Shown here piece after piece: positions 1 through 64,000 of a DNA stretch of 64,000 nt. The DNA is taken from positions 2,232,992 through 2,296,991 of the forward strand of contig NZ_CP132333.1 of the NCBI RefSeq assembly GCF_030758935.1, written 5' to 3'. This DNA is from Geothrix sp. PMB-07 (GTDB lineage Bacteria; Acidobacteriota; Holophagae; Holophagales; Holophagaceae). Numbering within the stretch: the first letter of the stretch is position 1; each line of letters opens with the position of its first letter. The position numbers and the translations under genes were made by a program. The notes beneath the pieces were generated by a model. The model was not told the DNA's origin. It did no database searches and was given only the letters and a program-made list of their open reading frames with translations.

Positions 1-219
1 CGCGAGTTCCTCCTGACCCGCCGCGTGAAGATGACCCTCTCTACGGACGTCTTCAACCTCCTGAACCGCCAGGACACCTACCTGTCCACGGGCGTGTCCT
101 ACCCGACCGGTGTGACCCCGGCCACCGTGGATGCGAACTACGCCAAGAACCTGACCCTCAAGCAGAACTGGCTCGGCTCTGCCCGCCAGATCCAGGTCGG
201 CGCTCGCTTCGCCTTCTAG
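1..219 (+). CDS. TonB-dependent receptor, C-terminal end (partial)
   Basis: The open frame runs in from the left edge and stops at 217-219, so only the last 72 residues are visible. The piece contains a TDVFNLLNRQDTYLS segment resembling the VFNLLN motif near the end of TonB-dependent receptor barrels. It ends in ...GARFAF, a terminal aromatic residue of the kind outer-membrane barrels use for BAM recognition. The complete receptor at 17.2-20.0 kb ends in a similar way (QAGFKF). It probably sits in the outer membrane and imports a siderophore, peptide or glycan. The substrate cannot be read from this fragment. A terminator follows 18 bases after the stop. Confidence 0.6.
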   Translation, partial: REFLLTRRVKMTLSTDVFNLLNRQDTYLSTGVSYPTGVTPATVDANYAKNLTLKQNWLGSARQIQVGARFAF

Positions 220-236
220 GCTGGACAGATCCCCCC

Positions 237-265
237 AAGGGCGGCGCGCAAGCGCTGCCCTTTTT
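237..265 (+). terminator. Rho-independent terminator after TonB receptor
   Basis: A 10-bp stem (237-246 with 253-262, one G.T pair) and a 6-base loop are followed by more T residues. It lies directly after the receptor stop and before the next start. Confidence 0.75.
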
Positions 266-280
266 CGTTATGGTTGAAGC

Positions 281-1051
281 ATGCGAATTCTGGCGCTGGG
301 CGATGTGGTGGGGGAACCGGGACGGCGGCTGGTGGAGGCTTTCGTGCCCGACCTGCGCCGCGAGACCGAGGCCGATTTCGTGGTGGTGAACGGCGAGAAC
401 GCCGCCCATGGCCATGGCATCACCGAGCCCATCGCCCGGGAATGGTTTGATCGCCTGGGCGTGGACGTGATCACCACCGGCAACCACGCCTTCGATGTCA
501 AGGGCATCGAAGGGTACTTCCGCCAGGAACCACGTCTCCTCCGCCCCGCCAACCATCCGCCGGAAACCGCCGGCAATGGCTGGGTGAAGCTACATACCAC
601 CTCGGGCGCCGAAGTACTCGTCATCAACCTCATGGGCCGGGTGCACATGCCTCCCTGCGATTGCCCCTTTCGTTGCGTGGACCTGATCCTGCAGAAAGAG
701 CGGGCCGATCTCGTTCTCGTCGACATGCACGCCGAGGCCACCAGCGAGGCTCAGGCCATGGGCTACCATCTGGAGGGCCGCGCTGCCGCGGTGCTGGGCA
801 CCCACACCCATGTGCCCACCCTCGACGCCAAGGTGCTGCCGGGCGGCACCGCCTATGTGACGGACATCGGCATGACCGGACCCTATGGCGGCGTCATCGG
901 GATGAAGAAGGAAGCCAGCCTCGGCCGTTTCCTGAAGGTGCAACGCCCCAAATACGAGGTGGCCGAAAGCGATCTGCAACTCCATGCCGTGCTCATCACC
1001 ACCGAAGGCAAGAAAGCCATCCGCATCGAGCGGATCCTGCGGACGCTATGA
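281..1051 (+). CDS. ymdB: YmdB-family metallophosphoesterase (2',3'-cyclic nucleotide phosphodiesterase)
   Basis: 256 residues, the usual size for the TIGR00282/YmdB family. The metal ligands of B. subtilis YmdB can be placed: D8 in LALGDVVG, E39-N40 in NGENAAHGHG, N68-H69 in TTGNHAFD, and the later histidines in GTHTHVPT. Family members are cytoplasmic, bind two metals and hydrolyse 2',3'-cAMP; in B. subtilis the protein affects biofilm and motility decisions. The gene stands alone between a terminator and a convergent gene. Its role in this organism is inferred from the family only. Confidence 0.9.
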   Translation: MRILALGDVVGEPGRRLVEAFVPDLRRETEADFVVVNGENAAHGHGITEPIAREWFDRLGVDVITTGNHAFDVKGIEGYFRQEPRLLRPANHPPETAGNGWVKLHTTSGAEVLVINLMGRVHMPPCDCPFRCVDLILQKERADLVLVDMHAEATSEAQAMGYHLEGRAAAVLGTHTHVPTLDAKVLPGGTAYVTDIGMTGPYGGVIGMKKEASLGRFLKVQRPKYEVAESDLQLHAVLITTEGKKAIRIERILRTL

Positions 1052-1079
1052 ATCTTCCACCTGAAATCGCGAGGCGATT

Positions 1080-1382
1080 TCAGCGGCTGAACCTTCGCAG
1101 CATGCGCATGTTCCGCCGGTAGGCCACGCCCCGGGTGAAGTTGATGGCCACCTGGCGGGGAAAGCGGGTGATGGAGCTGGCGAGGGTGATGAAGGTACGA
1201 ACGGTCTGGGCGGCGGTACGCCCCTGGCGGCTGGCGTTGTCGTAATAGACCATGAGGGCCTGGCGCATGGTGGCCCGGGGCAGGTTGAAGAGGCCATAGC
1301 TCTCGATCACATCGTGGTTGATGCGGCGGGTTCCATCCTGTTCCGTGACGATGAGGTCCTCAGGGCGGATCTCTTGGCTCAT
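1080..1382 (-). CDS. Hypothetical protein, 100 aa
   Basis: The start at 1382 is chosen because the minus strand has GAGGAG five bases before that ATG; an upstream in-frame ATG at 1442 lacks such a site. The protein begins MSQEIRPEDLIVTEQDGTRR. The C-terminal half is rich in arginine and aromatic residues (VRTFITLASSITRFPRQ...NMRMLRRFSR) and has no clear membrane segment. I do not recognise the family. It runs in the same direction as the aquaporin gene upstream, 72 bases away, so co-transcription is possible. Basic character suggests nucleic-acid or membrane-surface contact, but this is a guess. Confidence 0.6.
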   Translation of the reverse strand: MSQEIRPEDLIVTEQDGTRRINHDVIESYGLFNLPRATMRQALMVYYDNASRQGRTAAQTVRTFITLASSITRFPRQVAINFTRGVAYRRNMRMLRRFSR

Positions 1383-1454
1383 GGCAACTCCTCGGGTCAA
1401 AAGTGTATCGGCCCGAAAAGGGGTTTGCTCAAGCCGTGCCAATCCAGCCGGGAA

Positions 1455-2132
1455 TCAATCCTCAAGCTTGGGGAACAGAACCCCAGCCAGGGCTGCCCCG
1501 ATCAGGGGCGCCGCCCAGAACAGCCAGAGCTGGGACAGGGCCCAGCCGCCCACGAATAGAGCCGGCCCGGTGCTGCGGGCAGGGTTCACGGAGGTGTTGG
1601 TCACCGGGATGCTGATCAGATGGATCAGCGTCAGGCAGAGACCGATGGCCAGGGGCGCAAATCCCTGGGCCGCCTTCTTGGCCGTGCTGCCCAGGATCAC
1701 CAGCAGGAAGAAGAAGGTCATCACCACTTCCGTGAGGAAGGCGGCGCCCAGGCCGTACCGGCCCGGGGAGTGCTCCCCGAAGCCATTGCTGGCGAAGCCG
1801 CCGATGGCGGAGCCGTTGCCTGTGGCGATCACGTAGAGAATGGCCGAGGCGGCCACGGCCCCCAGCACCTGAGCCACCCAGTACGAGGCCAGATCCTTGA
1901 AGGGGAAGCGCCCGCCCACAGCCAGGCCCAGCGTCACCGCCGGATTCAGGTGGCAGCCGGAGATGGGCCCGATGGCATAGGCCATGGTCACAACGGTCAA
2001 ACCGAAAGCCAAACTGACGCCATGGAGGCCGATGCCCACGCCTGGGAAGGCCGCCGCCAGCACGGCGCTGCCACAGCCGCCCAACACCAGCCAGAGCGTC
2101 CCCAAAAACTCAGCCACGAGCCGCTTGTTCAT
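1455..2132 (-). CDS. aqpZ: Aquaporin (MIP family, AqpZ-like)
   Basis: 225 residues with six predicted membrane helices and both NPA half-helices: HLNPAVTLG near residue 60 and [12 protein letters not shown] near residue 180. The start [16 protein letters not shown] and the sequence [10 protein letters not shown] are typical of AqpZ water channels rather than glycerol facilitators; after the second NPA comes the conserved arginine of the selectivity filter. AGGAGG precedes the start on the minus strand. It acts in the inner membrane in osmotic water flow. The only close neighbour in the same direction is the small unknown gene downstream. Confidence 0.93.
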
Positions 2133-2244
2133 ATCACCCTCCTGGGAAGAATGCGCGGAAACAAGGAATTGAAGTCGACAGTCTACCCGGCGCCGGAACA
2201 GCGCCGAGGGTTATCCCGGAATGGTGAGGAAGTGTAAGCGTGCC

Positions 2245-3060
2245 TCAGGAAAGGCGGGTCCATCCCTCCAGGAACAGCCCGAACAGGGGATCGGCCTCTG
2301 CCTTCTGTTCCACCAGGGTCCGGATCTGGGCCTCCTCGGCCTCCATCTGCTCGGGACTGAGGTGCCCGGACAAGGTCATGGCCCGCAACCAGACCAGAAA
2401 GGTGGTCAAGGCATCGAACTGGTTGTACCGCACAATGCCTGCGATATCCCCGGCCCGCCAAAGGTCGATGACGTTCTTGCCATCGGTGCCCAGCTTGCCG
2501 GGAATGCCGCAGGCCGTGGCCAACTCGTGCAAGGTGGAGGAGGCCTTGCCCCAGGCGCCGGTGATTTCCCGCAGGTCGATGTGCTGGTTGCCGTAGCGGT
2601 CGAAGAAATCCCCGGCGGCCCACTTCTCGGCGCTGCGCCCCAGGCCGGGAATGGAGAGCCGGTGCACCATGGCCCGCTGAACCAGGATGGGCAGGTCGGA
2701 CTCGCGGGAATTGAAGCCCACCAACTGGGGTTTCTTGTCACCCAGAGCCACCAGAAAGCGCCGCAGCAGATCATCCTCGGGCAGCGCTTCCGGCCCCTCC
2801 GGCAAGGCGTAGAGCCGATGGGTGACCTCGCCATGCTTCACGGTACGGATCACGGCCGCGATGGACACCACGCGGCAGAGGATGGTCTTCAGGTAGGGCT
2901 GGGGATTTTCGGCGGTGGCACCGCCATAGGCCCAGAGCCGCTCCAGCACCATTTCATCGGGCATGTCCTTGGGCAGATCCAGCACCCGCCTTCCCGTGGG
3001 CGGGTCCGGCACCCACTCGGCATCGAAGGCGAAGATCTGGTGATGCGGTGGTCTCAGCAT
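2245..3060 (-). CDS. PolB-like 3'-5' exonuclease (DEDDy)
   Basis: 271 residues. The three Exo motifs of a DEDDy exonuclease are visible: FAFDAEW at the N-terminus (Exo I, D and E), GFNSRESDLPIL (Exo II, D) and YNQFDALTTFL (Exo III, Y and D). This is the stand-alone proofreading-like domain annotated as DNA_pol_B_exo2 / predicted 3'-5' exonuclease related to PolB. There is no polymerase domain. It probably acts in DNA repair in the cytoplasm. The start lies only 6 bases from the stop of the DoxX gene, so the two are likely co-transcribed, although no functional link is known. Confidence 0.85.
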   Translation of the reverse strand: MLRPPHHQIFAFDAEWVPDPPTGRRVLDLPKDMPDEMVLERLWAYGGATAENPQPYLKTILCRVVSIAAVIRTVKHGEVTHRLYALPEGPEALPEDDLLRRFLVALGDKKPQLVGFNSRESDLPILVQRAMVHRLSIPGLGRSAEKWAAGDFFDRYGNQHIDLREITGAWGKASSTLHELATACGIPGKLGTDGKNVIDLWRAGDIAGIVRYNQFDALTTFLVWLRAMTLSGHLSPEQMEAEEAQIRTLVEQKAEADPLFGLFLEGWTRLS

Positions 3061-3066
3061 GGCTGC

Positions 3067-3423
3067 CTACTTTCCCAAAGCCCACTTGCCGCCGCCACCG
3101 ATGGCGCAGGCCAGGCCCACCAGCAGGCGGAAGAGGCCGCCCAGGTTCGCCAACAGCCCGGCCCCGTGGAGCCATCCATGGACCAGCGGCCAACCCAGCA
3201 CCGCCGCCAGGATGCCCCCCGCCAAAGGCACCCAAATGCCCAGCAGGATCAGGACCCCGCAGATCAGCTCTCCCAGGGACAAACCCCAGGTGGCGGCATG
3301 GGCCACGGTGATGGCGCCGTGGGCACCACGCAGCGTCGAAAAAGCCTGCAGCACCGCCATGCCGCCCACTGCCAGCCGAAGCAGGAGCAGAGCCCAATCG
3401 ATGCGGGATTTGGAGGCGGCCAT
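3067..3423 (-). CDS. DoxX family membrane protein
   Basis: 118 residues with four hydrophobic helices, the size and layout of DoxX/DUF1634-type membrane proteins. The first helix (WALLLLRLAVGGMAVLQAFSTL) and the following GLSLGELICGVLILLGIWVPLAGGILA segment fit the family. DoxX-like proteins are small inner-membrane proteins linked in some bacteria to thiosulfate:quinone reduction or oxidative-stress complexes; here no partner suggests a specific reaction. It is first in a two-gene unit with the PolB-like exonuclease and is divergent from the HAD hydrolase. Confidence 0.8.
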   Translation of the reverse strand: MAASKSRIDWALLLLRLAVGGMAVLQAFSTLRGAHGAITVAHAATWGLSLGELICGVLILLGIWVPLAGGILAAVLGWPLVHGWLHGAGLLANLGGLFRLLVGLACAIGGGGKWALGK

Positions 3424-3476
3424 GGTGTCCCCGGGAATCGTCCATTGTAGGCTTGGGGATCATCCTTGGACCAACC

Positions 3477-4163
3477 ATGATCCGCACCCTGGCCTTCGAC
3501 GCTGACGACACCCTCTGGCACAACGAAACCCACTACGCCGAAACCCAGGAGGCCTTCCGGGCCCTGCTGCGCCAGTACCACGACGACGCCTGGATCGACG
3601 AACGACTACACGCCACCGAAATGCGGAACCTCAGCCATTACGGCTACGGGATCAAAGGCTTCACGCTCTCCATGATCGAGACCGCCCTCGAACTCACCGA
3701 AGATCGCCTCGACGGCGTCGGCATCCGCCAAGTGGTCGAGCTCGGCAAGGCCATGCTGGCCAAGCCTGTGGAGCCCCTCCCCGGCGTGGCCGAGGTGCTC
3801 CGCCAATTGGCTGGCACCCACGACCTCATGCTCATCACCAAGGGCGACCTCTTCGACCAGGAGACCAAGCTCGTGAAATCGGGCCTGGGTGGCCATTTCT
3901 CCAAGGTGGAAATCGTCTCCGAAAAGGACGAGGCCACCTATGCCGCCATCCTCGAGCGGCACGGCCTCGCTTCTGAAAGTTTCGTGATGGTGGGCAACTC
4001 CGTGAAGTCCGACATCCTGCCCGTGCTGGCCCTTGGCGGGCGGGCGGTGCACATCCCCTACCACCTGACCTGGGCCCACGAGGTGGTGGCCAGCCCCGAG
4101 GGCGCGCCGTTCCCTGTGCTCGGATCCATCCAGGAGCTTCCGAATCTGCTGGCCAGCTGGTGA
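3477..4163 (+). CDS. HAD family hydrolase
   Basis: The start at 3477 gives MIRTLAFDADDTLWH, placing motif I (DxDxT, D8 and D10) where HAD proteins have it. An upstream in-frame ATG at 3453 would add eight residues with no homology. 228 residues. Motif II is the threonine in LMLITKGD, motif III the lysine in the KVEIVSEKDE region, motif IV the aspartate in MVGNSVKSDI. A helical cap lies between motifs I and II. It is a cytoplasmic phosphatase of the phosphoglycolate-phosphatase-like subgroup; the substrate cannot be told from sequence. It is a single gene, divergent from DoxX. Confidence 0.85.
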   Translation: MIRTLAFDADDTLWHNETHYAETQEAFRALLRQYHDDAWIDERLHATEMRNLSHYGYGIKGFTLSMIETALELTEDRLDGVGIRQVVELGKAMLAKPVEPLPGVAEVLRQLAGTHDLMLITKGDLFDQETKLVKSGLGGHFSKVEIVSEKDEATYAAILERHGLASESFVMVGNSVKSDILPVLALGGRAVHIPYHLTWAHEVVASPEGAPFPVLGSIQELPNLLASW

Positions 4164-4297
4164 CGGCGTTCTCAGGCCACCAGCGCTATCCTTAGAGAAT
4201 CGGCCCAGCTGCCATCGCACTGACCGGCCTGCAGAGGCAACCGGGCTCTGCCCTTCTTTGTGCTGCTTCTCCAGCTTCAATTCCAAGGAGATCCCCC

Positions 4298-5155
4298 ATG
4301 AGCATTCAGACCATTGGCGTCATCGGCGCAGGCCAGATGGGCAACGGCATCGCCCACGTGTTCGCCCAGGCGGGCTTCAGCGTGCTCATGCAGGACATGA
4401 CCGAAGCCTTCGCCCAGAAGGGCCTGGCCACCATCGACAAGAACCTGCAGCGGGGCGTGGACAAGGGCAAGCTGACCGTCCAGGAGAAGGCCGCCATCCT
4501 GGATCGCGTGAACCTCACCACCCGGCTGGAGGATCTCGCCAACTGCGACATCGTCATCGAGGCCGCCACCGAGCGGTGGGACGTGAAGAAGCAGCTCTTC
4601 GAAACACTGGATGCGGTGTGCAAGCCCGGCGCCATCCTGGCCTCCAACACCAGCAGCATCTCCATCACCAAGCTGGCCGCCGTCACCAAGCGGCCTGAGG
4701 CCTTCATCGGCATGCACTTCATGAATCCCGTACCGGTGATGCAGCTCATCGAGGTCATCCGCGGCCTGGCCACCAGCGATGCCACCTTCGAGACCGTGAT
4801 GGAGCTCTCGAAGAAACTGGGCAAGACGCCCATCGCCTGCAACGATTTCCCCGGCTTCGTCAGCAACCGGGTGCTCCTCCCCATGATCAACGAAGCCATC
4901 TACGCCCTGTACGAAGGCGTGGCCACCGTGGAAAGCATCGACGGCATCATGAGGCTGGGCATGAACCACCCCATGGGACCCCTGGCCCTGGCGGATTTCA
5001 TCGGCCTGGACACCTGCCTCTTCATCCTCAACGTGCTGCGGGATGGCCTGGGCGACCCCAAGTACCGTCCCTGCCCCCTGCTCATCAAATACGTGGATGC
5101 GGGCTGGCTGGGCAAGAAGTCGGGCCGCGGCTTCTACGATTACAGCAAGGCCTGA
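4298..5155 (+). CDS. hbd: 3-hydroxybutyryl-CoA dehydrogenase
   Basis: 285 residues, the normal length of the single-function enzyme. The Rossmann nucleotide motif [13 protein letters not shown] is at the N-terminus. The catalytic serine/histidine region shows as [12 protein letters not shown] and [18 protein letters not shown], and the C-terminal dimer domain begins near [21 protein letters not shown] lies 6 bases before the ATG. It interconverts acetoacetyl-CoA and (S)-3-hydroxybutyryl-CoA with NAD(P), in butyrate metabolism, fatty-acid or phenylacetate degradation. No other acyl-CoA gene is adjacent, so the pathway direction is open. Confidence 0.93.
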
Positions 5156-5264
5156 GGCCCGGTTCCAGAGTCTCCGGGGAACGTGATCTGAGTCGCCCTG
5201 GCGGGAGCCCCGGGTGCCGGTGGATCCCGCTAGAATGCCTCATTCCACCCCACGAGGAGACAGC

Positions 5265-6185
5265 ATGGCGACGGCGCGAGTACGCGAGATCCTGTCCTGG
5301 TACAGCTCTGAAAATCCAGGCGTGAAAGCCAACCTGGCCCGCATCATGAACACGGGTCGGCTGGCGGGCACCGGCAAGTTCGTGATCCTGCCCGTGGACC
5401 AGGGCTTCGAGCATGGGCCCGCCCGCAGCTTCGCCCCCAACCCGGCGGGCTACGATCCCCGCTACCACGTGGAGCTGGCCATCGAGGCCGGCTGCAATGC
5501 CTACGCAGCGCCCCTGGGCTTCATCGAGCATGTGGCCTCGGACTATGCCGGCGACATCCCCTTCATCCTGAAACTCAACAACAGCGACTGCCTCAGCAAG
5601 GGCATCGAGCCCTGCAGCGCCATCACCGGCAGCGTGGAAGACGCCCTGCGCCTGGGCTGCGCCGCCATCGGCTACACGATTTACCCCGGCAGCGGTGATC
5701 GCAACATCCAGTACGAGGCCCTGCGCGAGCTGATCCTTGAGGCCAAGGCCGTGGGTTTGCCTTCTGTGGTGTGGTCCTACCCCCGCGGCTCAGGCCTGAG
5801 CAAGGATGGCGAGACCGCCGTGGATGTGGCGGGCTATGCCGCCCAGATCGCCGCCCAGCTGGGCGCCCACATCATCAAGGTGAAGCCCCCGAAGAAGCAC
5901 CTGGAAGTGAAGGAGGCCGCCGCCACCTTCGAGAAGCAGGGCATCCCCATCGACAGCCTGAGCGACCGCGTGAAGGAAGTGGTGCGCAGCGCCTTCGGGG
6001 GTCGCCGCATCGTCATCTTCAGCGGTGGCGAGGCCAAGGGCACCGAGGAAGTCCTCCAGGAAGTCACCCAGCTGGCCGCGGGCGGCGCCTTCGGTTCCAT
6101 CATGGGCCGCAACGCCTTCCAGCGTCCCAAGAAGGAAGCCATCGAGCTGCTGCACAGCGTGATGGACATCTTCAAGTTGGCGTGA
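5265..6185 (+). CDS. fbaB: Class I fructose-bisphosphate aldolase (DhnA/FbaB type)
   Basis: The start at 5265 has GAGGAG upstream; an earlier in-frame start at 5214 would add 17 unrelated residues. 306 residues, somewhat shorter than E. coli FbaB. The N-terminal FVILPVDQGFEHGPARSF and the Schiff-base lysine strand AHIIKVKPPKK are the family signatures, with the phosphate-binding ends RRIVIFSGGEAKG and GAFGSIMGRNAFQRP near the C-terminus. It cleaves fructose-1,6-bisphosphate to two triose phosphates, or runs in reverse in gluconeogenesis. It is monocistronic, with a strong terminator right after the stop. Confidence 0.92.
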   Translation: MATARVREILSWYSSENPGVKANLARIMNTGRLAGTGKFVILPVDQGFEHGPARSFAPNPAGYDPRYHVELAIEAGCNAYAAPLGFIEHVASDYAGDIPFILKLNNSDCLSKGIEPCSAITGSVEDALRLGCAAIGYTIYPGSGDRNIQYEALRELILEAKAVGLPSVVWSYPRGSGLSKDGETAVDVAGYAAQIAAQLGAHIIKVKPPKKHLEVKEAAATFEKQGIPIDSLSDRVKEVVRSAFGGRRIVIFSGGEAKGTEEVLQEVTQLAAGGAFGSIMGRNAFQRPKKEAIELLHSVMDIFKLA

Positions 6186-6214
6186 GGGCTCGGAACGCTG
6201 CGCGTGCCGAGATG

Positions 6215-6244
6215 AGAAGAGCGGCGCCTTCGCGCCGCTCTTCT
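6215..6244 (+). terminator. Terminator hairpin after aldolase
   Basis: A perfect 13-bp stem (6215-6227 with 6232-6244) closes a CTTC loop 30 bases after the aldolase stop. There is only a short T tract inside the stem end. It may also serve the convergent RF3 gene. Confidence 0.75.
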
Positions 6245-6266
6245 GGTATGCGGTTTGTCTTTTTTA

Positions 6267-6291
6267 GCTCGGAATGCGCAGCATTCCGAGC
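6267..6291 (-). terminator. Hairpin downstream of prfC
   Basis: A perfect 11-bp stem (6267-6277 with 6281-6291) and a 3-base loop sit 2 bases past the RF3 stop on the minus strand. No T run follows in that direction, so its terminator role is inferred from position. Confidence 0.45.
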
Positions 6292-6292
6292 C

Positions 6293-7861
6293 CTACTTGG
6301 GCGGGTGCTCCAGGAAGCTGAGCCCCACGCTCTTCTCGGCCGTGGTGCGCCGCTGCCAGTCATTCTCGAAGAGGATGGCGGGGTTGCCCTCGGTGTCTTC
6401 CACCAGCTCGCCCCAGAATTTGCTGGGCTCGGGCCAGCCGCCTTCGATCCAGCGGGCCATCTGGAAACCGCGAGGCTCCAGCAGCACGGGGCAGGCGTAT
6501 TCCTCTTTGAGGCGGTGCTGAAGCACCTCGAACTGCAGGCGGCCGATGGCGCCCAGAATGGGCAGCGGCGCCCCGCCCTTGGGCCAGAACACCTGCACCA
6601 CGCCCTCTTCCGCAATCTGGGTGAGCCCCTTGAGGAAGCCCTTACGGGCGCCGGGATCCGCCAATCGCACCGACACGAACTGCTCTGGGGAGAACCGGGG
6701 CACGGCGTGGAATTCAAGGGGGCCCGCAGCACTCAGCACGTCGCCGATGCGGAAGAGGCCCGGATTGATGAGGCCCAGGATGTCACCCGGGTAGGCCTCG
6801 TCCACGATCTGCCGCTCGCGGCCAAAGAACATGTGGGGGTAGTTGAGCTTGATGGATTTCTTTTCGCGCACGTGCAGCGCATCCATGCCGCGCTCGAACT
6901 TGCCGGAGACGATGCGGGCGAAGGCCACGCGGTCGCGGTGGGCCTTGTTCATGTTGGCCTGCACCTTGAACACGAAGGCCGTGAAAGGCTGTTCCGGCGC
7001 CACCTCGCCGCCGTTCATGAGGGGCCGCGCCCCGGGGGCCGGAGCCAGGTCCAGAAATTCCTCCAGGAATTCCGCCACGCCGAAGTTGTTCACGGCCGAG
7101 CCGAAGAACATGGGTGACTGTTCGCCGCGCAGGAAGGCCTCGCGGTCGAAGGCGGGCAGCACGTGGTCCATGAGGTCCACATCGTCCTTGAGCTGCTGCA
7201 GTTCGGCGGCCGTCAGCAGGGCGGCGATCTCGGGGTCGTCCAGCCCCCCCTGCCCGGCCACGCGGGCCTTCCGGCCTGCTTTCGCCCGTTCGAACACCTG
7301 GATCTGCCCCGTGGCCCGCACGTAGACGCCCTTGAAATCAGTGCCCGAGCCGATGGGCCAGGTCATGGGGACGGCGTGGAGGCCGAAGAGCTCCTCGACC
7401 TCGTCGATGAGTTCCACGGGCTCGCGTCCGGGCCGGTCCAGCTTGTTCACGAAGGTGAAGATGGGAAGGCGGCGTTCCTTGGCCACCCGGAAGAGTTTCT
7501 TGGTCTGCTCTTCCACGCCTTTGGCGCAGTCCAGCAGCATCACCACGACATCCGCCGCCGTGAGGGCCCGGTAGGTGTCTTCGCTGAAATCCTGGTGGCC
7601 CGGCGTGTCCAGCAGGTTGATGGCCTTGCCCAGGTATTCAAACTGCATGGCCGCGGAGGTGACGCTGATGCCGCGCTCCTGCTCGATGCTCATCCAATCC
7701 GAATGGGCGGCCGCGCCGCCTTCCCGGGCCTTGACGGAGCCAGCCCGGTCAATGGCGCCGCCATAGAGCAACAGTTTCTCTGTCAGCGTGGTCTTGCCGG
7801 CGTCAGGGTGGCTGATGATGGCGAAGGTGCGCCGCCGCTGGATTTCTTCCGAAAGGCTCAT
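6293..7861 (-). CDS. prfC: Peptide chain release factor 3
   Basis: 522 residues. GTPase motifs in order: G1 SHPDAGKTTLTEK, G3 DTPGHQDF, G4 NKLDRPG. After the G domain come the beta-barrel domains and the RF3 C-terminal domain (FEVLQHRLKEEYACPVLLEP). The start at 7861 (MSLSEEIQRRRTFAIISHPD) matches the family N-terminus; an in-frame ATG at 7873 would add four residues. RF3 is a cytoplasmic translational GTPase that recycles RF1/RF2 from the ribosome after termination. A gene for ArfB, another ribosome-rescue factor, lies in the same window at 33.6 kb. Confidence 0.95.
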   Translation of the reverse strand: MSLSEEIQRRRTFAIISHPDAGKTTLTEKLLLYGGAIDRAGSVKAREGGAAAHSDWMSIEQERGISVTSAAMQFEYLGKAINLLDTPGHQDFSEDTYRALTAADVVVMLLDCAKGVEEQTKKLFRVAKERRLPIFTFVNKLDRPGREPVELIDEVEELFGLHAVPMTWPIGSGTDFKGVYVRATGQIQVFERAKAGRKARVAGQGGLDDPEIAALLTAAELQQLKDDVDLMDHVLPAFDREAFLRGEQSPMFFGSAVNNFGVAEFLEEFLDLAPAPGARPLMNGGEVAPEQPFTAFVFKVQANMNKAHRDRVAFARIVSGKFERGMDALHVREKKSIKLNYPHMFFGRERQIVDEAYPGDILGLINPGLFRIGDVLSAAGPLEFHAVPRFSPEQFVSVRLADPGARKGFLKGLTQIAEEGVVQVFWPKGGAPLPILGAIGRLQFEVLQHRLKEEYACPVLLEPRGFQMARWIEGGWPEPSKFWGELVEDTEGNPAILFENDWQRRTTAEKSVGLSFLEHPPK

Positions 7862-7877
7862 GGATTCCAACATAGAA

Positions 7878-7898
7878 AGGCGCGGCTGTGCCGCGCCT
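7878..7898 (-). terminator. Hairpin between VOC gene and prfC
   Basis: A 9-bp GC-rich stem (7878-7886 with 7890-7898) and 3-base loop; on the minus strand it is followed by TTTCT. It is the second of two hairpins in tandem downstream of the VOC gene. Confidence 0.55.
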
Positions 7899-7910
7899 CG
7901 TCCATTCTAG

Positions 7911-7940
7911 CTCCAAAGGGCGCTTTCGCGCCCTTTGGAG
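7911..7940 (-). terminator. Terminator hairpin after VOC gene
   Basis: A perfect 13-bp stem (7911-7923 with 7928-7940), loop of four, starting 7 bases past the VOC stop on the minus strand. Nearly the same sequence recurs at 8396-8427. Confidence 0.65.
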
Positions 7941-7947
7941 ATGGGGT

Positions 7948-8376
7948 TCAGCCCCGGGCCGCCATCCGGCGCTGGATCTCCACTTCATCCACATCCTCGA
8001 TGTGGGTGGCAATCCACCAGTTGTTGCCCCAGGGATCCTGCACCCCGGCGTTGCGGTCCCCGTAGAACTGATCCGCGGGTTCCAGGGTCGACACTCCACC
8101 TGCCGCCAGAGCGGCTCGGTAGACAGCATCTGTGTCGGGCACATACAGATAGAAACCCGTGGGCATGGGCTTCCAGGGATCCTTGGCCTGGGCCACCATC
8201 AGCATGGAGTCGCCGATGCGGACTTCGGCGTTGGCGATGGTGCCGTCGGGGCGGAGGGTGCGGCTCTTCTCCACGGCGCCGAAGGCCTTTTCGATGAAGG
8301 CCAGGAAGGCCAGGCCATTGGGAACGACCAGATAGGGCGAAACGGTGTGGAATCCTGCAGGTACCGGCTCAACCAT
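7948..8376 (-). CDS. VOC family (glyoxalase/PhnB-like) protein
   Basis: 142 residues with the beta-alpha-beta repeats of the vicinal-oxygen-chelate fold: SPYLVVPNGLAFLAFIEKAFGA, then VRIGDSMLMVAQ, FYLYVPDTDAVYRAALAAGG and VQDPWGNNWWIATHIEDV at the end. The DPWGN(N)WW ending is characteristic of PhnB-like VOC proteins. Metal ligands are not clearly conserved, and substrates of this subgroup are mostly unknown, so no reaction is assigned. It is a cytoplasmic, single gene enclosed between two nearly identical hairpins. Confidence 0.85.
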   Translation of the reverse strand: MVEPVPAGFHTVSPYLVVPNGLAFLAFIEKAFGAVEKSRTLRPDGTIANAEVRIGDSMLMVAQAKDPWKPMPTGFYLYVPDTDAVYRAALAAGGVSTLEPADQFYGDRNAGVQDPWGNNWWIATHIEDVDEVEIQRRMAARG

Positions 8377-8395
8377 GGTTGCCTCCTTACACTTG

Positions 8396-8427
8396 CTCCA
8401 AAAGGGCGCCCAAGCGCCCTTTTGGAG
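8396..8427 (-). terminator. Terminator hairpin after oligopeptidase B
   Basis: A perfect 14-bp stem (8396-8409 with 8414-8427), loop CCAA, 10 bases past the peptidase stop on the minus strand. It is nearly the same sequence as the hairpin at 7911-7940. Confidence 0.65.
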
Positions 8428-8437
8428 TCGGGAACAG

Positions 8438-10567
8438 TTACTTGATGATGCCCACCTGACTGAGCATCCAGGCGGTTTCGAAGGCCTTGTCCTTCAGGGC
8501 GTCATAACGCCCAGAGGCGCCGCCGTGACCAGCAGGCTCCATCTTGATCTTCAGCAGCAGGGGGTTGCTGTCAGTCTTCAGGGTGCGCAGTTTGGCCACG
8601 TATTTGGCGGGCTCCCAGTACATCACCTGGCTGTCATTGAAGCTGGTGGTGACGAGGATGGCCGGATAGGCCTTCTTCTGCAGGTTGTCGTAGGGGCTGT
8701 AGGCGCGCATGTAGTCGAAGGCGGCCTTCTCGTTGGGATTGCCCCACTCCAGATACTCGCCCACGGTGAGCGGCAGGCTGGCGTCCATCATGGTGTTCAT
8801 CACATCGACGAAGGGCACGGCGCTGTGCACGGCCTTGAAGAGATCGGGGCGCAGGTTGGTGACGGCGCCCATGAGCAGGCCACCGGCGCTGCCGCCCTCG
8901 ATGACCAGGCGGTCCTTGCTGGTCCACTTCTCCTTCACCAGGAAGTCGGCGGAATCAATGAAATCAGTGAAGGTGTTCATCTTCTTCATGAGCATGCCGT
9001 CGTCGTGCCAGGCCTCGCCCATGTCGTTGCCACCCCGGATGTGGGCCAGCACGTAGACCATGCCACGGTCCAAGAGACTCAGCCGGGGGATGGAGAAGGT
9101 GGCCGACTGGCCGTAGCCGTAGGAGCCGTAGGCATAGAGGAAGAGCGGCGCGCTGCCATCCCGCTTGACGCCCTTCTTGTAGACCACGGACAGCGGCACT
9201 TTCACCCCATCCCGGGCCGTGGCCCAGAGGCGCTCCGTGGCGTACTGGGATTTGTCATAGCCGCCCAGCACTTCCGTCTGCTTCAGCAGGGTCTGCTTGC
9301 CCGTGGCCATGTCGCAGTCGTAGATGCTGGAGGGCGTCACCATGGACTGGTAGTTCAGCCGGAAGGTGGTGGAGGTGTACTCCGGAGTGCCGGCGTCGAA
9401 GGCTGAGTAGACGCTCTCGGGGAAGCTCACATCCCGCCAGGTTTTCGCTTTCACATCGAAGATGCGGAAACGTTCGAGCCCCTGGCTCTTCTCCGCCACC
9501 ACAAAGAAATCCTTGAAGGGATCGAAGCCATCCAGCAGCACGTCTGGCCGGTGGGGCAGCACTTCGCTCCAGTGGGCGGGATCGGGTGTGGCCACGGGGG
9601 CGGAAACCAGGCGGAAGTTCTTGGCGCCCCTGTTGGTGCGGAGGTAGAAGAGGCCCTCCCGGTGTTCGAGGTCGTATTTGTGGCCCTTTTCCCGCGGCAG
9701 TACGGCCTTGAACGCGCCCTTGGGGTCGTTGGCGGCGAGGTAGCGCATCTCCCAGGTGTCTGTGGATTGGCTGGCGGAAACGAGGTACTTGTGGTCCTTG
9801 GTGCGGCCCACGCCCACGCCGTAGAGCTCATCCTTTTCCTCAAAGACCAGCTCAGGTTTGCCCGCTTTCAGATCCAGGCGCCAGAGCTGGTTGGAGCGCT
9901 TCGTGACGGCATCCTCGGTGACGAAGAAGACATGGCGGTTGTCCGCGGCCCATGTGAAGGAGGTGACCCGCTCGGCCAGGGGAGCGCTGATCTTGCCCGT
10001 GCCCAGATCCTTGGTGAAGAGCGTGTACTGGCGGAAGCCCGTGGCATCGGTGCTGTACAGCAGAGTCTTGTCGTCATCGCTGACGGACAGGCCACCCAGG
10101 CTGAGGAACTTCAGCCCCTTGGCCAGTTCGTTCTGGTCCAGCAGGACCTCCTCCAGAGCCTTCTCATCGTAGGCGCCGCTGTTGGTGGCCTTGCGTCGAC
10201 ACTGGATGCCGTACTGCTTGCCCTCCTCCGTGCGGGAGTAGTAATGGTAGGCGCCGCGTCGCACCGGAACGCTGAGATCGGTCTGCTTGATGCGGCCCAG
10301 AATCTCCTTGTAGAGGGCCTCGGAGAACGGCTTGAGATCCGCCGTCATGGCCTCCATGTAGCTGTTTTCCGCATTCAGATAGGCCACAACTTCGGGGTTC
10401 GCCTTCTCCCGAAGCCAGAACCAGGGGTCGTTCACCTTTTCGCCATGCCAGGTAGACAGGTGTTCGACCTGCTTGGCCACAGGGGGCACGGGTGCCTGCG
10501 CTGCGAGACGCAGCGTGACGCTCACAAGGGCCGCCAGGCCCGCAAACCGGAGGGTACGGATGGACAT
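8438..10567 (-). CDS. ptrB: S9A serine peptidase, oligopeptidase B-like, exported
   Basis: 709 residues. A signal peptide (TLRFAGLAALVSVTLRLAAQA) suggests export, unlike the cytoplasmic E. coli enzyme. A beta-propeller domain (about residues 80-430) precedes the alpha/beta hydrolase domain. Catalytic residues can be placed: Ser in EGGSAGGLLMGA, Asp in FNDSQVMYWEPAKY, His in EPAGHGGASGRYD. The sequence PWFWLREKANPEVVAYLNAEN and the RTEEGKQYGIQCRRK region are oligopeptidase B features; that enzyme cleaves small peptides after Arg or Lys. Two further S9 peptidases lie at 57.6-61.9 kb. It is monocistronic, flanked by hairpins. Confidence 0.88.
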   Translation of the reverse strand: MSIRTLRFAGLAALVSVTLRLAAQAPVPPVAKQVEHLSTWHGEKVNDPWFWLREKANPEVVAYLNAENSYMEAMTADLKPFSEALYKEILGRIKQTDLSVPVRRGAYHYYSRTEEGKQYGIQCRRKATNSGAYDEKALEEVLLDQNELAKGLKFLSLGGLSVSDDDKTLLYSTDATGFRQYTLFTKDLGTGKISAPLAERVTSFTWAADNRHVFFVTEDAVTKRSNQLWRLDLKAGKPELVFEEKDELYGVGVGRTKDHKYLVSASQSTDTWEMRYLAANDPKGAFKAVLPREKGHKYDLEHREGLFYLRTNRGAKNFRLVSAPVATPDPAHWSEVLPHRPDVLLDGFDPFKDFFVVAEKSQGLERFRIFDVKAKTWRDVSFPESVYSAFDAGTPEYTSTTFRLNYQSMVTPSSIYDCDMATGKQTLLKQTEVLGGYDKSQYATERLWATARDGVKVPLSVVYKKGVKRDGSAPLFLYAYGSYGYGQSATFSIPRLSLLDRGMVYVLAHIRGGNDMGEAWHDDGMLMKKMNTFTDFIDSADFLVKEKWTSKDRLVIEGGSAGGLLMGAVTNLRPDLFKAVHSAVPFVDVMNTMMDASLPLTVGEYLEWGNPNEKAAFDYMRAYSPYDNLQKKAYPAILVTTSFNDSQVMYWEPAKYVAKLRTLKTDSNPLLLKIKMEPAGHGGASGRYDALKDKAFETAWMLSQVGIIK

Positions 10568-10605
10568 GGAGCGCTCCTGATGAACATGCGCTCCACCGTA
10601 CCATG

Positions 10606-10634
10606 AAAAACGGGCCCCTCAAGAGGGGCCCGTT
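10606..10634 (-). terminator. Rho-independent terminator of hppA
   Basis: A stem of 11-12 bp (10609-10620 with 10623-10634) is followed on the minus strand by a run of five T residues (10610-10606). It lies 22 bases past the pyrophosphatase stop. Confidence 0.88.
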
Positions 10635-10656
10635 GGTGGTTTCTTGCGTGGCCTGT

Positions 10657-13098
10657 TTAAGCCTTGTCTTCCACGGTGGGAATGCGCATGCCATAGAAGG
10701 AGCGCCACACGAAGACCGTGGAGATCAGGAAGAAGACCAGGGCCCAGATGTGAGCGGTCACCGGGTTCAGCTCGATCGCCAGCTCGACGGCCAGAAGACC
10801 AAAGAGGGTGGTGAACTTGATGACGGGGTTCAAGGCCACGGAAGAGGTGTCCTTGAAGGGGTCGCCCACGGTGTCGCCCACGACGCAGGCGTCGTGCAGG
10901 GCCGTGCCCTTGGCCTTCAGTTCGGTTTCCACCAGCTTCTTGGCGTTATCCCAGGCACCACCGGTATTGGCCATGAAGATGGCCTGATAGAGACCGAAAA
11001 CAGCGATGGAGATCAGATAGCCGATGAAGAAGTAGTGGTTGGCGCAGGCGAAGGCCAGGGTGGAGAAGAACACCGCCAGGAAGATGTTGAACATGCCCTT
11101 CTGGGCGTACTGGGTGCAGATCTCCACCACTTTCTTGGAGTCTTCCACCGAGGCCTTGGCGGCCCCGGAATCCAGCTTGATGTTCTGCTTGATGAACTCC
11201 ACCGCCCGGTAGGCACCCGTGGCCACGGCCTGGCAGGCCGCGCCGGAGAACCAGAAGATGATGGCGCCGCCCGTGATGATGCCCAGGAGGAACAGGGGGT
11301 TGATGATCGAGAGGCCACGGAAGACGTTCTCGACACCGAACTTGCCGTTCAGCACCTGGATGATGGAGAAGATCAGCGTCGTGGCGCCCACCACGGCGGT
11401 GCCGATGAGCACGGGCTTGGCCGTGGCCTTGAAGGTGTTGCCGGCGCCGTCGTTCTCTTCGAGGTACATCTTGCCGTTCTCGAAGTCGGGCTTGAAGCCG
11501 AAGTCCTTCTGGATCTCCGCCTCAATGCCGGGAATCTCCTCGATGGTGGAGAGTTCATAGACGGACTGGGCGTTGTCCGTCACGGGGCCATAGGAATCCA
11601 CGGCGATGGTCACGGGACCCATGCCCAGGAAGCCGAAGGCCACGAGGCCGAAGGCGAAGATGGCAGGAGCTTCCATGAAGCCGGCGAGGCCGAAGGTGGA
11701 CACGTAGTACGCGGCGCCCATGAGGGCCACGATGGTGAGCCCCATCCAGTAGGCGGAGAAGTAGCCCGCCACCAGGCCGGAGATGATGTTGAGAGAGGCT
11801 CCGCCCTCCTTGGAGGCCGTCACCACTTCGCGGACATGGCCGGAGTTGGTGGAGGTGAAGGCTTTCACCAGCTCGGGAATGAGCGCGCCCGCGAGGGTGC
11901 CGCAGGTGATGATGGTCGAGAGCTTGCACCAGAGGTGGTCGGGCAGGTTGCCGATGAGCACCTTGGAGAGCACGTAGGTCATCACGATGGAGACGATGGA
12001 CGTCAGCCACACCAGGGTGGTCAGGGGCGTCTCGAAATCGAACTTGGAGGACGCGCCGTACTTGGCCTTCGCCCAGAGGCCGTTGATCCAGTAGGACGCG
12101 GCGGAGGTCACAATCATGCCCACGCGCATGACGAAGATCCACACCAGCAGGGGCACCTGGATGGCGGGGTCCTTCACGGCCAGCAGGATGAAGGTAATGA
12201 GGGCCACGCCCGTGACACCGTAGGTTTCGAAGCCGTCGGCCGTGGGGCCCACGGAATCGCCCGCATTGTCACCCACGCAATCGGCGATGACGCCGGGGTT
12301 GCGGGCATCGTCTTCCTTGATTTTGAAGACGATCTTCATGAGGTCGGAGCCGATGTCAGCGATCTTGGTGAAGATGCCGCCTGCGATGCGCAGGGCGGCG
12401 GCACCGAGGGACTCGCCGATGGCGAAGCCGATGAAGCAGGGGCCAGCGGCATCACCGGGAATGAACAGCAGGATGGCCAGCATGAGGAGCAGTTCCACCG
12501 AAATGAGCAGCATGCCGATGGACATGCCGGCCTTCAGGGGGATTTCCATGGTGGGGAAGGGCTTGCCGCCCAGGGAGGCAAAAGCCGTGCGGGAGTTGGC
12601 GAAGGTGTTGATGCGGATCCCGAACCAAGCCACCGCCACCGAGCCCAGGATGCCGATGACCGAGAAGATCAAGATCACGATCACCTGGCCCCAGCCCATG
12701 GGCGTGTGCGCCAGGAACTTGAAGTAGGCGACGATGATGACGGCAATGAAAGCCCAGAGCACGGAAATGAATTTGATCTGGGTGATCAGGTAGGTCTTGC
12801 AGGTCTCGTAGATCAGCTCGGAGATTTCGAGCATGGATTTGTGCACGGGAAGATCGCGGATCTGGGCGTACTGCACCAGGCCGAAACCAATGCCGAGCAG
12901 ACAGATGAAGAGGCCGATGAGCAGCAGGTTGTGGCCCGTCATGCCCATGAAACTGCCCTGCAGGGCAGGGATTTTCAGTTCTGCCTCACCGCCCGCGAAG
13001 GCTGGCGACGAGAGGAGCAGCATGACGATGGCGGTCATGGCCCCCTTCATGAGTCGGCCCGGCGCGAGCGAGCCGAGCAGGCGTTTGATCATCTCCAT
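10657..13098 (-). CDS. hppA: Membrane-bound ion-translocating pyrophosphatase
   Basis: The start at 13098 (MEMIKRLLGSLAPGR) has GGAGG six bases upstream; the longer in-frame extension is untranslated leader. 813 residues, around 16 membrane helices. The pyrophosphate site is seen in the DNAGDSVGPTADGFE and GDNAG segments and in GDTVGDPFKDTSS near the C-terminus. At the cation-determining position the motif reads GNTFKATAK, with lysine where K+-dependent enzymes have alanine, pointing to the K+-independent class. An extra loop (about 30 residues, EIPGIEAEIQKDFGFKPDFE...) precedes that motif. It couples PPi hydrolysis to H+ (or Na+) pumping across the inner membrane. Confidence 0.95.
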   Translation of the reverse strand: MEMIKRLLGSLAPGRLMKGAMTAIVMLLLSSPAFAGGEAELKIPALQGSFMGMTGHNLLLIGLFICLLGIGFGLVQYAQIRDLPVHKSMLEISELIYETCKTYLITQIKFISVLWAFIAVIIVAYFKFLAHTPMGWGQVIVILIFSVIGILGSVAVAWFGIRINTFANSRTAFASLGGKPFPTMEIPLKAGMSIGMLLISVELLLMLAILLFIPGDAAGPCFIGFAIGESLGAAALRIAGGIFTKIADIGSDLMKIVFKIKEDDARNPGVIADCVGDNAGDSVGPTADGFETYGVTGVALITFILLAVKDPAIQVPLLVWIFVMRVGMIVTSAASYWINGLWAKAKYGASSKFDFETPLTTLVWLTSIVSIVMTYVLSKVLIGNLPDHLWCKLSTIITCGTLAGALIPELVKAFTSTNSGHVREVVTASKEGGASLNIISGLVAGYFSAYWMGLTIVALMGAAYYVSTFGLAGFMEAPAIFAFGLVAFGFLGMGPVTIAVDSYGPVTDNAQSVYELSTIEEIPGIEAEIQKDFGFKPDFENGKMYLEENDGAGNTFKATAKPVLIGTAVVGATTLIFSIIQVLNGKFGVENVFRGLSIINPLFLLGIITGGAIIFWFSGAACQAVATGAYRAVEFIKQNIKLDSGAAKASVEDSKKVVEICTQYAQKGMFNIFLAVFFSTLAFACANHYFFIGYLISIAVFGLYQAIFMANTGGAWDNAKKLVETELKAKGTALHDACVVGDTVGDPFKDTSSVALNPVIKFTTLFGLLAVELAIELNPVTAHIWALVFFLISTVFVWRSFYGMRIPTVEDKA

Positions 13099-13471
13099 GG
13101 TTTTCCTCCAAATGGATTCAGAAAGGTGAAACGTGTGTGGTTGATGGAATCGCGGGATGGGATCGAGGTGGCGGGCGTTGAATCGGCGCAAGCCCCGCTG
13201 GGGGGCGAACCACCAAAGATCGTGTTTGGATCGTGAGAAACTCTAGCGCGGAAGGGCCTCTTGCCGCAAGACTGGGGCCCAGGCCCACGCCGTCTCAACC
13301 TCCAACAGCGCCGTTTGAGGCCAGTGTGACCAACGCCCACACCAAGGGGCTTTGGATTCCTCCCTCCAAGGAAGATAATCGAGAGACATATGGCTTCTCC
13401 CTTCGCTTCCGGCCATCCAGATCCGCCGGAACCCTCGCTTCACATTCAAGCCTTCTTCAAGGAGTCCACCT
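13099..13471. other. Intergenic region between divergent hppA and sdhC
   Basis: About 370 bases between two divergent energy genes, so it must hold both promoters. GGAGG for hppA is at its left end and AAGGAG for sdhC at its right end. I cannot point to convincing -35/-10 pairs or an operator. Open frames through it have no recognisable product. Confidence 0.5.
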
Positions 13472-14167
13472 ATGTCCGTCGCTGAACAGAGCATCGCGGG
13501 CGCGGAAGCCCGCGGCCACGGCTTCCTGGCCTCATCGGTCGGGAGAAAGGTGGTGATGGCAGCCACCGGCATCATCCTCTTCGGGTTCGTCACCGTGCAC
13601 ATGATCGGCAACACCCAGGCCTACCTGGGCGCCGAAAGCTTCAACGCCTACGCCAAGTTCCTCCACACCATGCTCCACGGCGCCGGCATCTGGATCTTCC
13701 GGGCCGTGCTCCTGACCGCTGCTGGCCTCCACGTCTGGGCCGCCGTGACCCTCACGCTGGATAACCAGGCCGCCCGCCCTGTGGGCTACCGCGCGCAGCA
13801 GTCCCAGGCCTCCACCTGGGCCTCCCGCACCATGCGTTGGAGCGGTGTCATCCTGGCCGCCTTCATCGTCTACCACCTGCTCCACCTGACCACGGGCACG
13901 GTGCACCCGAATTTCGACCACGCCAATCCCTACGCCAATTTCGTGAACGGCTTCAAGGTGCCCGTGGTGGCCGGCTTCTACATCGTGGCCCAGCTCTGTC
14001 TGGGGCTGCACATGTGGCACGGCGTCTGGAGCGTCACCCAGTCCTTGGGCCTCGCGCATCCCCGCTACAACAGCCTGCGCCGGAACTTCGCCACCGGCCT
14101 GACGATCCTCGTGGTTGGCGTGAACATCACCTATCCCATCGCCGTCCTCACCGGCGTCATCCACTGA
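13472..14167 (+). CDS. sdhC: Succinate dehydrogenase cytochrome b subunit (b558 type)
   Basis: 231 residues with five membrane helices, matching the single-polypeptide diheme cytochrome b558 anchor of type B succinate:quinone oxidoreductases. Candidate heme-ligand histidines lie in helices: [27 protein letters not shown] and [15 protein letters not shown] precedes the ATG. First gene of sdhC-sdhA-sdhB, with 13 bases to sdhA. It anchors SdhAB on the inner membrane and passes electrons to quinone (or from quinol in fumarate reduction). No sdhD is present, as expected for this type. Confidence 0.93.
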
Positions 14168-14180
14168 TCCAGGAGCAGCC

Positions 14181-16100
<1,920 letters not shown>

Positions 16101-16111
16101 GGGCCTGAGCC

Positions 16112-16903
16112 ATGTCCCAGAAATCCATGAACCTCACCCTCCACGTGTGGCGCCAGAAGAATGCCAAGTGCGACGGCAAGTTCGTCGAGTACAAGGCCGA
16201 CGGTGTCAGCCCCGACATGTCCTTCCTCGAGATGCTGGATGTCGTGAACGAAGGCCTCATCGCCAAAGGCGAAGAGCCCATCGAGTTCGATCACGACTGC
16301 CGCGAAGGCATCTGCGGCATGTGCAGCATGGTCATCAACGGCCGTCCGCATGGACCCAAGGAACGCACCACCACCTGCCAGCTGCACATGCGCAGCTTCA
16401 AGGATGGCGACAGCATCACGCTGGAGCCCTGGCGCGCCGAGGCCTTCCCCGTGATCCGCGACCTCGTGGTGGACCGCACGGCCTTCGACCGCATCGTCGC
16501 GGCCGGTGGCTTCATCACGGCGCCTGCGGGCTCGCCCCAGGATGCCAATGCGCTGCCCATCTCCAAGGAGCATGCCGACCTGTCGATGGATGCCGCCGCC
16601 TGCATCGGCTGCGGCGCCTGCGTGGCCGCCTGCCCCAATGCCAGCGCCATGCTCTTCGTGTCCGCGAAGATCAGCCACCTGGGCCTGCTGCCCCAGGGGC
16701 AGCCTGAGCGCTACCTCCGCGTCCGCGACATGATCGCCCAAATGGACGCCGAAGAGTTTGGCACCTGCACCAACCACGGCGAATGCGAAGCCGCTTGCCC
16801 CAAGAGCATCAAGATGGAGAACATCGCGCGCATGAACCGCGACTTCATCAAGGCCAGCCTCACCTACCGGCCCGCCAGCACCAGCGGCGGCGGTGCGGGC
16901 TGA
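16112..16903 (+). CDS. sdhB: Succinate dehydrogenase iron-sulfur subunit
   Basis: 263 residues. The N-terminal plant-type 2Fe-2S ligands lie in [16 protein letters not shown] with the fourth cysteine in TTCQLHM. The C-terminal domain has [15 protein letters not shown] (4Fe-4S) and [15 protein letters not shown] (3Fe-4S pattern). It carries electrons from the SdhA flavin to the SdhC hemes. Last gene of the operon; a strong terminator follows 12 bases after the stop. The cysteine sets are complete, so the complex should be functional. Confidence 0.96.
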
Positions 16904-16915
16904 AGCACGCTCATC

Positions 16916-16954
16916 CCCATAAAAACGCCCGGCTCAGCCGGGCGTTTTTATGGG
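16916..16954 (+). terminator. Rho-independent terminator of sdhCAB
   Basis: A perfect 18-bp stem (16916-16933 with 16937-16954), 3-base loop, with five T residues in the descending arm matched by five A residues in the ascending arm. Such a symmetrical signal can act on both strands. Confidence 0.92.
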
Positions 16955-17019
16955 TGGTCGCTTTGCAGAGGCGGACTGTTCTGCCGAAGTCCTCTACCCT
17001 CTAACTGTGAAATATATCA

Positions 17020-17033
17020 AGATACCTGTATCT
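17020..17033. promoter_or_regulatory. Possible operator palindrome upstream of TonB receptor
   Basis: A perfect inverted repeat AGATAC-CT-GTATCT lies in a locally AT-rich stretch 140 bases before the receptor start. Position and symmetry suggest a regulator site, for example for nutrient control of uptake. No regulator is identified. Confidence 0.25.
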
Positions 17034-17173
17034 CCTGATCAAGGGAAAATCACCAACATTGCCTTGACCCGGCAAGCCGCCGGGTGCGCGGTTGCTTATC
17101 CTCCCAACCCACGACCCTGCCTTGTCCACCAGGGTTATCCGGAGGCCAAAGAACACGACCCAACTTAAGCGCG

Positions 17174-20020
17174 ATGGGTCGCGTCTCCATCCTCATCGTG
17201 ATGGGCGCAACCCTTCCCATCCACGCACATGGCGTTCAGACCGCCGATGTGTCGGGCGTGGTTGTGGATGACAAAGGGCAACCAGTCAGCAATGCCCGCA
17301 TCATCCTCACCAGCCCCTCCCTCCAAGGTCAGCGCACCTACACGACAGATGCCTCCGGCCGATTCTCTGCCAGGCTGCTTCCCCCTGGCGCCTACACCAT
17401 CCAGGTTTCCGAACCCAGCCACCAGACGTTGAGCGCCAACCAGCGTTTGGAACTGGGCCAGAGGTACAGCCCCCGCTTCGTTCTCCAGCCGGTGGGTAAT
17501 GCGGTGGTGAGTGTCATCGGAACCTTGTCCCAGGTTGACAAGCAGGAAACCAGCACCAGCTCCAGTTTCCGTCTGGAAGAAGTCAACAACCTGCCCACAA
17601 ACCGCAACGTTGAAAGCATGATGGCGCTGGCTCCTGGCGTCATCGATTCGAGCACGGTGAACGGTTATGCTCAGGTCCGCGGTGCCCTGAGTTCCAACAA
17701 ACGCTTCATGCTGGATGGCCAGGAAGTCTCCGATAGCATCTACGGAAACCGCGGCATTTCGGTGATCGACGATGCCATCGACGAAGTCCAGATCATCACC
17801 GGAGCCATCTCTGCTGAATACGGCGACGTGGATGGAGGTGTCATCAACGCAGTCACCAAGACCGGTGGCAACAAGTTCACCGGTGTCTTCCGCAGCCAGC
17901 TGAGCAACGCCTCCTGGAACGCCACTAAGCCTTTCACCACCACGGCCAATAGGGCCCTTATTCCCAACAAACTGAACCACACGGACAGCCTGAGCATCGG
18001 CGGCTACCTGATCAAGGACAAGCTCTGGTTCTTTGTCTCGGGCCAGCAGCGCAACAACTCCACATTCCAGACCATTGATGCCGCCTCATCGGTGGATCCA
18101 GGCAAAGGCTACGCCCAGGGCGATGATGACAAGCGGCTCCAGGCCAAGTTCACTTACCAACTGAATCAGGACCATACACTTTCCTTCGCCTATGTCACCC
18201 ACCGCGAAATGGTCACCAACAACAATTTCCTCTCCGGTGAGCTGGCCGCGCTGGAACCCCAGCTATCTCAGGACAGTTCCTGGAGTCTGAACTGGTCCGC
18301 CAACTGGGGGCTCAATCTCTCCATGGAGGCCCGCGTTGGTGTGAAGAAAGAGGCCCTCACCGGAGGCGGAACCGTTCCCGGTGTCACGCCAGTGTTTGAC
18401 TACAACTCTGGGCTGGCGTACCTGAATGGCTTCTTCAATAACTACGATGGCGGAGATCATCGGGACAACCAGAGTGCCGACCTGAAGTTCACGAGCCTCT
18501 TTGAAGCAGCCGACTCCCACCAGCTGGTGTTCGGTGGGAATTACCTAAAAGGCAGCCACCGCGCCCAAAACCAGCAGTCCCGCACCAATGCCTACTACGA
18601 TGTGGCGGGTTGGGATCCCCTGGGAACTCTTGGCGGGGCGCCCGATGGGGGCACGCCGTACGACTATCAAGTGTACAAATCGAGCACAGCGACCGCCTAC
18701 GACAACAGCCTCGGCCTCTTCATCAATGACAAGTGGTCCCTCAATGACCGCGTCTCACTGAGCCTGGGCCTGCGTTGGGACAAATATCACGCCTACAGTG
18801 AGGATTCGCCCGCCACCGCTGGCGCTTCGGGCCTGTCGCCCCGCCTGAGTGGGAAGTGGGACATCTTCGGCGATACGTCCTGGCAGGTCGCGGCCAGCTT
18901 CAGCCGATACAACGCCAAGCCACTCTCTGCCATCGTCAATTCTGTCAGCAATGCGGGCAATCCCACGAACATCGGCTACCTGTACACCGGCCCCTACGAT
19001 GGGGCAACGCCTGGTTCCACCGCGAGTCCTTCGAGCGTCACCAATCCGGCCAATTGGACGCAGGCTTATAACTATTCCAGCCCTCAGACCACCCGTCTCT
19101 CACCCAATTTGAAGGCGCCGCACACCAACGAATACCAGCTGAGCCTGACCCATGGTTTCAAGCTGGTTGGCCATGACGGCTATGTGAAGGGCACCCTCGT
19201 CCGCAAGGAATTCAAGGATCTCTTTGATTATCGTGCGGGCAATGATGGGACCTTCGCGCCTCCCGCTGAGTTGGGCCTGGGTTCCATATATGTGAAGGTC
19301 TGGGAGAACAGCAGCCAGGCCAAACGGACTTATCAGGACATGGAACTGGAGTCCGGAATCCATACGCCCAATTGGGACGCTTCGGGCAACGTGGTCTGGT
19401 CAACATTGAAAGGAAACTACCAGGGCGAAGGCAGTGGCGTTGGCCCCTCCGGTCAGGGTCTGAACTACTTCACGTCCATCAATGGGGCCCCCATTTACGA
19501 CATCAACCACTTCTCGCCGAGCGGCCCCCTCGTGGGCCATGTTCCCCTCCGCATCCGTGCGACCGCCGACTACCACTTCGACTGGTCCTTGGGCAAAACC
19601 ACCTTTGGCATCATCTACCGCTTCGACTCCGGCACTCACGACAGCCAGACCCGCACGGTGAACGCCGCAGACGTCAACCCGGCTCTCACCCAGATCAGCA
19701 CCTTGACCCAGTACCGCAATGACACCCGGGGCAATATCGTCTATCCTTCCCAGGCTTTCACGGATTTGGCCATTTCCCAGGATTTCAAACTGTTCAAGGT
19801 TTCCGACAAATCCGTGGCCTTCTTCGCCAAGGTTGCCATTCTGAACGTCTTCAACCACCAGCAGCAGAAATCGTGGCGCAACCAATGGCAAACCCCCAAT
19901 GGTGGCAACATCTATGACCCAGCGGGATGGACCCCGGTCACCGGCAACGGCCTGCCTCATGGGGCCAGCGATTACGGGGAGGCACGATCCCTTACCGCAC
20001 AGGCCGGGTTCAAATTCTGA
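17174..20020 (+). CDS. TonB-dependent receptor with carboxypeptidase-regulatory domain
   Basis: The start at 17174 is chosen because it opens a signal peptide (MGRVSILIVMGATLPIHAHG); the open frame extends 90 bases further upstream without homology. 948 residues. Residues ~25-110 form a carboxypeptidase-regulatory-like beta sandwich (ADVSGVVVDDKGQPVSNARI). The plug follows (LPTNRNVESMMALAPGV..., VDGGVINAVTKTGGN), then the barrel, ending in aromatic ...AQAGFKF. This domain order is common in large Acidobacteriota and Bacteroidota receptors that import peptides or glycans. Substrate is unknown. It has its own terminator and a possible operator upstream. Confidence 0.9.
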   Translation: MGRVSILIVMGATLPIHAHGVQTADVSGVVVDDKGQPVSNARIILTSPSLQGQRTYTTDASGRFSARLLPPGAYTIQVSEPSHQTLSANQRLELGQRYSPRFVLQPVGNAVVSVIGTLSQVDKQETSTSSSFRLEEVNNLPTNRNVESMMALAPGVIDSSTVNGYAQVRGALSSNKRFMLDGQEVSDSIYGNRGISVIDDAIDEVQIITGAISAEYGDVDGGVINAVTKTGGNKFTGVFRSQLSNASWNATKPFTTTANRALIPNKLNHTDSLSIGGYLIKDKLWFFVSGQQRNNSTFQTIDAASSVDPGKGYAQGDDDKRLQAKFTYQLNQDHTLSFAYVTHREMVTNNNFLSGELAALEPQLSQDSSWSLNWSANWGLNLSMEARVGVKKEALTGGGTVPGVTPVFDYNSGLAYLNGFFNNYDGGDHRDNQSADLKFTSLFEAADSHQLVFGGNYLKGSHRAQNQQSRTNAYYDVAGWDPLGTLGGAPDGGTPYDYQVYKSSTATAYDNSLGLFINDKWSLNDRVSLSLGLRWDKYHAYSEDSPATAGASGLSPRLSGKWDIFGDTSWQVAASFSRYNAKPLSAIVNSVSNAGNPTNIGYLYTGPYDGATPGSTASPSSVTNPANWTQAYNYSSPQTTRLSPNLKAPHTNEYQLSLTHGFKLVGHDGYVKGTLVRKEFKDLFDYRAGNDGTFAPPAELGLGSIYVKVWENSSQAKRTYQDMELESGIHTPNWDASGNVVWSTLKGNYQGEGSGVGPSGQGLNYFTSINGAPIYDINHFSPSGPLVGHVPLRIRATADYHFDWSLGKTTFGIIYRFDSGTHDSQTRTVNAADVNPALTQISTLTQYRNDTRGNIVYPSQAFTDLAISQDFKLFKVSDKSVAFFAKVAILNVFNHQQQKSWRNQWQTPNGGNIYDPAGWTPVTGNGLPHGASDYGEARSLTAQAGFKF

Positions 20021-20042
20021 TTCACCTGTAACCTTGCCCCGC

Positions 20043-20084
20043 ACACATGAAAACGCCTGGCCGCCGCCAGGCGTTTTCATGTGT
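20043..20084 (+). terminator. Rho-independent terminator of TonB receptor
   Basis: A 19-bp stem (20043-20061 with 20066-20084), loop CGCC, with a T tract in the descending arm. Located 22 bases after the stop. Confidence 0.88.
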
Positions 20085-20272
20085 GGGCCGCCGAAAGTCC
20101 CTGCCCGCCTGGCGCCATTCGTCGGGGCCGCAGCCCCATTCACCGGGCAACCGTGACCACGGCTTCTGCACCAACGCAACTCAGTCCATGCTCATACCAG
20201 CCCGACCTTCCCAGGCCATCTGCAAGAGCTGAGGAAGCCCCCTACTTCGAACCATTTCACCCAGAATGAATC

Positions 20273-21307
20273 ATGCGCCTTCCCGCCGTCCGATCCGCCC
20301 TGCACGCCCGCCTGCGGCACCCGGGCTGGTGGTCCATGGCCATCGTGCTGAGCACCTTCCCGTGCCTGTTCATGGTGCTGGCTCCGGGTCCCCACACGGG
20401 CCGGTTCTACCTTGGAGCGCTTTGGACCATTCCGGTACTGAATGTCGGGCTCTTCCTCTCCCCCCTGCCCTGGCAGTGGAGTGCCGACGAACGCTTGATG
20501 ACGGGCTGGGGGCGCGGTCTTCTTCAGGTCCTGGTGTTCGCCCTGGCCATGGGCGCCCTCCTGGCCCCAATGGGCTGGTTCACGAACCACGCCACCCCCA
20601 AGGAATCCTTCAGCCTGGGGGCCATCCTGGGACTGTCCCTGCCCTTCCTGCTGCTGCTGGGGCCCGCAGGTTGGATCATTGCCCGGGCCGAACGGCTGGC
20701 CCGTGAAGCCCGCGATGCCCAGGCCAAGGCCCGGGAAAGCCTGTGGATGAGCCACCGGGGTGCGTTCAGTCCCCGCCTCCTCTTCAGCAACCTGAACCAG
20801 CTCGCCCTCACCGCCGGCCAGGACACGCGCTCAGCCGAGCAGGGGTTGCTGGATCTGGCCGCGCTGTACCGCCGCTGGCTGATGGAGGCAGAGCTGCCCC
20901 TCATCCCTCTGGCCACGGAACGCAGCCTGACCGAACAGTATCTCGCCCTTGAACGCAAACGATGGGGCGACAGCCTGAACCTCCGCTGGCGGCTGGCCCC
21001 CGATCTTGACGCCTTCCTGGTTCCTCCCCTCCTGCTGCAACCCCTGCTTGAATCGGCGCTGGAACACCCCACCGAAACAAGGCTCGACATGGATCTGGAA
21101 GAACAATCCCTGCCCCCCGGCCAACTGAGCCTGCGGCTGCAGGTCAGGGGCCCCGCCCCCATGCCCAGCGACGCTCAGCTCCACCCCATCCGACGCCGCC
21201 TGCAGGCCCTGCTGGGCCGTGAGGCCCAGCTCAGCCTGGTCTCGGTCCAAGGCGGCTGGGACATCCAGCTCCAACTGCCAGCCATGCCCGGGGAGGCCAA
21301 GCCATGA
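20273..21307 (+). CDS. LytS-like membrane histidine kinase, catalytically degenerate
   Basis: 344 residues. About four hydrophobic segments occupy residues 20-140, followed by a His_kinase (LytS/YehU) domain. Where active members have P-H-x-L-x-N-S-L-N, this one reads SPRLLFSNLNQL: the phospho-acceptor histidine is arginine. The ATP-lid N-box E-N-A-x-K-H-G is ESALEHP, and no glycine-rich G box follows. It is therefore probably a pseudokinase that may act as a sensor or heterodimer partner. Its stop overlaps the next gene's ATG by four bases (ATGA), and the next gene is an intact relative, so the two proteins should be made in similar amounts. Confidence 0.85.
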   Translation: MRLPAVRSALHARLRHPGWWSMAIVLSTFPCLFMVLAPGPHTGRFYLGALWTIPVLNVGLFLSPLPWQWSADERLMTGWGRGLLQVLVFALAMGALLAPMGWFTNHATPKESFSLGAILGLSLPFLLLLGPAGWIIARAERLAREARDAQAKARESLWMSHRGAFSPRLLFSNLNQLALTAGQDTRSAEQGLLDLAALYRRWLMEAELPLIPLATERSLTEQYLALERKRWGDSLNLRWRLAPDLDAFLVPPLLLQPLLESALEHPTETRLDMDLEEQSLPPGQLSLRLQVRGPAPMPSDAQLHPIRRRLQALLGREAQLSLVSVQGGWDIQLQLPAMPGEAKP

Positions 21308-22410
21308 GGTTCCAGGAGGCCCTCCAGGCCGTGGCCCGACGAAGCCGACGCCCCGCCATCCTGGCCCTCGCCGGCAGCATGTGTCTGTTCAACTTGGGCT
21401 TGGTGGGCCTGGGCATGCTGGCCCAGCGGGTGGCGCCGCCTTCGGCCACCATGCCGCCGGCCATCCTGAACCTGCGCCTGGTCCTATGCACCATCCTGGG
21501 GTGTGGCTTCCTATTCATGGTCAGCCCCTTCAGCTGGCAATGGACGGGCGATGGACGGAGGATGGCCCCGCCCCGCCGAGGCATTCCCCAGGCCCTGCTC
21601 CTTCACATCGGGTATTCCCTGGTGAACATCGCCATCGGCTGGCCCAATTTCCAGAAATCGCTGACCTTCGCTACCCACGCTCCCCAGTCCAAGCCCATCG
21701 GCTTTCTGCCCCTCATGGGGGTGGGCCTGCTCCTGGGTTTCGCCTTCAACGTGGTGCTGAGCTTCGCCCTGGCCTTTTGGGAGGCCAAGACCCATGAGAA
21801 GCAGGAGGCGCTGCGCCAGGCTGAGGAGGCCCGCTGGAGCCTGCTGAAGGCCCAGATGTCGCCCCATGTCCTGCTGAACAGCCTCAACGGCCTGGCGGAG
21901 CTGGTGCGGGATGACACAGAGGCCGCCGTGAAAGGCATGCGTGACCTGGCCGAGATCTACCGCCAGTTGCTCACCCTGGGCGAAACGCCGACCGTTCCCT
22001 TGCGCGAGGAGCGCCACCTGCTGTCCCGCTACCTGGATGTGGAGAAGCTGCGCCTGGGCGAGACCCTCCAAGTTGATTGGGACTGGGATCCCGCGCTGGA
22101 TGCCATAGCCGCCATGCCCCTGCTCCTCCAGCCCCTGGTGGAGAACGCCATCAAGCACGGCGTGGCTGCCGACCCCAACGGGGGCCTCATCCGCATCAGC
22201 GGCCAGCGGGCGGGCGGACACCTGATCCTCGCAGTCGCGAACACCGGGCAGGCCGCTGCTCCGACGTCTTCGAAGGGAACCGGCGTGGGGCTGAGGAACC
22301 TCCGCTCCCGGCTGGAACTCGCCTATGGCGGACGGGCTTCCTTCGATCTGGTGCGCGAGTGGCCCTGGACCCGCGCCATTCTGAAACTCCCCTTGGAGGA
22401 GAAGCCATGA
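21304..22410 (+). CDS. LytS/YehU-family sensor histidine kinase
   Basis: 368 residues: N-terminal membrane helices, then a short coiled linker and the kinase domain. The phospho-acceptor motif MSPHVLLNSLNGLAEL, the N-box ENAIKHGV and the G box GTGVGLRNLRSRLELAYG are all intact. It should autophosphorylate and pass phosphate to the LytTR regulator encoded directly downstream, with a 4-base ATGA overlap. The ligand-sensing part has no recognisable extracellular domain. Second gene of the three-gene unit; compare the degenerate paralogue upstream. Confidence 0.9.
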   Translation: MRFQEALQAVARRSRRPAILALAGSMCLFNLGLVGLGMLAQRVAPPSATMPPAILNLRLVLCTILGCGFLFMVSPFSWQWTGDGRRMAPPRRGIPQALLLHIGYSLVNIAIGWPNFQKSLTFATHAPQSKPIGFLPLMGVGLLLGFAFNVVLSFALAFWEAKTHEKQEALRQAEEARWSLLKAQMSPHVLLNSLNGLAELVRDDTEAAVKGMRDLAEIYRQLLTLGETPTVPLREERHLLSRYLDVEKLRLGETLQVDWDWDPALDAIAAMPLLLQPLVENAIKHGVAADPNGGLIRISGQRAGGHLILAVANTGQAAAPTSSKGTGVGLRNLRSRLELAYGGRASFDLVREWPWTRAILKLPLEEKP

Positions 22411-23153
22411 CCCTGCGCGTGGTGCTCGCCGATGACGAACCCCTGGCTCGGAAACGCCTGGCTCGGTTGCTGCGGGAGGCGGGCTGTGAGGTGTTGGCCG
22501 AACTGTCGGGCAGCGCCGCCACGCTGGAATGGTTCGCCAGCCGCGGTGGCGGTGAGGCGCTCTTCCTGGACATCCAGATGCCGGGGTTGACCGGGCTGGA
22601 GGTGCTGGCGGAATTGCAAGATCCGCCACCGGTGGTCTTCGTGACCGCCCACGTACAGTACGCCGTGCAAGCCTTCGAGGCCGCCGCCGTGGACTACCTC
22701 CTGAAACCCGTCACCGAGGACCGGCTGCACAAAACCCTCGAGCGGCTCCGACACCAGCAGATTCCCCGGCGCAGGGGCCCCGAGCTGGCGGCCCTGATAC
22801 CGACCCCTTCGCCCCGGTTCCCCGTGCGGGCAGGTGAGGGCTTTGTTTTCTTAGACCTGCGTAAAGTCAGCCACTTCGAGGTGGAAGATGAAGTGGTCTA
22901 TGCCTGGTCCAACGAACGATTCCGAACCTCCTGGACCACCCTTCTGGAGATCGAGCAGGCCTTCCCCGAAGAGGGCCTGTTGAAGGTCCATCGCCACCTC
23001 CTGGTGCGGCCCCAGGCCATTTTGGGCTTCAAGCCCCTGCTGGGCGGCCGAGGCGACATCACCGTCACGGGCGGGCGGGTGCTGCCGGTGAGCCGGGCCA
23101 TGACGCCCAAGTTGAAAGCCCTGCTGGGCCTGCTTTCCAAGGAACCGGGCTGA
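22407..23153 (+). CDS. LytTR-family response regulator
   Basis: Start at 22407 overlaps the kinase stop as ATGA; the open frame extends upstream but without homology. 248 residues. Receiver domain: acidic pocket VVLADDEPLAR, phospho-accepting Asp in LFLDIQMPGLTGLE, Thr in VVFVTAHVQYA, Lys in DYLLKPVTEDRL. The C-terminal LytTR DNA-binding domain spans about residues 140-245 (VSHFEVEDEVVYAWSNERF, LLKVHRHLLVRPQAILGF). YehT/LytR proteins bind direct repeats in promoters. The target genes are unknown; no terminator separates it from the convergent cca gene, whose stop is 4 bases away. Confidence 0.93.
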   Translation: MTLRVVLADDEPLARKRLARLLREAGCEVLAELSGSAATLEWFASRGGGEALFLDIQMPGLTGLEVLAELQDPPPVVFVTAHVQYAVQAFEAAAVDYLLKPVTEDRLHKTLERLRHQQIPRRRGPELAALIPTPSPRFPVRAGEGFVFLDLRKVSHFEVEDEVVYAWSNERFRTSWTTLLEIEQAFPEEGLLKVHRHLLVRPQAILGFKPLLGGRGDITVTGGRVLPVSRAMTPKLKALLGLLSKEPG

Positions 23154-23157
23154 CACC

Positions 23158-24513
23158 TCAGCGGGCTTGCTTGAGGAGTTGGAGGGCCCGCTCTTCCAGC
23201 CGCGCGGGCTCATTGAGTTCCGGTTCTTCCAGCACCGCCTCCAGGAGCTGAATTTGAAGGTCGCCCAGCCAGGGGCCGCCCCGTCGGCCCGCCAGCTTCA
23301 TGAGCGCGGCGCCGTTCAGGGCCAAAGCCCTCACGGACAGCGGTGGAGCCTGATCAGCCAAGGTCTGAAGCCGGTCCATCACCTTGCCATGCTCTGCCTG
23401 CCGGGCCTCCCACTCGAAGCCCTTGCCCCGCTGGTCGGCCAGCCGAAATGCCCCCCAGTGTTCCAACGTCAGGCCATCATCTCCCAGCCTGCGGAGGAAC
23501 CGGCGACAGGCCGCATCCTTCCAGGTGGCGTCAGGGTGGAAGCCGTGGTGCCGGATGAGGGCCAGCACCTCTTTTCGAAGCGCATGGCTGGCCTTCAGCC
23601 GGTCGAGGATGGCTGCGGCCAGATCGAGGGACCGGGTTTCGTGGTTGTAGAAGTGGACTTCCCCATCCCCGCCCACGGTACGCTTGTCCGGCTTGCCCGA
23701 ATCGTGCAGCAGGGCGGCCCAGCGCAGACCAGCTTCCGCCGGGGCGTGCCCCACCACCTCCAGGGTGTGCCGCCAGACATCGTACCGGTGGTGGCGGTTC
23801 TGAGCACAGCCCAGCATGGGCCTCAGCTCTGGCAGCCAGAGGTCCAGCAGGCCGCTGGAGGCCAGGAGATCCAGGCCCCGCGCCGGATTCTGGCTGCGCA
23901 GCAGCTTGTCCAGCTCGGTGAAGACACGCTCCACCGCCACCTTGCGGGCCACCTCCAGGCGCAGGGGAATGGCAGCAGCGGTGGCCGCCTCCACCTCGAA
24001 ACCCAGCTGGGCGGCAAAACGACAGGCCCTCAAGGGGCGCAGCCCGTCCTCGGCGAAACGCTGCAAGGGATCACCCACGGCCCGAATGAGACCCTGGGCC
24101 AGATCCCGCCGCCCGCCGAAGGGATCCACCAGATCGCCGCCGCCCAAGGGCATCGCCATGGCATTGATGGTGAAGTCCCGCCGGGATAGATCCTCTTCCA
24201 GGGACACACCGAGGTGCACGGACTCCGGCCGCCGTCCATCCAGGTAGTCGCCATCGCTGCGGAAGGTGGTCACCTCCACGGGCCGGTCCTCCAGCATCAC
24301 GGTCACGGTGCCGTGCTGCAAACCCGTGGGAATCACCTTCAAGCCCGCCGCCCGGGCGCGGTCCATGACCGCCTGGGGCAGCAGGCGCGTGGCCAGATCC
24401 CAGTCCGCGTGCGGGCGATCCAGCAGCTCGTCGCGGACCGCGCCGCCGACGATCACCAGCTCGGATCCTTCCCCCAGGGCCTCCTTGAGCCGGAGCAGCG
24501 GGGCCCAGGTCAA
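23158..24513 (-). CDS. cca: CCA tRNA nucleotidyltransferase / poly(A) polymerase family
   Basis: 451 residues. Nucleotidyltransferase head: VIVGGAVRDELLDRPHADWDLAT, with the metal-binding D-x-D in ADWDLA, then RRDFTINAMAMPLGGGDLVDPFGG and the RNA-binding neck (PLRACRFAAQLGFEVE). The middle carries an HD-type domain (LRWAALLHDSGKP), as in E. coli Cca. It adds or repairs the 3' CCA of tRNAs; the tRNA-Thr in this window already encodes its CCA. Its start overlaps the end of the GNAT gene by four bases, so they form an operon. Confidence 0.92.
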   Translation of the reverse strand: MTWAPLLRLKEALGEGSELVIVGGAVRDELLDRPHADWDLATRLLPQAVMDRARAAGLKVIPTGLQHGTVTVMLEDRPVEVTTFRSDGDYLDGRRPESVHLGVSLEEDLSRRDFTINAMAMPLGGGDLVDPFGGRRDLAQGLIRAVGDPLQRFAEDGLRPLRACRFAAQLGFEVEAATAAAIPLRLEVARKVAVERVFTELDKLLRSQNPARGLDLLASSGLLDLWLPELRPMLGCAQNRHHRYDVWRHTLEVVGHAPAEAGLRWAALLHDSGKPDKRTVGGDGEVHFYNHETRSLDLAAAILDRLKASHALRKEVLALIRHHGFHPDATWKDAACRRFLRRLGDDGLTLEHWGAFRLADQRGKGFEWEARQAEHGKVMDRLQTLADQAPPLSVRALALNGAALMKLAGRRGGPWLGDLQIQLLEAVLEEPELNEPARLEERALQLLKQAR

Positions 24514-24992
24514 TCCGCGGCTCCAGCGAGCCTGCGAAGCGCCTCGCCAGCCACCCGGCAGGTGAGCCAGGGGCGCAGGATCTGGGCGCCCTGGGATTCG
24601 TAGAACTCAATGGCGGGCGTGTTCCAATCCAGCACCTGCCAGGTGAAGCGGCTCCAGCCATGCTCTACCGCGGTGGCCGACAGGTGCTGCAGCAGCCCCT
24701 TCCCGATGCCATGGCCCCGGAATTCCGGCCGCACGAAGAGGTCCTCCAGATAGAGGCCTGGCCTGCCTTCCCAGGTGCTGAAATTCAGGAACCAGAGGGC
24801 GAACCCGGCGGGTCGTCCCTCCCACTCCGCCAAGGTGACCCGTACCAGCGGGTGCTCGGAAAAGAGGTGCCGCCGCAGATCACCCTCGGTGGCCACGGCG
24901 GCCTGGGGCTCGCGCTCGTACTCAGCCAGTTCCCGAATGTAGGCCAGGATCAGCGAGGCATCGGCGGGAACGGCGGGGCGCAGGGTCAACAT
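24510..24992 (-). CDS. GNAT family N-acetyltransferase
   Basis: 160 residues with the GNAT order: N-terminal LRPAVPADASLILAYIRELAEYE, the central strand GFALWFLNFSTWEGRPGLYLEDLFVRPEFRG, and the acetyl-CoA pyrophosphate loop (R-G-H-G-I-G-K, residues about 98-104). This resembles SAT1/diamine-acetyltransferase-like GNATs (the xTWxGxxGxYLEDLFVxPxxRG motif). The substrate could be a polyamine or an amino acid. Upstream of and overlapping cca; divergent from the E1-alpha gene with only 17 bases between the two starts. Confidence 0.88.
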   Translation of the reverse strand: MLTLRPAVPADASLILAYIRELAEYEREPQAAVATEGDLRRHLFSEHPLVRVTLAEWEGRPAGFALWFLNFSTWEGRPGLYLEDLFVRPEFRGHGIGKGLLQHLSATAVEHGWSRFTWQVLDWNTPAIEFYESQGAQILRPWLTCRVAGEALRRLAGAAD

Positions 24993-24997
24993 GCGTC

Positions 24998-25003
24998 TAT
25001 CCT
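24998..25003 (+). promoter_or_regulatory. Possible -10 element of a leaderless E1-alpha transcript
   Basis: TATCCT ends 6 bases before the ATG at 25010, and there is no ribosome-binding site between. This spacing would put transcription start at or near the ATG. No clear -35 is visible, and the whole intergenic gap is 17 bases. Confidence 0.25.
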
Positions 25004-25009
25004 AACCAG

Positions 25010-25948
25010 ATGGACCAGGACACCGCCCTCCGGCTCTATGAGGCCATGCTGCTCACCCGCTTGACCGAGGAGCGGCTGGTGAAACTCTTCCGCCAAGGAC
25101 AAACCCTCGGCAGCGTGTACCGCAGCCTGGGCCAGGAGGCCACGGCCTGCGCCACGGCCATGGCGCTGGGGCCGGAAGATGTCATCGCGCCGATGATCCG
25201 CAACCTGGGCTCCATGTTCGTCCGCGGAGTCACTCCCAAAGAGATCTTCCTCCAGTATCTGGGCCGGGCCACAGGCCCCTCCGGAGGCCGCGAGCACAAC
25301 AACCACTTCGGCTCCGTGGCCCGGGGCATCATCGCGCCCACGTCCATGCTGGGGGCCCTGATTCCGGTGATGGCCGGTGTGGCCCTCTCCTTCCGCCAGA
25401 AGGGTGAACGCCGGGTGGCCATGACCTGGATCGGCGATGGCGGCAGCTCCACCGGCGCCTTCTATGAAGGCCTCAACTTCGCCACCGTGCAGAACCTCCC
25501 CCTCATCGTGGTGGGCGAATCCAATGGCTATGCCTTTTCCACACCACCGGAGCGGCAGATGGCCGGGCGCATGTCCCAGCGCTCCCAGGGGGCCTTTACC
25601 CTCACCGTGGACGGCAACGATGCCGTGGCGGTGTACGAGGCCGCAGCCCAGGCTCGCCAGCGCTGCCTGGAGGGCCAGGGCCCGGTCTTCCTCGTGTGCG
25701 AAACTTTCCGCATGAAGGGCCACGCCGAGCACGACGACCAGCGCTATGTGGACCCGGCACTGCTCGCCCAGTGGGCGACCAAGGATCCCCTGCCCCGCTT
25801 CGAGGCCTGGATGGCGCACCGAGGTTGGAAACCCGACCCCAGCCTTGGACCGCGGCTCGAAGCACGATTGTCAGCGGCGGCTGAAGCGGCCCTGGAGGCG
25901 CCCTGGCCAACCATCGAAGGCCTTTCTCAGGGCATTTTTAGCATCTGA
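25010..25948 (+). CDS. Thiamine-diphosphate-dependent dehydrogenase E1 component, alpha subunit
   Basis: 312 residues. The ThDP motif G-D-G...N is seen in [19 protein letters not shown] followed by [27 protein letters not shown] and the C-terminal [19 protein letters not shown] match E1-alpha of pyruvate or branched-chain 2-oxoacid dehydrogenase (or acetoin dehydrogenase). An E1-alpha needs a beta subunit and an E2, but none is nearby, so the partner must be elsewhere or this is an orphan. The visible substrate pocket does not settle which oxoacid is used. No Shine-Dalgarno precedes the start. Confidence 0.85.
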
Positions 25949-26007
25949 AACCGCTGGTATTCAGCCACTTCCGCCTCCCTCCCGATGAGGGGGAAGCGGA
26001 GAAGCCC

Positions 26008-27606
26008 ATGAGCATCAGCACGTTTACGGATCGGTTCCAAATACGCGGGAAGTTCAACCTGCTGCTCAGCCTTCAGGTCCTGGCCCTTGCCCTGGTGGGG
26101 GGACTGGGTTGGGCCGCAGTGAACGAATTGCAGCGCGGCCAGCAGGAGCTGGCCGAACAACTGCGGGAAACGGCGGCCCTTTCCCGCGTGCTGAATGGGA
26201 TCAACGTCGTGCGTACCGTCCACATCAGCCTGATCGGGGGCGCTGCGGACCCGGAGTACATCGCAGCCCGGGAAACCCGGCTCAAGGGCTACGAGGCCAC
26301 GCTGCAGCAAGATCTGGAAGCCTTGAAACCCCTGACTTGGTCTGCCCAGGACAAGGTGCTGCTGGACGAGGGACTCCAAACATTCCAGGACTACACCAAA
26401 GGCTTCCCCGCCCTGATGGCCGAGGCCAGGATTGATCGCACACCCAAGACCCTTTCCCGCCTCATGGACGCGAACGCCGAGTTGCTGCGGGTATCAAGGG
26501 ACCGGTTCCTGAAGGTGCAGAAAGCCTCTGAGGATGACGCCGCCCGCATCATCACCGAGGACGTCGCTGCTGCCGCCAAGGGCAAGATCTGGATTCTCAG
26601 CCTCAGCGCCGGCGCCATCCTCCTGGGCATCCTGCTCAGCCGCGCCATCGGGGCGCGTGTGAGCCAGAAGGCCCATACCATTGAACTGGCCATGGACGCG
26701 GTGACGGCGGGAGATCTGACCCACCTGCCCGCCGCGGAAGGACAGGACGAACTCGACCACGTGGCCCGGGGTCTGGGCCAGGTCATCCAGAGCCTCCGCA
26801 GCGACATCCAGGCCATCAGCCAATCCGCAGAAGGCACCGCCTCCAGCGCTACGGAATTGGCGGCGACCACGGAGCAGGTGAACCGCACCACGGAAGAACT
26901 CCGCCGCAGCACCGAACAGGAGCGCCTGGCCATGGAGCGCTCTTCGGCCGCCCTGGAGGAGATGAACGCCAACATCCAGCAGGTGAAGCAGAGTGCCCTG
27001 CGGGCGGAGGCCCTTGCGACGCGTTCGCAGGAGGCGGGGCATCAGGGCCTCATCGCCGTGCAGGACACGGGTCACGCCATGGAGGCCATCGAGGAAAGCT
27101 CGTCCAAGGTGAACCGGATCATCACAGTGATCACGGACATCGCGCGACAAACCAACCTGCTCTCCCTCAATGCCGCCATCGAGGCCGCCAAGGCCGGTGC
27201 CATGGGCAAGGGCTTCGCCGTGGTGGCCGAGGAAGTGCGCAAGCTCGCGGAACGCAGCGGCAGCGCGGCCAAGGAGATCACCGCCCTCATCCAGGAGAGC
27301 ACCGAACGTGTGGGCCTGGGCACTGAGTCGGTAAAGCAGGCCTCCCTCAACCTGGAGCGCATCGAGGGCCATGTCCGCGACAATGCGGGCCAGCTCAAGG
27401 AGATCGCCCATGCCATGGATGAGCAGGGGCGAGCCAGTGAAGAAGTGGTCCAGGCCATGGCCTCGGCCACTCAGATGGTCGAGCGCAATGCCTCGGCGGC
27501 CACAGAGCTGTCAGCCACCGTTCAGGAGACCGCCCGCACCACGGAGGAGCTGGCCAACCTGGCTCAGCAGATGCAGGTGCTTACGCGGCGCTTCAAGCTC
27601 TCGTAG
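26008..27606 (+). CDS. Methyl-accepting chemotaxis protein
   Basis: 532 residues. One membrane helix near residues 15-36, a periplasmic four-helix-bundle-like sensor up to ~190, a second helix ([21 protein letters not shown]), a HAMP domain, then the cytoplasmic coiled coil. The hairpin tip that binds CheA/CheW is [16 protein letters not shown] followed by [18 protein letters not shown]. No CheR-tethering pentapeptide at the C-terminus (ends RRFKLS). It senses a periplasmic ligand and controls motility or a related Che pathway. No che genes are next to it. Confidence 0.94.
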
Positions 27607-27680
27607 CCACCTCGAGGATCGACAATGCGGCGTTGGTCACGTGGTCTGACCGCTAGACTGTCCTTGATATGGGGGAAACC

Positions 27681-28850
27681 GTGTTCGTTCTCATCCTGAA
27701 TGCCGGCTCGTCGAGCCTGAAGTTCAACCTCTTTGACATGGCCAAAGAGGTTTCCATCGCCGAGGGCATGGCTGAGCGCATCGGCATCGCCGATGCCAAC
27801 CTGGCCTGCGTCATCGAGGGCGACAAGCGCAAGGAGGTGATGGACCTTCCCACCCACAAGGAGGCCCTGGAAGCCATTTTGGAGCGGCTGCGCGCCACGG
27901 TGCTGCACGAAACCCCCATCCATGCCGTGGGCCACCGCGTGGTGCATGGCGGCCCCAAGTACGGCGATTCGGTGCTGGTCACGGAAGAAGTCATCCAGGA
28001 CATCGAACACTTCGCCATGTATGCGCCCCTGCACAACCCCGCCAACGCCTTGGGCATCCGCACGGCCATGGCCGCCTTCCCGGATGTGCCCCACGTCGCG
28101 GTGTTCGACACGGCCTTCCACCACAACATCCCTGATCATGCCCGCATTTACGGCATCCCCTACGACCTGAGCCAGAAGTACGGCATCCGCCGCTACGGCT
28201 TCCACGGCACGAGCCACGCCTATGTGGCCGCCCGCACCGCCATCCTGCTCTGCCGCCCGCTCCGCGCCCTCAAGATCGTCACCTGCCACATCGGCAACGG
28301 CACCAGCATCTGCGCCGTGCACAACGGCAAGAGCGTGGACACCAGCATGGGCATGACCCCCCTGCAGGGCGTCATCATGGGTACCCGCTGCGGCACCATC
28401 GATCCCAGCGTGGTGGAAATGCTCATGGAATACGAGCACCTCGATTACAACGGCATCACCGACCTGCTCAACAAGAAATCCGGCCTGCTGGGCATCTCCG
28501 GCGTGTCCTCCGATTTCCGTGAGATTGAGCGCGCCGCCGAACAGGGCAATGATCGCGCCCGCCTGGCCCGCGACCTCCTGACCTACAACGTGCGTCAGTA
28601 CATCGGTGCCTACGCCACCGTGCTTGACGGCGTCGACGCCATCACCTTCACGGCCGGCATCGGCACCCACAGCACCTTCGTGCGCGCCAAGGTCTGCAGC
28701 AAGCTGAGTTTCCTGGGCGTCAAGCTCGACAAGGAAGCCAACGAGCACGGCACCGGGGAAAGGATCATCAGCGCCCCCGACTCCAAGGTCGTGGTCACCG
28801 TGGTGCCCACCAATGAGGAATTGATGATCGCCCGGGAAACCGTTCGTTAG
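27681..28850 (+). CDS. ackA: Acetate kinase
   Basis: The GTG at 27681 is preferred: GGGGGA lies just before it and the product begins MFVLILNAGSSSLKFNL, the normal AckA start. An in-frame ATG at 27669 would add four residues and has no ribosome site. 389 residues. Signatures: NAGSSSLKF, the acetokinase motif GVSSDFREI, YGFHGTSHAYVA, and the phosphate loop GNGTSICAV, with catalytic Asp and His in VFDTAFHH. It interconverts acetate + ATP and acetyl phosphate. No pta is adjacent. A terminator follows. Confidence 0.95.
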   Translation: MFVLILNAGSSSLKFNLFDMAKEVSIAEGMAERIGIADANLACVIEGDKRKEVMDLPTHKEALEAILERLRATVLHETPIHAVGHRVVHGGPKYGDSVLVTEEVIQDIEHFAMYAPLHNPANALGIRTAMAAFPDVPHVAVFDTAFHHNIPDHARIYGIPYDLSQKYGIRRYGFHGTSHAYVAARTAILLCRPLRALKIVTCHIGNGTSICAVHNGKSVDTSMGMTPLQGVIMGTRCGTIDPSVVEMLMEYEHLDYNGITDLLNKKSGLLGISGVSSDFREIERAAEQGNDRARLARDLLTYNVRQYIGAYATVLDGVDAITFTAGIGTHSTFVRAKVCSKLSFLGVKLDKEANEHGTGERIISAPDSKVVVTVVPTNEELMIARETVR

Positions 28851-28868
28851 ACCAGAACCCATCCCTGC

Positions 28869-28892
28869 TCAGGCCCCCGAATGGGGGCCTGA
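28869..28892 (+). terminator. Terminator hairpin after ackA
   Basis: A perfect 10-bp stem (28869-28878 with 28883-28892) and 4-base loop, 18 bases after the stop; weak T content follows. Confidence 0.65.
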
Positions 28893-29086
28893 GTCATTGA
28901 GGCCCTTGGGTTCTCCAAGGGCTCTGGAGCCGAACCGAAATCCGGCCCAGCCCAGCCGTCACTGGCCGGTGGCCATCGTCCAGTGGCCGAATCATGTTCC
29001 AGGTGCCCTCTAAACGGCTTCAGACTCTGGTCCGTAGGCATTCCATCATCCCGGCTGGTCCGGCGTCTTTCCCATCAGGGGGTTCC

Positions 29087-30307
29087 ATGCAGAAGCGGTG
29101 GATCATTGTCTCCGTGGCCGGTCTGGCCGCGGCGACGGGCATGTTCTTGACCTTGAAGGGCGGCGATGGCAAGTCCAAGAAGGCCGAAGCGAACACCCCC
29201 TTCCGCGTGGGCAAAGTGCAGGCTGAAGACCTGCAAGTGAGCGTGCGCGAGGTTGGCGTGGTGGATCCCCTCATCAAGGTCGATGTGAAATCCACGGTGT
29301 CGGGCCGCATTGTCCAGTTGAAGGTGCGCGAAGGTGCTTCAGTCCGCTCCGGCGAGGTGCTTGCCGAGGTCGAACCCGACGTCAACCAGGCCCAAACGCT
29401 TTCCGATGTGCAGGGCAGCGTCTCCCAGGCCCGGGTCAGTTTCAAGAATGCCGAGCGGGACTTCGCCCAGCAGGCGGAATTGTTCAAAGCCGGTCTCATA
29501 TCCGACCAGGCTTTCCGCGGCGCCAAGACCGCCCGCGACCTGGCCGAGGAACTCTACAAGGCCGCCCAGACCCGCTATCAGATTGTCGAGGACCGGGGCA
29601 TTCCCATCAGCGGCAACGCCTCCACCCAGCTGGCCCGAGTCACCGCGCCCATGAACGGCGTGATCATCAAGCGGGGCGTCGAACTGGGCGATACCATCAC
29701 CTCCGGCGTCAGCTCCTTCAATGCGGGCACCGTGGTCTTCACGGTGGCCGATCTGGCCTCGCTCATCGTGAAGGTGAACCTCAACGAGGTGGACATCGCC
29801 AAGGTGAAGGTGGGCCAGCCCGTGCGCGTCACCCTGGATGCCTATCCCCAACGCGCCTTCACAGGCAAAGTCCGTTTTGTGGCCCCCGCCGCCGACCTGG
29901 TGGAGAAGATCAAGGTCTTCCGGGTGGAAGTGGCCCTGGATGAACTCACGGATTCCTTCAAGACGGGCATGAGCGCCAACGTGGAGATCCTCGGCGAGAA
30001 GCGCGACAAGGCCGTGAGCATCCCCCTGGAGGCCCTGCAACGCCGGGATGGCCAAACGGTGGTCTACCGCATGAAGGAGAACGTCACCCCCCAGGACATC
30101 GCCAAGGCCAAGGACGGCCTCACGGGTCGTGGCAAGTTCATCTGGCTCTCCGATCACTGGAAGGAATACTTCGAGGTGGTGCCCGTGAAGGCCGGCATCG
30201 CCACGCTGGAGCGGGTGGAGATCCTGTCGGGACTGAAGGCCAACGATCAGGTGAGCCTCGAAGACCCCAGCAAGAAGAAAGTCGAGAAAGATGATGAGAA
30301 CAACTAG
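29087..30307 (+). CDS. macA: Periplasmic adaptor (MacA-like membrane fusion protein)
   Basis: The start at 29087 opens the membrane anchor MQKRWIIVSVAGLAAATGMFL; the frame extends 93 bases upstream without homology. 406 residues. Order: anchor, barrel-sandwich (lipoyl-like) half (VDVKSTVSGRIVQLKVREGASV), alpha-helical hairpin (about 100-165), second lipoyl half (ARVTAPMNGVIIKRGVELGD), then beta-barrel (VDIAKVKVGQPVRVTLDAYP). It links an inner-membrane ABC exporter to an outer-membrane channel. It heads the operon with the ATPase (17-base overlap) and two permeases; no TolC homologue is present here. Confidence 0.9.
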   Translation: MQKRWIIVSVAGLAAATGMFLTLKGGDGKSKKAEANTPFRVGKVQAEDLQVSVREVGVVDPLIKVDVKSTVSGRIVQLKVREGASVRSGEVLAEVEPDVNQAQTLSDVQGSVSQARVSFKNAERDFAQQAELFKAGLISDQAFRGAKTARDLAEELYKAAQTRYQIVEDRGIPISGNASTQLARVTAPMNGVIIKRGVELGDTITSGVSSFNAGTVVFTVADLASLIVKVNLNEVDIAKVKVGQPVRVTLDAYPQRAFTGKVRFVAPAADLVEKIKVFRVEVALDELTDSFKTGMSANVEILGEKRDKAVSIPLEALQRRDGQTVVYRMKENVTPQDIAKAKDGLTGRGKFIWLSDHWKEYFEVVPVKAGIATLERVEILSGLKANDQVSLEDPSKKKVEKDDENN

Positions 30308-30989
30308 CCCCATAATCCAAACCCAGGCCCTCACCAAGGTCTACGGCTCCAACGGCACCGCGGTGCATGCGCTGCGCGGCATCGATTTCAGCGTGGAAAA
30401 GGGCGAGTTCGTGGCCCTCATCGGCCCCTCGGGCTCGGGCAAGTCCACCCTCATGGCCATCCTGGGCTGCCTCGATCTGCCCACGGCGGGCACCTACACA
30501 CTGGACGGTCGCCAGGTTCAGGGCCTGGCGGGCGGCGAGCTGGCCCGCATCCGCAATGAGAAGGTCGGCTTCGTCTTCCAGAGCTACAACCTGCTGCCCA
30601 AGGCCAGCATCGCCCGCAACGTGGAGCTGCCCATGCTTTACGCGGGAGTGGGCCGCAAGGAGCGACGCGAGCGAGCTTTGGCCCTGTTGGAGAAGGTGGG
30701 CATCGCCGACAAGGCGGACAAGCTACCTGCCACCCTTTCGGGTGGCCAGAAGCAGCGCGTGGCCGTGGCCCGCGCCCTGGCCAACGAACCGGCCCTGCTG
30801 CTGGCCGACGAACCCACGGGCGCCCTGGACTCCAAGACCGGTGCTGAAGTGCTTGAGCTGTTCCACGAGCTGCACCAGCAGGGCAACACCATCCTGCTGG
30901 TCACCCACGACCCTTCCATCGCCGCCCAGGCGGAACGCCGGGTGGAGATTCGCGACGGCCTCATCGCCCTGGCCGAGGGAGTGGCCTAG
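30291..30989 (+). CDS. ABC transporter ATP-binding protein (MacB/LolD type)
   Basis: 232 residues. Walker A GPSGSGKSTLM, Q-loop VGFVFQSYNLLP, signature LSGGQKQRVAVARAL, Walker B LLLADEPTGALDS, H-loop LLVTHDPSIA. The sequence is of the MacB/LolD class that drives extracytoplasmic mechanotransmission rather than transport through the membrane. A second ATG at 30294 is also possible. Overlaps the end of the adaptor gene by 17 bases and touches the next permease (the stop directly precedes its ATG). Confidence 0.93.
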   Translation: MMRTTSPIIQTQALTKVYGSNGTAVHALRGIDFSVEKGEFVALIGPSGSGKSTLMAILGCLDLPTAGTYTLDGRQVQGLAGGELARIRNEKVGFVFQSYNLLPKASIARNVELPMLYAGVGRKERRERALALLEKVGIADKADKLPATLSGGQKQRVAVARALANEPALLLADEPTGALDSKTGAEVLELFHELHQQGNTILLVTHDPSIAAQAERRVEIRDGLIALAEGVA

Positions 30990-32240
30990 ATGAAGACTTC
31001 CGGCGCCTTCCGCGAACGGCTGCACGGGGCCTGGACGGAGATCCGGGAGAACCTCGGGCGCTCGGTGCTGCAAGCCCTCGGCGTGCTGCTGGGCGTGGCC
31101 TCGGTGCTGGGCGGATTCTCCATCTCCGACAGCCAGCGCAAGCGCTCTGATGAGATGTTCGTGAAGATGGGTGGCCTGGACAAGCTCAACGTCCAGCCCA
31201 AAGCCGCCATCAAGGACGGCCGCCCCACGGCCCTCCAGCAGGCGAATCTCGGGCTGCGCGACGCCGACGCCATCGGTGGCGAGGCCCTCAAGGCCGACGC
31301 CATCCAGGGCGTGAGCCGCCAAAGGAACGCACGGTCCCGAGTGGTATCCGCCTACGCCGATCAGGATCGCCAGATCAGCGGCATCGGCGGCGATTACATC
31401 CCCGCCAATGGGTACGGCATCGCCCAAGGCCGGGGCTTCTCGAACACCGAGATGGAAACCGGTGCTTCCGTGGTGGTGCTGGGCACCGAGGCCGCCAACA
31501 CCTTCTTCCCCAAAGGCGACGCCCTGGGGGCCACTCTGAAGATCGGCGACATCCCGGTGACCGTCATCGGCACCTTCGAGGAGCGGGTTTTCCGCTTCCG
31601 CGAAGGCCAGGGCAATCAGTTCTGGTGGCGCAACCGCATCATCGCCGTGCCTGCAAATCTGGTGCAGCGGCGCATGAACGGCGACGCCTACCGCCGCGTG
31701 GACCGGGTGACCTTCCGCATCCCAGACATGGGCGCCATGAGCGGCTTCGCCGCCCAGATGAAGAACCTGCTCACGGCGAACCACCGCCTGCAGGAGGATT
31801 TCCGCCTGGATGATGTGGCCGCGCGCATCCGCCGCCGTCAGAGCCAGGGCGATGTCTACAACATCATCTTCATGCTCTCGGGCGTGCTGGCCCTCGTGGG
31901 CGGCGGCATCGTGAACGTGAACATCCAGATGGCCAGCCTCAAGGAGCGGGTGCGCGAGGTGGGCGTGAAGATGGCCATTGGCGCTTCCGGCCGCGAAATC
32001 TTCAAAGGCTTCATGACCGAAGCCTTGCTGCTCACGGCCCTCGGAGGCTGCGCGGGGTTGATCCTGGGCATCGGCTTTTCCTGGATCATCACCACCAGCA
32101 TCGGCATCCCGCTCTACATGACCTCCTCCAGCTTCATCTGGGCCTATGGCCTGGCCGCTGCCTTCGGCTTCCTCTTCGCGCTCTATCCGGCCTGGAAGGC
32201 CAGTCGGCTGTCCCCCATGGAGGCCCTGCGCTATGAGTAA
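30990..32240 (+). CDS. MacB-like ABC permease, first copy
   Basis: 416 residues. One N-terminal helix (SVLQALGVLLGVASVLGGFSI), a large periplasmic MacB-PCD domain (about 60-270), and three C-terminal FtsX helices; the ending SRLSPMEALRYE is the common MacB coupling tail. It is the membrane partner of the ATPase upstream. In typical MacB the ATPase and permease are fused; here they are separate, and there are two different permeases, so the complex may be a heterodimer. It overlaps the second permease gene by eight bases. Confidence 0.9.
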   Translation: MKTSGAFRERLHGAWTEIRENLGRSVLQALGVLLGVASVLGGFSISDSQRKRSDEMFVKMGGLDKLNVQPKAAIKDGRPTALQQANLGLRDADAIGGEALKADAIQGVSRQRNARSRVVSAYADQDRQISGIGGDYIPANGYGIAQGRGFSNTEMETGASVVVLGTEAANTFFPKGDALGATLKIGDIPVTVIGTFEERVFRFREGQGNQFWWRNRIIAVPANLVQRRMNGDAYRRVDRVTFRIPDMGAMSGFAAQMKNLLTANHRLQEDFRLDDVAARIRRRQSQGDVYNIIFMLSGVLALVGGGIVNVNIQMASLKERVREVGVKMAIGASGREIFKGFMTEALLLTALGGCAGLILGIGFSWIITTSIGIPLYMTSSSFIWAYGLAAAFGFLFALYPAWKASRLSPMEALRYE

Positions 32241-33546
32241 CGAGGCAACGCTCCTCCGGGCCCCCGGCCCCTCCCTGCTCAATGGCGAGGCCCCTGCCCC
32301 GGCCGCCCCATCCCGCGGGTTCAATGCGGGCATGCTCTGGGAAATCGTCCGCACCGGTCTGGTGGAACTCTGGGCCCACAAGGTGCGCAGTCTCCTGACC
32401 CTCACCCTGCTGATGCTGGGCGTCTTTGCGCTCGTGGTGATGACCTCCGTGCTCGATGGCGTCATGGACAAGATCAGCACCGGCTTCGCGGGCATGAGCT
32501 GGGATGGCACGGTGCGCATCGCGCCGAAGACTGCTGAGACGAGTGAGGAGCGCAAGCGATTCAACATGAGTCCCGGCCTTCGTTACGAAGACCTCAGCCG
32601 CATCACCACGCCCAATGCCAAGGTGTTGGCCTACCTCCCCCGGGCTCAGAAGAACGTCCCCGTCCGGGTGCTGGGCGACACCGAACGCATTTTCGTGAAC
32701 GGCGTGACGCCGGAGTATTCGCAGTGGATGAACCGCCCCATCGGCCTGGGCCGCGGCCTCACGGAAGATGACGAGCGGCGTCGTTCCACCGTGGCCGTAG
32801 TCGGTGCCACCCTGGCCAGCAAGCTCTTCGGCGGCGGCGATCCCGTGGGCCGCGACCTGGTGGTGGAGGGCGTGCCCTTCCGCATCGTAGGGGTTCAGGC
32901 GCCCGGACAGATCTTCAATGACGAAAACTACTTTGACGCCAACGGCATCCTGATCCCCCTGCAGACCTACATGGATCGCATGGATCCAGCCCACAAGCTG
33001 GCCCAGGTGACCGTGAAGCTCCGGCGCCCCGAGGACATGGGTGAGATCTCCGCCGCCCTGCTGGGACGAGTCCGCCAGGCGCACCACGGCATCGAGGATG
33101 TGGAAGTGGTGGATCTGGATGCCGAAGCGGCCAAGGCCTATCAGAATTTCCTGGAGCAGATGCGCGGCTGGAAGATCGTGCTGCTCAGTCTCGCCGGCAC
33201 GGTGCTGCTGGTGGGCGGCGTGGGTGTGCTGTCCGTGATGCTCATCAGCTTCAGCGACCGACGTTTCGAGATCGGCCTGCGCAAGGCGCTTGGCGCCTCG
33301 GACCAGGAGATCTTCATCCAGTTCCTGCTGGAAGCCGTGGTGCTGGCCGCCATTGGCGCCCTGCTGGGCACCCTCAGCGGGGGCCTGCTCTGCCAGGCCC
33401 TTTCCGCCAGCTTCCCCTATGGCCTAGTGGTGAATCCCATCGGCCTCATCACAGCCTGGGTGGTGGCCCTGACTCTGGCCGTGGTCTTCGGCCTCTACCC
33501 CGCCTTCCGTGCCATGCGCCTCAGCCCCATGGAAGCCATGCGGTAA
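32233..33546 (+). CDS. MacB-like ABC permease, second copy
   Basis: Start at 32233 (ATGAGTAACGAG) overlaps the previous stop; the open frame reaches further upstream inside the previous gene. 437 residues. A ~40-residue cytoplasmic lead precedes the first helix (SLLTLTLLMLGVFALVVMTSV); then the periplasmic MacB-PCD domain and three C-terminal helices ending RAMRLSPMEAMR. Together with the first permease it probably forms the membrane part of an efflux or lipid/peptide export pump. The cargo is unknown. Confidence 0.9.
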   Translation: MSNEATLLRAPGPSLLNGEAPAPAAPSRGFNAGMLWEIVRTGLVELWAHKVRSLLTLTLLMLGVFALVVMTSVLDGVMDKISTGFAGMSWDGTVRIAPKTAETSEERKRFNMSPGLRYEDLSRITTPNAKVLAYLPRAQKNVPVRVLGDTERIFVNGVTPEYSQWMNRPIGLGRGLTEDDERRRSTVAVVGATLASKLFGGGDPVGRDLVVEGVPFRIVGVQAPGQIFNDENYFDANGILIPLQTYMDRMDPAHKLAQVTVKLRRPEDMGEISAALLGRVRQAHHGIEDVEVVDLDAEAAKAYQNFLEQMRGWKIVLLSLAGTVLLVGGVGVLSVMLISFSDRRFEIGLRKALGASDQEIFIQFLLEAVVLAAIGALLGTLSGGLLCQALSASFPYGLVVNPIGLITAWVVALTLAVVFGLYPAFRAMRLSPMEAMR

Positions 33547-33555
33547 CCTGAATGA

Positions 33556-33981
33556 ATGGCTGATCCCATCCACGTCACCGCCTCCGTTCGCATCCCTGCC
33601 GACGCCATCCGCTTCAAGGCGGTGCGGGCCGGGGGCGCGGGCGGGCAGAACGTGAACAAGGTGTCCTCCAAGGTGGAGCTGCGCATCGATCTGACTGCCA
33701 TCGAGGGCCTTCCCGAGGATGCGTTGATCCGCCTGCGCGTGGCCCAGCGGAACCGCCTGGATGCGGAAGGCCTCTGGATGATCACCAGCGACCGCACCCG
33801 TAACCAGCTCAAGAACCTGGACGATGCCCGCGAGAAGGCCGTCGAGGCCATCCGCGAGGCCCTGGTGCGCCCCATCACCCGTCGCGCCACCAAGCCCACC
33901 AAAGGCTCCAAGGAGCGGCGCCTTGATTCCAAGAAGCGGGCCTCCGAGGTCAAGCGGCGCCGGAGCGGCCCCCTGGAGTAA
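33556..33981 (+). CDS. arfB: Alternative ribosome-rescue factor ArfB (peptidyl-tRNA hydrolase)
   Basis: 141 residues. The GGQ catalytic motif stands in RAGGAGGQNVNKVSSKVELR, and the basic C-terminal tail (RRATKPTKGSKERRLDSKKRASEVKRRR) is the part that enters the mRNA channel of stalled ribosomes. No codon-recognition domain, so this is ArfB/YaeJ rather than RF1/RF2. It releases peptides from non-stop ribosomes. It follows the export operon by 9 bases and may be read from it. Confidence 0.93.
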   Translation: MADPIHVTASVRIPADAIRFKAVRAGGAGGQNVNKVSSKVELRIDLTAIEGLPEDALIRLRVAQRNRLDAEGLWMITSDRTRNQLKNLDDAREKAVEAIREALVRPITRRATKPTKGSKERRLDSKKRASEVKRRRSGPLE

Positions 33982-34009
33982 GCTCAGGCCACCCCCCATA
34001 GGAGCCGCC

Positions 34010-34441
34010 ATGCCCGCACCTCAGACCTATGCCAACCACCGACGTCTGGAGCCACTGCAGCACTTCGTGCTGACACCCATCCTGCTCATCACCTGGATCG
34101 CCACCATCTGGCAGGCCATCAAGTTCCCGAGCCTGCACAGCGTGTGGGTGGCTGTTCTGGGCTTCGTCATTCTGATGGTGGCGATGCAGGTGCGGATGTA
34201 TGCCCTGAAAGTGCAGGATCGCGTCATCCGCCTGGAGGAGACCCTCCGCATGGAACGCATCCTTCCAGCGGAGCTGAAGGAACGCATCCCAGAACTCTCG
34301 GTGAAGCAGATGGTCGGACTGCGCTTTGCCGCTGATGCGGAGCTGGCGCAACGGGTGCGGGAAGCCCTCGATGAAAAGCTCGATGGCGAAGCCATCAAGA
34401 AGCGCATCCAAACCTGGCGCCCGGATGACTTCAGGGTCTGA
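34010..34441 (+). CDS. DUF6526-like membrane protein
   Basis: The start at 34010 follows AGGAG (34000-34004). 143 residues. Two hydrophobic segments (FVLTPILLITWIATIWQAI and SVWVAVLGFVILMVAMQVRMYALK) are followed by a cytoplasmic region with RVIRLEETLRMERILPAEL and ELSVKQMVGLRFAADAEL. This pattern matches the DUF6526 family (short inner-membrane proteins of unknown function) as I recall it. No function can be assigned. Located 28 bases downstream of arfB. Confidence 0.75.
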   Translation: MPAPQTYANHRRLEPLQHFVLTPILLITWIATIWQAIKFPSLHSVWVAVLGFVILMVAMQVRMYALKVQDRVIRLEETLRMERILPAELKERIPELSVKQMVGLRFAADAELAQRVREALDEKLDGEAIKKRIQTWRPDDFRV

Positions 34442-34459
34442 GCTGCGCCGGTCTGCGGT

Positions 34460-35527
34460 CTAATCCCGTACCCAGTGGCAGGTATACCCACCAGGGTTCT
34501 TGATCAGGTAATCCTGGTGGTATTCCTCGGCCTTCCACCAGGGGCCCGCGGCGGTGATTTCCGTAACAATGGGCCGCTTCCATTTGCCGCTGGCATCCAC
34601 TTCCGCCTTCACCCGCTCGGCGGTCAGCCGCTGGGCCTCGGAGTGGTAGAAGATGGCGCTGCGGTACGAGGTGCCCATGTCATTGCCCTGGCGGTTCAGG
34701 GTGGTGGGGTCGTGCATGCGGAAGAAGAAGCGCAGCAGGGCCTCATAGGTGGTCTTGGTAGGGTCGAAGTAAATCTCGACGGCCTCGGCGTGCCCCTCGT
34801 GGTTCTGGTAAGTGGCATGGGCCACCTTCCCGCCGGTGTAGCCCACCTCAGTCTTGAGGACACCTGGCTGTTTGCGGAGCAGGTCCTCCATGCCCCAGAA
34901 GCAGCCCCCGGCCAAGGTGGCGACTTCCTCCTTGGCCTCCTTCGGCGCGGGCGCGGCCTTGCCGAAGAGCGGCAGGAAGCTGCCCAGCCCCTCCTTCTCG
35001 AGATCCTCCACAGGAATGAAGCGCAGGGCGGCGCTGTTGATGCAGTAGCGCAGCCCGCCGCGGTCCCGCGGGCCATCATCGAACACATGCCCCAGGTGGG
35101 AATCCGCATCCTTGGACCGGACTTCGGTGCGCACCATGCCCAAGGAGGCATCGCGCTTCTCCACCACATCCTCAGCCTCCAGCGGCTTCGTGAAGCTGGG
35201 CCACCCGCAGCCGGAATCGAACTTGTCCTTGGAGGTGAACAGGGGCTTGCCGCTGACGACATCGACATAGATGCCATCCCGGTGCTCGTTCCAGAATTCG
35301 TTGCGGAAGGGCGGCTCCGTGCCCGCTTCCTGGGTGACGTGATACTGCATGGGCGTGAGCTTCTGCTTCAGTTCAGCGGCGCTGGGCTTCTTGGAATCGG
35401 TCAGAGCTTCCTCTCGGGCGGACGGGGCTGCCGCGCTGGCAGACCTATGGTTGTTTGAAACAGTGAATCCGAAGGCCGCCAAGGCCACCGTGCAGGCGAT
35501 GCTGCCCAGGATGGTGCGTGGTCCCAT
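34460..35527 (-). CDS. Bifunctional methionine sulfoxide reductase B/A, exported
   Basis: The start at 35527 has GGAGG six bases upstream. 355 residues. A hydrophobic N-terminus ([20 protein letters not shown]) suggests export or anchoring. MsrB comes first ([19 protein letters not shown] ... catalytic Cys in [12 protein letters not shown]), then MsrA ([17 protein letters not shown], with YHQDYL near the end). The MsrB zinc-binding CxxC pairs are absent, so the domain is of the zinc-free kind. It reduces both methionine sulfoxide epimers, probably in the periplasm, for repair of oxidised envelope proteins. Its reductant is unknown. Confidence 0.92.
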
Positions 35528-35669
35528 GTGAATCCTCCGGTCTGGATCCTTTGATGCAGGAATGGCGTCCAATGGTACAGGCCCGAAAAAGAAGCTGCCT
35601 CCTCTCGCTCCAGCGGTCACCTAAGCCCTGTCGCACCCGTACAATGAGGGTTGTCCCCAGGGGGAAGTC

Positions 35670-37733
35670 CTGCGCCTCATCATCGCCGAAAAACCAAGCA
35701 TGGGCCGCGCCGTGGCGGAGGCCCTCGGGTTGCCCGGCAGGGGAAGGAGCCTCATCGAGGGCAACGGCCTGGTGGTGACCTGGTGCGTGGGCCACCTGGT
35801 GGAGGCCCTGAATCCCGAAGGCTACGATCCCGCCTGGAAGGCTTGGCGCTGGGACCGCCTGCCCATCTTTCCCGAACCCTTCCGGTACGTGGCCATTCCG
35901 CAGACCCGCGACCAGTTCGATGTGGTGGCGCGCCTGCTCAATCGCGAAGACATCACCGAAGTGGTGAACGCCACGGACGCCGGACGCGAAGGCGAGTTGA
36001 TCTTCGACCTGGTGTACCGGCTGGCCGACTGCACCAAGCCCGTGTTGCGCTTCTGGACCTCCAGCCTCACGCCAGAAGCCATCCAGGAGGCCTACCAGGC
36101 CATGAAGCCCGGCGAGGCCTACACGGGCCTGCGGGAGGCCGCCCGCAGCCGCCAGGAGGCCGACTGGCTCGTGGGTATCAACGCCACCCGCGCCCAGACC
36201 CTGCGCATGCGCCGGGCCGGCGCCGAGGAAGGCGTGTGGAGCGTGGGCCGGGTGCAGACACCGACGCTGGCCCTCCTGGTGCGCCGGGAACTGGAAATCC
36301 GCGACTTCAAGCCCCAGCCCTTCTGGACCCTGCGGGCCCGCTTCGCGCATCCCAACGGAACCTACGAAGGCCGCTGGTTCAAGGAAACCGAAGGGCAAAC
36401 CCAAGAGCGCTTCGCCACCGAGGAAGAGGCCCGCGGTCTCGCCGCCAAGCTGGAAGGCAAGCCAGGGAGGATTCGGAGCGCCACCGGCCGCACGGAGAAG
36501 AAGAAGCCCGAGCTGCTCTACGACCTCACGGCCCTGCAGAAGGAAGCCAACAAGCGCTTCAACCTCACGGCCGAGGAAACCCTGGGCCTGGCCCAGAACC
36601 TCTACGAGAAGCAGCTCATCTCGTACCCCCGCACCAACAGCCGGCACCTCACGGAAGCCGATGCCCAGAAGGCCCCGCAGTGGATCAAGTCACTGGCCCA
36701 AGGTCAGCTCACGGAGCTGGGGCCCTTTCTCGACGAGCTCCGCAAGCGATGGCCCGTGAAGCTGGACAAGCGGTTCGTGAACGACAAGGAAGTGGAGGAT
36801 CACGCCGCCCTGGTGCCCACAGAAAAACCCGCACGCGGTCTGGTGGGCGACGAGCTGCGCATTTACGAGCTCATCGCACGACGCTTCCTCGGGGCCTATT
36901 TCCCGGATCGGGTGGAGGCCAAGACCACCATCATCACGGAGGTTGAAGGCGAGACCTTCAAGACCAACGGCACCATCGTGAAGGAGGAGGGCTGGTCCGC
37001 CGTGGATCCCCCCCACCGCCGCAAGAAAGTCGGCATGACCGCGGATCAGGCCGAGGCCGAAGCAGGAGCGAAGGGCCACCTGCCGAAGGCAGGCCCGCAG
37101 GGCGAGGCACAGGATGTGCCGAGTGAAGAAGAGGCCGACGAGGAAACCGAAGGTGGACTGCCCCTGGTGAAGAAAGGCGAAGGCGTCGAAGTGGCCTCGC
37201 TGCATCCGAAGGAAGGCAAGACCACGCCTCCCAAGCGCATGAGCGAGGGGGATCTCCTGTCCGCCATGCAGGGCGCCGGTCGTGATCTCGACGACGAGGC
37301 CCTGCGTGGCGCCATGAAGGATTGCGGCCTGGGCACGCCCGCCACCCGCGCCAACATGATTGAAACCCTCATCAAACGCGCCTACATCGAACGCAAACGG
37401 AATGTGCTGCTGCCGACGGACAAGGGCATCCGCCTGATCCAAAGCCTTCCAGCCGAAGCCCTCTGCAGCGCCGAACTGACCGGCAACTGGGAGGCCCGGC
37501 TAGAGCGGATGCGGCGGGGCGAGGAGGCCCGTGAAGCCTTCATGGCCGATATCCGCGGCTTCGTCGCCGGGGTGGTCGCCGACCTGCAGGAGGCCCCGGC
37601 CCCGCAGATTCACGGCAGCCCCTGCCCCAAGTGCGGCCAACCCATGCGGGTGATCCCCAGTACCCGCCGCGGCGACTTCTTCCATCGCTGTTCGCCCTGC
37701 AACCTCATGGAGCCGGTGCCCAAGACTTCATGA
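35670..37733 (+). CDS. topB: DNA topoisomerase III (type IA), CTG start inferred
   Basis: 687 residues from 35670. The Toprim start (residues 1-10 of the predicted product) is encoded before the first ATG (35700). The conserved catalytic glutamate in IAEKPS lies at 35688-35690, so an ATG start would delete it. The in-frame stop at 35622 leaves no ATG, GTG or TTG upstream; a CTG at 35670 follows GGGGGA and fits. Toprim aspartates: NATDAGREGELIFD. Catalytic tyrosine: LISYPRTNSRHL. Ending in a zinc ribbon (CPKCGQPMR...HRCSPC). It decatenates DNA. An acidic, lysine-rich insert lies near residues 465-520. Confidence 0.9.
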   Translation: MRLIIAEKPSMGRAVAEALGLPGRGRSLIEGNGLVVTWCVGHLVEALNPEGYDPAWKAWRWDRLPIFPEPFRYVAIPQTRDQFDVVARLLNREDITEVVNATDAGREGELIFDLVYRLADCTKPVLRFWTSSLTPEAIQEAYQAMKPGEAYTGLREAARSRQEADWLVGINATRAQTLRMRRAGAEEGVWSVGRVQTPTLALLVRRELEIRDFKPQPFWTLRARFAHPNGTYEGRWFKETEGQTQERFATEEEARGLAAKLEGKPGRIRSATGRTEKKKPELLYDLTALQKEANKRFNLTAEETLGLAQNLYEKQLISYPRTNSRHLTEADAQKAPQWIKSLAQGQLTELGPFLDELRKRWPVKLDKRFVNDKEVEDHAALVPTEKPARGLVGDELRIYELIARRFLGAYFPDRVEAKTTIITEVEGETFKTNGTIVKEEGWSAVDPPHRRKKVGMTADQAEAEAGAKGHLPKAGPQGEAQDVPSEEEADEETEGGLPLVKKGEGVEVASLHPKEGKTTPPKRMSEGDLLSAMQGAGRDLDDEALRGAMKDCGLGTPATRANMIETLIKRAYIERKRNVLLPTDKGIRLIQSLPAEALCSAELTGNWEARLERMRRGEEAREAFMADIRGFVAGVVADLQEAPAPQIHGSPCPKCGQPMRVIPSTRRGDFFHRCSPCNLMEPVPKTS

Positions 37734-37791
37734 GATTCCCCCCTCACAGTGAAGGAACCCCCATAACGCGTGTTCGATTGCAGAGCCAAAC

Positions 37792-38451
37792 CTAGCGGGA
37801 CTTCTCCTTCCGATAGGCTTCGACCTCGGCCTTGAGCCCGGCAGAGTAGTTCGGGTAGCAGTCCGGGCATACCCCGTGGCTGAAATCCGTGCCCGAGTGG
37901 GAGTGGATGTATTCATCCAAGGCCTGCCAGGCCCCATCGACCTTCTTGATCTTCTTGCAGAACATGCAAAGCGGCAGCAGTTCCTGGAGGGCCTTGATTT
38001 GGCTTGCCTGGGCTGCGGCCAGAGCCGCCTGGGCCTCCACCCGGGCGGTGACATCCGTGCAACTGCCGATGTAGCCTGCAAATTCCCCCGCCTCATTGAA
38101 CATGGGCACGCCCCGGTCGAAAATCCAGCGCCAGGCCCCGTCGTGGCGCCGCAGCCGGTATTCCATCTCGAAGGTGGCGTGGCGGCCGAAGTGATCAAGG
38201 TAGGTGTCGAGGCAAGGCTGCAGATCCTCCGGATGAACGCCCTCGGCCCAGCCGTTGCCGGCTTCCTGGGCCATGGTACGCCCCGTGAAATCCAACCACC
38301 GCTGGTTGAAGTAGTCGCAAAGGCCGTCAGTGCCAGCCCGCCAGATCAGGATGGGGGCCTGTTCGACCAGGACGGCGTATTCCTCGGACAGGAGCCTGGG
38401 ATGAACCTCGACCATTGAAACCTCCGCGGAGAACTGGCCTGAATGCCGCAT
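37792..38451 (-). CDS. PAS domain protein with C-terminal cysteine-rich motif
   Basis: 219 residues. A PAS fold (PILIWRAGTDGLCDYFNQRWLDFTG ... PAC motif GYIGSCTDVTARVEAQ) spans about 25-150. The C-terminal ~60 residues read LLPLCMFCKKIKKVDGAWQ ... DFSHGVCPDCYPNY, a two-CxxC region found after PAS or response-regulator domains in many bacteria that may bind metal. There is no kinase or cyclase domain, so it likely works through a partner. It lies 31 bases downstream of the bacteriohemerythrin gene on the same strand; both may sense redox or oxygen. Confidence 0.82.
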   Translation of the reverse strand: MRHSGQFSAEVSMVEVHPRLLSEEYAVLVEQAPILIWRAGTDGLCDYFNQRWLDFTGRTMAQEAGNGWAEGVHPEDLQPCLDTYLDHFGRHATFEMEYRLRRHDGAWRWIFDRGVPMFNEAGEFAGYIGSCTDVTARVEAQAALAAAQASQIKALQELLPLCMFCKKIKKVDGAWQALDEYIHSHSGTDFSHGVCPDCYPNYSAGLKAEVEAYRKEKSR

Positions 38452-38481
38452 CGGTTTTTCCCTGGCGCTTCATGAGGCCGG

Positions 38482-38889
38482 TCATCGGCTCAGGGATGGC
38501 ACCTTGACGTATCTCACATAGTCCATGTCGGCCTCCTTGATGTGGTGGTCGAACCAGTCTGTGAGAAATTCCGTCACTTCCGCGGTCACGGGTTCACCCT
38601 TGGCCTGCAGATACTGGATGGTGCGCACCTGAAGAATCAATTGATGGTGCTCTTCTGAGTGCCGGATCCGCGCGGGGTATTCCAGCTCCTTCATGAACGT
38701 TTCTTCGGACTGGAAATGCCGGATGCTTTGGCGCGCAATCACGGCCAGCCCCTCCTCCACCTTCCGGGCTGAGGAGCCGTCCAGCACCGCCGCGTCCAGC
38801 TGGTTCAAGGAATCGAAAAGCATCTGGTGCTGGGCATCAATGAGTTCGATGCCTGTTTCAAACTGGTGGCTCCAAAGCGCCATGGGCAT
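38482..38889 (-). CDS. Bacteriohemerythrin
   Basis: 135 residues. The diiron ligands are placed: His in WSHQFETGIELIDAQHQML, HFQSEETFM (H and E), HSEEHHQL, and HHIKEADMDY (H and D). Length is that of single-domain bacteriohemerythrins. AGGAGG precedes the start. These cytoplasmic four-helix proteins bind O2 and serve as carriers, sensors or buffers. It precedes the PAS protein on the same strand, suggesting a shared oxygen-related role, which is inference. Confidence 0.93.
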   Translation of the reverse strand: MPMALWSHQFETGIELIDAQHQMLFDSLNQLDAAVLDGSSARKVEEGLAVIARQSIRHFQSEETFMKELEYPARIRHSEEHHQLILQVRTIQYLQAKGEPVTAEVTEFLTDWFDHHIKEADMDYVRYVKVPSLSR

Positions 38890-39084
38890 GGCACCTCCTG
38901 TTTGTCATGGATGGGACGTGACGAGCATGTATGATTACCACAGTATCGCATATAGAACAGGCCTGTCCCCCCGCCGTTTGAACCCCCGAGACGGTCCGGA
39001 ATTTCAATCCAGGTGGGAACAGTTGCCCTGGTGCCAGCACCCTGAACGTGACCGCCCCAAAAACCACTGACCTTTGGAAATCCC

Positions 39085-39312
39085 ATGCCAGCCGGAACCA
39101 CCTGCCCCAGGCCCCCCATCAAGGTCATCGAGAAGGCCACCGTGCGAGCCTGCATCGCCATCGCCCGGAAGGTTCAGGAAGCCAGGTTCCAGGCTGGCGA
39201 TACGGCCGGTTCGGACGCGGCTCGGTTGGTCGCTCGGCTCATGGAAGAGGAACTGCTGGAGCAGCCTGGGGACCGTGAAGACCTCCGTGCACAGGAAGCC
39301 TCCTGCAGCTAA
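39085..39312 (+). CDS. Small hypothetical protein, 75 aa
   Basis: ATG at 39085 follows a weak GGAAA. The product (MPAGTTCPRPPIKVIEKATV, then a helical middle ARKVQEARFQAGDTAGSDAARLVARLMEEELLEQ) is short, partly amphipathic, and not recognised. It sits between the divergent bacteriohemerythrin gene and the convergent barrel/SPOR gene. It could be a chance frame, although its start and codon pattern are reasonable. Confidence 0.4.
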   Translation: MPAGTTCPRPPIKVIEKATVRACIAIARKVQEARFQAGDTAGSDAARLVARLMEEELLEQPGDREDLRAQEASCS

Positions 39313-39345
39313 GCCTCCCACAGATGTGGTAGGCCTGAATCTCCC

Positions 39346-40542
39346 TCAACGTGCCGGAATGGCCGCGCCAAGGAAGGGTTTCGGCCTTTGGCCTCCCTCC
39401 AGGAAGAAGGCCGGAACGGCCATCGCGGTCTTTTCCGCCTCCCCTTTCGTGGCATAGTCGCCCAGGAAGAGCTGGTACGCGGTCTTCCCACCCTTGAGCT
39501 GGATGGGAGCGATGAACAGATCGGGGTTCGCACCAGGGAATGCACGCACAGCATTGGCCAGGGTGCCGGGAAGGTTCGCGATTTCCAGGCGCAGGGTCCA
39601 ATGGCCGGCTGGAATGGCCCGCATGCGTTGGCGGCCCAGTTCCAGGGCCCTTCCCATGTCGCCTTTCCGCAAAGCGTCAAGCCGCTCGTGGAGCGAAGAG
39701 GCGCCTTTCCGATCCTCCACAACGGGGGACACTGGTGCTGCCGTGACTGAAGTGAGACCGGGCAAAGGTGGAGGCGGCGGTGGCAGAGCGGTTTCGGCTT
39801 CGCGCACCGGAGCGATTGGAACGGACGTCGCGGCGATCTCAGGCTTCGCCGCCGAAGCCGATACCGGCAGCGGAACCGGCACTGGAGCATCCACCATCAC
39901 CGGAGGTGGAGCCACCGGCTGGACCACGGGTGCTGGGGGCGGCGTCAGCTTCACCTCCGGCGCAGGTGGAGTCGGCTCCCTTCGACTCGCGGAGGACAGA
40001 CCACCCCAGGTCACTCCGACCAGGAGAGAAGCCTGCAGATCCTTGCGATCCTTGTTGGTGAAGGCCATGAGGTAGCGGCCTTCCATGCCCCAGATGACAT
40101 GCAGGCCGGGCCGGTGGAGCCAGCCCAGAGAGGCGTGGAAGGCCGTGCCTTTGCCCACCTCCAAACGCTGCGTTGAAGCAGCCGTCTGGGCCACGGTGAC
40201 ACTGCCAAGGCCCACGCCGAAATAGGGCCAGAAGCGGCCCAAAGCATCACCCGCCAAACCCGTCAGAAGGGTGGCCGAGAGTTCACTGTGGCTGGTCTTC
40301 AACATGGGAACCAGGTCGCTTTTGGAATGGGAGCTCAGCCCCTCGAGGCTCCAGCCGTAGCGCTGCTGATCGAACACCATGCCGGCCTGCCCGCCCAAAA
40401 AACCCGCCGCCTTCGTATGGTCCTGGGGATCAAGCGCGAGCGATCCGCCACGCAGGCCCACCCAACCGAATCCGGAATCCGGCCCCTGCGCAGCCAAACT
40501 GCCCACAAGACCAGCCCCCAAAGCCAGGCTCCGGACCTTCAT
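39346..40542 (-). CDS. Outer-membrane barrel-like protein with proline-rich linker and SPOR-like end
   Basis: The start at 40542 has GAGGAG five bases upstream and opens a signal peptide (MKVRSLALGAGLVGSLAAQG); a longer frame upstream has no homology. 398 residues. Residues ~20-190 look like an 8-stranded barrel (GFGWVGLRGGSLAL, FWPYFGVGLGSVTV, VIWGMEGRYLMAF). A Pro/Ala/Val-rich linker (about 195-290) follows, then a domain ending TAYQLFLGDYATKGEAEKTAMAV that resembles SPOR peptidoglycan-binding repeats. The order barrel, periplasmic linker, SPOR suggests a link between outer membrane and murein. No firm function. Confidence 0.65.
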   Translation of the reverse strand: MKVRSLALGAGLVGSLAAQGPDSGFGWVGLRGGSLALDPQDHTKAAGFLGGQAGMVFDQQRYGWSLEGLSSHSKSDLVPMLKTSHSELSATLLTGLAGDALGRFWPYFGVGLGSVTVAQTAASTQRLEVGKGTAFHASLGWLHRPGLHVIWGMEGRYLMAFTNKDRKDLQASLLVGVTWGGLSSASRREPTPPAPEVKLTPPPAPVVQPVAPPPVMVDAPVPVPLPVSASAAKPEIAATSVPIAPVREAETALPPPPPPLPGLTSVTAAPVSPVVEDRKGASSLHERLDALRKGDMGRALELGRQRMRAIPAGHWTLRLEIANLPGTLANAVRAFPGANPDLFIAPIQLKGGKTAYQLFLGDYATKGEAEKTAMAVPAFFLEGGQRPKPFLGAAIPAR

Positions 40543-40676
40543 ACCCTTCTCCTCGATGCACAAAGTCAAAGAGGGTAGCGCGAAATGAGGGGTGGGGGCA
40601 GCCATCCAAAGGATCGGCAGGGGAGAAGCGATCATCCGGGACCAGCGGGCAGATTCGGTTGAAAGCACATCTCATC

Positions 40677-40877
40677 GGGATTCGAACTGCGCCTGGCTTC
40701 GCCAGCCGCCGGTCCCGCTTCGGTACTCAGAATGTGTCTCGTCCCACTCAGGCGGGATTCGAACTGCGCCTGGCTTCGCCAGCCGCCGGTCCCGCTTCGG
40801 CACTCAGAATGTGTCTCGTCCCACTCACGCGGGATTCGAACTGCGCCTGGCTTCGCCAGCCGCCGGTCCCGCTTCGG
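40677..40877. repeat. 77-bp tandem repeat, about 2.6 copies
   Basis: Units begin at 40677, 40754 and 40831 with GGGATTCGAACTGCGCC and are nearly identical over at least 47 bases; the third diverges after 40877. Each can fold with an outer GCGGGA/TCCCGC pair and an inner CTGGC-ttc-GCCAG hairpin. Each holds a TTCGAA reminiscent of a tRNA T loop, but no cloverleaf forms. Stop-free frames through the array are by-products of the repeat. It lies outside the element, just left of its left junction. Confidence 0.85.
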
Positions 40878-40940
40878 CGTGCCTTTGGGGCACGCCTCGG
40901 GCGGTCCCACTCGCAGGTTCGAATCCCAGGTCACTCCAGC

Positions 40941-40963
40941 AAAAAACCCCCGGCAAGCGGGGG
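40941..40963 (-). terminator. Terminator, probably the original one of tRNA-Thr
   Basis: On the minus strand a 6-bp GC stem (40958-40963 with 40947-40952) is followed by six T residues (40946-40941). It lies just beyond the left copy of the tRNA 3' end, where the tRNA-Thr transcript would have ended before integration. Confidence 0.7.
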
Positions 40964-40970
40964 CTTTTGC

Positions 40971-41015
40971 TGGAGCCAACTACAGGATTCGAACCTGCGA
41001 CCTGCTGATTACGAA
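40971..41015. repeat. Left attachment-site copy (attL core, 45 bp)
   Basis: A 45-bp stretch identical to 57449-57493. It is the 3' part of tRNA-Thr, from the CCA end through the T arm to the anticodon stem, after which the sequences diverge (ATAGTG here, TCAGCT in the intact gene). It marks the left end of the integrated element. Confidence 0.93.
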
Positions 41016-41121
41016 ATAGTGTATCGCGGCTGTTCGGGGTGGTTTGGGTTCGTTGCCTAGCTGAAAAATATACACTTATTTTTAAAAAAATGGTGCGGAG
41101 TGGTTGACTGTGGTCCACATT

Positions 41122-41179
41122 CTCCGTCAGAATCCCGTCAAAGTGATTTTTTGGGGTTTGGCCGTGGCGCTCCGTCAAA
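41122..41179. promoter_or_regulatory. Left integrase arm-type sites (candidate)
   Basis: CTCCGTCAG at 41122, CCCGTCAAA at 41134 and CTCCGTCAAAT at 41170 are copies of one motif; a TTTTTTGGGGTTTG block is at 41147-41160. The right end carries the same motif as CTCCGTCAAA at 57393 and 57404, and the inverted block CAAACCCCAAAAAA at 57410-57423. Shared direct motifs near both junctions are what lambda-type integrases use as arm sites. Confidence 0.5.
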
Positions 41180-42342
41180 TTGAGATCAGCAAGGAATCCC
41201 TTGATGGCCTGAAGCCCGCAACGATGGCCTATGAGGTGATGGACACGAGGCTGGATGGATTCGGCGTGCGCGTGAATCCATCAGGAAAGATCGCCTTCAT
41301 TCTTCGATGGAGCCTCCATTGCCGGGACGGGCGCGGAACGCTTGGAACTTACCCAGTGATGACCGTCGCGGCCGCCCGTAAGAAAGCCTCTGTGTGGATT
41401 GGAATGGTGGCCAACGGCGAGGATCCGCGTCTGGAGAAACAGCGCCTACGGGCCGCGCAGACAGTGAAGGAATTTATGAAGGACTGGCTCAGCAAGCACG
41501 TCTCGCAGCTGAGCAAGAAGACCATCAAGGATTACACCCGTATCGCGAACAAGGTGATCCTCCCTGCCCTCGGTACCCGCATGGTGGCAGATGTGACCGA
41601 GAAGGATGCCCTTGAGCTTCACCAGTCCTTAGCGGCCCACCCTCGTTCCGCAAATATGGCCCTTGCGGTGCTCTCCAGCGCCCTTTCCAGCGCCGAGGAG
41701 TGGAAGCAGCGGCCGCAAGGCTCGAATCCCTGCCTACACGTCCTCCGGTTCGAGGAGGAGGAGCGAGTCAGGTCTCTCAGTGAAGAGGAAATGGCCGCCT
41801 TCACAGCCTTCCTCGATCAGAACGAGGAGAAGCATGCCCTGCCAGTTGCTCAACTGCGCCTCCTCTTGATGACCGGTGCACGTCTCGATGAGGTTAAGAA
41901 ACTCGAGTGGGCTTGGGTGGACTTGGAAGGGGGTGTGATCTGCATCCCGAAGGGTCAGCACAAGACAGGCCGAAAGACCCAGAAAAACCGCCTGGTGGCA
42001 TTGGGACCGAACGCGGTGGAACTGTTGCGAGCGCGGGCCAAGCGGAAGCTGTCGAAGTGGGTCTTTCCTGGTGAAGATGGTCCCTATTCCGGCCTACATA
42101 GCTGGTGGCAGCGGCGACGGAACACCGAATTGAAGAAGATCGGCCTGAATGATTTTCACATCCATGATCTTCGCCACACATTCGCCACCTGGGCCAGGCT
42201 GAAAGACGTGGACCTCGATGCTGTGGGAGATCTCCTCGGGCACACCACGAGCCGTCAAACCCGCCGGTACGCCCATGTCATGCCCACCAAGCTGAGGGCT
42301 GATGTGGGTCTAGTCGAGCAAAGCATGTCCAAGGGAAGTTGA
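41164..42342 (+). CDS. int: Tyrosine-type integrase of the element
   Basis: GTG at 41164 gives MALRQIEISKESLDGLKPAT, a normal start for the N-terminal DUF4102 domain; a TTG at 41104 and an ATG at 41224 are alternatives. 392 residues. N-terminal domain ~1-90, core-binding helices ~95-190, catalytic domain ~205-380 with Arg in MTGARLDEVKKLEW, HDLRHTFATWA (H, R), the GHTTSRQ histidine, and the nucleophile Tyr in RRYAHV. This P4/DUF4102 type favours tRNA 3' ends, as seen here. It probably makes and removes the 45-bp tRNA-Thr junctions. Confidence 0.93.
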   Translation: MALRQIEISKESLDGLKPATMAYEVMDTRLDGFGVRVNPSGKIAFILRWSLHCRDGRGTLGTYPVMTVAAARKKASVWIGMVANGEDPRLEKQRLRAAQTVKEFMKDWLSKHVSQLSKKTIKDYTRIANKVILPALGTRMVADVTEKDALELHQSLAAHPRSANMALAVLSSALSSAEEWKQRPQGSNPCLHVLRFEEEERVRSLSEEEMAAFTAFLDQNEEKHALPVAQLRLLLMTGARLDEVKKLEWAWVDLEGGVICIPKGQHKTGRKTQKNRLVALGPNAVELLRARAKRKLSKWVFPGEDGPYSGLHSWWQRRRNTELKKIGLNDFHIHDLRHTFATWARLKDVDLDAVGDLLGHTTSRQTRRYAHVMPTKLRADVGLVEQSMSKGS

Positions 42343-42415
42343 TCTAGCGATTGAGGCATTGAGAAAGAGGAGTGGCAAGGAATTCATACGCAGGACAGAA
42401 GTAAACCAACAACCT

Positions 42416-42432
42416 CCCGAGTAACTCTCGGG
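42416..42432 (+). promoter_or_regulatory. Hairpin before the first small element gene
   Basis: A 6-bp stem (42416-42421 with 42427-42432) that competes with an alternative pairing CTCTCG (42425-42430) with CGAGAG (42442-42447), close before the start at 42455. Such overlap is typical of attenuators, but the stems are short. Confidence 0.25.
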
Positions 42433-42454
42433 CCAACCTTTCGAGAGGTAACGA

Positions 42455-42784
42455 ATGGAAAGCCTTTCAAGTAATTCATCTTCAAATAGCACTGTGACCT
42501 CGGAATTCGCTGAATTCGTTTTCCAGCGCGCTCAGCGGTCTGGCTATCTCTTAGAGTCCCTGCGTCACGCTCTAGCTGATCTAGGCCGTCCTGATTTGAT
42601 CGCAATTCTTGATCTGGTGAACCAGGACACCTTCAAAATCATGGAAACCAGTCGGGGACTCCAGGAAGAGTGCATCCGCTTTCAGACACTGGAGACCTTG
42701 GTTGACCTACAAAAAATGGCGAAGCTAGGCGGCCCCCGTGCCCGGCCTTTTGCATCCCGGATAGCCCAGCGCATCACAGCCTGA
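42455..42784 (+). CDS. Hypothetical protein, 109 aa
   Basis: A GAGAGG-like site lies ~8 bases before the ATG. The product begins with a Ser/Asn-rich stretch (MESLSSNSSSNSTVTSEF) and then is mostly helical (LLESLRHALADLGRPDLIAILDLV). No recognised family. It is 112 bases from the integrase stop and 20 from the AbrB-like gene, so it may belong to an early regulatory unit of the element. Confidence 0.6.
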   Translation: MESLSSNSSSNSTVTSEFAEFVFQRAQRSGYLLESLRHALADLGRPDLIAILDLVNQDTFKIMETSRGLQEECIRFQTLETLVDLQKMAKLGGPRARPFASRIAQRITA

Positions 42785-42804
42785 AGTAGTAATGGGGAGA
42801 TCGG

Positions 42805-43380
42805 ATGATGAACCTAATTGAGACTTCGACGGGATCAAGAGCGCGGGTTACGACCTTCGTTCCAAACACCAAGCCTGCCTCAAAGGAGAAACCAAAAACG
42901 GTTCTGGAGGTGTTTCGAGAACTCGCGGAAGAATGCGAAGCAATGCCGGTTCTTGTTCCTCCTCTCGCCTGCGACGTAAAGATTCGTGCTTCACTCCTGC
43001 GCCTTCCGAAGGGTTACCGAAGTGCCCTAAATCTTACAAAAGGGTGCAAAATCCGAGCGATCATACACAACGGATGGTTGGAGCTGAGGTTGAAGACGAT
43101 TCGTCATCCCAAGGGTGGCAGCAATGGATGCGATAAATTAACTACCAGCGAGGCCCGTTGCGCCCCTGTCATGTCCATTGAGGCGGCTTCGTTTCAGGTT
43201 GAACATGAGCAATATCTTGCAGAGCTGGCTCGATTCGACCAGGCGCCCGAGATCGCCATCACCAGTCGGGGAGATTTCCGACTCAGTCACCCAGTGTTTA
43301 TTCCGCTTGGATGGCGGGAGGGAGATTGGATCAGGGTTGTCCTTGAGGAAGATCACATGCGCTTAATGCGGGTCGGATGA
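42805..43380 (+). CDS. Hypothetical protein with two AbrB-like segments
   Basis: 191 residues; ATG at 42805, with a second ATG at 42808. Two segments look like swapped-hairpin AbrB/SpoVT domains: SLLRLPKGYRSALNLTKGCK (about residues 69-88) with a following strand, and DFRLSHPVFIPLGWREGDWI with VVLEEDHMRLMRV at the C-terminus. Both carry the L/I-P-x-x-(x)-R/L-x-L-x-x-G-D pattern of that fold. If right, it is a DNA-binding regulator of the element. The N-terminal ~55 residues are unassigned. Family call is from pattern only. Confidence 0.5.
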   Translation: MMNLIETSTGSRARVTTFVPNTKPASKEKPKTVLEVFRELAEECEAMPVLVPPLACDVKIRASLLRLPKGYRSALNLTKGCKIRAIIHNGWLELRLKTIRHPKGGSNGCDKLTTSEARCAPVMSIEAASFQVEHEQYLAELARFDQAPEIAITSRGDFRLSHPVFIPLGWREGDWIRVVLEEDHMRLMRVG

Positions 43381-43695
43381 TGAGCCATATTGAGTCGTCC
43401 TTGATGATTGGAAGGGGATTAATCCGATTAACACCCCTGGGGGAACCACGGGCCATGGAGTGTGGCCCGCACCCTTGACCAGACGGGATGTGAGCAACAA
43501 TCCAAAGAAAGGATGCTGTCCCCAGGTCAAATGCTTCGTTATCCAGTAGTATTTTTTCGGGTTTATCGTCGCATTTTATATATTCATTGCGCTTATTTTG
43601 TACCACGGAAGGTTCCAAATTTTTCTCCAGATCAACCCTACCTTGGGTTGTCAGCGGACCAGTAGTCATTCCCTGACATTCACGAGGCGGGCGAA
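43381..43695. other. Intergenic stretch, 315 bases
   Basis: AT-rich in its second half (43545-43620), where runs of T and A may hold a promoter for the genes to the right. I find no RNA gene or repeat here. Confidence 0.4.
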
Positions 43696-43929
43696 ATGGT
43701 TCAGGATTTTTCACGATCTTCAGGGCGGGCCAACCCCGCACTGTTGCGTTCGGAGTTGGTTGGACTTTATGTAATCGAGCAGCTGGCTGCCGGACGTGTC
43801 GTAACGACACAGGCGGCCGTTGAGGAACTCTTGGGGGCCGAGCTGCTCCCGCCAGGCCTGGAGCAATTCAGGGGGCTGCGCCCTTCACTCACGCGTGGCA
43901 TACCGAGCGTCACGGCGTCCCTTGGCTGA
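43696..43929 (+). CDS. Small hypothetical protein, 77 aa
   Basis: GAGGCGGG precedes the ATG. The product has an alpha-helical middle (ELVGLYVIEQLAAGRVVTTQAAVEELLG) and an unremarkable C-terminus. It is not recognised. The reading frame may be fortuitous; it is kept because it has a start signal and lies in line with the neighbouring genes. Confidence 0.35.
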   Translation: MVQDFSRSSGRANPALLRSELVGLYVIEQLAAGRVVTTQAAVEELLGAELLPPGLEQFRGLRPSLTRGIPSVTASLG

Positions 43930-44002
43930 AAATACGCCAGGAAACAAGATCTACGCGCCAATTCAGGAATGCGGTGGGTACATGCGCTTAGGAGGTGTGT
44001 GA

Positions 44003-44662
44003 ATGGGTGTTAATTACAAAATCGATCAGACCATTAAAATCGTATCAATAGACAAGAAGACTCGAGATGAGGAAAAAGCCAAAGAAGATACGGCTGCGCG
44101 ACTTGTCGCCAAACAGCGAGAGGCGAGGAATCAAAAGTTGGCTTTATATCGTTTTGCACATGCGGCGGTACGTGAATCCTTCCGAAGCGGAGTGAGTTTT
44201 GAAGGGGACATGCTCGACGCAGAGGAGTTCCTTCGTCACCTTACCGATGCTGATCGAATCTTTGTCTACAACGCAGGAGGAGGAGCTGAATGTATAACTT
44301 CCTCGCCGGTTCTGCTTAGGATCCTGGTTTCCGCTTACGGCACCAAAGCAGGAACAGAAGGGCAGGCTGCTCCATTACCGAAATCCGATGTGGACAAGTT
44401 TGGAGAGGCTCAGTTAGGTAGGTTGATTCGCTCCAATCACCATATTTCAATCCTTGCCCCTAAATGCAAGGTTTGGTGGTCTCCGGAAGGTCGGTTAGAA
44501 AATATTACCGGTCCTGTTCATCACGTTCATACAGATATCGTGAGGCGTGAAATCTATCGTTGGAAGGTCATCAGCCTTGGTTTGGAAGGTGCTGCATCGC
44601 ATTTTCTCAACATTATAGGTAAAAAAGAAAGGGCGATGGAATGGCTGATGTCCTTAGTGTAA
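44003..44662 (+). CDS. Hypothetical protein, 219 aa
   Basis: A strong AGGAGGTG lies before the ATG. The base composition is more AT-rich than the core genes, pointing to transfer. Residues 15-55 are highly charged (KKTRDEEKAKEDTAARLVAKQREARNQK), then a mixed domain with FVYNAGGGAECITSSPVL and FGEAQLGRLIRSNHHISILAPKCKVWW. No recognised motif. The 3' end overlaps the tape-measure-like fragment by 22 bases. Position is where phage tail genes would lie, so a structural or chaperone role is possible but unproven. Confidence 0.65.
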   Translation: MGVNYKIDQTIKIVSIDKKTRDEEKAKEDTAARLVAKQREARNQKLALYRFAHAAVRESFRSGVSFEGDMLDAEEFLRHLTDADRIFVYNAGGGAECITSSPVLLRILVSAYGTKAGTEGQAAPLPKSDVDKFGEAQLGRLIRSNHHISILAPKCKVWWSPEGRLENITGPVHHVHTDIVRREIYRWKVISLGLEGAASHFLNIIGKKERAMEWLMSLV

Positions 44663-44817
44663 AGCTCACTGCAGACGGCATCCAGGATGTGGTTAACGCC
44701 TTGAAGAAGGTGGAAGACCAAGCCGGGAAAACAGGCAAGGTCCTTGGGGGGGCGCCTAAGGGCCTCAGTAGTCGCCATCTACATCAGCGGGATGAGGACT
44801 GTCGGCATCTTCAATAG
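44641..44817 (+). pseudogene. Tape-measure-like N-terminal remnant, 58 aa
   Basis: An open frame starts at 44641 inside the end of the preceding gene. It reads MADVLSVKLTADGIQDVVNA then LKKVEDQAGKTGKVLGGAPKG before losing sense and stopping at 44817. The start resembles the first residues of phage tail tape-measure proteins (short strand, then helix with KK-V-E-D-Q-A). Such proteins are hundreds of residues long, so this would be a deletion remnant. Call is tentative. Confidence 0.35.
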
Positions 44818-44830
44818 GGGGAAGGTGTAA

Positions 44831-45268
44831 ATGGAATTTCAACCCATGCTTTCACTCCGGACTATCAGCCTTCTAGCAGGTGTCTCACGTCAACGTGTTC
44901 TCCGAGAGATCGCCGCTGGTCACTTGAAGGCCCACACAGTGGGTAAGCGAACCGTCATTCTCGCATCGGACCTGGTGGAGTGGTTGGGTACGAATCCATC
45001 CAACAAACAAGGCGCATCGTCGGTTAAACCGACGGTCCCACTTTTGGCGGGGATTACGCCGGGGAACCCGATGCGTTATGTCCAGCGGATTGCCTATTCT
45101 GTTGCAGAATTTGCGGCCCTCACATCCCTATCCATCAAAACGATTCATAGGCAGATTGCAGATGGACGCTTGAGGGGGCTGAAAATCGGTCCAAAGGGAC
45201 GCCTGGTCATCCCTGCCGAAGCGGCCGAAGAATGGCTTCGAAGTCTTCAGGTCAGGAAAGTGGGTTAG
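44831..45268 (+). CDS. Double excisionase-type HTH protein
   Basis: 145 residues with two HTH_17/MerR-like winged domains: residues ~8-50 (LSLRTISLLAGVSRQRVLRE ... VILASDLVEWL) and ~88-140 (YSVAEFAALTSLSIKTIHRQ ... LVIPAEAAEEWLRSL). Each has the helix-turn-helix, wing and closing W-L helix of excisionases and plasmid/phage regulators. Two tandem copies could bind adjacent sites. It probably directs excision or early transcription. It is 2 bases from the next HTH gene. Confidence 0.8.
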   Translation: MEFQPMLSLRTISLLAGVSRQRVLREIAAGHLKAHTVGKRTVILASDLVEWLGTNPSNKQGASSVKPTVPLLAGITPGNPMRYVQRIAYSVAEFAALTSLSIKTIHRQIADGRLRGLKIGPKGRLVIPAEAAEEWLRSLQVRKVG

Positions 45269-45270
45269 AC

Positions 45271-45543
45271 ATGGGGGTTCTGGTTGGTTTTCACAGTCTG
45301 GCGATGAGCATTGCAAAGGTCGAGGAGGAAGCTGCGCCTTCACGGGTAGTCATAGTTGAGCCTATCTCTGTTCGAGAGGCCCTTGCATCAGACATCCTCG
45401 GTATCCCAGTAGAAACATTGCGCCAGCACCGGAAACGACGCACCGGCCCCCGTTACAGGAAGGACGGGGCAAGCGTCATCTACCTGGTGAAGGATCTTCG
45501 TGAGTGGATCGAAAATCTACCTTCCCCAGAGTTGGCCTCGTGA
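45271..45543 (+). CDS. Small HTH (excisionase/AlpA-like) protein
   Basis: Start at 45271, right after the stop of the previous gene; an overlapping upstream frame is ignored. 90 residues. Its C-terminal half ILGIPVETLRQHRKRRTGPR followed by YLVKDLREWIENL is the winged HTH of the AlpA/excisionase type; the first ~40 residues are unassigned. The last bases overlap the next gene as GTGA. Third such domain in a row, so this is the control block of the element. Confidence 0.7.
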   Translation: MGVLVGFHSLAMSIAKVEEEAAPSRVVIVEPISVREALASDILGIPVETLRQHRKRRTGPRYRKDGASVIYLVKDLREWIENLPSPELAS

Positions 45544-45926
45544 TCGGCCGGAAGTGGAATACCTGGGAATCGTCTGCCGACCTGGCAGCAGTACCCGGGC
45601 TTCGTGAAACCATTCACAGGGCTCAAACCCAGCCTTTGATCAACCCCAAGGAATCCGAAAACCTGCGCCGCACGGTGTTGGAGACCTTCGCGGAAATACT
45701 AGAGATCTACCTGAACGATAACGAGCTGCGATGGCGCTGCGACCTGGTCAGCCGCACCTACCCGCAGATGCCCATGCAGGCAGTGTTCAGGGCCATCGAG
45801 ATCGAGATCGGTGTGAACGCGGCCTACCTCAAAAAGGTCTGGTATGGCAATCGCCGCAAGGCTCAGGTGCAGGAAATCGTCACACGGAAACTGAGGGACA
45901 ATCGCAACGGCAAGGTGCAGGAATGA
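45540..45926 (+). CDS. Hypothetical protein upstream of replication genes
   Basis: GTG at 45540 overlaps the previous stop (GTGA). 128 residues, beginning MIGRKWNTWESSADLAAVPG. A middle region (LRRTVLETFAEILEIYLNDNELRWRCDLVSR) is helical; the end is basic (NRRKAQVQEIVTRKLRDNRNGKVQE). Not recognised. It overlaps the DUF1376 gene by four bases, so it is translationally coupled to replication and may act with it. Confidence 0.6.
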   Translation: MIGRKWNTWESSADLAAVPGLRETIHRAQTQPLINPKESENLRRTVLETFAEILEIYLNDNELRWRCDLVSRTYPQMPMQAVFRAIEIEIGVNAAYLKKVWYGNRRKAQVQEIVTRKLRDNRNGKVQE

Positions 45927-46804
45927 AGGCCCTGCCCTATTACAAATTCTACTGGCAGGATTGGCGGGCCTCGAGGACCGTCCAGCGGATGAATTATGTC
46001 GAGCGTGGGCTATACCGTGAATTGCTCGATGAATGCTGGGTCGAAGGATCAATCCCCTCAGATCATGTCGAGTTGGCCGACATTTGCGGGTGTCCCGAGC
46101 AAGTGCTAACGGATGCTTGGCAGATGCTAAGCAAGTGCTTCAAGGATGCTGGGAATGGACGTCTCATCAACCTGCGACTGAACGAAGAGCGTACAGAGCA
46201 TGACCAAATAAGGGCCGCCAAAGCGATTGCCGGGAGATCTGGAGGCCTTGCTAAATCCAACAAGGTCACACCCCTTGTAGCAGATGCTAAGCAACTGCTC
46301 GCGGCGGCTAGCGGATGCCATATAGAAGAGAAAGAGAAAAAGAAAAAGAAGAGTAGAGAAGAAAAACACACCCCCCCACCCCCTAAAGGGGGAGGCTGTG
46401 AGGCTGATGAATGCGTAGATGAGGTTCTAACCATCTGGCGAGAGGTTTGTGTCCCTGCAGGGCTGCCTGAGGTGATCAAGGTCACTCCGCCACGCAGGAA
46501 GGCCCTTCGGGAGCGATTGAGGGACCAGGGTTGGATCGACCTTTTTCGAGAGGCCTGCATTTACGCGGCAAGATCTCCAGAGGGTTCCTGGATGCGTGGT
46601 GAAGGGGAGATGCGGTGGAAGGCTACCCTCGACTACTTCTTGAAGCCTGGGAGCGTCGAAAAGACCGTGGAGAAGGCCCGTGCTCCGCTTTCGGTGCTCA
46701 GGCCTCCATCCAATCGTCAGCCTGTGATGGCCGCCGATGAAGCGCACCGCCTTCAAGTCCAGAGAATGCCGGTCATGAAACTTGAACGTGTGGGTGCCTC
46801 ATGA
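45923..46804 (+). CDS. DUF1376 replication protein (O-like)
   Basis: Start at 45923 by the ATGA overlap. 293 residues. N-terminal DUF1376 signature YYKFYWQDWRASRTVQRMNYVERGLYRELLDECW, a winged-helix-like fold of phage replication initiators. A charged low-complexity linker (EEKEKKKKKSREEKHTPPPP) at residues ~134-153, then a C-terminal domain with WIDLFREACIYAARSPEGSW. It is paired with a DnaC-like loader, as lambda O with P. Two 20-base near-identical repeats inside it, in different reading frames, suggest that the origin lies in the gene. Confidence 0.8.
   Translation: MKALPYYKFYWQDWRASRTVQRMNYVERGLYRELLDECWVEGSIPSDHVELADICGCPEQVLTDAWQMLSKCFKDAGNGRLINLRLNEERTEHDQIRAAKAIAGRSGGLAKSNKVTPLVADAKQLLAAASGCHIEEKEKKKKKSREEKHTPPPPKGGGCEADECVDEVLTIWREVCVPAGLPEVIKVTPPRRKALRERLRDQGWIDLFREACIYAARSPEGSWMRGEGEMRWKATLDYFLKPGSVEKTVEKARAPLSVLRPPSNRQPVMAADEAHRLQVQRMPVMKLERVGAS
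46098..46370. other. Candidate replication origin with iterons
   Basis: GCAGATGCTAAGCAAGTGCT (46120-46139) and GCAGATGCTAAGCAACTGCT (46280-46299) match at 19 of 20 bases, with a further partial copy AGCAAGTGCT at 46099-46108. A purine-rich, A-rich tract follows (46323-46370) that could be the unwinding element. The two full copies are read in different codon phases, so similarity is not protein-driven. Confidence 0.45.
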
Positions 46805-47457
46805 CTATTCACGAATACCACCCTCGTACTCGAGAACTTCTCCAGAGAGCTGGCTTAAGTCGGAGAGAATTGCGCGCCCTTGAGGAAACACCCATTCATT
46901 CCCTCCCAGGCGAATCATCAGGCTATGGCCTCATTGGGCCTGTTGGATGCGGGAAGACGTGGTCCCTTATCCAGCGCATTGCACAGGAGATCAATGCCTA
47001 CGTGCTTGATCAAGACAGTCCGGAAACCGCTTGGTTGAAGTCGATGATCGAGGTCATTGACGGAATCCGTTACGACGTGTGCCGGTCCATTGTGTGGGTG
47101 AGTTGGCCCGACCAGGCCGAGAATCTTAAACGCATGGTTCTTGACGCTCAGGCCGTGAGTGAATGGGTCAAACAGGCTTCCGAGTGCTGGTTGCTTGTGC
47201 TGGACGATCTTGGAGCGGAAAGAGTGCGTGGGGTCGACGACTTCTCGCGATCCGTGCTCGCAGAGGTCATCGATAGCCGGTACAGGAACGAGGAAATGGT
47301 TTGCTGGACCAGCAATTTGAGCGCAGAGGAATTGGCCGTTTTTTATCGCGGGCGAATTGCTTCCCGTCTTCTAAGCGCATGGCCACCCTTCGAATTGGAA
47401 GGCCCTGATATGCGACTACAAGCCATCAGCCCATTACCTGGGGAGGGGCTGCTATGA
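46801..47457 (+). CDS. DnaC-like helicase loader ATPase
   Basis: 218 residues, ATGA overlap with the DUF1376 gene. Walker A GPVGCGKTWSLI (about residues 44-55); Walker B LLVLDDLGAERV; sensor-like WTSNLSAEEL and arginine finger candidate RIASRLL. The order matches the DnaC/IstB family. It should load the host helicase DnaB at the element origin. The motifs are intact, so the replication module appears functional. Confidence 0.85.
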   Translation: MTIHEYHPRTRELLQRAGLSRRELRALEETPIHSLPGESSGYGLIGPVGCGKTWSLIQRIAQEINAYVLDQDSPETAWLKSMIEVIDGIRYDVCRSIVWVSWPDQAENLKRMVLDAQAVSEWVKQASECWLLVLDDLGAERVRGVDDFSRSVLAEVIDSRYRNEEMVCWTSNLSAEELAVFYRGRIASRLLSAWPPFELEGPDMRLQAISPLPGEGLL

Positions 47458-47520
47458 CCTGACTACCTCTGAATTCTTCGGTCTCTCACGCGATTTAATC
47501 CTTCCATTTTTGGAGAACCC

Positions 47521-48078
47521 ATGAAATTGAATGTCAAAGAACTGCAAAAGGAATTGGCTCAGGCTCAGAGTGAGCTTGGAATCCTGAACCAGACAGGTGA
47601 ACAAGCTCAGAAGGCGATAGACCAGGCCCAAGAGCGGGTTGTATCCGCGACTGAGCGCATTGCCAAGGCCCAGGCAGCCTTCGGGCGGGCACTGGTGATG
47701 GGGAAGGGCGAAGAACCGGCGCGAGTCGAATTGGAGAACGCTCAACGCGATCTGGCCTCCACTCAAAACGAGATTGATGCAGTGCTCTTGGTCCACGAGG
47801 AATGCAACAGCCGTGATATGGATACCCGGAGGAACCAGATTGGCCTGAGGATCAGAGAATTGAATCGATTGGTCCGAGAGGCCATTGTTCAGCAAGAACT
47901 TTCCAAGGTTGATCAGAAGACCCTGCAACCTCTCCTGCGTGCCTGGGCCTTCGAAGAGGGGCCTGGAACTGGGCATGGCTTCGCGCAGTGGTTTTCCTCC
48001 CGGTATCAGAACTTCATCCTTCATCCGGAGGAGATGAAGCGATTGGGCGCGGATGTCCGATCCGAGTACGGCGTCTGA
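47521..48078 (+). CDS. Coiled-coil hypothetical protein, 185 aa
   Basis: A GGAGAACCC site lies before the ATG. Residues ~1-125 form a long heptad pattern (KELQKELAQAQSELGILNQT ... LENAQRDLASTQNEIDAVLL); the C-terminal part (RAWAFEEGPGTGHGFAQWFSSRYQ) is globular. Such proteins occur in phage scaffold or tail-associated positions, but there is no recognised family. A hairpin lies just downstream, separating it from the next gene. Confidence 0.6.
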   Translation: MKLNVKELQKELAQAQSELGILNQTGEQAQKAIDQAQERVVSATERIAKAQAAFGRALVMGKGEEPARVELENAQRDLASTQNEIDAVLLVHEECNSRDMDTRRNQIGLRIRELNRLVREAIVQQELSKVDQKTLQPLLRAWAFEEGPGTGHGFAQWFSSRYQNFILHPEEMKRLGADVRSEYGV

Positions 48079-48086
48079 ATCATCCA

Positions 48087-48119
48087 CACAAGGGGTCACA
48101 ACCGTTGTGGCCCCTTGTG
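48087..48119 (+). terminator. Hairpin after coiled-coil gene
   Basis: A 15-bp stem (48087-48101 with 48105-48119) with one T.G pair and a 3-base loop, 9 bases after the stop. No T run follows, so it may be an RNA-processing or stability hairpin instead. Confidence 0.5.
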
Positions 48120-48142
48120 CCACCTTCAAAAGGAGTCATTCC

Positions 48143-48490
48143 ATGCAAATCAGTGAAACACAGAAACAGGCTGCCAAAAACTATGCTGATGCTATCGAAG
48201 ACCTGATGAGAAAATCAGCCGCACAGGGCAAACCCATCACGGCATCCGAGGCAGCTCATGCACTTGGAATTACGCCCTTAGGCCTCTCTCTCTCTCTTGA
48301 GAGGCAGGAAGCCAATCGTGATCTTGAGAGGGCGAAAGTGTTGGAGGCGTCCTCAAAAAACGTCTCCGAGCATCGTTCATCTTTCCGATCCATAAAGGGT
48401 GCGGGTGGCGGCCAGACACAAAACAATGACCCACAACGTTCAGAGAGAATGGCCAGCTTTCGCCGCAACCCATTTTTCTTCCCTCGTTAG
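48143..48490 (+). CDS. Hypothetical protein, 115 aa
   Basis: AAAAGGAG precedes the ATG at 48143. N-terminal half MQISETQKQAAKNYADAIEDL and ITASEAAHALGITPLGLSLSL suggests a helical, possibly HTH-like domain; the C-terminal half is basic and low-complexity (SSFRSIKGAGGGQTQNNDPQ). Not recognised. It lies 16 bases before the gpZ-like gene and could belong to the same late block. Confidence 0.5.
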   Translation: MQISETQKQAAKNYADAIEDLMRKSAAQGKPITASEAAHALGITPLGLSLSLERQEANRDLERAKVLEASSKNVSEHRSSFRSIKGAGGGQTQNNDPQRSERMASFRRNPFFFPR

Positions 48491-48506
48491 AACACAAGGG
48501 AGAGCC

Positions 48507-48809
48507 ATGATTCACCTGAGTATCGACACCAAGGGCTTGATAGACAAATTGAAACTAATCCGGGAATCGGCCTTGAAATATGCGGTGAACATCGGCTTGA
48601 ACAAAGCTGCTAGAGAAGCCGCTATTGCATTTCAAAATGAGATCAATACAAAGGTAGACCGACCAAACCCATTAACACAAAGGGCCTCAAAATTCCTTCC
48701 GGCGCAGAAATGGCCGGTTCCCAGATTTAGGTCCGGGCTAAATGTGAAGGTCGGGTTGAAAAAGAGAGAGCTAATGGCCGGTTGGCCAGGAGCTTCCAGG
48801 AGATGGTAG
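48507..48809 (+). pseudogene. gpZ-like minor tail protein, 5' part (interrupted by IS)
   Basis: AAGGGAG precedes ATG at 48507. The product MIHLSIDTKGLIDKLKLIRE ... INTKVDRPNPLTQRASKFLPAQKW resembles the N-terminus of lambda gpZ-type minor tail proteins (helical start, then an RAS/K motif). After ~88 residues the frame runs into the insertion element and stops at 48809. The missing C-terminal half resumes at about 50144. Tail completion should fail, so the gene is broken. The two halves do not join in frame at any tested duplication, which may mean a small deletion at the insertion point. Confidence 0.6.
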
Positions 48810-49820
48810 CTTGGCTTCCATCTCCGGAGAGGGTAGAGCAACGCTGGGAAGCGACTTGAGCGCTTCGGAGATGCACCGGACGGTGTTGGCCAGGGGAAAC
48901 GCCCTGGCCTTTTCTGTCAGGGCGTTGGCCTCCACCGGGGGTGCCCAAAGCGATAAATCCCGGGGGTCCGGGGGCAGAGCCCCCGTCGCAGGGAGACCGA
49001 GCTGAGCCAGTTCAATGGTGCAGCGGAACTCGGTTGGGGTGAGGTAGCCCAGGCTGCTGTGCGGGCGCTCCTCGTTGTAGCGACGGCGCCAGGCTTCGAC
49101 GATGACCTTGGCCTCAGCCAGGCTGGAGAAGGCCTCCATGTTCAGGCATTCGTCCCGGAACTTGCTGTTGAAGCTCTCGGCCACGCCGTTGGCCCAGGGC
49201 GAGCCCGGGGGGATGTAGAAGGTCTGGGCACCGGTGGCCATCAGCCAGACCTGGAGGTCATGGGCGATGAACTCGGGGCCGTTGTCACTGCGCAGGAATG
49301 CGGGCCATCCCCGGGTCTGGAACAAGCGTTTGAGGACCTGCATGACCTCCTCGGCCTTGAAGGAGGAGGCCACTTCGATGACCAACGCCTCCTTCGTAAA
49401 CTCGTCGGTGAGCGTCAGGCACTTCACGACCTCGCCGTTCAGGCAGCTGTCGTGGACGAAGTCGTAGGACCAGACCTGGTTGGGATACCCGGATTTCATC
49501 GGCACATGCTGGCCGGTCCGGAGGTGCTTTTTGGGACGCCGCCGGACCTGGAGGCCATGGGCTTTGAAAACCCGGTGGACCCGTTTCAGGTTCACCCGGA
49601 GCTGGAGCCGCCTCAGGAGGGCCCAGACGCGCCGGTGGCCATAGCGGGGGTTGGCATGGGCAAGCTGGACGATCCGCTCGTCCAGCCCATCCAGTTTCAC
49701 CCGGCGTGAATACCGGACATAGGAACGGCTCAGGCCCATGGCCCGGGCAGCGCGCCGCTGGGAGAAGCCGGTGGCCGTCAGGTATGCCGCCCCCTCCTTT
49801 CGCTGCGACGCGCCACTCAT
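48771..49820 (-). CDS. IS3-family transposase OrfB (integrase core)
   Basis: 349 residues from the ATG at 49820. Catalytic DDE: WSYDFVHD (D), FLRSDNGPEFI (D) and GVAESFNSKFRDE (E). Ends beyond the usual YLTPTEF tail with ~75 extra residues, perhaps reading into flanking DNA. OrfA stops at 49817 and OrfB opens at 49820; a run of seven A (minus strand, 49826-49820) is the likely -1 frameshift site that makes the OrfAB transposase. Pattern matches the IS407-like branch. Confidence 0.88.
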   Translation of the reverse strand: MSGASQRKEGAAYLTATGFSQRRAARAMGLSRSYVRYSRRVKLDGLDERIVQLAHANPRYGHRRVWALLRRLQLRVNLKRVHRVFKAHGLQVRRRPKKHLRTGQHVPMKSGYPNQVWSYDFVHDSCLNGEVVKCLTLTDEFTKEALVIEVASSFKAEEVMQVLKRLFQTRGWPAFLRSDNGPEFIAHDLQVWLMATGAQTFYIPPGSPWANGVAESFNSKFRDECLNMEAFSSLAEAKVIVEAWRRRYNEERPHSSLGYLTPTEFRCTIELAQLGLPATGALPPDPRDLSLWAPPVEANALTEKARAFPLANTVRCISEALKSLPSVALPSPEMEAKLPSPGSSWPTGH

Positions 49821-50083
49821 TTTTTTCGGAGAACCGTTTTCAGGGCTGCGATATCCAGCTCCCGTTCTGCCAGAAGGCGCTTGAGCTGGGCGTTCTCCTT
49901 CTCAAGCTGCCGCATGTGCCGGACATCGGAAACCTCGACTCCGCCATACTTCTTTCGCCATCGATAGAAGGTCTGCGCCGTGATCCCACGGGCCCGGCAG
50001 AGGGCATCGACCGTCTGCTCCCCCTTCTCCGCCTCTCTGAGAAGCCCCACGATCTGCTCCTCGGTGAACTTGCTTGTCCTCAT
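49817..50083 (-). CDS. IS3-family transposase OrfA (HTH)
   Basis: 88 residues from the ATG at 50083 (MRTSKFTEEQIVGLLREAEK). A helix-turn-helix (GITAQTFYRWRKKYGGVEV) is followed by a leucine-zipper-like LEKENAQLKRLLAERELDIAAL, the standard OrfA layout. Its last codons (R K K stop) cover the A7 slippery run shared with OrfB. Confidence 0.9.
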   Translation of the reverse strand: MRTSKFTEEQIVGLLREAEKGEQTVDALCRARGITAQTFYRWRKKYGGVEVSDVRHMRQLEKENAQLKRLLAERELDIAALKTVLRKK

Positions 50084-50143
50084 TGGATCCGACTCCTTTG
50101 GAGTGGACCTTAACATTTAGCTTGGCTCTATTTGGAGGGGACA

Positions 50144-50710
50144 GGCCAGAAAGGGCGCGATGAGGCCTTGGTTTTTGTGATGGACGATAAAGACAAGGGT
50201 GTTCCACCTTCAAAATATCTAAAAGCACTTATCATGGGTGGATATCGCGCAAACAAGAAATCTGAAAACCTATTGCGAGCAAAGGGCATCCTTCCGCCAG
50301 GCTGGCAGATCCAACCCGGCGATGATGCACCCCTGGATCAGTACGGCAACCTGCGCGGTGGTGGCGCTCGTTACGTGCAGATCTTGTCAGGCCTCCAAGC
50401 TCACAGTGAGGCCGGTTTTCAAATGAACCGGACGAACCGGAGCATGGGACGGGCCATAGCTTCTGGGAAACCATTGAAGGAATTCTTCGTTCTGTACAGC
50501 ACTCAAACCAAGACCCCCTTAGGCGTCTTCACACGCAGCGGGCGGAAGGGGAAAAAGGTCAGCCAGATCCTCAAGTTCACGCCGAAGCGGGCTCGCTACA
50601 ACAAGCTCCTGAACTTCAAGGCGACGGTTGAAAAGGCCTTTATTGATAATTTTGAAAAATATTTTCGAGAGGGGCTTAAAACAATGATCCAAAAGGCGAA
50701 ATCTTGGTAA
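50144..50710 (+). pseudogene. gpZ-like minor tail protein, 3' part
   Basis: An open frame resumes right after the insertion element with KGRDEALVFVMDDKDKGVPP and continues to 50710. The ending GVFTRSGRKGKKVSQILKFT ... FIDNFEKYFREGLKTMIQKAKSW resembles the C-terminus of lambda gpZ-like proteins. It is the second half of the gene interrupted at ~48.78 kb. Without a start codon and Shine-Dalgarno of its own it is likely not translated. Confidence 0.6.
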
Positions 50711-50740
50711 TTGGATTTTCTAACAGAGTAGAGGCATTCA

Positions 50741-51442
50741 ATGAACAATGTAACGATGAAGCGCATCCGACTCTATGGTGCCCTGCGTTCCAAATTTGGA
50801 AAGGAATTCCGCCTGAATGTGGCCACACCGGCTGAGGCGGTCCGCGCCCTGTGTTCGATGGTACGGGGGTTCAAGGAACACCTGCAGAAACATTCAGAAC
50901 CCGGGTACCAGATCATCGTAGGTGGTGAGGCCCGTGGTGAACAATTGCTCGAGGCACCCATGGGCGAAGAATTGATTCAGATTGTACCTGTGGTGGCGGG
51001 CGCCAAGGACGGGCTCACCACGTTGGTGCTGGGTGCCGCCCTGGTGTACCTCAGTGCGGGCACGGGGGCTTTCTCTCTGGCCGGGTGGGGTGCTTCCGCA
51101 GGAATGGCCAGCGCTGTGGGCAGCCTGGGCTTGGCCATGGTCATGGGTGGGGCAGCGCAGATGCTCAGTTCGCCGCAAGATCTGAACACCCAAGCCGGAG
51201 ATAAGGGACCTGACGACACGCCCACTTATGCTTTCAGCGGCCCGCACCTCACCACAGGCCAGGGCAATCCAGTTCCAGTCGGCTATGGACGCCTGCGCAT
51301 TGGAGGAGCCATCGTTTCCTTGGGCATCAGCCCGGAAACCTGGCCAGACAAGGGTTTCGGAGGTAAGGCCGCAGACAATAATGGGAACCCTGGCGGGACT
51401 GGCGACTTGACGCCTTGGGTGTGGGCCGTGGGTCCATCCTGA
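50741..51442 (+). CDS. Lambda tail-assembly protein I-like
   Basis: 233 residues. The N-terminal ubiquitin-like part MKRIRLYGALRSKFGKEFRL with TPAEAVRALCSMVRGFKEHL is the gpI (TAIP) signature, followed by EELIQIVPVVAGAKDG, a Gly/Ala-rich hydrophobic segment (LVLGAALVYLSAGTGAFSLA), and a C-terminal GNPVPVGYGRLRIGGAIVSLG found in the same family. gpI helps assemble the siphophage tail tip. It is intact here, but gpJ, K and other tip genes are absent. Probably a prophage remnant kept by chance or reused. Confidence 0.8.
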   Translation: MNNVTMKRIRLYGALRSKFGKEFRLNVATPAEAVRALCSMVRGFKEHLQKHSEPGYQIIVGGEARGEQLLEAPMGEELIQIVPVVAGAKDGLTTLVLGAALVYLSAGTGAFSLAGWGASAGMASAVGSLGLAMVMGGAAQMLSSPQDLNTQAGDKGPDDTPTYAFSGPHLTTGQGNPVPVGYGRLRIGGAIVSLGISPETWPDKGFGGKAADNNGNPGGTGDLTPWVWAVGPS

Positions 51443-51661
51443 CGGGTTTCCAAGAATTCCCGCCGCGGTGACACCGCACCGCGGGCACAAGGATGGCACG
51501 TTCTTGGCGGACAGAAGGATCCTCCATCTTTCTGGAAGTGGTGGTGGGGTGGCCTGGGTTTAGTGGGCTCAGGTGATACCTACCAAACAAAAGGCCGGTG
51601 CGCCGATCGGGGCATGGTGCCGCATGACCCCGAACTTTCGAATTCTCGATTCAGGTACTAG

Positions 51662-51682
51662 ACCCTCATTTGAAATGAGGGT
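51662..51682 (+). terminator. Hairpin before DUF2190-like gene
   Basis: A perfect stem ACCCTCAT/ATGAGGGT (51662-51669 with 51675-51682), extendable inwards, followed by TTCCTTCC. Lies 41 bases before the DUF2190-like start; may be a terminator or a leader hairpin. Confidence 0.5.
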
Positions 51683-51722
51683 TCCTTCCTCGCCTAACTC
51701 ACTGTTTTAAAGGAGCCATTAC

Positions 51723-52100
51723 ATGAGCAATCCTCAAATCGTCAAATGCTTCACAGCTGAAGGAACAATTCTTCCCTACCGTATCGTCAAGCCAGGTGCC
51801 GGTGATTTTGGTGTAGTTCAGGCAGCCGCAGCTGCAGACAAAATAATCGGCGTCACCATGCCATTGGTCAGCGTTGTTTCTGGTGACAGCGTTGAAGTCG
51901 CGCAGGAGGGCATTGCTGAAGTAAAACTTGGTGGAACTGTCACCCGTGGTGATTTCCTCGTATCAGATGCGAGCGGCCAAGCCATCACCGCCGCGCCGGC
52001 CGCCGGCACGAACAACGTGCTGCTGGGTCGAGCACAGATATCAGGCGTCTCAGGGGACATTATTCCTGTGCTGCTCACTTTGGGTTCATTCCAGGGTTAG
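51723..52100 (+). CDS. DUF2190-like capsid decoration protein
   Basis: 125 residues after AAAGGAG. The layout (ITVE-like start TIL-PYRIVKPGAGDFGVVQA, then GVTMPLVSVVSGDSVEVAQE and VTRGDFLVSDASGQAITAAP) matches the small beta-rich DUF2190 head-decoration (capsid cement) proteins: short strands, a G-D-x-V/L centre, and an A-x-x-G loop. It would stabilise a phage head, yet no major capsid gene is present. Its stop is 3 bases from the second recombinase gene, which is an unusual pairing. Confidence 0.65.
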   Translation: MSNPQIVKCFTAEGTILPYRIVKPGAGDFGVVQAAAAADKIIGVTMPLVSVVSGDSVEVAQEGIAEVKLGGTVTRGDFLVSDASGQAITAAPAAGTNNVLLGRAQISGVSGDIIPVLLTLGSFQG

Positions 52101-52103
52101 CAG

Positions 52104-53216
52104 ATGAACGAACCGGTGCGCCTTCCCCAAGTGCCCAAAAGCTATCGCTGTGGGCCTGTGACAATGATTCCGCGTGGTGGCCGTTGGCATTTTCGTTACC
52201 AGCTCGGGAACGAGCGGAAGCTGCGCACGACGCGGGAACCATTGAAGAATAGGGCCAGGGCAGAGCAAGTTGCATTGGACGCCTACGATGCAGCGAAATT
52301 GCGTGCGAGAGGCGAAGAACCAGAACCACGATTACACCAGGCCGTGGACCTTTGGATCCGAGCCAATGCCCTGGCCAAGAGCCGAAGTCACATCGAGAAC
52401 ATCGAGACCTTTGGAAGGAAACACCTCAACCACCTGGCTGACCTCCGGCTGACCCAGCTCACCACAGCCCAGGTTGAGGATGCCCGACGCATCTTCATGG
52501 AGACGCACGCCGCATCGAGCGCAAATCAGTGGCTGACCTACCTTCGCCTGATTTGTCATTGGGCAATCCGCCGCAAGATGATTCGTGCGATGCCCTTCGA
52601 TGTGGCGGAATTGAAGGTCAAAAGGGTCAGGAAACCTCTGCTTCCCAAGGAGAAGGTTTCTGTTTGGCTGGCGGAAGTGGACGCTCTCACGGAACACGAA
52701 CCAAGTCTGGGCCTAGTTCTACGTCTTGAGATTGGCCTGGGATTGCGGGGAAGTGAGGCGCGCCAGGCGCGTTGGGAGTGGCTAGATATCGAGCGCAGGA
52801 CATACACCCCTGGGGATACCAAGGGCGGGGAGGCGTGGGCACGGCCGGTTCCCGAATGGTTGCTGGCAGAACTGCAGCGCATCGCCAAGCCACTCGGATG
52901 GATGGTGCCTGGATTGGCCGGTACACCCGTCAGCCTCTCGAGAGTGCAACGGATCATCGATGCCGCCTGCAAGGCAATTGGTATCCCCAGGTTCACAGCT
53001 CACAGGCTGCGTGCGACCTATGCCACCTGGTTGGCCGATGAGGGAGTACCACTTCACACCATCAAGAACGCCTTAGGGCACAAGGATATAAGGACGACAG
53101 AGGGCTACCTGCAGGTGGATATGCGAGGGGTTGCCGAGGCCCAGAAACGCATTGCCATCAAGACCGGCATGTCCGGGATCAAAAGTGGCAACCCAACCCG
53201 TACACATCGAGACTGA
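52104..53216 (+). CDS. Second tyrosine recombinase
   Basis: 370 residues. N-terminal domain ~1-85, SAM-like core-binding helices ~85-190 (FGRKHLNHLADLRLTQLTTA), catalytic domain with Arg in IGLGLRGSEARQARWEW, HRLRATYATWLADEG, and LGHKDIRTTEGYLQV with the nucleophile Tyr. Sequence is unlike the first integrase. It is downstream of a head gene by 3 bases and directly upstream of the hairpin-rich region. It may be an integrase of a nested or ancestral element, or an invertase-like enzyme. Confidence 0.88.
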   Translation: MNEPVRLPQVPKSYRCGPVTMIPRGGRWHFRYQLGNERKLRTTREPLKNRARAEQVALDAYDAAKLRARGEEPEPRLHQAVDLWIRANALAKSRSHIENIETFGRKHLNHLADLRLTQLTTAQVEDARRIFMETHAASSANQWLTYLRLICHWAIRRKMIRAMPFDVAELKVKRVRKPLLPKEKVSVWLAEVDALTEHEPSLGLVLRLEIGLGLRGSEARQARWEWLDIERRTYTPGDTKGGEAWARPVPEWLLAELQRIAKPLGWMVPGLAGTPVSLSRVQRIIDAACKAIGIPRFTAHRLRATYATWLADEGVPLHTIKNALGHKDIRTTEGYLQVDMRGVAEAQKRIAIKTGMSGIKSGNPTRTHRD

Positions 53217-53627
53217 TGCTGGATCTATCTTTTACCCTTAGTAGTGTTTCAGAAGGAATCGATATCAGGTCACCCAAGATTACAAATCGCGCCGCGTCTA
53301 ACCAGCTCAGATCACGCGGTGCGTCAAGGTGCAACCCTTGCATGGTTTGGGGATGGCACCCTCCCCGGCGAGGCGTTCACGGGTCCTTCCAGCACCTATG
53401 CCTCGCGGGTAATTCCGACCCAAGGCCTATCAGTGCGTAGGGATTTGAAACACCGTTTCGTAATCGCCATGGGCAATGTGTAGGCATTCAATCAAAACCA
53501 TTCTCAATATGTAAGGAATCATTGAGAGAACACAACGGATGGTGCCCCTGAATCTTCGCTTTGATCATCAAATAACATATTGAATTTAAAGGCGTTGGCT
53601 AAGTAATACGGTTCGTGGATGCTGCTG

Positions 53628-53700
53628 CCCAAGCAAGGGTCGGAATTCAAATCCGACCCTTGCAAAGGTGTGAAGGGAGCGTTCGCACCTTTGGCTTGGG
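53628..53700 (+). ncRNA. Candidate structured RNA, three-way junction
   Basis: A 7-bp closing stem (53628-53634 with 53694-53700) encloses two arms: 10 bp (53635-53644 with 53652-53661) and 11 bp (53664-53674 with 53682-53692, one G.T pair). Loops are 7 bases each. Compact, nearly fully paired 73-base fold. The orientation (plus or minus) is not certain. No known RNA family is recognised. Confidence 0.4.
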
Positions 53701-53754
53701 ACAACAGGGTGTTCCTGCTGATGATCTAGTTATGAATCAGCTTATGAATAAATT

Positions 53755-53804
53755 CAGGGCTCGACATGAAGTCGAACCCTGACCACCCTAGCTTTGAGCT
53801 AGGG
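53755..53804. other. Two consecutive hairpins
   Basis: 53755-53765 pairs with 53771-53781 (one mismatch), and 53786-53793 pairs with 53797-53804 perfectly. They lie between the structured RNA candidate and the AlbA_2 gene stop; possible terminators, but with no T run. Confidence 0.4.
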
Positions 53805-53960
53805 GTACTTCTGGGGTGAGATTGCGGGGAAAATCCGGCAAATCAAATGCGAAAGTGAAACAGGCCATTCGCCAAACAAGGATTTCACCTTTTTCGCTGG
53901 AAATCCGAGGGTGGGGCACCAGCCCGGCATTTCGCCCGACGATCGGTGCTCACATCCGCA

Positions 53961-53997
53961 TGGCCAAGGGTGCACGCCGTGCTCCACGGCCCCCGGC
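53961..53997. repeat. Left 37-bp direct repeat of ATPase cassette
   Basis: Identical to 56770-56806 over 37 bases and in the same orientation; flanks the divergent gene pair at 54.0-56.7 kb. Degenerate copies lie at about 56974 and 57121. Confidence 0.85.
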
Positions 53998-54003
53998 GCG
54001 GCC

Positions 54004-56028
54004 TCACTCAGGCCCAGTGCTAGGCCATGGGGTCTCTTTGCCCGATCTAGAGACTGATTTGTATGCTTGGCGTGGGTGGTTCGGTGTGGCGCTCAGCGTG
54101 TAGGCCAGTTTTCCCTTCTCAACCATTGGGGTGAGGTAATCCTTGAGCACGTAGTCCTTTGCCCTACGAAGCAATGTCGCGATCTGATCTGCGGTTAAGG
54201 GTTGAACAAGGCAAAGCTCATAAATGAACTGAGTTACCTTTTGTTTTGCTTGGTACTTCCCTGGACGATGAAGGTCCAGGAGCCGCCTAGCTTCAATCGA
54301 GGCCTCCAGAGACAGCCCCAGATGCTGGAATGGCCACTGCCTGGGGGACTCTGGTGATTCAAAGGTCAACTCTGGAGGTTTGGTGGGGAGGTCTGGAGAT
54401 TTGAGTCCAATTTCTTTGTTTTCATTGTTTAACTCTGGAGGTTTGCCTTCACCCTCGATCAGGTTCCCCCCCGTCAGGTCCATGAGAGGGACTTGGACCC
54501 CAATGGGAATGGATTTGGGGCGGAGGGGAAAAGCGATTGGGTCGAGCAGAAATTGCGTCGGAACATAGTAGGTGGCCGCACCTTTTGCCTGAGACGCCAG
54601 CAATCCGATGTCTCGCAGCCTACGCAAACGACTACTGGCACTCAATGTGTCGAGCAAGGCGATAGTCCGGAAGGTGGCATTGTCGATTGCGCCGGATTCT
54701 CGAGCGTGAATGATTGCCTGGGTTTCTTCCGGGGATAATCCAAAGGATTTGAAGTTGCCCAGCCAAGCAATTGTTTGTTCATCAAGCAAATTGTGAAGCC
54801 AAAAAGTTGATAAAAAGAAATTGTTCTCACGATCCGATTCAAACGCAGGAGGTCCAAGGCCTGCTCCAGCCATTAATCGCTGCATTACTCGAATTCCGCT
54901 CCCTTTATTTTCTGCGAAGCGGGCTTCAAAAAGAATTTGGGCAATATGGGGATTCCTTGGCAATGAGCCTGGTTCCCCTAGGCGATCAATAGATTTGATC
55001 GAATATCCTGGGTTTCTTATTTCAATTCGATTGGAATAACGAATAACTTGTACTGGCGAAGATTCGCGGTAACTCCGGTGAATCAATGCATTCACAACGG
55101 CTTCGCGAATCACGGCAATCGGTATCGTGGGTGTGTCGGTTCGTTGAGCATCAGCTTCCTTTAAGGAGAAGGCTTTGGGGAGACTTTCAACGATAACGCC
55201 TTGGGTTTTTTGGATAAGACGGAACAAGGGTTCCCTGATCTCAAGGCTTTCGAATCGATTTTCAGGATCTTCAACCCATTCCTTACCGTGCACACGCAAA
55301 TAATCAACTCTCATCATAGGGAACCATTTTCTAAGTGCCCTTTTGGTCCCGAACAGCACGATTCCTGCCACCGTAGGAGTCAGCTGACCTTGAAAATCCT
55401 TCACGCATCCAAGCGCATCCAGCAACTCCTCATCTGACCATCCCAGCACCTCAGGATCCTCACCACGCTCACGGCGTATTTTTCGATAATCCTCGATTAC
55501 TTCTGGGTCCAGATCTTCGAGAGTGGCCCCACGAACCGGTGATGCGTCGAAGGTTTCGCTTCCCCTGCCGTCAAAAAGCAATGAAAGGTCCTCATCACTG
55601 CACACCTGGTCGGCAGACCCAATCCGCCGATATGTTCCCTTCGAAATTCCAAGGGCTTTGAGGTAGATCGGTTTTTCTGCTCGATTGGCCTCTGGAACAT
55701 GAACACACAGAACGACCTTGCCATCGATGACAGCTGGTTCAATCTGTGGGCGGAGAGGGACGTTGAAGGCCTGTGAGCAGGCTGAAGCCAAGTCCGTTTG
55801 AATCTTGTCTGGATTGGTGATTCCACGAACCACATAGCTTGGGCTGCCGTCTTCGGTTGCCTCCCGCTCAACACCCAACAGAAGCATCCCACCCCCTAGG
55901 GCTGGTTCGTTGGAGAAGGCGGAGATCGTCTCTTTAATGGACCTTCCAACTTCATTGCAGAGCTTCGCTTCAAGCTTTGGATGCTCATCGACCTGGTTGA
56001 GCTCTTCTAGAAGCTTGATCGCGTCCAT
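54004..56028 (-). CDS. AlbA_2 (Schlafen-like) / GHKL ATPase-domain protein
   Basis: The start at 56028 (MDAIKLLEELNQVDEHPKLE) is chosen as the first residue of recognisable domain. 674 residues. AlbA_2 domain ~10-140 (LEAKLC, FSNEPALGGGMLLLGVERE, GTYRRIGSADQVCSDEDL). C-terminal GHKL-type ATP-binding domain with the N-box REAVVNALIHRSYRESSPVQ near residue 320 and the G box NKGSGIRVMQRLMAGAGLGPP. The last ~250 residues are winged-helix-like with KLYQ-type linker. Such proteins act as transcription regulators or in phage defence. Divergent from the gene at 56086, 57 bases apart. Confidence 0.88.
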   Translation of the reverse strand: MDAIKLLEELNQVDEHPKLEAKLCNEVGRSIKETISAFSNEPALGGGMLLLGVEREATEDGSPSYVVRGITNPDKIQTDLASACSQAFNVPLRPQIEPAVIDGKVVLCVHVPEANRAEKPIYLKALGISKGTYRRIGSADQVCSDEDLSLLFDGRGSETFDASPVRGATLEDLDPEVIEDYRKIRRERGEDPEVLGWSDEELLDALGCVKDFQGQLTPTVAGIVLFGTKRALRKWFPMMRVDYLRVHGKEWVEDPENRFESLEIREPLFRLIQKTQGVIVESLPKAFSLKEADAQRTDTPTIPIAVIREAVVNALIHRSYRESSPVQVIRYSNRIEIRNPGYSIKSIDRLGEPGSLPRNPHIAQILFEARFAENKGSGIRVMQRLMAGAGLGPPAFESDRENNFFLSTFWLHNLLDEQTIAWLGNFKSFGLSPEETQAIIHARESGAIDNATFRTIALLDTLSASSRLRRLRDIGLLASQAKGAATYYVPTQFLLDPIAFPLRPKSIPIGVQVPLMDLTGGNLIEGEGKPPELNNENKEIGLKSPDLPTKPPELTFESPESPRQWPFQHLGLSLEASIEARRLLDLHRPGKYQAKQKVTQFIYELCLVQPLTADQIATLLRRAKDYVLKDYLTPMVEKGKLAYTLSATPNHPRQAYKSVSRSGKETPWPSTGPE

Positions 56029-56085
56029 ATCTCTTGGATGCCCTCGATTACCTGACGGTGAGTCGGCCGGGAACGGCCGTATGGA

Positions 56086-56721
56086 ATGCATGATGCCCCG
56101 GAGAATGGCTCCAGGTCTGCGAAAATATCAGGGCATAACTCCACGAAGGGAGCTTTTTTGGCCACTCCAGACCTCAGCCGTCCGTACGTTCAAGCCTTTT
56201 GTGGGGGCAAATTTTTAAGTGGTACCCCTCGATACATTTTGGTCCAAGTGGCTGATTGGGCAGTTCAGGCGGAGTGTTTTCCCAATGTGGCCACCATGGT
56301 GAAGAAGAAGGGTGGCCGGATCGTGCTTGGGTGGCACCTATGGGAGATCCCGGGATTGCTTCTTGAGGCTGAATATCACTCCGTCTGGGAAAAACCATCG
56401 GGCATCCTGGTGGACATCACCCCTCAGCGCCCGGGATTTGAGGAGGAGCGAATTCTTTTCGTTCCGCGCCGGAAGGATCACCTGCCCAAAAACCCACCGG
56501 ACAACATTCGTCAGCCATTGAGTGATGACCCAGATATTGCCTTGATGTGCAGCCTAAAGGCGCAGTACGTGAAGCTCAGTTCCCAAGGGGAACCTGAGAA
56601 AACGCCTGGTCATTACCGGCTACCCATTGATGTGGCAAGAAAGATCGAAACAGTAATGGCAGAGCACCAAGCAGTGATGGTTCGCCTTTCTGAGAAATAT
56701 CCAGATCAGTTCAGGGCCTAG
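56086..56721 (+). CDS. Conserved hypothetical protein with GW-x-LWE motif
   Basis: 211 residues from the ATG at 56086; the first ~50 residues look unstructured, so the true start may be later. The core VATMVKKKGGRIVLGWHLWE ... LLEAEYHSVWEKPSGILVDI then TPQRPGFEEERILFV is a recurrent pattern in uncharacterised bacterial proteins, some with SEC-C zinc motifs. A G-W-x-L-W-E then E-A-E-x-H-x-V-W-E layout hints at an enzyme-like pocket with an acidic-His pair. Function unknown. Divergently paired with the AlbA_2 ATPase inside the 37-bp repeats. Confidence 0.7.
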   Translation: MHDAPENGSRSAKISGHNSTKGAFLATPDLSRPYVQAFCGGKFLSGTPRYILVQVADWAVQAECFPNVATMVKKKGGRIVLGWHLWEIPGLLLEAEYHSVWEKPSGILVDITPQRPGFEEERILFVPRRKDHLPKNPPDNIRQPLSDDPDIALMCSLKAQYVKLSSQGEPEKTPGHYRLPIDVARKIETVMAEHQAVMVRLSEKYPDQFRA

Positions 56722-56769
56722 CGCTGTCATCGGGTACCAGGCACTCACCAAGCGGATTTGAAATCCAGG

Positions 56770-56806
56770 TGGCCAAGGGTGCACGCCGTGCTCCACGGCC
56801 CCCGGC
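56770..56806. repeat. Right 37-bp direct repeat of ATPase cassette
   Basis: Perfect copy of 53961-53997. It is followed at once by the CCTCACCTGGGCAGCGCAGC repeat family that fills the right end of the element. Confidence 0.85.
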
Positions 56807-57420
56807 CTCACCTGGGCAGCGCAGCGCAGCGGGGCGGCCTGGTGTCCACGGGGAAGAACCGGACCCAAGCTGCCGGATCTTTGGAAGGACGGCTCCGGAA
56901 CTTCCGCTCAAAAATGAGCAAAAGCCACACTTTGAGGCCAGGACCTCAGATCGCAGCTCACGTCCCACCCGGTCAAGGATGCAGGCCGCGCTCCATGGCC
57001 CCGGATCCCCCCTGCACCGTCCTCACCTGGGCAGCGCAGCGGGGCGGCCTGGTGGCCACGCTGCAGCCCACGACCTGGTGGAGGCCTCCCTTCCTGGGTT
57101 CGTTGCTCGCGCAGCACCTGGTCAAGGGTGGAGGCCGTGCTTCCGGCTCCGGTGCACCCCCGGCGTGGCCTCACCTGGGCGGCGCAGCGGGGCGGCCTGG
57201 TGGCCATAGGGAAGCACAGAACCTGCTGGAATCCCAAAGGGTCACATTTAAAATGCGACCCTTTGACCCCCCCTTGTAGGCCTCACCTGGGCAACGCAGC
57301 GTGGCGGGCGGCCCAGGGAAGCATAGGAGCTGGTGGAATCCCAAAGGGTCGCGCTCCAAACGCGACCCTTTGCCCCCCCCCACTTGGTGGGCCTCCGTCA
57401 AAACTCCGTCAAACCCCAAA
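56806..57420. repeat. Repeat-rich right end with GGGTC hairpins
   Basis: CCTCACCTGGGC-type repeats begin at 56806, 57021, 57169 and 57281. Two tandem units 107 bases apart each carry AATCCCAAAGGGTC and a hairpin: 57236-57264 (8 bp plus an inner CATTT/AAATG) and 57343-57371 (11 bp, AAAGGGTCGCG/CGCGACCCTTT). The stems resemble the arm at 53635-53661. No coding gene is accepted here. Confidence 0.75.
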
Positions 57421-57423
57421 AAA
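57393..57423. promoter_or_regulatory. Right integrase arm-type sites (candidate)
   Basis: CTCCGTCAAAA at 57393 and CTCCGTCAAAC at 57404, 11 bases apart, then CAAACCCCAAAAAA (57410-57423), the exact inverse complement of 41147-41160 on the left. Repeats of the same motif lie at 41122, 41134 and 41170. Confidence 0.5.
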
Positions 57424-57443
57424 AGGCCCCTGCAAAGGGGCCT
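57418..57443 (-). terminator. Terminator of tRNA-Thr supplied by the element
   Basis: On the minus strand a 7-bp AGGCCCC/GGGGCCT stem (57443-57437 with 57430-57424) is followed by six to seven T residues. It is 5 bases past the tRNA 3' end, inside the element, and replaces the chromosomal terminator now at 40941-40963. Confidence 0.88.
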
Positions 57444-57448
57444 AAGTG

Positions 57449-57493
57449 TGGAGCCAACTACAGGATTCGAACCTGCGACCTGCTGATTACGAA
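57449..57493. repeat. Right attachment-site copy (attR core, 45 bp)
   Basis: Identical to 40971-41015; it is the 3' 45 bases of the intact tRNA-Thr gene. Marks the right end of the element. Confidence 0.93.
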
Positions 57494-57524
57494 TCAGCTG
57501 CTCTACCAGCTGAGCTAAGTTGGC
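57449..57524 (-). tRNA. tRNA-Thr (anticodon CGT)
   Basis: Minus strand. Acceptor GCCAACT pairs with AGTTGGC; D arm GCTC/GAGC; anticodon stem GCTGA/TCAGC with loop TTCGTAA, anticodon CGT (reads ACG); T arm GCAGG-TTCGAAT-CCTGT; discriminator T and an encoded CCA. All arms are intact, so the gene remains functional after integration because the element restored its 3' end. Confidence 0.95.
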
Positions 57525-57564
57525 GCTGGCCCTCCAGTTTGCCCTGGGAGGCCTTGGGAATCAA

Positions 57565-59706
57565 CTACTGGCCGAACCCGGCGGGCAGTTTCATGCCCAG
57601 GTTCTTCACCAGGAAGGCCCAGAGGTCGGCCCGCTCGGCGATGAGCTTGGCGGTGGGCTTGCCGGCGCCATGGCCTGCGTTGGTCTCGATGCGGGTGAGG
57701 ACGGGCGCCGGTCCAGCCTGATCGGCCTGGAGGGTGGCGATGAACTTGTGGCTGTGAGCGGGCACCACGCGGTCGTCATGATCGCCGGTGGTCACCAGGG
57801 TGGGCGGATACTTCACGCCGGGCTTCAGGGTGTGCAGCGGCGAGTACTTGATCAGGTTGGCGAAGCCTTCCGGGGTGTCGCTGGACATGTAGTCGCTCTT
57901 CCACATCCAGCCGATGGTGAACTTGTGATAGCGGAGCATGTCCATGACACCGACGGCGGGCAGACAGGCGCCGAAGAGATCAGGGCGCTGAGTCATGCAG
58001 GCGCCCACCAGCAGGCCGCCATTGGAGCCGCCCTGGATGGCCAGCTTGGGGGTGCTGGTGTATTTCTCCTTGATGAGCCACTCGCCCGCGGCGATGAAAT
58101 CGTCGAAGACGTTCTGCTTCTTTTCGCGCTTGCCGGCTTCCCACCAGTCCTTGCCGTACTCGCTGCCGCCCCGGAGGCAGGCCACGGCATACACGCCGCC
58201 CATCTCCATCCAGACCTGGGCGATGGGTGAGTAGCCAGGAGCCTGGGGAATGTTGAAGCCGCCGTAGGCATAGAGCAGCGTGGGGTTGGCGCCATCCAGC
58301 TTCAGGCCCTTCTTGTAGGCCAGGAACAGGGGCACCTTGGTGCCGTCCTTGCTCGGGTAGAAGACTTCCTTCACTTCGTAGTCAGCGGGCCGGATGTCCA
58401 CCTTGGGCTGCCGGAAGACGGTGCTGGTGCCGGTCTTCAGGTCGTAACGGTAGAGGGTCGGGGGCTGGTTGTACGAGGTGAAGGTGTAGAAGGTTTCTGT
58501 ATCCTCGCGGCGGCCGCTGAAGCCGCTGAGGTTGCCCAGGCCCTCGGGCTGGATCTCTTTCAGGAACTTGCCTTTCAGGTCGTAGAGCTTCACCACGTTC
58601 AGGGCGTCGATCTTCCAGGTCACGGCGAAGGTGTTGCCGAACAGATCCACGGCGGAGAGGACATCCCTGCCCTTGCCCTCGGGGATCAGATCCTTCCAGG
58701 CGGCGGGCTCGGGGTGTTTGAGATCCACAGCCACCAGGCGATGGCGCGGCGCGCCGGCATCCGTGTGGACATAGAAGGTGTCGCCATCGTTGCCGATGAT
58801 GCGGTACGAACCGTCGTACTTGTCGAAGAGGGGCTTCACGGGGCTGCCCGGCTGCTTCAGGTCCTTCAGGAACACCCGGTTCTTGCGCTCGGTGCCCTGG
58901 CTCTGGGAGATGATCAGCCAACGCCCATCATCGGTGATGCCTGCGCCAAAACCCCAGTCAGGCTGGTCGGGGCGTTCATAAACCACCACATCCTTCTCGA
59001 CGGGATCGCCCAGCTTGTGGAAGAAGAGCTTCTGATTTTTGTAGACGGCAGTGAGGGCCTTGCCCGCCTCCACTTTCGGATAGTCCGTGTAGTAGAAGCC
59101 GCTGGCATCCTTGGCCCAGCTGTTCACAGCCAGGCGACCCGCGGGAAGCGCATCGGGCAAATCGACACCCGTAGCCACGTTGCGCACCTTCCAGGTGCTC
59201 ACGTCGGAGCCGCCCTTGGACAGGTTGTAGGCCACGTATTCGCCCTGCTCGCTGAAGCGCATGCCGCCCAGGGCCACCGTGCCATCTGTGCTCAGGGTAT
59301 TGGGATCGAAGAACACCCGGCCCTTCTCCTCCAGGCGCTCGGTCAGGTAGATCACGGCCTGGTTCTGCAGCCCGGAGTTGTAGGAGTAGATGTAGAACTT
59401 CCCATGCTTGCTGGGGGCGCCGTACTTCTCGTAGTTCCACAGCTTGGTGATGCGGGCCTCGATGATCTTCCGCTCGGGGATGCCTGACAGGTAGGCCTCG
59501 GTCACCTTGTTCTGGGCTTCCACCCAGGCCTTGGTTTCAGCGCTGTGATCATCCTCCAGCCAGCGGTAGGGGTCGGCCACCTTGGTGCCGAAGTAGTCGT
59601 CGACCACATCGGCTTTGCGGGTGGCGGGATAGGGGATGGGCGTCTGTGCGCTGAGAACGGTGGCGGCCAGGGCCGTGAGACAGAGGCGGGGCAAGGGGAA
59701 AGGCAT
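57565..59706 (-). CDS. Prolyl oligopeptidase (S9A), exported
   Basis: 713 residues. Signal peptide MPFPLPRLCLTALAATVLSA. Propeller ~75-430 and catalytic domain. Ser in IQGGSNGGLLVGACMTQRPD, Asp in TTGDHDDRVVPAHSHKF, His in NAGHGAGKPTAK. The N-terminal DYFGTKVADPYRWLEDDHSA is the prolyl oligopeptidase hallmark. It cleaves proline-containing peptides, here probably in the periplasm. It lies directly downstream of a close paralogue (76 bases between), making a tandem pair; no terminator between them is clear. Confidence 0.93.
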   Translation of the reverse strand: MPFPLPRLCLTALAATVLSAQTPIPYPATRKADVVDDYFGTKVADPYRWLEDDHSAETKAWVEAQNKVTEAYLSGIPERKIIEARITKLWNYEKYGAPSKHGKFYIYSYNSGLQNQAVIYLTERLEEKGRVFFDPNTLSTDGTVALGGMRFSEQGEYVAYNLSKGGSDVSTWKVRNVATGVDLPDALPAGRLAVNSWAKDASGFYYTDYPKVEAGKALTAVYKNQKLFFHKLGDPVEKDVVVYERPDQPDWGFGAGITDDGRWLIISQSQGTERKNRVFLKDLKQPGSPVKPLFDKYDGSYRIIGNDGDTFYVHTDAGAPRHRLVAVDLKHPEPAAWKDLIPEGKGRDVLSAVDLFGNTFAVTWKIDALNVVKLYDLKGKFLKEIQPEGLGNLSGFSGRREDTETFYTFTSYNQPPTLYRYDLKTGTSTVFRQPKVDIRPADYEVKEVFYPSKDGTKVPLFLAYKKGLKLDGANPTLLYAYGGFNIPQAPGYSPIAQVWMEMGGVYAVACLRGGSEYGKDWWEAGKREKKQNVFDDFIAAGEWLIKEKYTSTPKLAIQGGSNGGLLVGACMTQRPDLFGACLPAVGVMDMLRYHKFTIGWMWKSDYMSSDTPEGFANLIKYSPLHTLKPGVKYPPTLVTTGDHDDRVVPAHSHKFIATLQADQAGPAPVLTRIETNAGHGAGKPTAKLIAERADLWAFLVKNLGMKLPAGFGQ

Positions 59707-59783
59707 GAAGGTTCCTCCTGAGGACAGCGGTTCCCCAGGATACCTCGTTAGACTAGGCTGCCAAGGTTTTCCCGCTTCGGCCC

Positions 59784-61895
59784 TCAGGGTTTCAGGCCCA
59801 GGTGCTTCACCAAAAAGGCCAGCACATCGGCCCGTTCGGCGATCTGCTTGGCCGTGGGCTTGCCCGCGCCATGGCCTGCGCTGGTCTCGATGCGGGTGAG
59901 GATGGGCGCGGGCCCCGCCTGGGCGGCCTGGAGGGTGGCCGTGAACTTGTGGCTGTGGGCGGGCACCACACGGTCATCGTGATCCCCCGTGGTGACGAGG
60001 GTGGGCGGATACGTCACGCCGGGTTTGATGGTGTGCAGGGGCGAATACCTCATGAGAGTCTCGAAATCCTCCTTCGTTTCACTGCTGCCGTAATCACTCT
60101 TCCAGCCCCAGCCCAGGGTGAATTTGTGGAAGCGCAGCATGTCCATGACACCCACTTCAGGCACCGCCGCACCAAACAAATCGGGCCGCTGGGTGAGGCA
60201 GGCGCCGATGAGCAAGCCGCCGTTGCTGCCGCCGTTGATGGCCAGCTTCGGGGTGGAAGTCACTTTCTGCGCGATGAGCCACTCGGCAGCCGAGATGAAA
60301 TCGTCGAAGACGTTCTGCTTCTTCTCCTTCCGGCCCGCGTCGTACCACTCCAGGCCGTACTCCCCGCCGCCCCGCAGATTGGCCAGGGCATAGACGCCGC
60401 CCATCTCCAGCCAGACCATGGTGGAGACGGAGAACCAGGGCGTCAGCGAGACGTTGAAGCCGCCGTACCCGTAAAGCAAGGTGGGATTCTGGCCGGCCAG
60501 CTTCAGGCCCTTCTTGTGCACAAGGAACATGGGGATCTTCGTGCCGTCCTTGCTGGGGTAGAAGACCTGCTTCACCTCGAAATCCGCGGGTTTGAAAGCC
60601 ACTTTCGGTTCGCGGAAGACGCTGCTCTTCCCCGTTTTCAAATCCAGGCGATAGATGGTGCCCGGATAGGCGAAGCTGCCGAAGGTGTAGAAGGTTTCCG
60701 TATCCTCGCGGCGCCCGCCAAAGCCGCCTGCTGTGCCCAGGGCGGGCAAGGCGAGGTCGCCTGTCTTCCGACCCTTCAGATCGTAGAACTCGACAGCGGA
60801 GTGGGCATCGCGCATCCAGGTGGCGATGAAGCGGCCTCCCACCAGGGAGACCGACTCCAGCACATCCTTGCCCTTGGCCTGGGGGATGATCTCCTTCCAC
60901 TGGGAAGGCTCGGTCTGGCCACGGCGGATGGCCACCAGGCGGTTGCGGGGCGCGCCCTGGTTCGTGCTGACGTAGAACAGGTCGCCCTCATTGTCGACGA
61001 TGCCGTAGGCCGCGTCCATCTTGTCGAGGAGGGGTTCCACAGCAGCGCCGGGCTGGCTCAGGTCCTTGAGGAAGAGGCTGCTTTCCGGATTGGTGCCCTT
61101 GCCGCAGGAGATCACCAGCCAGCGGCCATCGTCGGTGACACTGCCGCCCAGGTACCACTCAGGCTGATCAGTCCTCTGGTAGACCAGTTCATCCGCACTC
61201 TGAGGCGTGCCCAGTCGGTGGAAGCAGAGCTGGTGGTTGTTGTTCACGCCGGTCAGCGCCCCGCCCTCCTTGGGGGCCTCGTAGCGGCTGTAGAAGAAGC
61301 CGCTGCCATCCTTCAGCCAGGAGGCGCCGCTGGCCTTGGACCAGCGGATTTCATCGGGCAGATCCTGGCCGGTGGCCACGTCGTGAACTTTCCAGGTCTG
61401 CCAGTCGGAGCCCGCCACGGACACGGAATAGGCCATGAGGCGGCCATCCAGCGTGAGGCTGATCCCGCTGAGGGCCACGGTGCCGTCCTGGCTCAAAGTG
61501 TTGGGATCCAGCAGCACGCGCCCCTTGGCCTTGGGATCGTCGCTGACGAAGAGCACGGATTGGTTCTGCAGGCCGGTGTTGTAGGAATAGAAATAGCGCT
61601 TGCCGCGCTTGAAAGGGGCGCTGAATTTTTCAAAATCCCAGAGCTTCGTGAGCCTCGCCTGGATTTTGGCCCGGCCTGGAATCTGCTCCAGATAGCCGAA
61701 GGTGACCTTGTTCTGGGCCTCCACCCAGGCCTTGGTCTCCGCGCTGTTGTCGTCCTCCAGCCAGCGGTAGGGATCGGCCACCTTGGTGCCGAAGAAGTCT
61801 TCCACCACATCGGCTTTGCGGGTGACGGGGTAGCTCAGGGGCGTCTGGGCCGAAAGGGCGGTTCCAAGGGCGATGACCATGGGAAGGATCCTCAT
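59784..61895 (-). CDS. Prolyl oligopeptidase (S9A), exported, paralogue
   Basis: 703 residues. The start at 61895 (MRILPMVIALGTALSAQTPL) is a signal peptide with AGGAG upstream; a minus frame stays open 2 kb further upstream but is a shadow of phoH2. Ser in INGGSNGGLLIGACLTQRPD, Asp in TTGDHDDRVVPAHSHKF, His in SAGHGAGKPTAK. Very similar to the neighbour at 57.6-59.7 kb throughout, so tandem duplication is likely. Substrate range may differ through the propeller. Confidence 0.93.
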   Translation of the reverse strand: MRILPMVIALGTALSAQTPLSYPVTRKADVVEDFFGTKVADPYRWLEDDNSAETKAWVEAQNKVTFGYLEQIPGRAKIQARLTKLWDFEKFSAPFKRGKRYFYSYNTGLQNQSVLFVSDDPKAKGRVLLDPNTLSQDGTVALSGISLTLDGRLMAYSVSVAGSDWQTWKVHDVATGQDLPDEIRWSKASGASWLKDGSGFFYSRYEAPKEGGALTGVNNNHQLCFHRLGTPQSADELVYQRTDQPEWYLGGSVTDDGRWLVISCGKGTNPESSLFLKDLSQPGAAVEPLLDKMDAAYGIVDNEGDLFYVSTNQGAPRNRLVAIRRGQTEPSQWKEIIPQAKGKDVLESVSLVGGRFIATWMRDAHSAVEFYDLKGRKTGDLALPALGTAGGFGGRREDTETFYTFGSFAYPGTIYRLDLKTGKSSVFREPKVAFKPADFEVKQVFYPSKDGTKIPMFLVHKKGLKLAGQNPTLLYGYGGFNVSLTPWFSVSTMVWLEMGGVYALANLRGGGEYGLEWYDAGRKEKKQNVFDDFISAAEWLIAQKVTSTPKLAINGGSNGGLLIGACLTQRPDLFGAAVPEVGVMDMLRFHKFTLGWGWKSDYGSSETKEDFETLMRYSPLHTIKPGVTYPPTLVTTGDHDDRVVPAHSHKFTATLQAAQAGPAPILTRIETSAGHGAGKPTAKQIAERADVLAFLVKHLGLKP

Positions 61896-62003
61896 TGGAT
61901 GATCTCCTGACGGGGAGCCATCTTCCCACCACCGGGTGCTCAAGCCTAGCCGTGCAAGGGGGCGCGCTTGGTGGTAGGGTGCCTCCATCCCTGGAGGTTT
62001 GAT

Positions 62004-63335
62004 TTGGTCCCACCATCCAGCAAGAAAGTCTTCGTCCTGGATACGAACGTCCTCCTGCACGATCCGAATTCCATCCTCCACTTCCAGGAACACGATGTGG
62101 TGCTGCCCATCGTGGTGATCGAGGAAGTCGACCATTTCAAAAAGGATCAGACCGAGGTTGGCCGCAACGCGCGCACGGTCTCCCGCCTGCTGGACAAGCT
62201 GCGCGCCACCGGCAGCCTCAGCCGGGGCGTCCCCCTGGGCGGCGGTGGCACGCTCAAGGTGGACGTGGCCGCCCACAACCTCGACATCGGCATCCTGTCC
62301 GCGGACAAGCACAAGGCCGACAACCAGATTCTGGCCTGCGCCCGGGAGCTGCTGCACACCTGCAAGGACCGCGTGGTCCTGGTCTCCAAGGACACGAACC
62401 TCCGCATCAAGGCCGATGCCATCGGCGTCCAGGCCGAGGACTACACCACCGACCGCGTGGAGATGGATGAGCTCTACACCGGCCACAAGACCTGGGAGGT
62501 GGAGCCCACCAAGATCGACCTGCTCTACGACGGCGGCCTGAAGCCGGACGCGGAACTGTCCCTCTTCCCCAACCAGTATCTGACCCTGGTGGACCAGACC
62601 AATCCCAGCCACACGGCCCTGGCCCGGTTCATGGCTGCTGAGGGCCTGCTGCGCCCCCTGCGGCGCATGGAGTCCTATCCCTGGGGCATCAAGCCCCGCA
62701 ACCGTGAGCAGCAGTTCGCGCTTGAACTTCTGCTGGATCCCACGGTGCAGGTGGTCACGCTCCTGGGCAAGGCGGGCACCGGCAAGACCCTGCTGGCCAT
62801 CGCCGCCGGGCTGCAGCAGGTGGTGGATGACGAATCCTACGACAAGATCCTGGTGAGCCGTCCCGTCATGCCCATGGGCCGCGACCTGGGTTACCTGCCG
62901 GGCGACATCAGCGAAAAATTGCGGCCCTACATGCAGCCCATCTACGACAACCTCGAGTTCATCGTGGGGGCCAACACCGAAGCCCGGAAGCGCACCACCA
63001 TGACCGCGGGCCAGCTGGAAGAGGCCGGGTATCTCAGCGTCGAGCCCCTCACCTACATCCGCGGCCGCAGCATCCCCAAGCAGTATCTGGTGGTGGACGA
63101 AGCCCAGAACCTCACGCCCCACGAGGTAAAGACCATCCTCACCCGTGCGGGCGAAGGCACCAAGGTGATCTTCACCGGCGATCCGCACCAGATCGACAAC
63201 CCCTATGTGGATGCCAGCACCAACGGCCTCAGCTTCCTGGCCGAACACTTCAAGCACCTCGACATCTCCGGCCACGTCACCCTGCAGAAGGGCGAGCGCA
63301 GCAAGCTGGCCGAGCTGGCGAGCAACCTCCTCTAG
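62004..63335 (+). CDS. phoH2: PIN-PhoH protein (PhoH2-type RNase/helicase)
   Basis: TTG at 62004 has GGAGG six bases upstream, and gives MVPPSSKKVFVLDTNVLLHD; another TTG at 61968 has none. 443 residues. N-terminal PIN domain (VFVLDTNVLLHDPNSILHF, Asp and later DKHKADNQIL), C-terminal PhoH ATPase: Walker A LLGKAGTGKTLLAIAAGL, Walker B YLVVDEAQNLTP, then TKVIFTGDPHQID. PhoH2 proteins combine RNA cleavage and ATP-driven unwinding. It is divergent from the S9 peptidase pair. Confidence 0.92.
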   Translation: MVPPSSKKVFVLDTNVLLHDPNSILHFQEHDVVLPIVVIEEVDHFKKDQTEVGRNARTVSRLLDKLRATGSLSRGVPLGGGGTLKVDVAAHNLDIGILSADKHKADNQILACARELLHTCKDRVVLVSKDTNLRIKADAIGVQAEDYTTDRVEMDELYTGHKTWEVEPTKIDLLYDGGLKPDAELSLFPNQYLTLVDQTNPSHTALARFMAAEGLLRPLRRMESYPWGIKPRNREQQFALELLLDPTVQVVTLLGKAGTGKTLLAIAAGLQQVVDDESYDKILVSRPVMPMGRDLGYLPGDISEKLRPYMQPIYDNLEFIVGANTEARKRTTMTAGQLEEAGYLSVEPLTYIRGRSIPKQYLVVDEAQNLTPHEVKTILTRAGEGTKVIFTGDPHQIDNPYVDASTNGLSFLAEHFKHLDISGHVTLQKGERSKLAELASNLL

Positions 63336-63344
63336 GAGCCTGCC

Positions 63345-63896
63345 ATGGCTGATTCTTCCTGGGATAACGGCGGTCAGGGCGTTCCCGTCAAGACGGGCAT
63401 GCCCCTCTGGGTGAAGATCACCATGGGCTGCGGGGTGGCCTTCCTCCTCGCGGTTGTCACCTGCGTGGGGGCGGGTGCCTTCTTCGTCAACAAGGTCAAG
63501 AAGGATCCCGAAGGCTTCAAGAAGCAGGTGCTGGGCTTCGCCATCGACAAGATGAAGCCCGAATGGGAGGACTTCCGGGCCGTGGTGAATCAGCTGCGAA
63601 CCCCGGCCGGCTGTCAGGCCCTGTACACCGCCAATCCGGAACTGGCCAAGACCTGGCCCACTGAAAAAGCCTTCCTGGAGGCCGCTGAAGGCTGGCGGAA
63701 GGACCTGGCCCCCACGCCTGAACTGACGCCGGAGCTCATGGAGCACCACGGCCTGCGCATGAACAAGAACTACGGCGGTCGGGTGGAAGTGGGCTGGAGT
63801 CCCAAGGAGGGCCGGGCCGTCTGCGTCACCTTCGACCGGGCCCGCCTGCCCGGAGACACCGGCCCCCGGCACGTGCTCGAACTGGACGTTCGCTAG
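63345..63896 (+). CDS. Membrane-anchored hypothetical protein, 183 aa
   Basis: An AGGAG site lies 6 bases before ATG. One helix (residues ~25-48, ITMGCGVAFLLAVVTCVGAG) anchors it; the rest (VKKDPEGFKKQVLGFAIDKM ... GWSPKEGRAVCVTFDRARLPG) would be outside the cytoplasm. No recognised family. It follows phoH2 by 9 bases and is likely co-transcribed. Confidence 0.65.
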   Translation: MADSSWDNGGQGVPVKTGMPLWVKITMGCGVAFLLAVVTCVGAGAFFVNKVKKDPEGFKKQVLGFAIDKMKPEWEDFRAVVNQLRTPAGCQALYTANPELAKTWPTEKAFLEAAEGWRKDLAPTPELTPELMEHHGLRMNKNYGGRVEVGWSPKEGRAVCVTFDRARLPGDTGPRHVLELDVR

Positions 63897-63941
63897 CCCT
63901 TCCGCATTGAGCCTGCGCGGTTTTTCCGCCAAGATGCAGTT

Positions 63942-64000
63942 ATGACTGCAGCTTCTGGATCCGTATCTGATGCCCTGGCCCTGCTCACGAAGGGCACGGT
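63942..64000 (+). CDS. Start of a gene running off the right edge (partial)
   Basis: ATG at 63942 opens MTAASGSVSDALALLTKGT, cut by the window end. The stretch ALALLTKGT resembles the start of bacterial tyrosyl-tRNA synthetase (LLxxGT...), but 19 residues cannot decide it. No Shine-Dalgarno is obvious upstream. Confidence 0.35.
   Translation, partial: MTAASGSVSDALALLTKGT

What the first reader, a model, noticed from the sequence alone, without database searches (positions are those of the whole stretch)
53961..56806. Repeat-flanked divergent cassette: AlbA_2/GHKL ATPase plus unknown GW-LWE protein
A perfect 37-bp direct repeat encloses only two genes, transcribed apart from a 57-base gap. 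AlbA_2 ATPases recur in anti-phage islands. The partner has a recurring but uncharacterised G-W-x-L-W-E...E-A-E-x-H-x-V-W-E core. The cassette lies in the cargo slot near the element's right end, where defence genes are often found. It could be an undescribed two-gene defence or regulatory system.
Basis: partly seen in the sequence, partly recalled or inferred. Interest (0 to 1): 0.65.

Follow-up and report, generated by a model that had tools for sequence, protein, structure and literature searches.

The report
Schlafen-type nuclease cassette in a prophage
A damaged viral island in this bacterium carries two unrelated accessory genes between a pair of short repeats: a bacterial relative of the Schlafen antiviral nucleases, and a little-known gene that may be a cysteine enzyme; the repeats and genes are real, but there is no sign that the two genes form one system.

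Summary
A perfect 37-bp direct repeat (53961-53997, 56770-56806) encloses two divergent genes at the right end of a 16.5-kb island bounded by a perfect 45-bp duplication of a tRNA-Thr end. The proposed two-gene system is not supported. Gene 1 is a Schlafen (AlbA_2)-GHKL protein, the architecture of TrlG (growth arrest in Photorhabdus) and of BREX-associated Schlafens; one relative lies inside a BREX-3 operon. Gene 2 belongs to a widespread family, about half of whose sampled members carry a SEC-C tail; ours does not. Of 135 gene-2-family loci, 2 have any AlbA_2 gene in the DNA held, neither of gene 1's architecture; none of 23 other gene-1-family loci has gene 2. Beyond that: (1) the repeat pair lies in a degenerate repeat array private to this locus, and its flanks suggest insertion into one array unit; (2) gene 2 has near-invariant Cys64, His98, Asp110 in papain/transglutaminase order on a confident model, which fold and profile searches did not confirm. 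Most likely a horizontally acquired cargo pair acting separately, gene 1 as a growth-arrest RNase.

The parts
54004..56028 (-). Schlafen-type (AlbA_2) - GHKL ATPase (HATPase_c_4) protein, 674 aa, with a probable winged-helix C-terminal part and a repeat-containing linker
   Evidence: PF04326 E 2.8e-11 and PF13749 E 2.6e-15, both over gathering score (residue numbers there are for the 695-aa version); PHROG 12156 E 1.7e-55; PDB 2kyy on residues 3-144 E 1.3e-39 and 3lmm on 165-398 E 3.2e-7
56086..56721 (+). partner, 211 aa; core domain of a family often fused to SEC-C, here without the SEC-C motif; candidate Cys64-His98-Asp110 enzyme
   Evidence: no Pfam hit; PHROG 37148 E 2.8e-16; Xanthomonas plasmid relatives about 35% identical named SEC-C domain-containing protein; AF2 model pLDDT 88.6, core 94.9
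56275..56415 (+). codons of Cys64 (56275-56277), His98 (56377-56379) and Asp110 (56413-56415)
   Evidence: C 65/66, H 66/66 (His enforced by the search pattern), D 64/66; C, H and D 7/7 in the pattern-free set A1
53961..53997 (+). left copy (A) of the 37-bp direct repeat
56770..56806 (+). right copy (B) of the 37-bp direct repeat
   Evidence: 37 of 37 identical to A, whereas the other pairs among heads A-D share 24-28 of 37
56966..57380 (+). degenerate repeat units C, D and E of the same family (56966-57082, 57115-57230, 57279-57380)
53633..53663 (.). near-perfect hairpin AAGGGTCG...CGACCCTT, sister of 57235-57265 and 57342-57372
   Evidence: the exact motif was found only in this locus among 47 genomes of the genus, own included
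43439..43528 (-). inverted, diverged copy of the repeat head inside the island
40971..41015 (+). left attachment-like copy of the tRNA-Thr end (45 bp, exact)
   Evidence: longer match 40941-41015 at 85%
57449..57493 (+). right attachment-like copy inside tRNA-Thr (57449-57524, -)
41104..42342 (+). tyrosine integrase 1 with arm-binding domain
   Evidence: PF00589 E 5.1e-23, PF13356 E 1.6e-14
52104..53216 (+). tyrosine integrase 2, next to the cassette
   Evidence: PF00589 E 2.6e-19

Best explanation
The cassette is horizontally acquired cargo in the right-end slot of a mosaic, probably degraded prophage integrated at tRNA-Thr. It entered one unit of a repeat array private to this locus, and 37 bp of the unit now stand on both sides (inferred). 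Gene 1 is a Schlafen-GHKL protein. The domains and the family are shown. That it is a regulated RNase is inferred: the GHKL and winged-helix part would sense a stress or phage signal and release the AlbA_2 domain to cut tRNA or other RNA, arresting growth, as TrlG arrests growth at high temperature and as BREX-linked Schlafens are thought to do. Gene 2 is an independent accessory protein whose family recurs in prophages, plasmids and islands without gene 1; its conserved Cys-His-Asp core makes a papain/transglutaminase-like enzyme the best current guess. No step linking the two proteins to each other is supported.
For: Domains. Gene 1 also matches PADLOC argonaute-protein models (best E 8.7e-21, residues 30-366 of the 695-aa version). 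Same AlbA_2 + HATPase_c_4 architecture in TrlG, where mutations in either domain, stops and IS insertions accompany loss of temperature restriction and the wild-type operon restores it (PMC7554251, passages). A distant relative (27.8% over 14-405) lies beside an annotated TrlF in a Pseudomonas plasmid, one inside a BREX-3 operon (27.8% over 1-456), one beside the integrase of a satellite phage, and one just downstream of a repressor-like gene in a viral contig (L204, repressor read by eye). PMC12839542 (passages) reports Schlafen RNase + minimal histidine kinase + wHTH next to BREX and related loci in at least 1017 taxa. SLFN13 E205 and E210 are essential (PMC5862951, passages); Glu15 and Glu20 have the same spacing and each occurs in 7 of 8 rows (read). 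The family is patchy: HATPase_c_4 in 9 of 47 genomes of the genus, own included; the partner in 1 of 60 genomes, own included. GC is 0.49-0.55 over the cassette and 0.62-0.65 in the host flanks. Insertion: outer flanks of the pair resemble other units, inner flanks do not.
Against: No known defence operon was seen beside gene 1 here. The third Schlafen carboxylate (D248 of SLFN13) has no clear counterpart in this subfamily. PDB-wide sequence searches with gene 1 (E up to 0.1) and with a 3-row profile of the close subfamily (E up to 10) found no animal Schlafen chain. Some temperature-tolerant Photorhabdus clones had no trlG mutation; the paper says these could not regrow at 36 C after freezing (PMC7554251, passages). 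For the insertion, the left outer flank is only weakly similar (p 0.036 and 0.006 for two units, 0.79 for a third; uncorrected, 500 mononucleotide shuffles), and bases just inside copy A also resemble unit D (53961-54007 against 57119-57174), so the edge is blurred. For the enzyme reading, Foldseek had no PDB match at E<=0.001, VIA-align gave staphopain only Z 2.6-2.7, and HHalign against Transglut_core was inside its shuffles.
Confidence: 0.6

Rival explanations
1. One reading: an undescribed two-gene divergent defence or regulatory system, with gene 1 as effector or regulator and gene 2 as partner (sensor, modifier or antitoxin).
For: 57-base divergent spacing suggests a shared control region; both families occur on mobile elements; L093 has a partner gene directly followed by a different AlbA_2 gene; 2 of 6 partner-bearing genomes tested had an AlbA_2 gene somewhere.
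Against: 0 of 135 partner loci carry the ATPase; 2 of 135 carry any AlbA_2 gene, neither with a GHKL hit; 0 of 23 other ATPase loci carry the partner; no sigma-70-like promoter was found in the gap, though that scan found no more sites than its shuffles (1 against a mean of 2.0).
Confidence: 0.1
2. The cassette is one member of a set of exchangeable cargo modules: integrase 2 or another recombinase uses the 37-bp head as a site, and the other units of the array are scars of earlier cassettes.
For: Integrase 2 lies beside copy A; A and B are identical while the other pairs among heads A-D share 24-28 of 37; the outer flanks look like parts of one unit.
Against: Neither gene of the cassette is a recombinase; no second cassette or empty site was found; no comparable array was found elsewhere in the genome or the genus; the 45-bp tRNA duplication already explains integration of the island.
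Confidence: 0.15
3. Gene 1 is a housekeeping-type transcriptional regulator or DNA-binding ATPase rather than an RNase effector.
For: Older annotations of relatives as RecG-like or ATP-dependent DNA helicase; winged-helix-like C-terminus; only two of three Schlafen carboxylates are recognisable.
Against: Patchy presence (9 of 47); BREX, TRL and satellite-phage contexts of relatives; TrlG restricts growth (PMC7554251).
Confidence: 0.2

Closest known systems
TrlG of the Photorhabdus temperature restricting locus (PMC7554251, passages)
   Same: AlbA_2 followed by HATPase_c_4; accessory and patchy; a distant relative of our protein sits beside TrlF
   Different: no TrlF or TrlR gene seen beside it here; 28% identity to that relative over 14-405; TrlG itself was not aligned
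Schlafen RNase + minimal histidine kinase + wHTH proteins next to BREX loci (PMC12839542, passages)
   Same: domain order; one homologue of ours is inside a BREX-3 operon
   Different: no BREX gene recognised among the 13 window proteins scanned with Pfam and PHROGs (PADLOC was run on 3 of them)
SEC-C domain-containing proteins of Xanthomonas plasmids and related genomes; PHROG 37148
   Same: core C..NV...GG....GW..WE....EAE.H.VW......D.TP
   Different: ours lacks the SEC-C zinc motif and ends in a helical tail, like several prophage members
Papain-like / transglutaminase-like cysteine enzymes
   Same: Cys at the start of the core helix, then His and Asp on following strands
   Different: no significant fold or profile match

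Membership tests
Schlafen AlbA_2 - GHKL protein family (TrlG type) | AlbA_2 domain | tested here: met
   PF04326 44.4 bits against cut-off 25.3
Schlafen AlbA_2 - GHKL protein family (TrlG type) | HATPase_c_4 domain downstream | tested here: met
   PF13749 56.6 bits against cut-off 26
Schlafen AlbA_2 - GHKL protein family (TrlG type) | C-terminal winged helix | tested here: inconclusive
   only PF21247 at E 0.019, under its cut-off; the region is conserved in two long relatives
Schlafen AlbA_2 - GHKL protein family (TrlG type) | three catalytic carboxylates as in SLFN13 | tested here: inconclusive
   Glu15 and Glu20 match in spacing and each occurs in 7 of 8 rows; no clear third residue
Schlafen AlbA_2 - GHKL protein family (TrlG type) | RNase activity | not testable with these tools
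   needs bench work
TRL operon | TrlF-type gene in the same operon | tested here: not met
   gene 1's neighbours are the divergent partner on one side and the repeat, hairpin and integrase 2 on the other; the rest of the genome was not searched for TrlF
SEC-C domain proteins | SEC-C motif | tested here: not met
   no Pfam hit in the window protein, although 40 of 66 family members match PF02810
SEC-C domain proteins | shared N-terminal core of the family | tested here: met
   tblastn and alignment, 23-36% identity to six relatives
Papain-like superfamily | Cys at N-terminus of core helix, His and polar residue on later strands | tested here: met
   helix 64-75, strands 92-102 and 108-110 on the model; conservation; side-chain distances not measured
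Papain-like superfamily | matching fold | tested here: inconclusive
   staphopain Z 2.6-2.7, rmsd 2.9 over 68 residues, below the noise level given by the tool; Foldseek against PDB none at E<=0.001
Papain-like superfamily | profile similarity to Transglut_core | tested here: inconclusive
   HHalign probability 0.7%, 4 of 30 column shuffles scored higher
Two-gene defence system | recurrent co-occurrence of the two genes | tested here: not met
   0 of 135, 2 of 135 for any AlbA_2, 0 of 23 in reverse
tRNA-integrated prophage or island | integrase and duplicated tRNA end | tested here: met
   45-bp exact duplication, integrases, phage replication, head and tail genes

The most novel reading that the evidence does not exclude
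The partner defines an unrecognised family of papain-like Cys-His-Asp enzymes (signature C..NV...GG....GW..WE....EAE.H.VW......D.TP, with or without SEC-C), spread over many phyla and carried as a lone accessory gene in prophages near repressor genes, in plasmids and in islands, where it acts as a stand-alone phage-exclusion or lysogenic-conversion enzyme; here it was captured together with a Schlafen effector in a cassette that moved by way of a 37-bp repeat.
Probability: 0.25. Interest if true: 0.6.

Novelty: new member of a known kind. Interest (0 to 1): 0.36.

Why it matters
Bacterial Schlafens are a recent link between bacterial and animal antiviral immunity, and this adds one as cargo of a tRNA island. 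The partner result turns a family recognised mainly by its SEC-C tail into a testable enzyme hypothesis with three named residues. The negative result matters too: it keeps two unrelated cargo genes from being listed as a new two-gene system.

Tried and rejected
Two-gene system: rejected by the co-occurrence surveys. itself had no positive control, with a profile, recovered the window's own gene.

Genome-wide interspersed repeat: rejected. The exact repeat has two copies. With the 501-base array as query, 4 of 5 matches at E<=0.001 in the genome lie in this island and one 37-bp match lies elsewhere (40 of 86 first-look candidates scored). In the genus 17 of the other 46 genomes have one weak match each, 27-64 bp long (13 candidates scored per genome). 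The exact hairpin motif occurs only here.

Integron or attC reading: not pursued; the head folds no better than shuffles (z -0.87).

Partner fold: Foldseek against PDB gave nothing at E<=0.001 for the full model or the core. BFVD (full model only) gave one hit at E 1.6e-6, an uncultured phage protein named GIY-YIG_COG3680, not followed. VIA-align on the full model listed almost only matches to the helical tail; on the core, glyoxalase-like chains (best Z 3.6) ranked above staphopain C (Z 2.7), and no transglutaminase or NlpC/P60 chain was named among the rows. A first HHalign run with an unknown option was uninformative and was repeated properly.

Searches without result: partner and ATPase as single queries in viral contigs. 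An alignment of three ATPases found one contig. Rfam showed only the tRNA over its gathering score. Literature: searches; only 62 and 121 used words for the partner family, and their listings showed no paper that I recognised as describing it. I make no wider claim that it is absent from print. [quoted passage not shown]

Ascertainment: the genome and viral scans required an EAExHxxW-like peptide pattern, so conservation of the positions around 93-101 in A3 is partly enforced; Cys64 and Asp110 are not. One search kept the best 80 of 85 relatives. Many loci have flanks shorter than 10 kb, so the co-occurrence counts are for the DNA held.

Dropped rows: before A3, 17 mis-called, truncated or odd partner ORFs flagged by hand (135 to 118), then similar sequences (118 to 80), then 8 loci from annotated records and 7 others, giving 65 + window. 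The SEC-C regex count, 73 of 135, was made with at least one mis-called row, L029. 16 of 109 listed neighbour ORFs were left out of A6.
Full report
What is there. The window is 2232992-2296991 of a 4.24-Mb one-contig genome. A tRNA-Thr (57449-57524, -) has its 3' part duplicated exactly over 45 bp at 40971-41015 and 57449-57493. Between them lies a 16.5-kb island of mostly 0.49-0.59 GC (the transposase region is higher) against 0.62-0.65 in the flanks. It holds a tyrosine integrase (41104-42342), an excisionase-like gene, replication genes with a DnaC-like loader, an IS3-type transposase (48771-49820; type by eye), tail and head proteins and a second tyrosine integrase (52104-53216) (eleven island proteins besides the two of the finding were scanned, not the whole island). 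It looks like a mosaic, probably degraded prophage. The finding lies between integrase 2 and the tRNA.

The repeat. The 37-bp repeat is exact and is found twice in the genome. It is the head part of a longer degenerate unit: further units lie at 56966-57082, 57115-57230 and 57279-57380, and an inverted copy at 43439-43528. Two of the units end in a strong hairpin, and a sister hairpin lies at 53633-53663, left of the cassette. The exact hairpin motif was found in none of the other 46 genomes of the genus searched, and the array as a whole has only short weak matches there (17 of 46 genomes, one each, 27-64 bp). Copies A and B are 37/37 identical, while the other pairs among heads A-D share 24-28 of 37. 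In one search the sequence left of A resembled two other units (p 0.036 and 0.006) but not the third (0.79), and the sequence right of B strongly resembled two units (0 of 500 shuffles each) but not the third (0.23), while the cassette-facing sides resembled none (p 0.14 to 0.92). The simplest reading is that the 2.8-kb cassette entered one array unit and left 37 bp on each side. The p values are uncorrected, and the left edge is blurred by matching bases just inside copy A, so this is likely, not shown. No empty site was found in relatives.

Gene 1. The 674-aa protein has an AlbA_2 domain and a HATPase_c_4 domain, both over Pfam's cut-offs, and matches PADLOC argonaute-protein models (best E 8.7e-21). 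Residues 3-144 match PDB 2kyy (E 1.3e-39) and 165-398 match 3lmm (E 3.2e-7). Long relatives are 38-45% identical in local alignment: one in another species of the genus, near a folK-like and a queC-like gene (names by eye), one in a faecal phage record, and one in a viral contig just after a repressor-like gene. More distant relatives sit in a BREX-3 operon, beside TrlF, and beside the integrase of a satellite phage. HATPase_c_4 proteins are patchy, in 9 of 47 genomes of the genus, own included; gene 1 itself matched at E<=1e-20 in 8 of 199 genomes, own included. TrlG of Photorhabdus has the same two domains, and mutations in either domain, stops and IS insertions accompany escape from growth restriction at 36 C (PMC7554251, passages). 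[quoted passage not shown] SLFN13 needs Glu205 and Glu210 (PMC5862951, passages); Glu15 and Glu20 here have the same five-residue spacing and are each present in 7 of 8 aligned rows, but no clear third carboxylate is seen, and sequence searches of the PDB did not reach an animal Schlafen. I infer an RNase effector held in check by the GHKL/wHTH part and released under stress or infection.

Gene 2. The 211-aa partner has no Pfam family but matches PHROG 37148. Pattern-free tblastn found relatives in 54 plasmid and 3 phage records; 15 of the 30 plasmid records listed, all Xanthomonas, are named SEC-C domain-containing protein. Pattern scans gave 80 genome loci (best 80 of 85) and 46 viral loci, the former from many phyla by their titles. 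By regular expression 73 of 135 carry a SEC-C-like tail, and Pfam finds it in 40 of 66; ours does not, and like several prophage members it ends in a helical tail. In 28 viral loci the neighbouring ORFs include helix-turn-helix and S24 repressor families (HTH_3 in 8 of 93 ORFs, Peptidase_S24 in 4, CI repressor in 1; families overlap) along with tail genes, methylases and some candidate defence models (the 25 commonest families were shown). No neighbour was seen to recur across the sampled loci as a whole, though two Xanthomonas plasmids share an exoribonuclease gene next door. The AlphaFold model is confident (pLDDT 88.6; core 94.9). Cys64 starts the core helix, His98 lies on strand 92-102 and Asp110 on 108-110. 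Cys is kept in 65 of 66, Asp in 64 of 66, His in 66 of 66 (His enforced by the pattern), and all three in 7 of 7 pattern-free rows. This fits the canonical papain-like arrangement of a Cys at the very start of the core helix with a His and a polar residue (PMC10318531, passages). Structure and profile comparisons did not confirm it: no Foldseek match in the PDB at E<=0.001, staphopain at Z 2.6-2.7 with rmsd 2.9 over 68 residues, below glyoxalase-like rows with Z up to 3.6, HHalign against Transglut_core not above shuffles. I hold the enzyme reading at about one in three.

Do they belong together? The ATPase is absent from 135 of 135 partner loci by tblastn at E<=1e-5 with three queries. A profile from nine ATPase-family proteins, the window's own included, finds three candidates, of which two are AlbA_2 proteins and one is a Fic protein: one AlbA_2 gene lies about 7.8 kb away, and one (L093) directly follows a partner gene but shows no GHKL domain. 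At the level of whole genomes, 2 of 6 partner-bearing genomes tested had any AlbA_2 gene. In reverse, none of 23 other ATPase loci holds the partner; three of those loci are the same gene, and most flanks are short. Among 60 genomes searched, 37 of them of the genus, the partner was found only here. The divergent pair is best read as two cargo genes without a shared system.

Verdict. The partner's candidate catalytic core is the part most worth a specialist's time.

Noticed in passing
window 40676-40878: A tandem direct repeat of about 77-bp period (48-bp exact pair 40676/40753 and shorter ones at the same offset) lies just outside the left attachment copy, in a frame that reads as repeated peptide.
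   Followed up: no
window 53633-53663, 57235-57265, 57342-57372: Three similar strong hairpins (AAGGGTCG...CGACCCTT, one with a mismatch) on both sides of the cassette; the exact motif was found only in this locus among 47 genomes of the genus, own included. Possibly parts of the array unit.
   Followed up: partly
window 54358-54445 (gene 1 linker): The linker of gene 1 holds short repeats (PPEL-type); relatives have their own linker repeats at the same place (PHQF-type in G028, AQTHQA-type in L204), so the linker seems to be a repeat-prone spacer.
   Followed up: no
L204:7071-7772 and 7965-10049: A 43% relative of gene 1 lies just downstream of a repressor-like gene in a viral contig, a common spot for lysogenic-conversion genes (repressor read by eye).
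   Followed up: no
BFVD A0A6J5NTA5: A 384-aa uncultured-phage protein named GIY-YIG_COG3680 matches the partner model (Foldseek E 1.6e-6), a possible fusion of the partner core to a nuclease domain.
   Followed up: no
L034 (Agrobacterium vitis plasmid): A partner-family gene is the fourth gene after an annotated CBASS cyclase.
   Followed up: no
window 57565-59706 and 59784-63932: Two neighbouring prolyl-oligopeptidase-like genes lie side by side just outside the right end of the island (names by eye).
   Followed up: no
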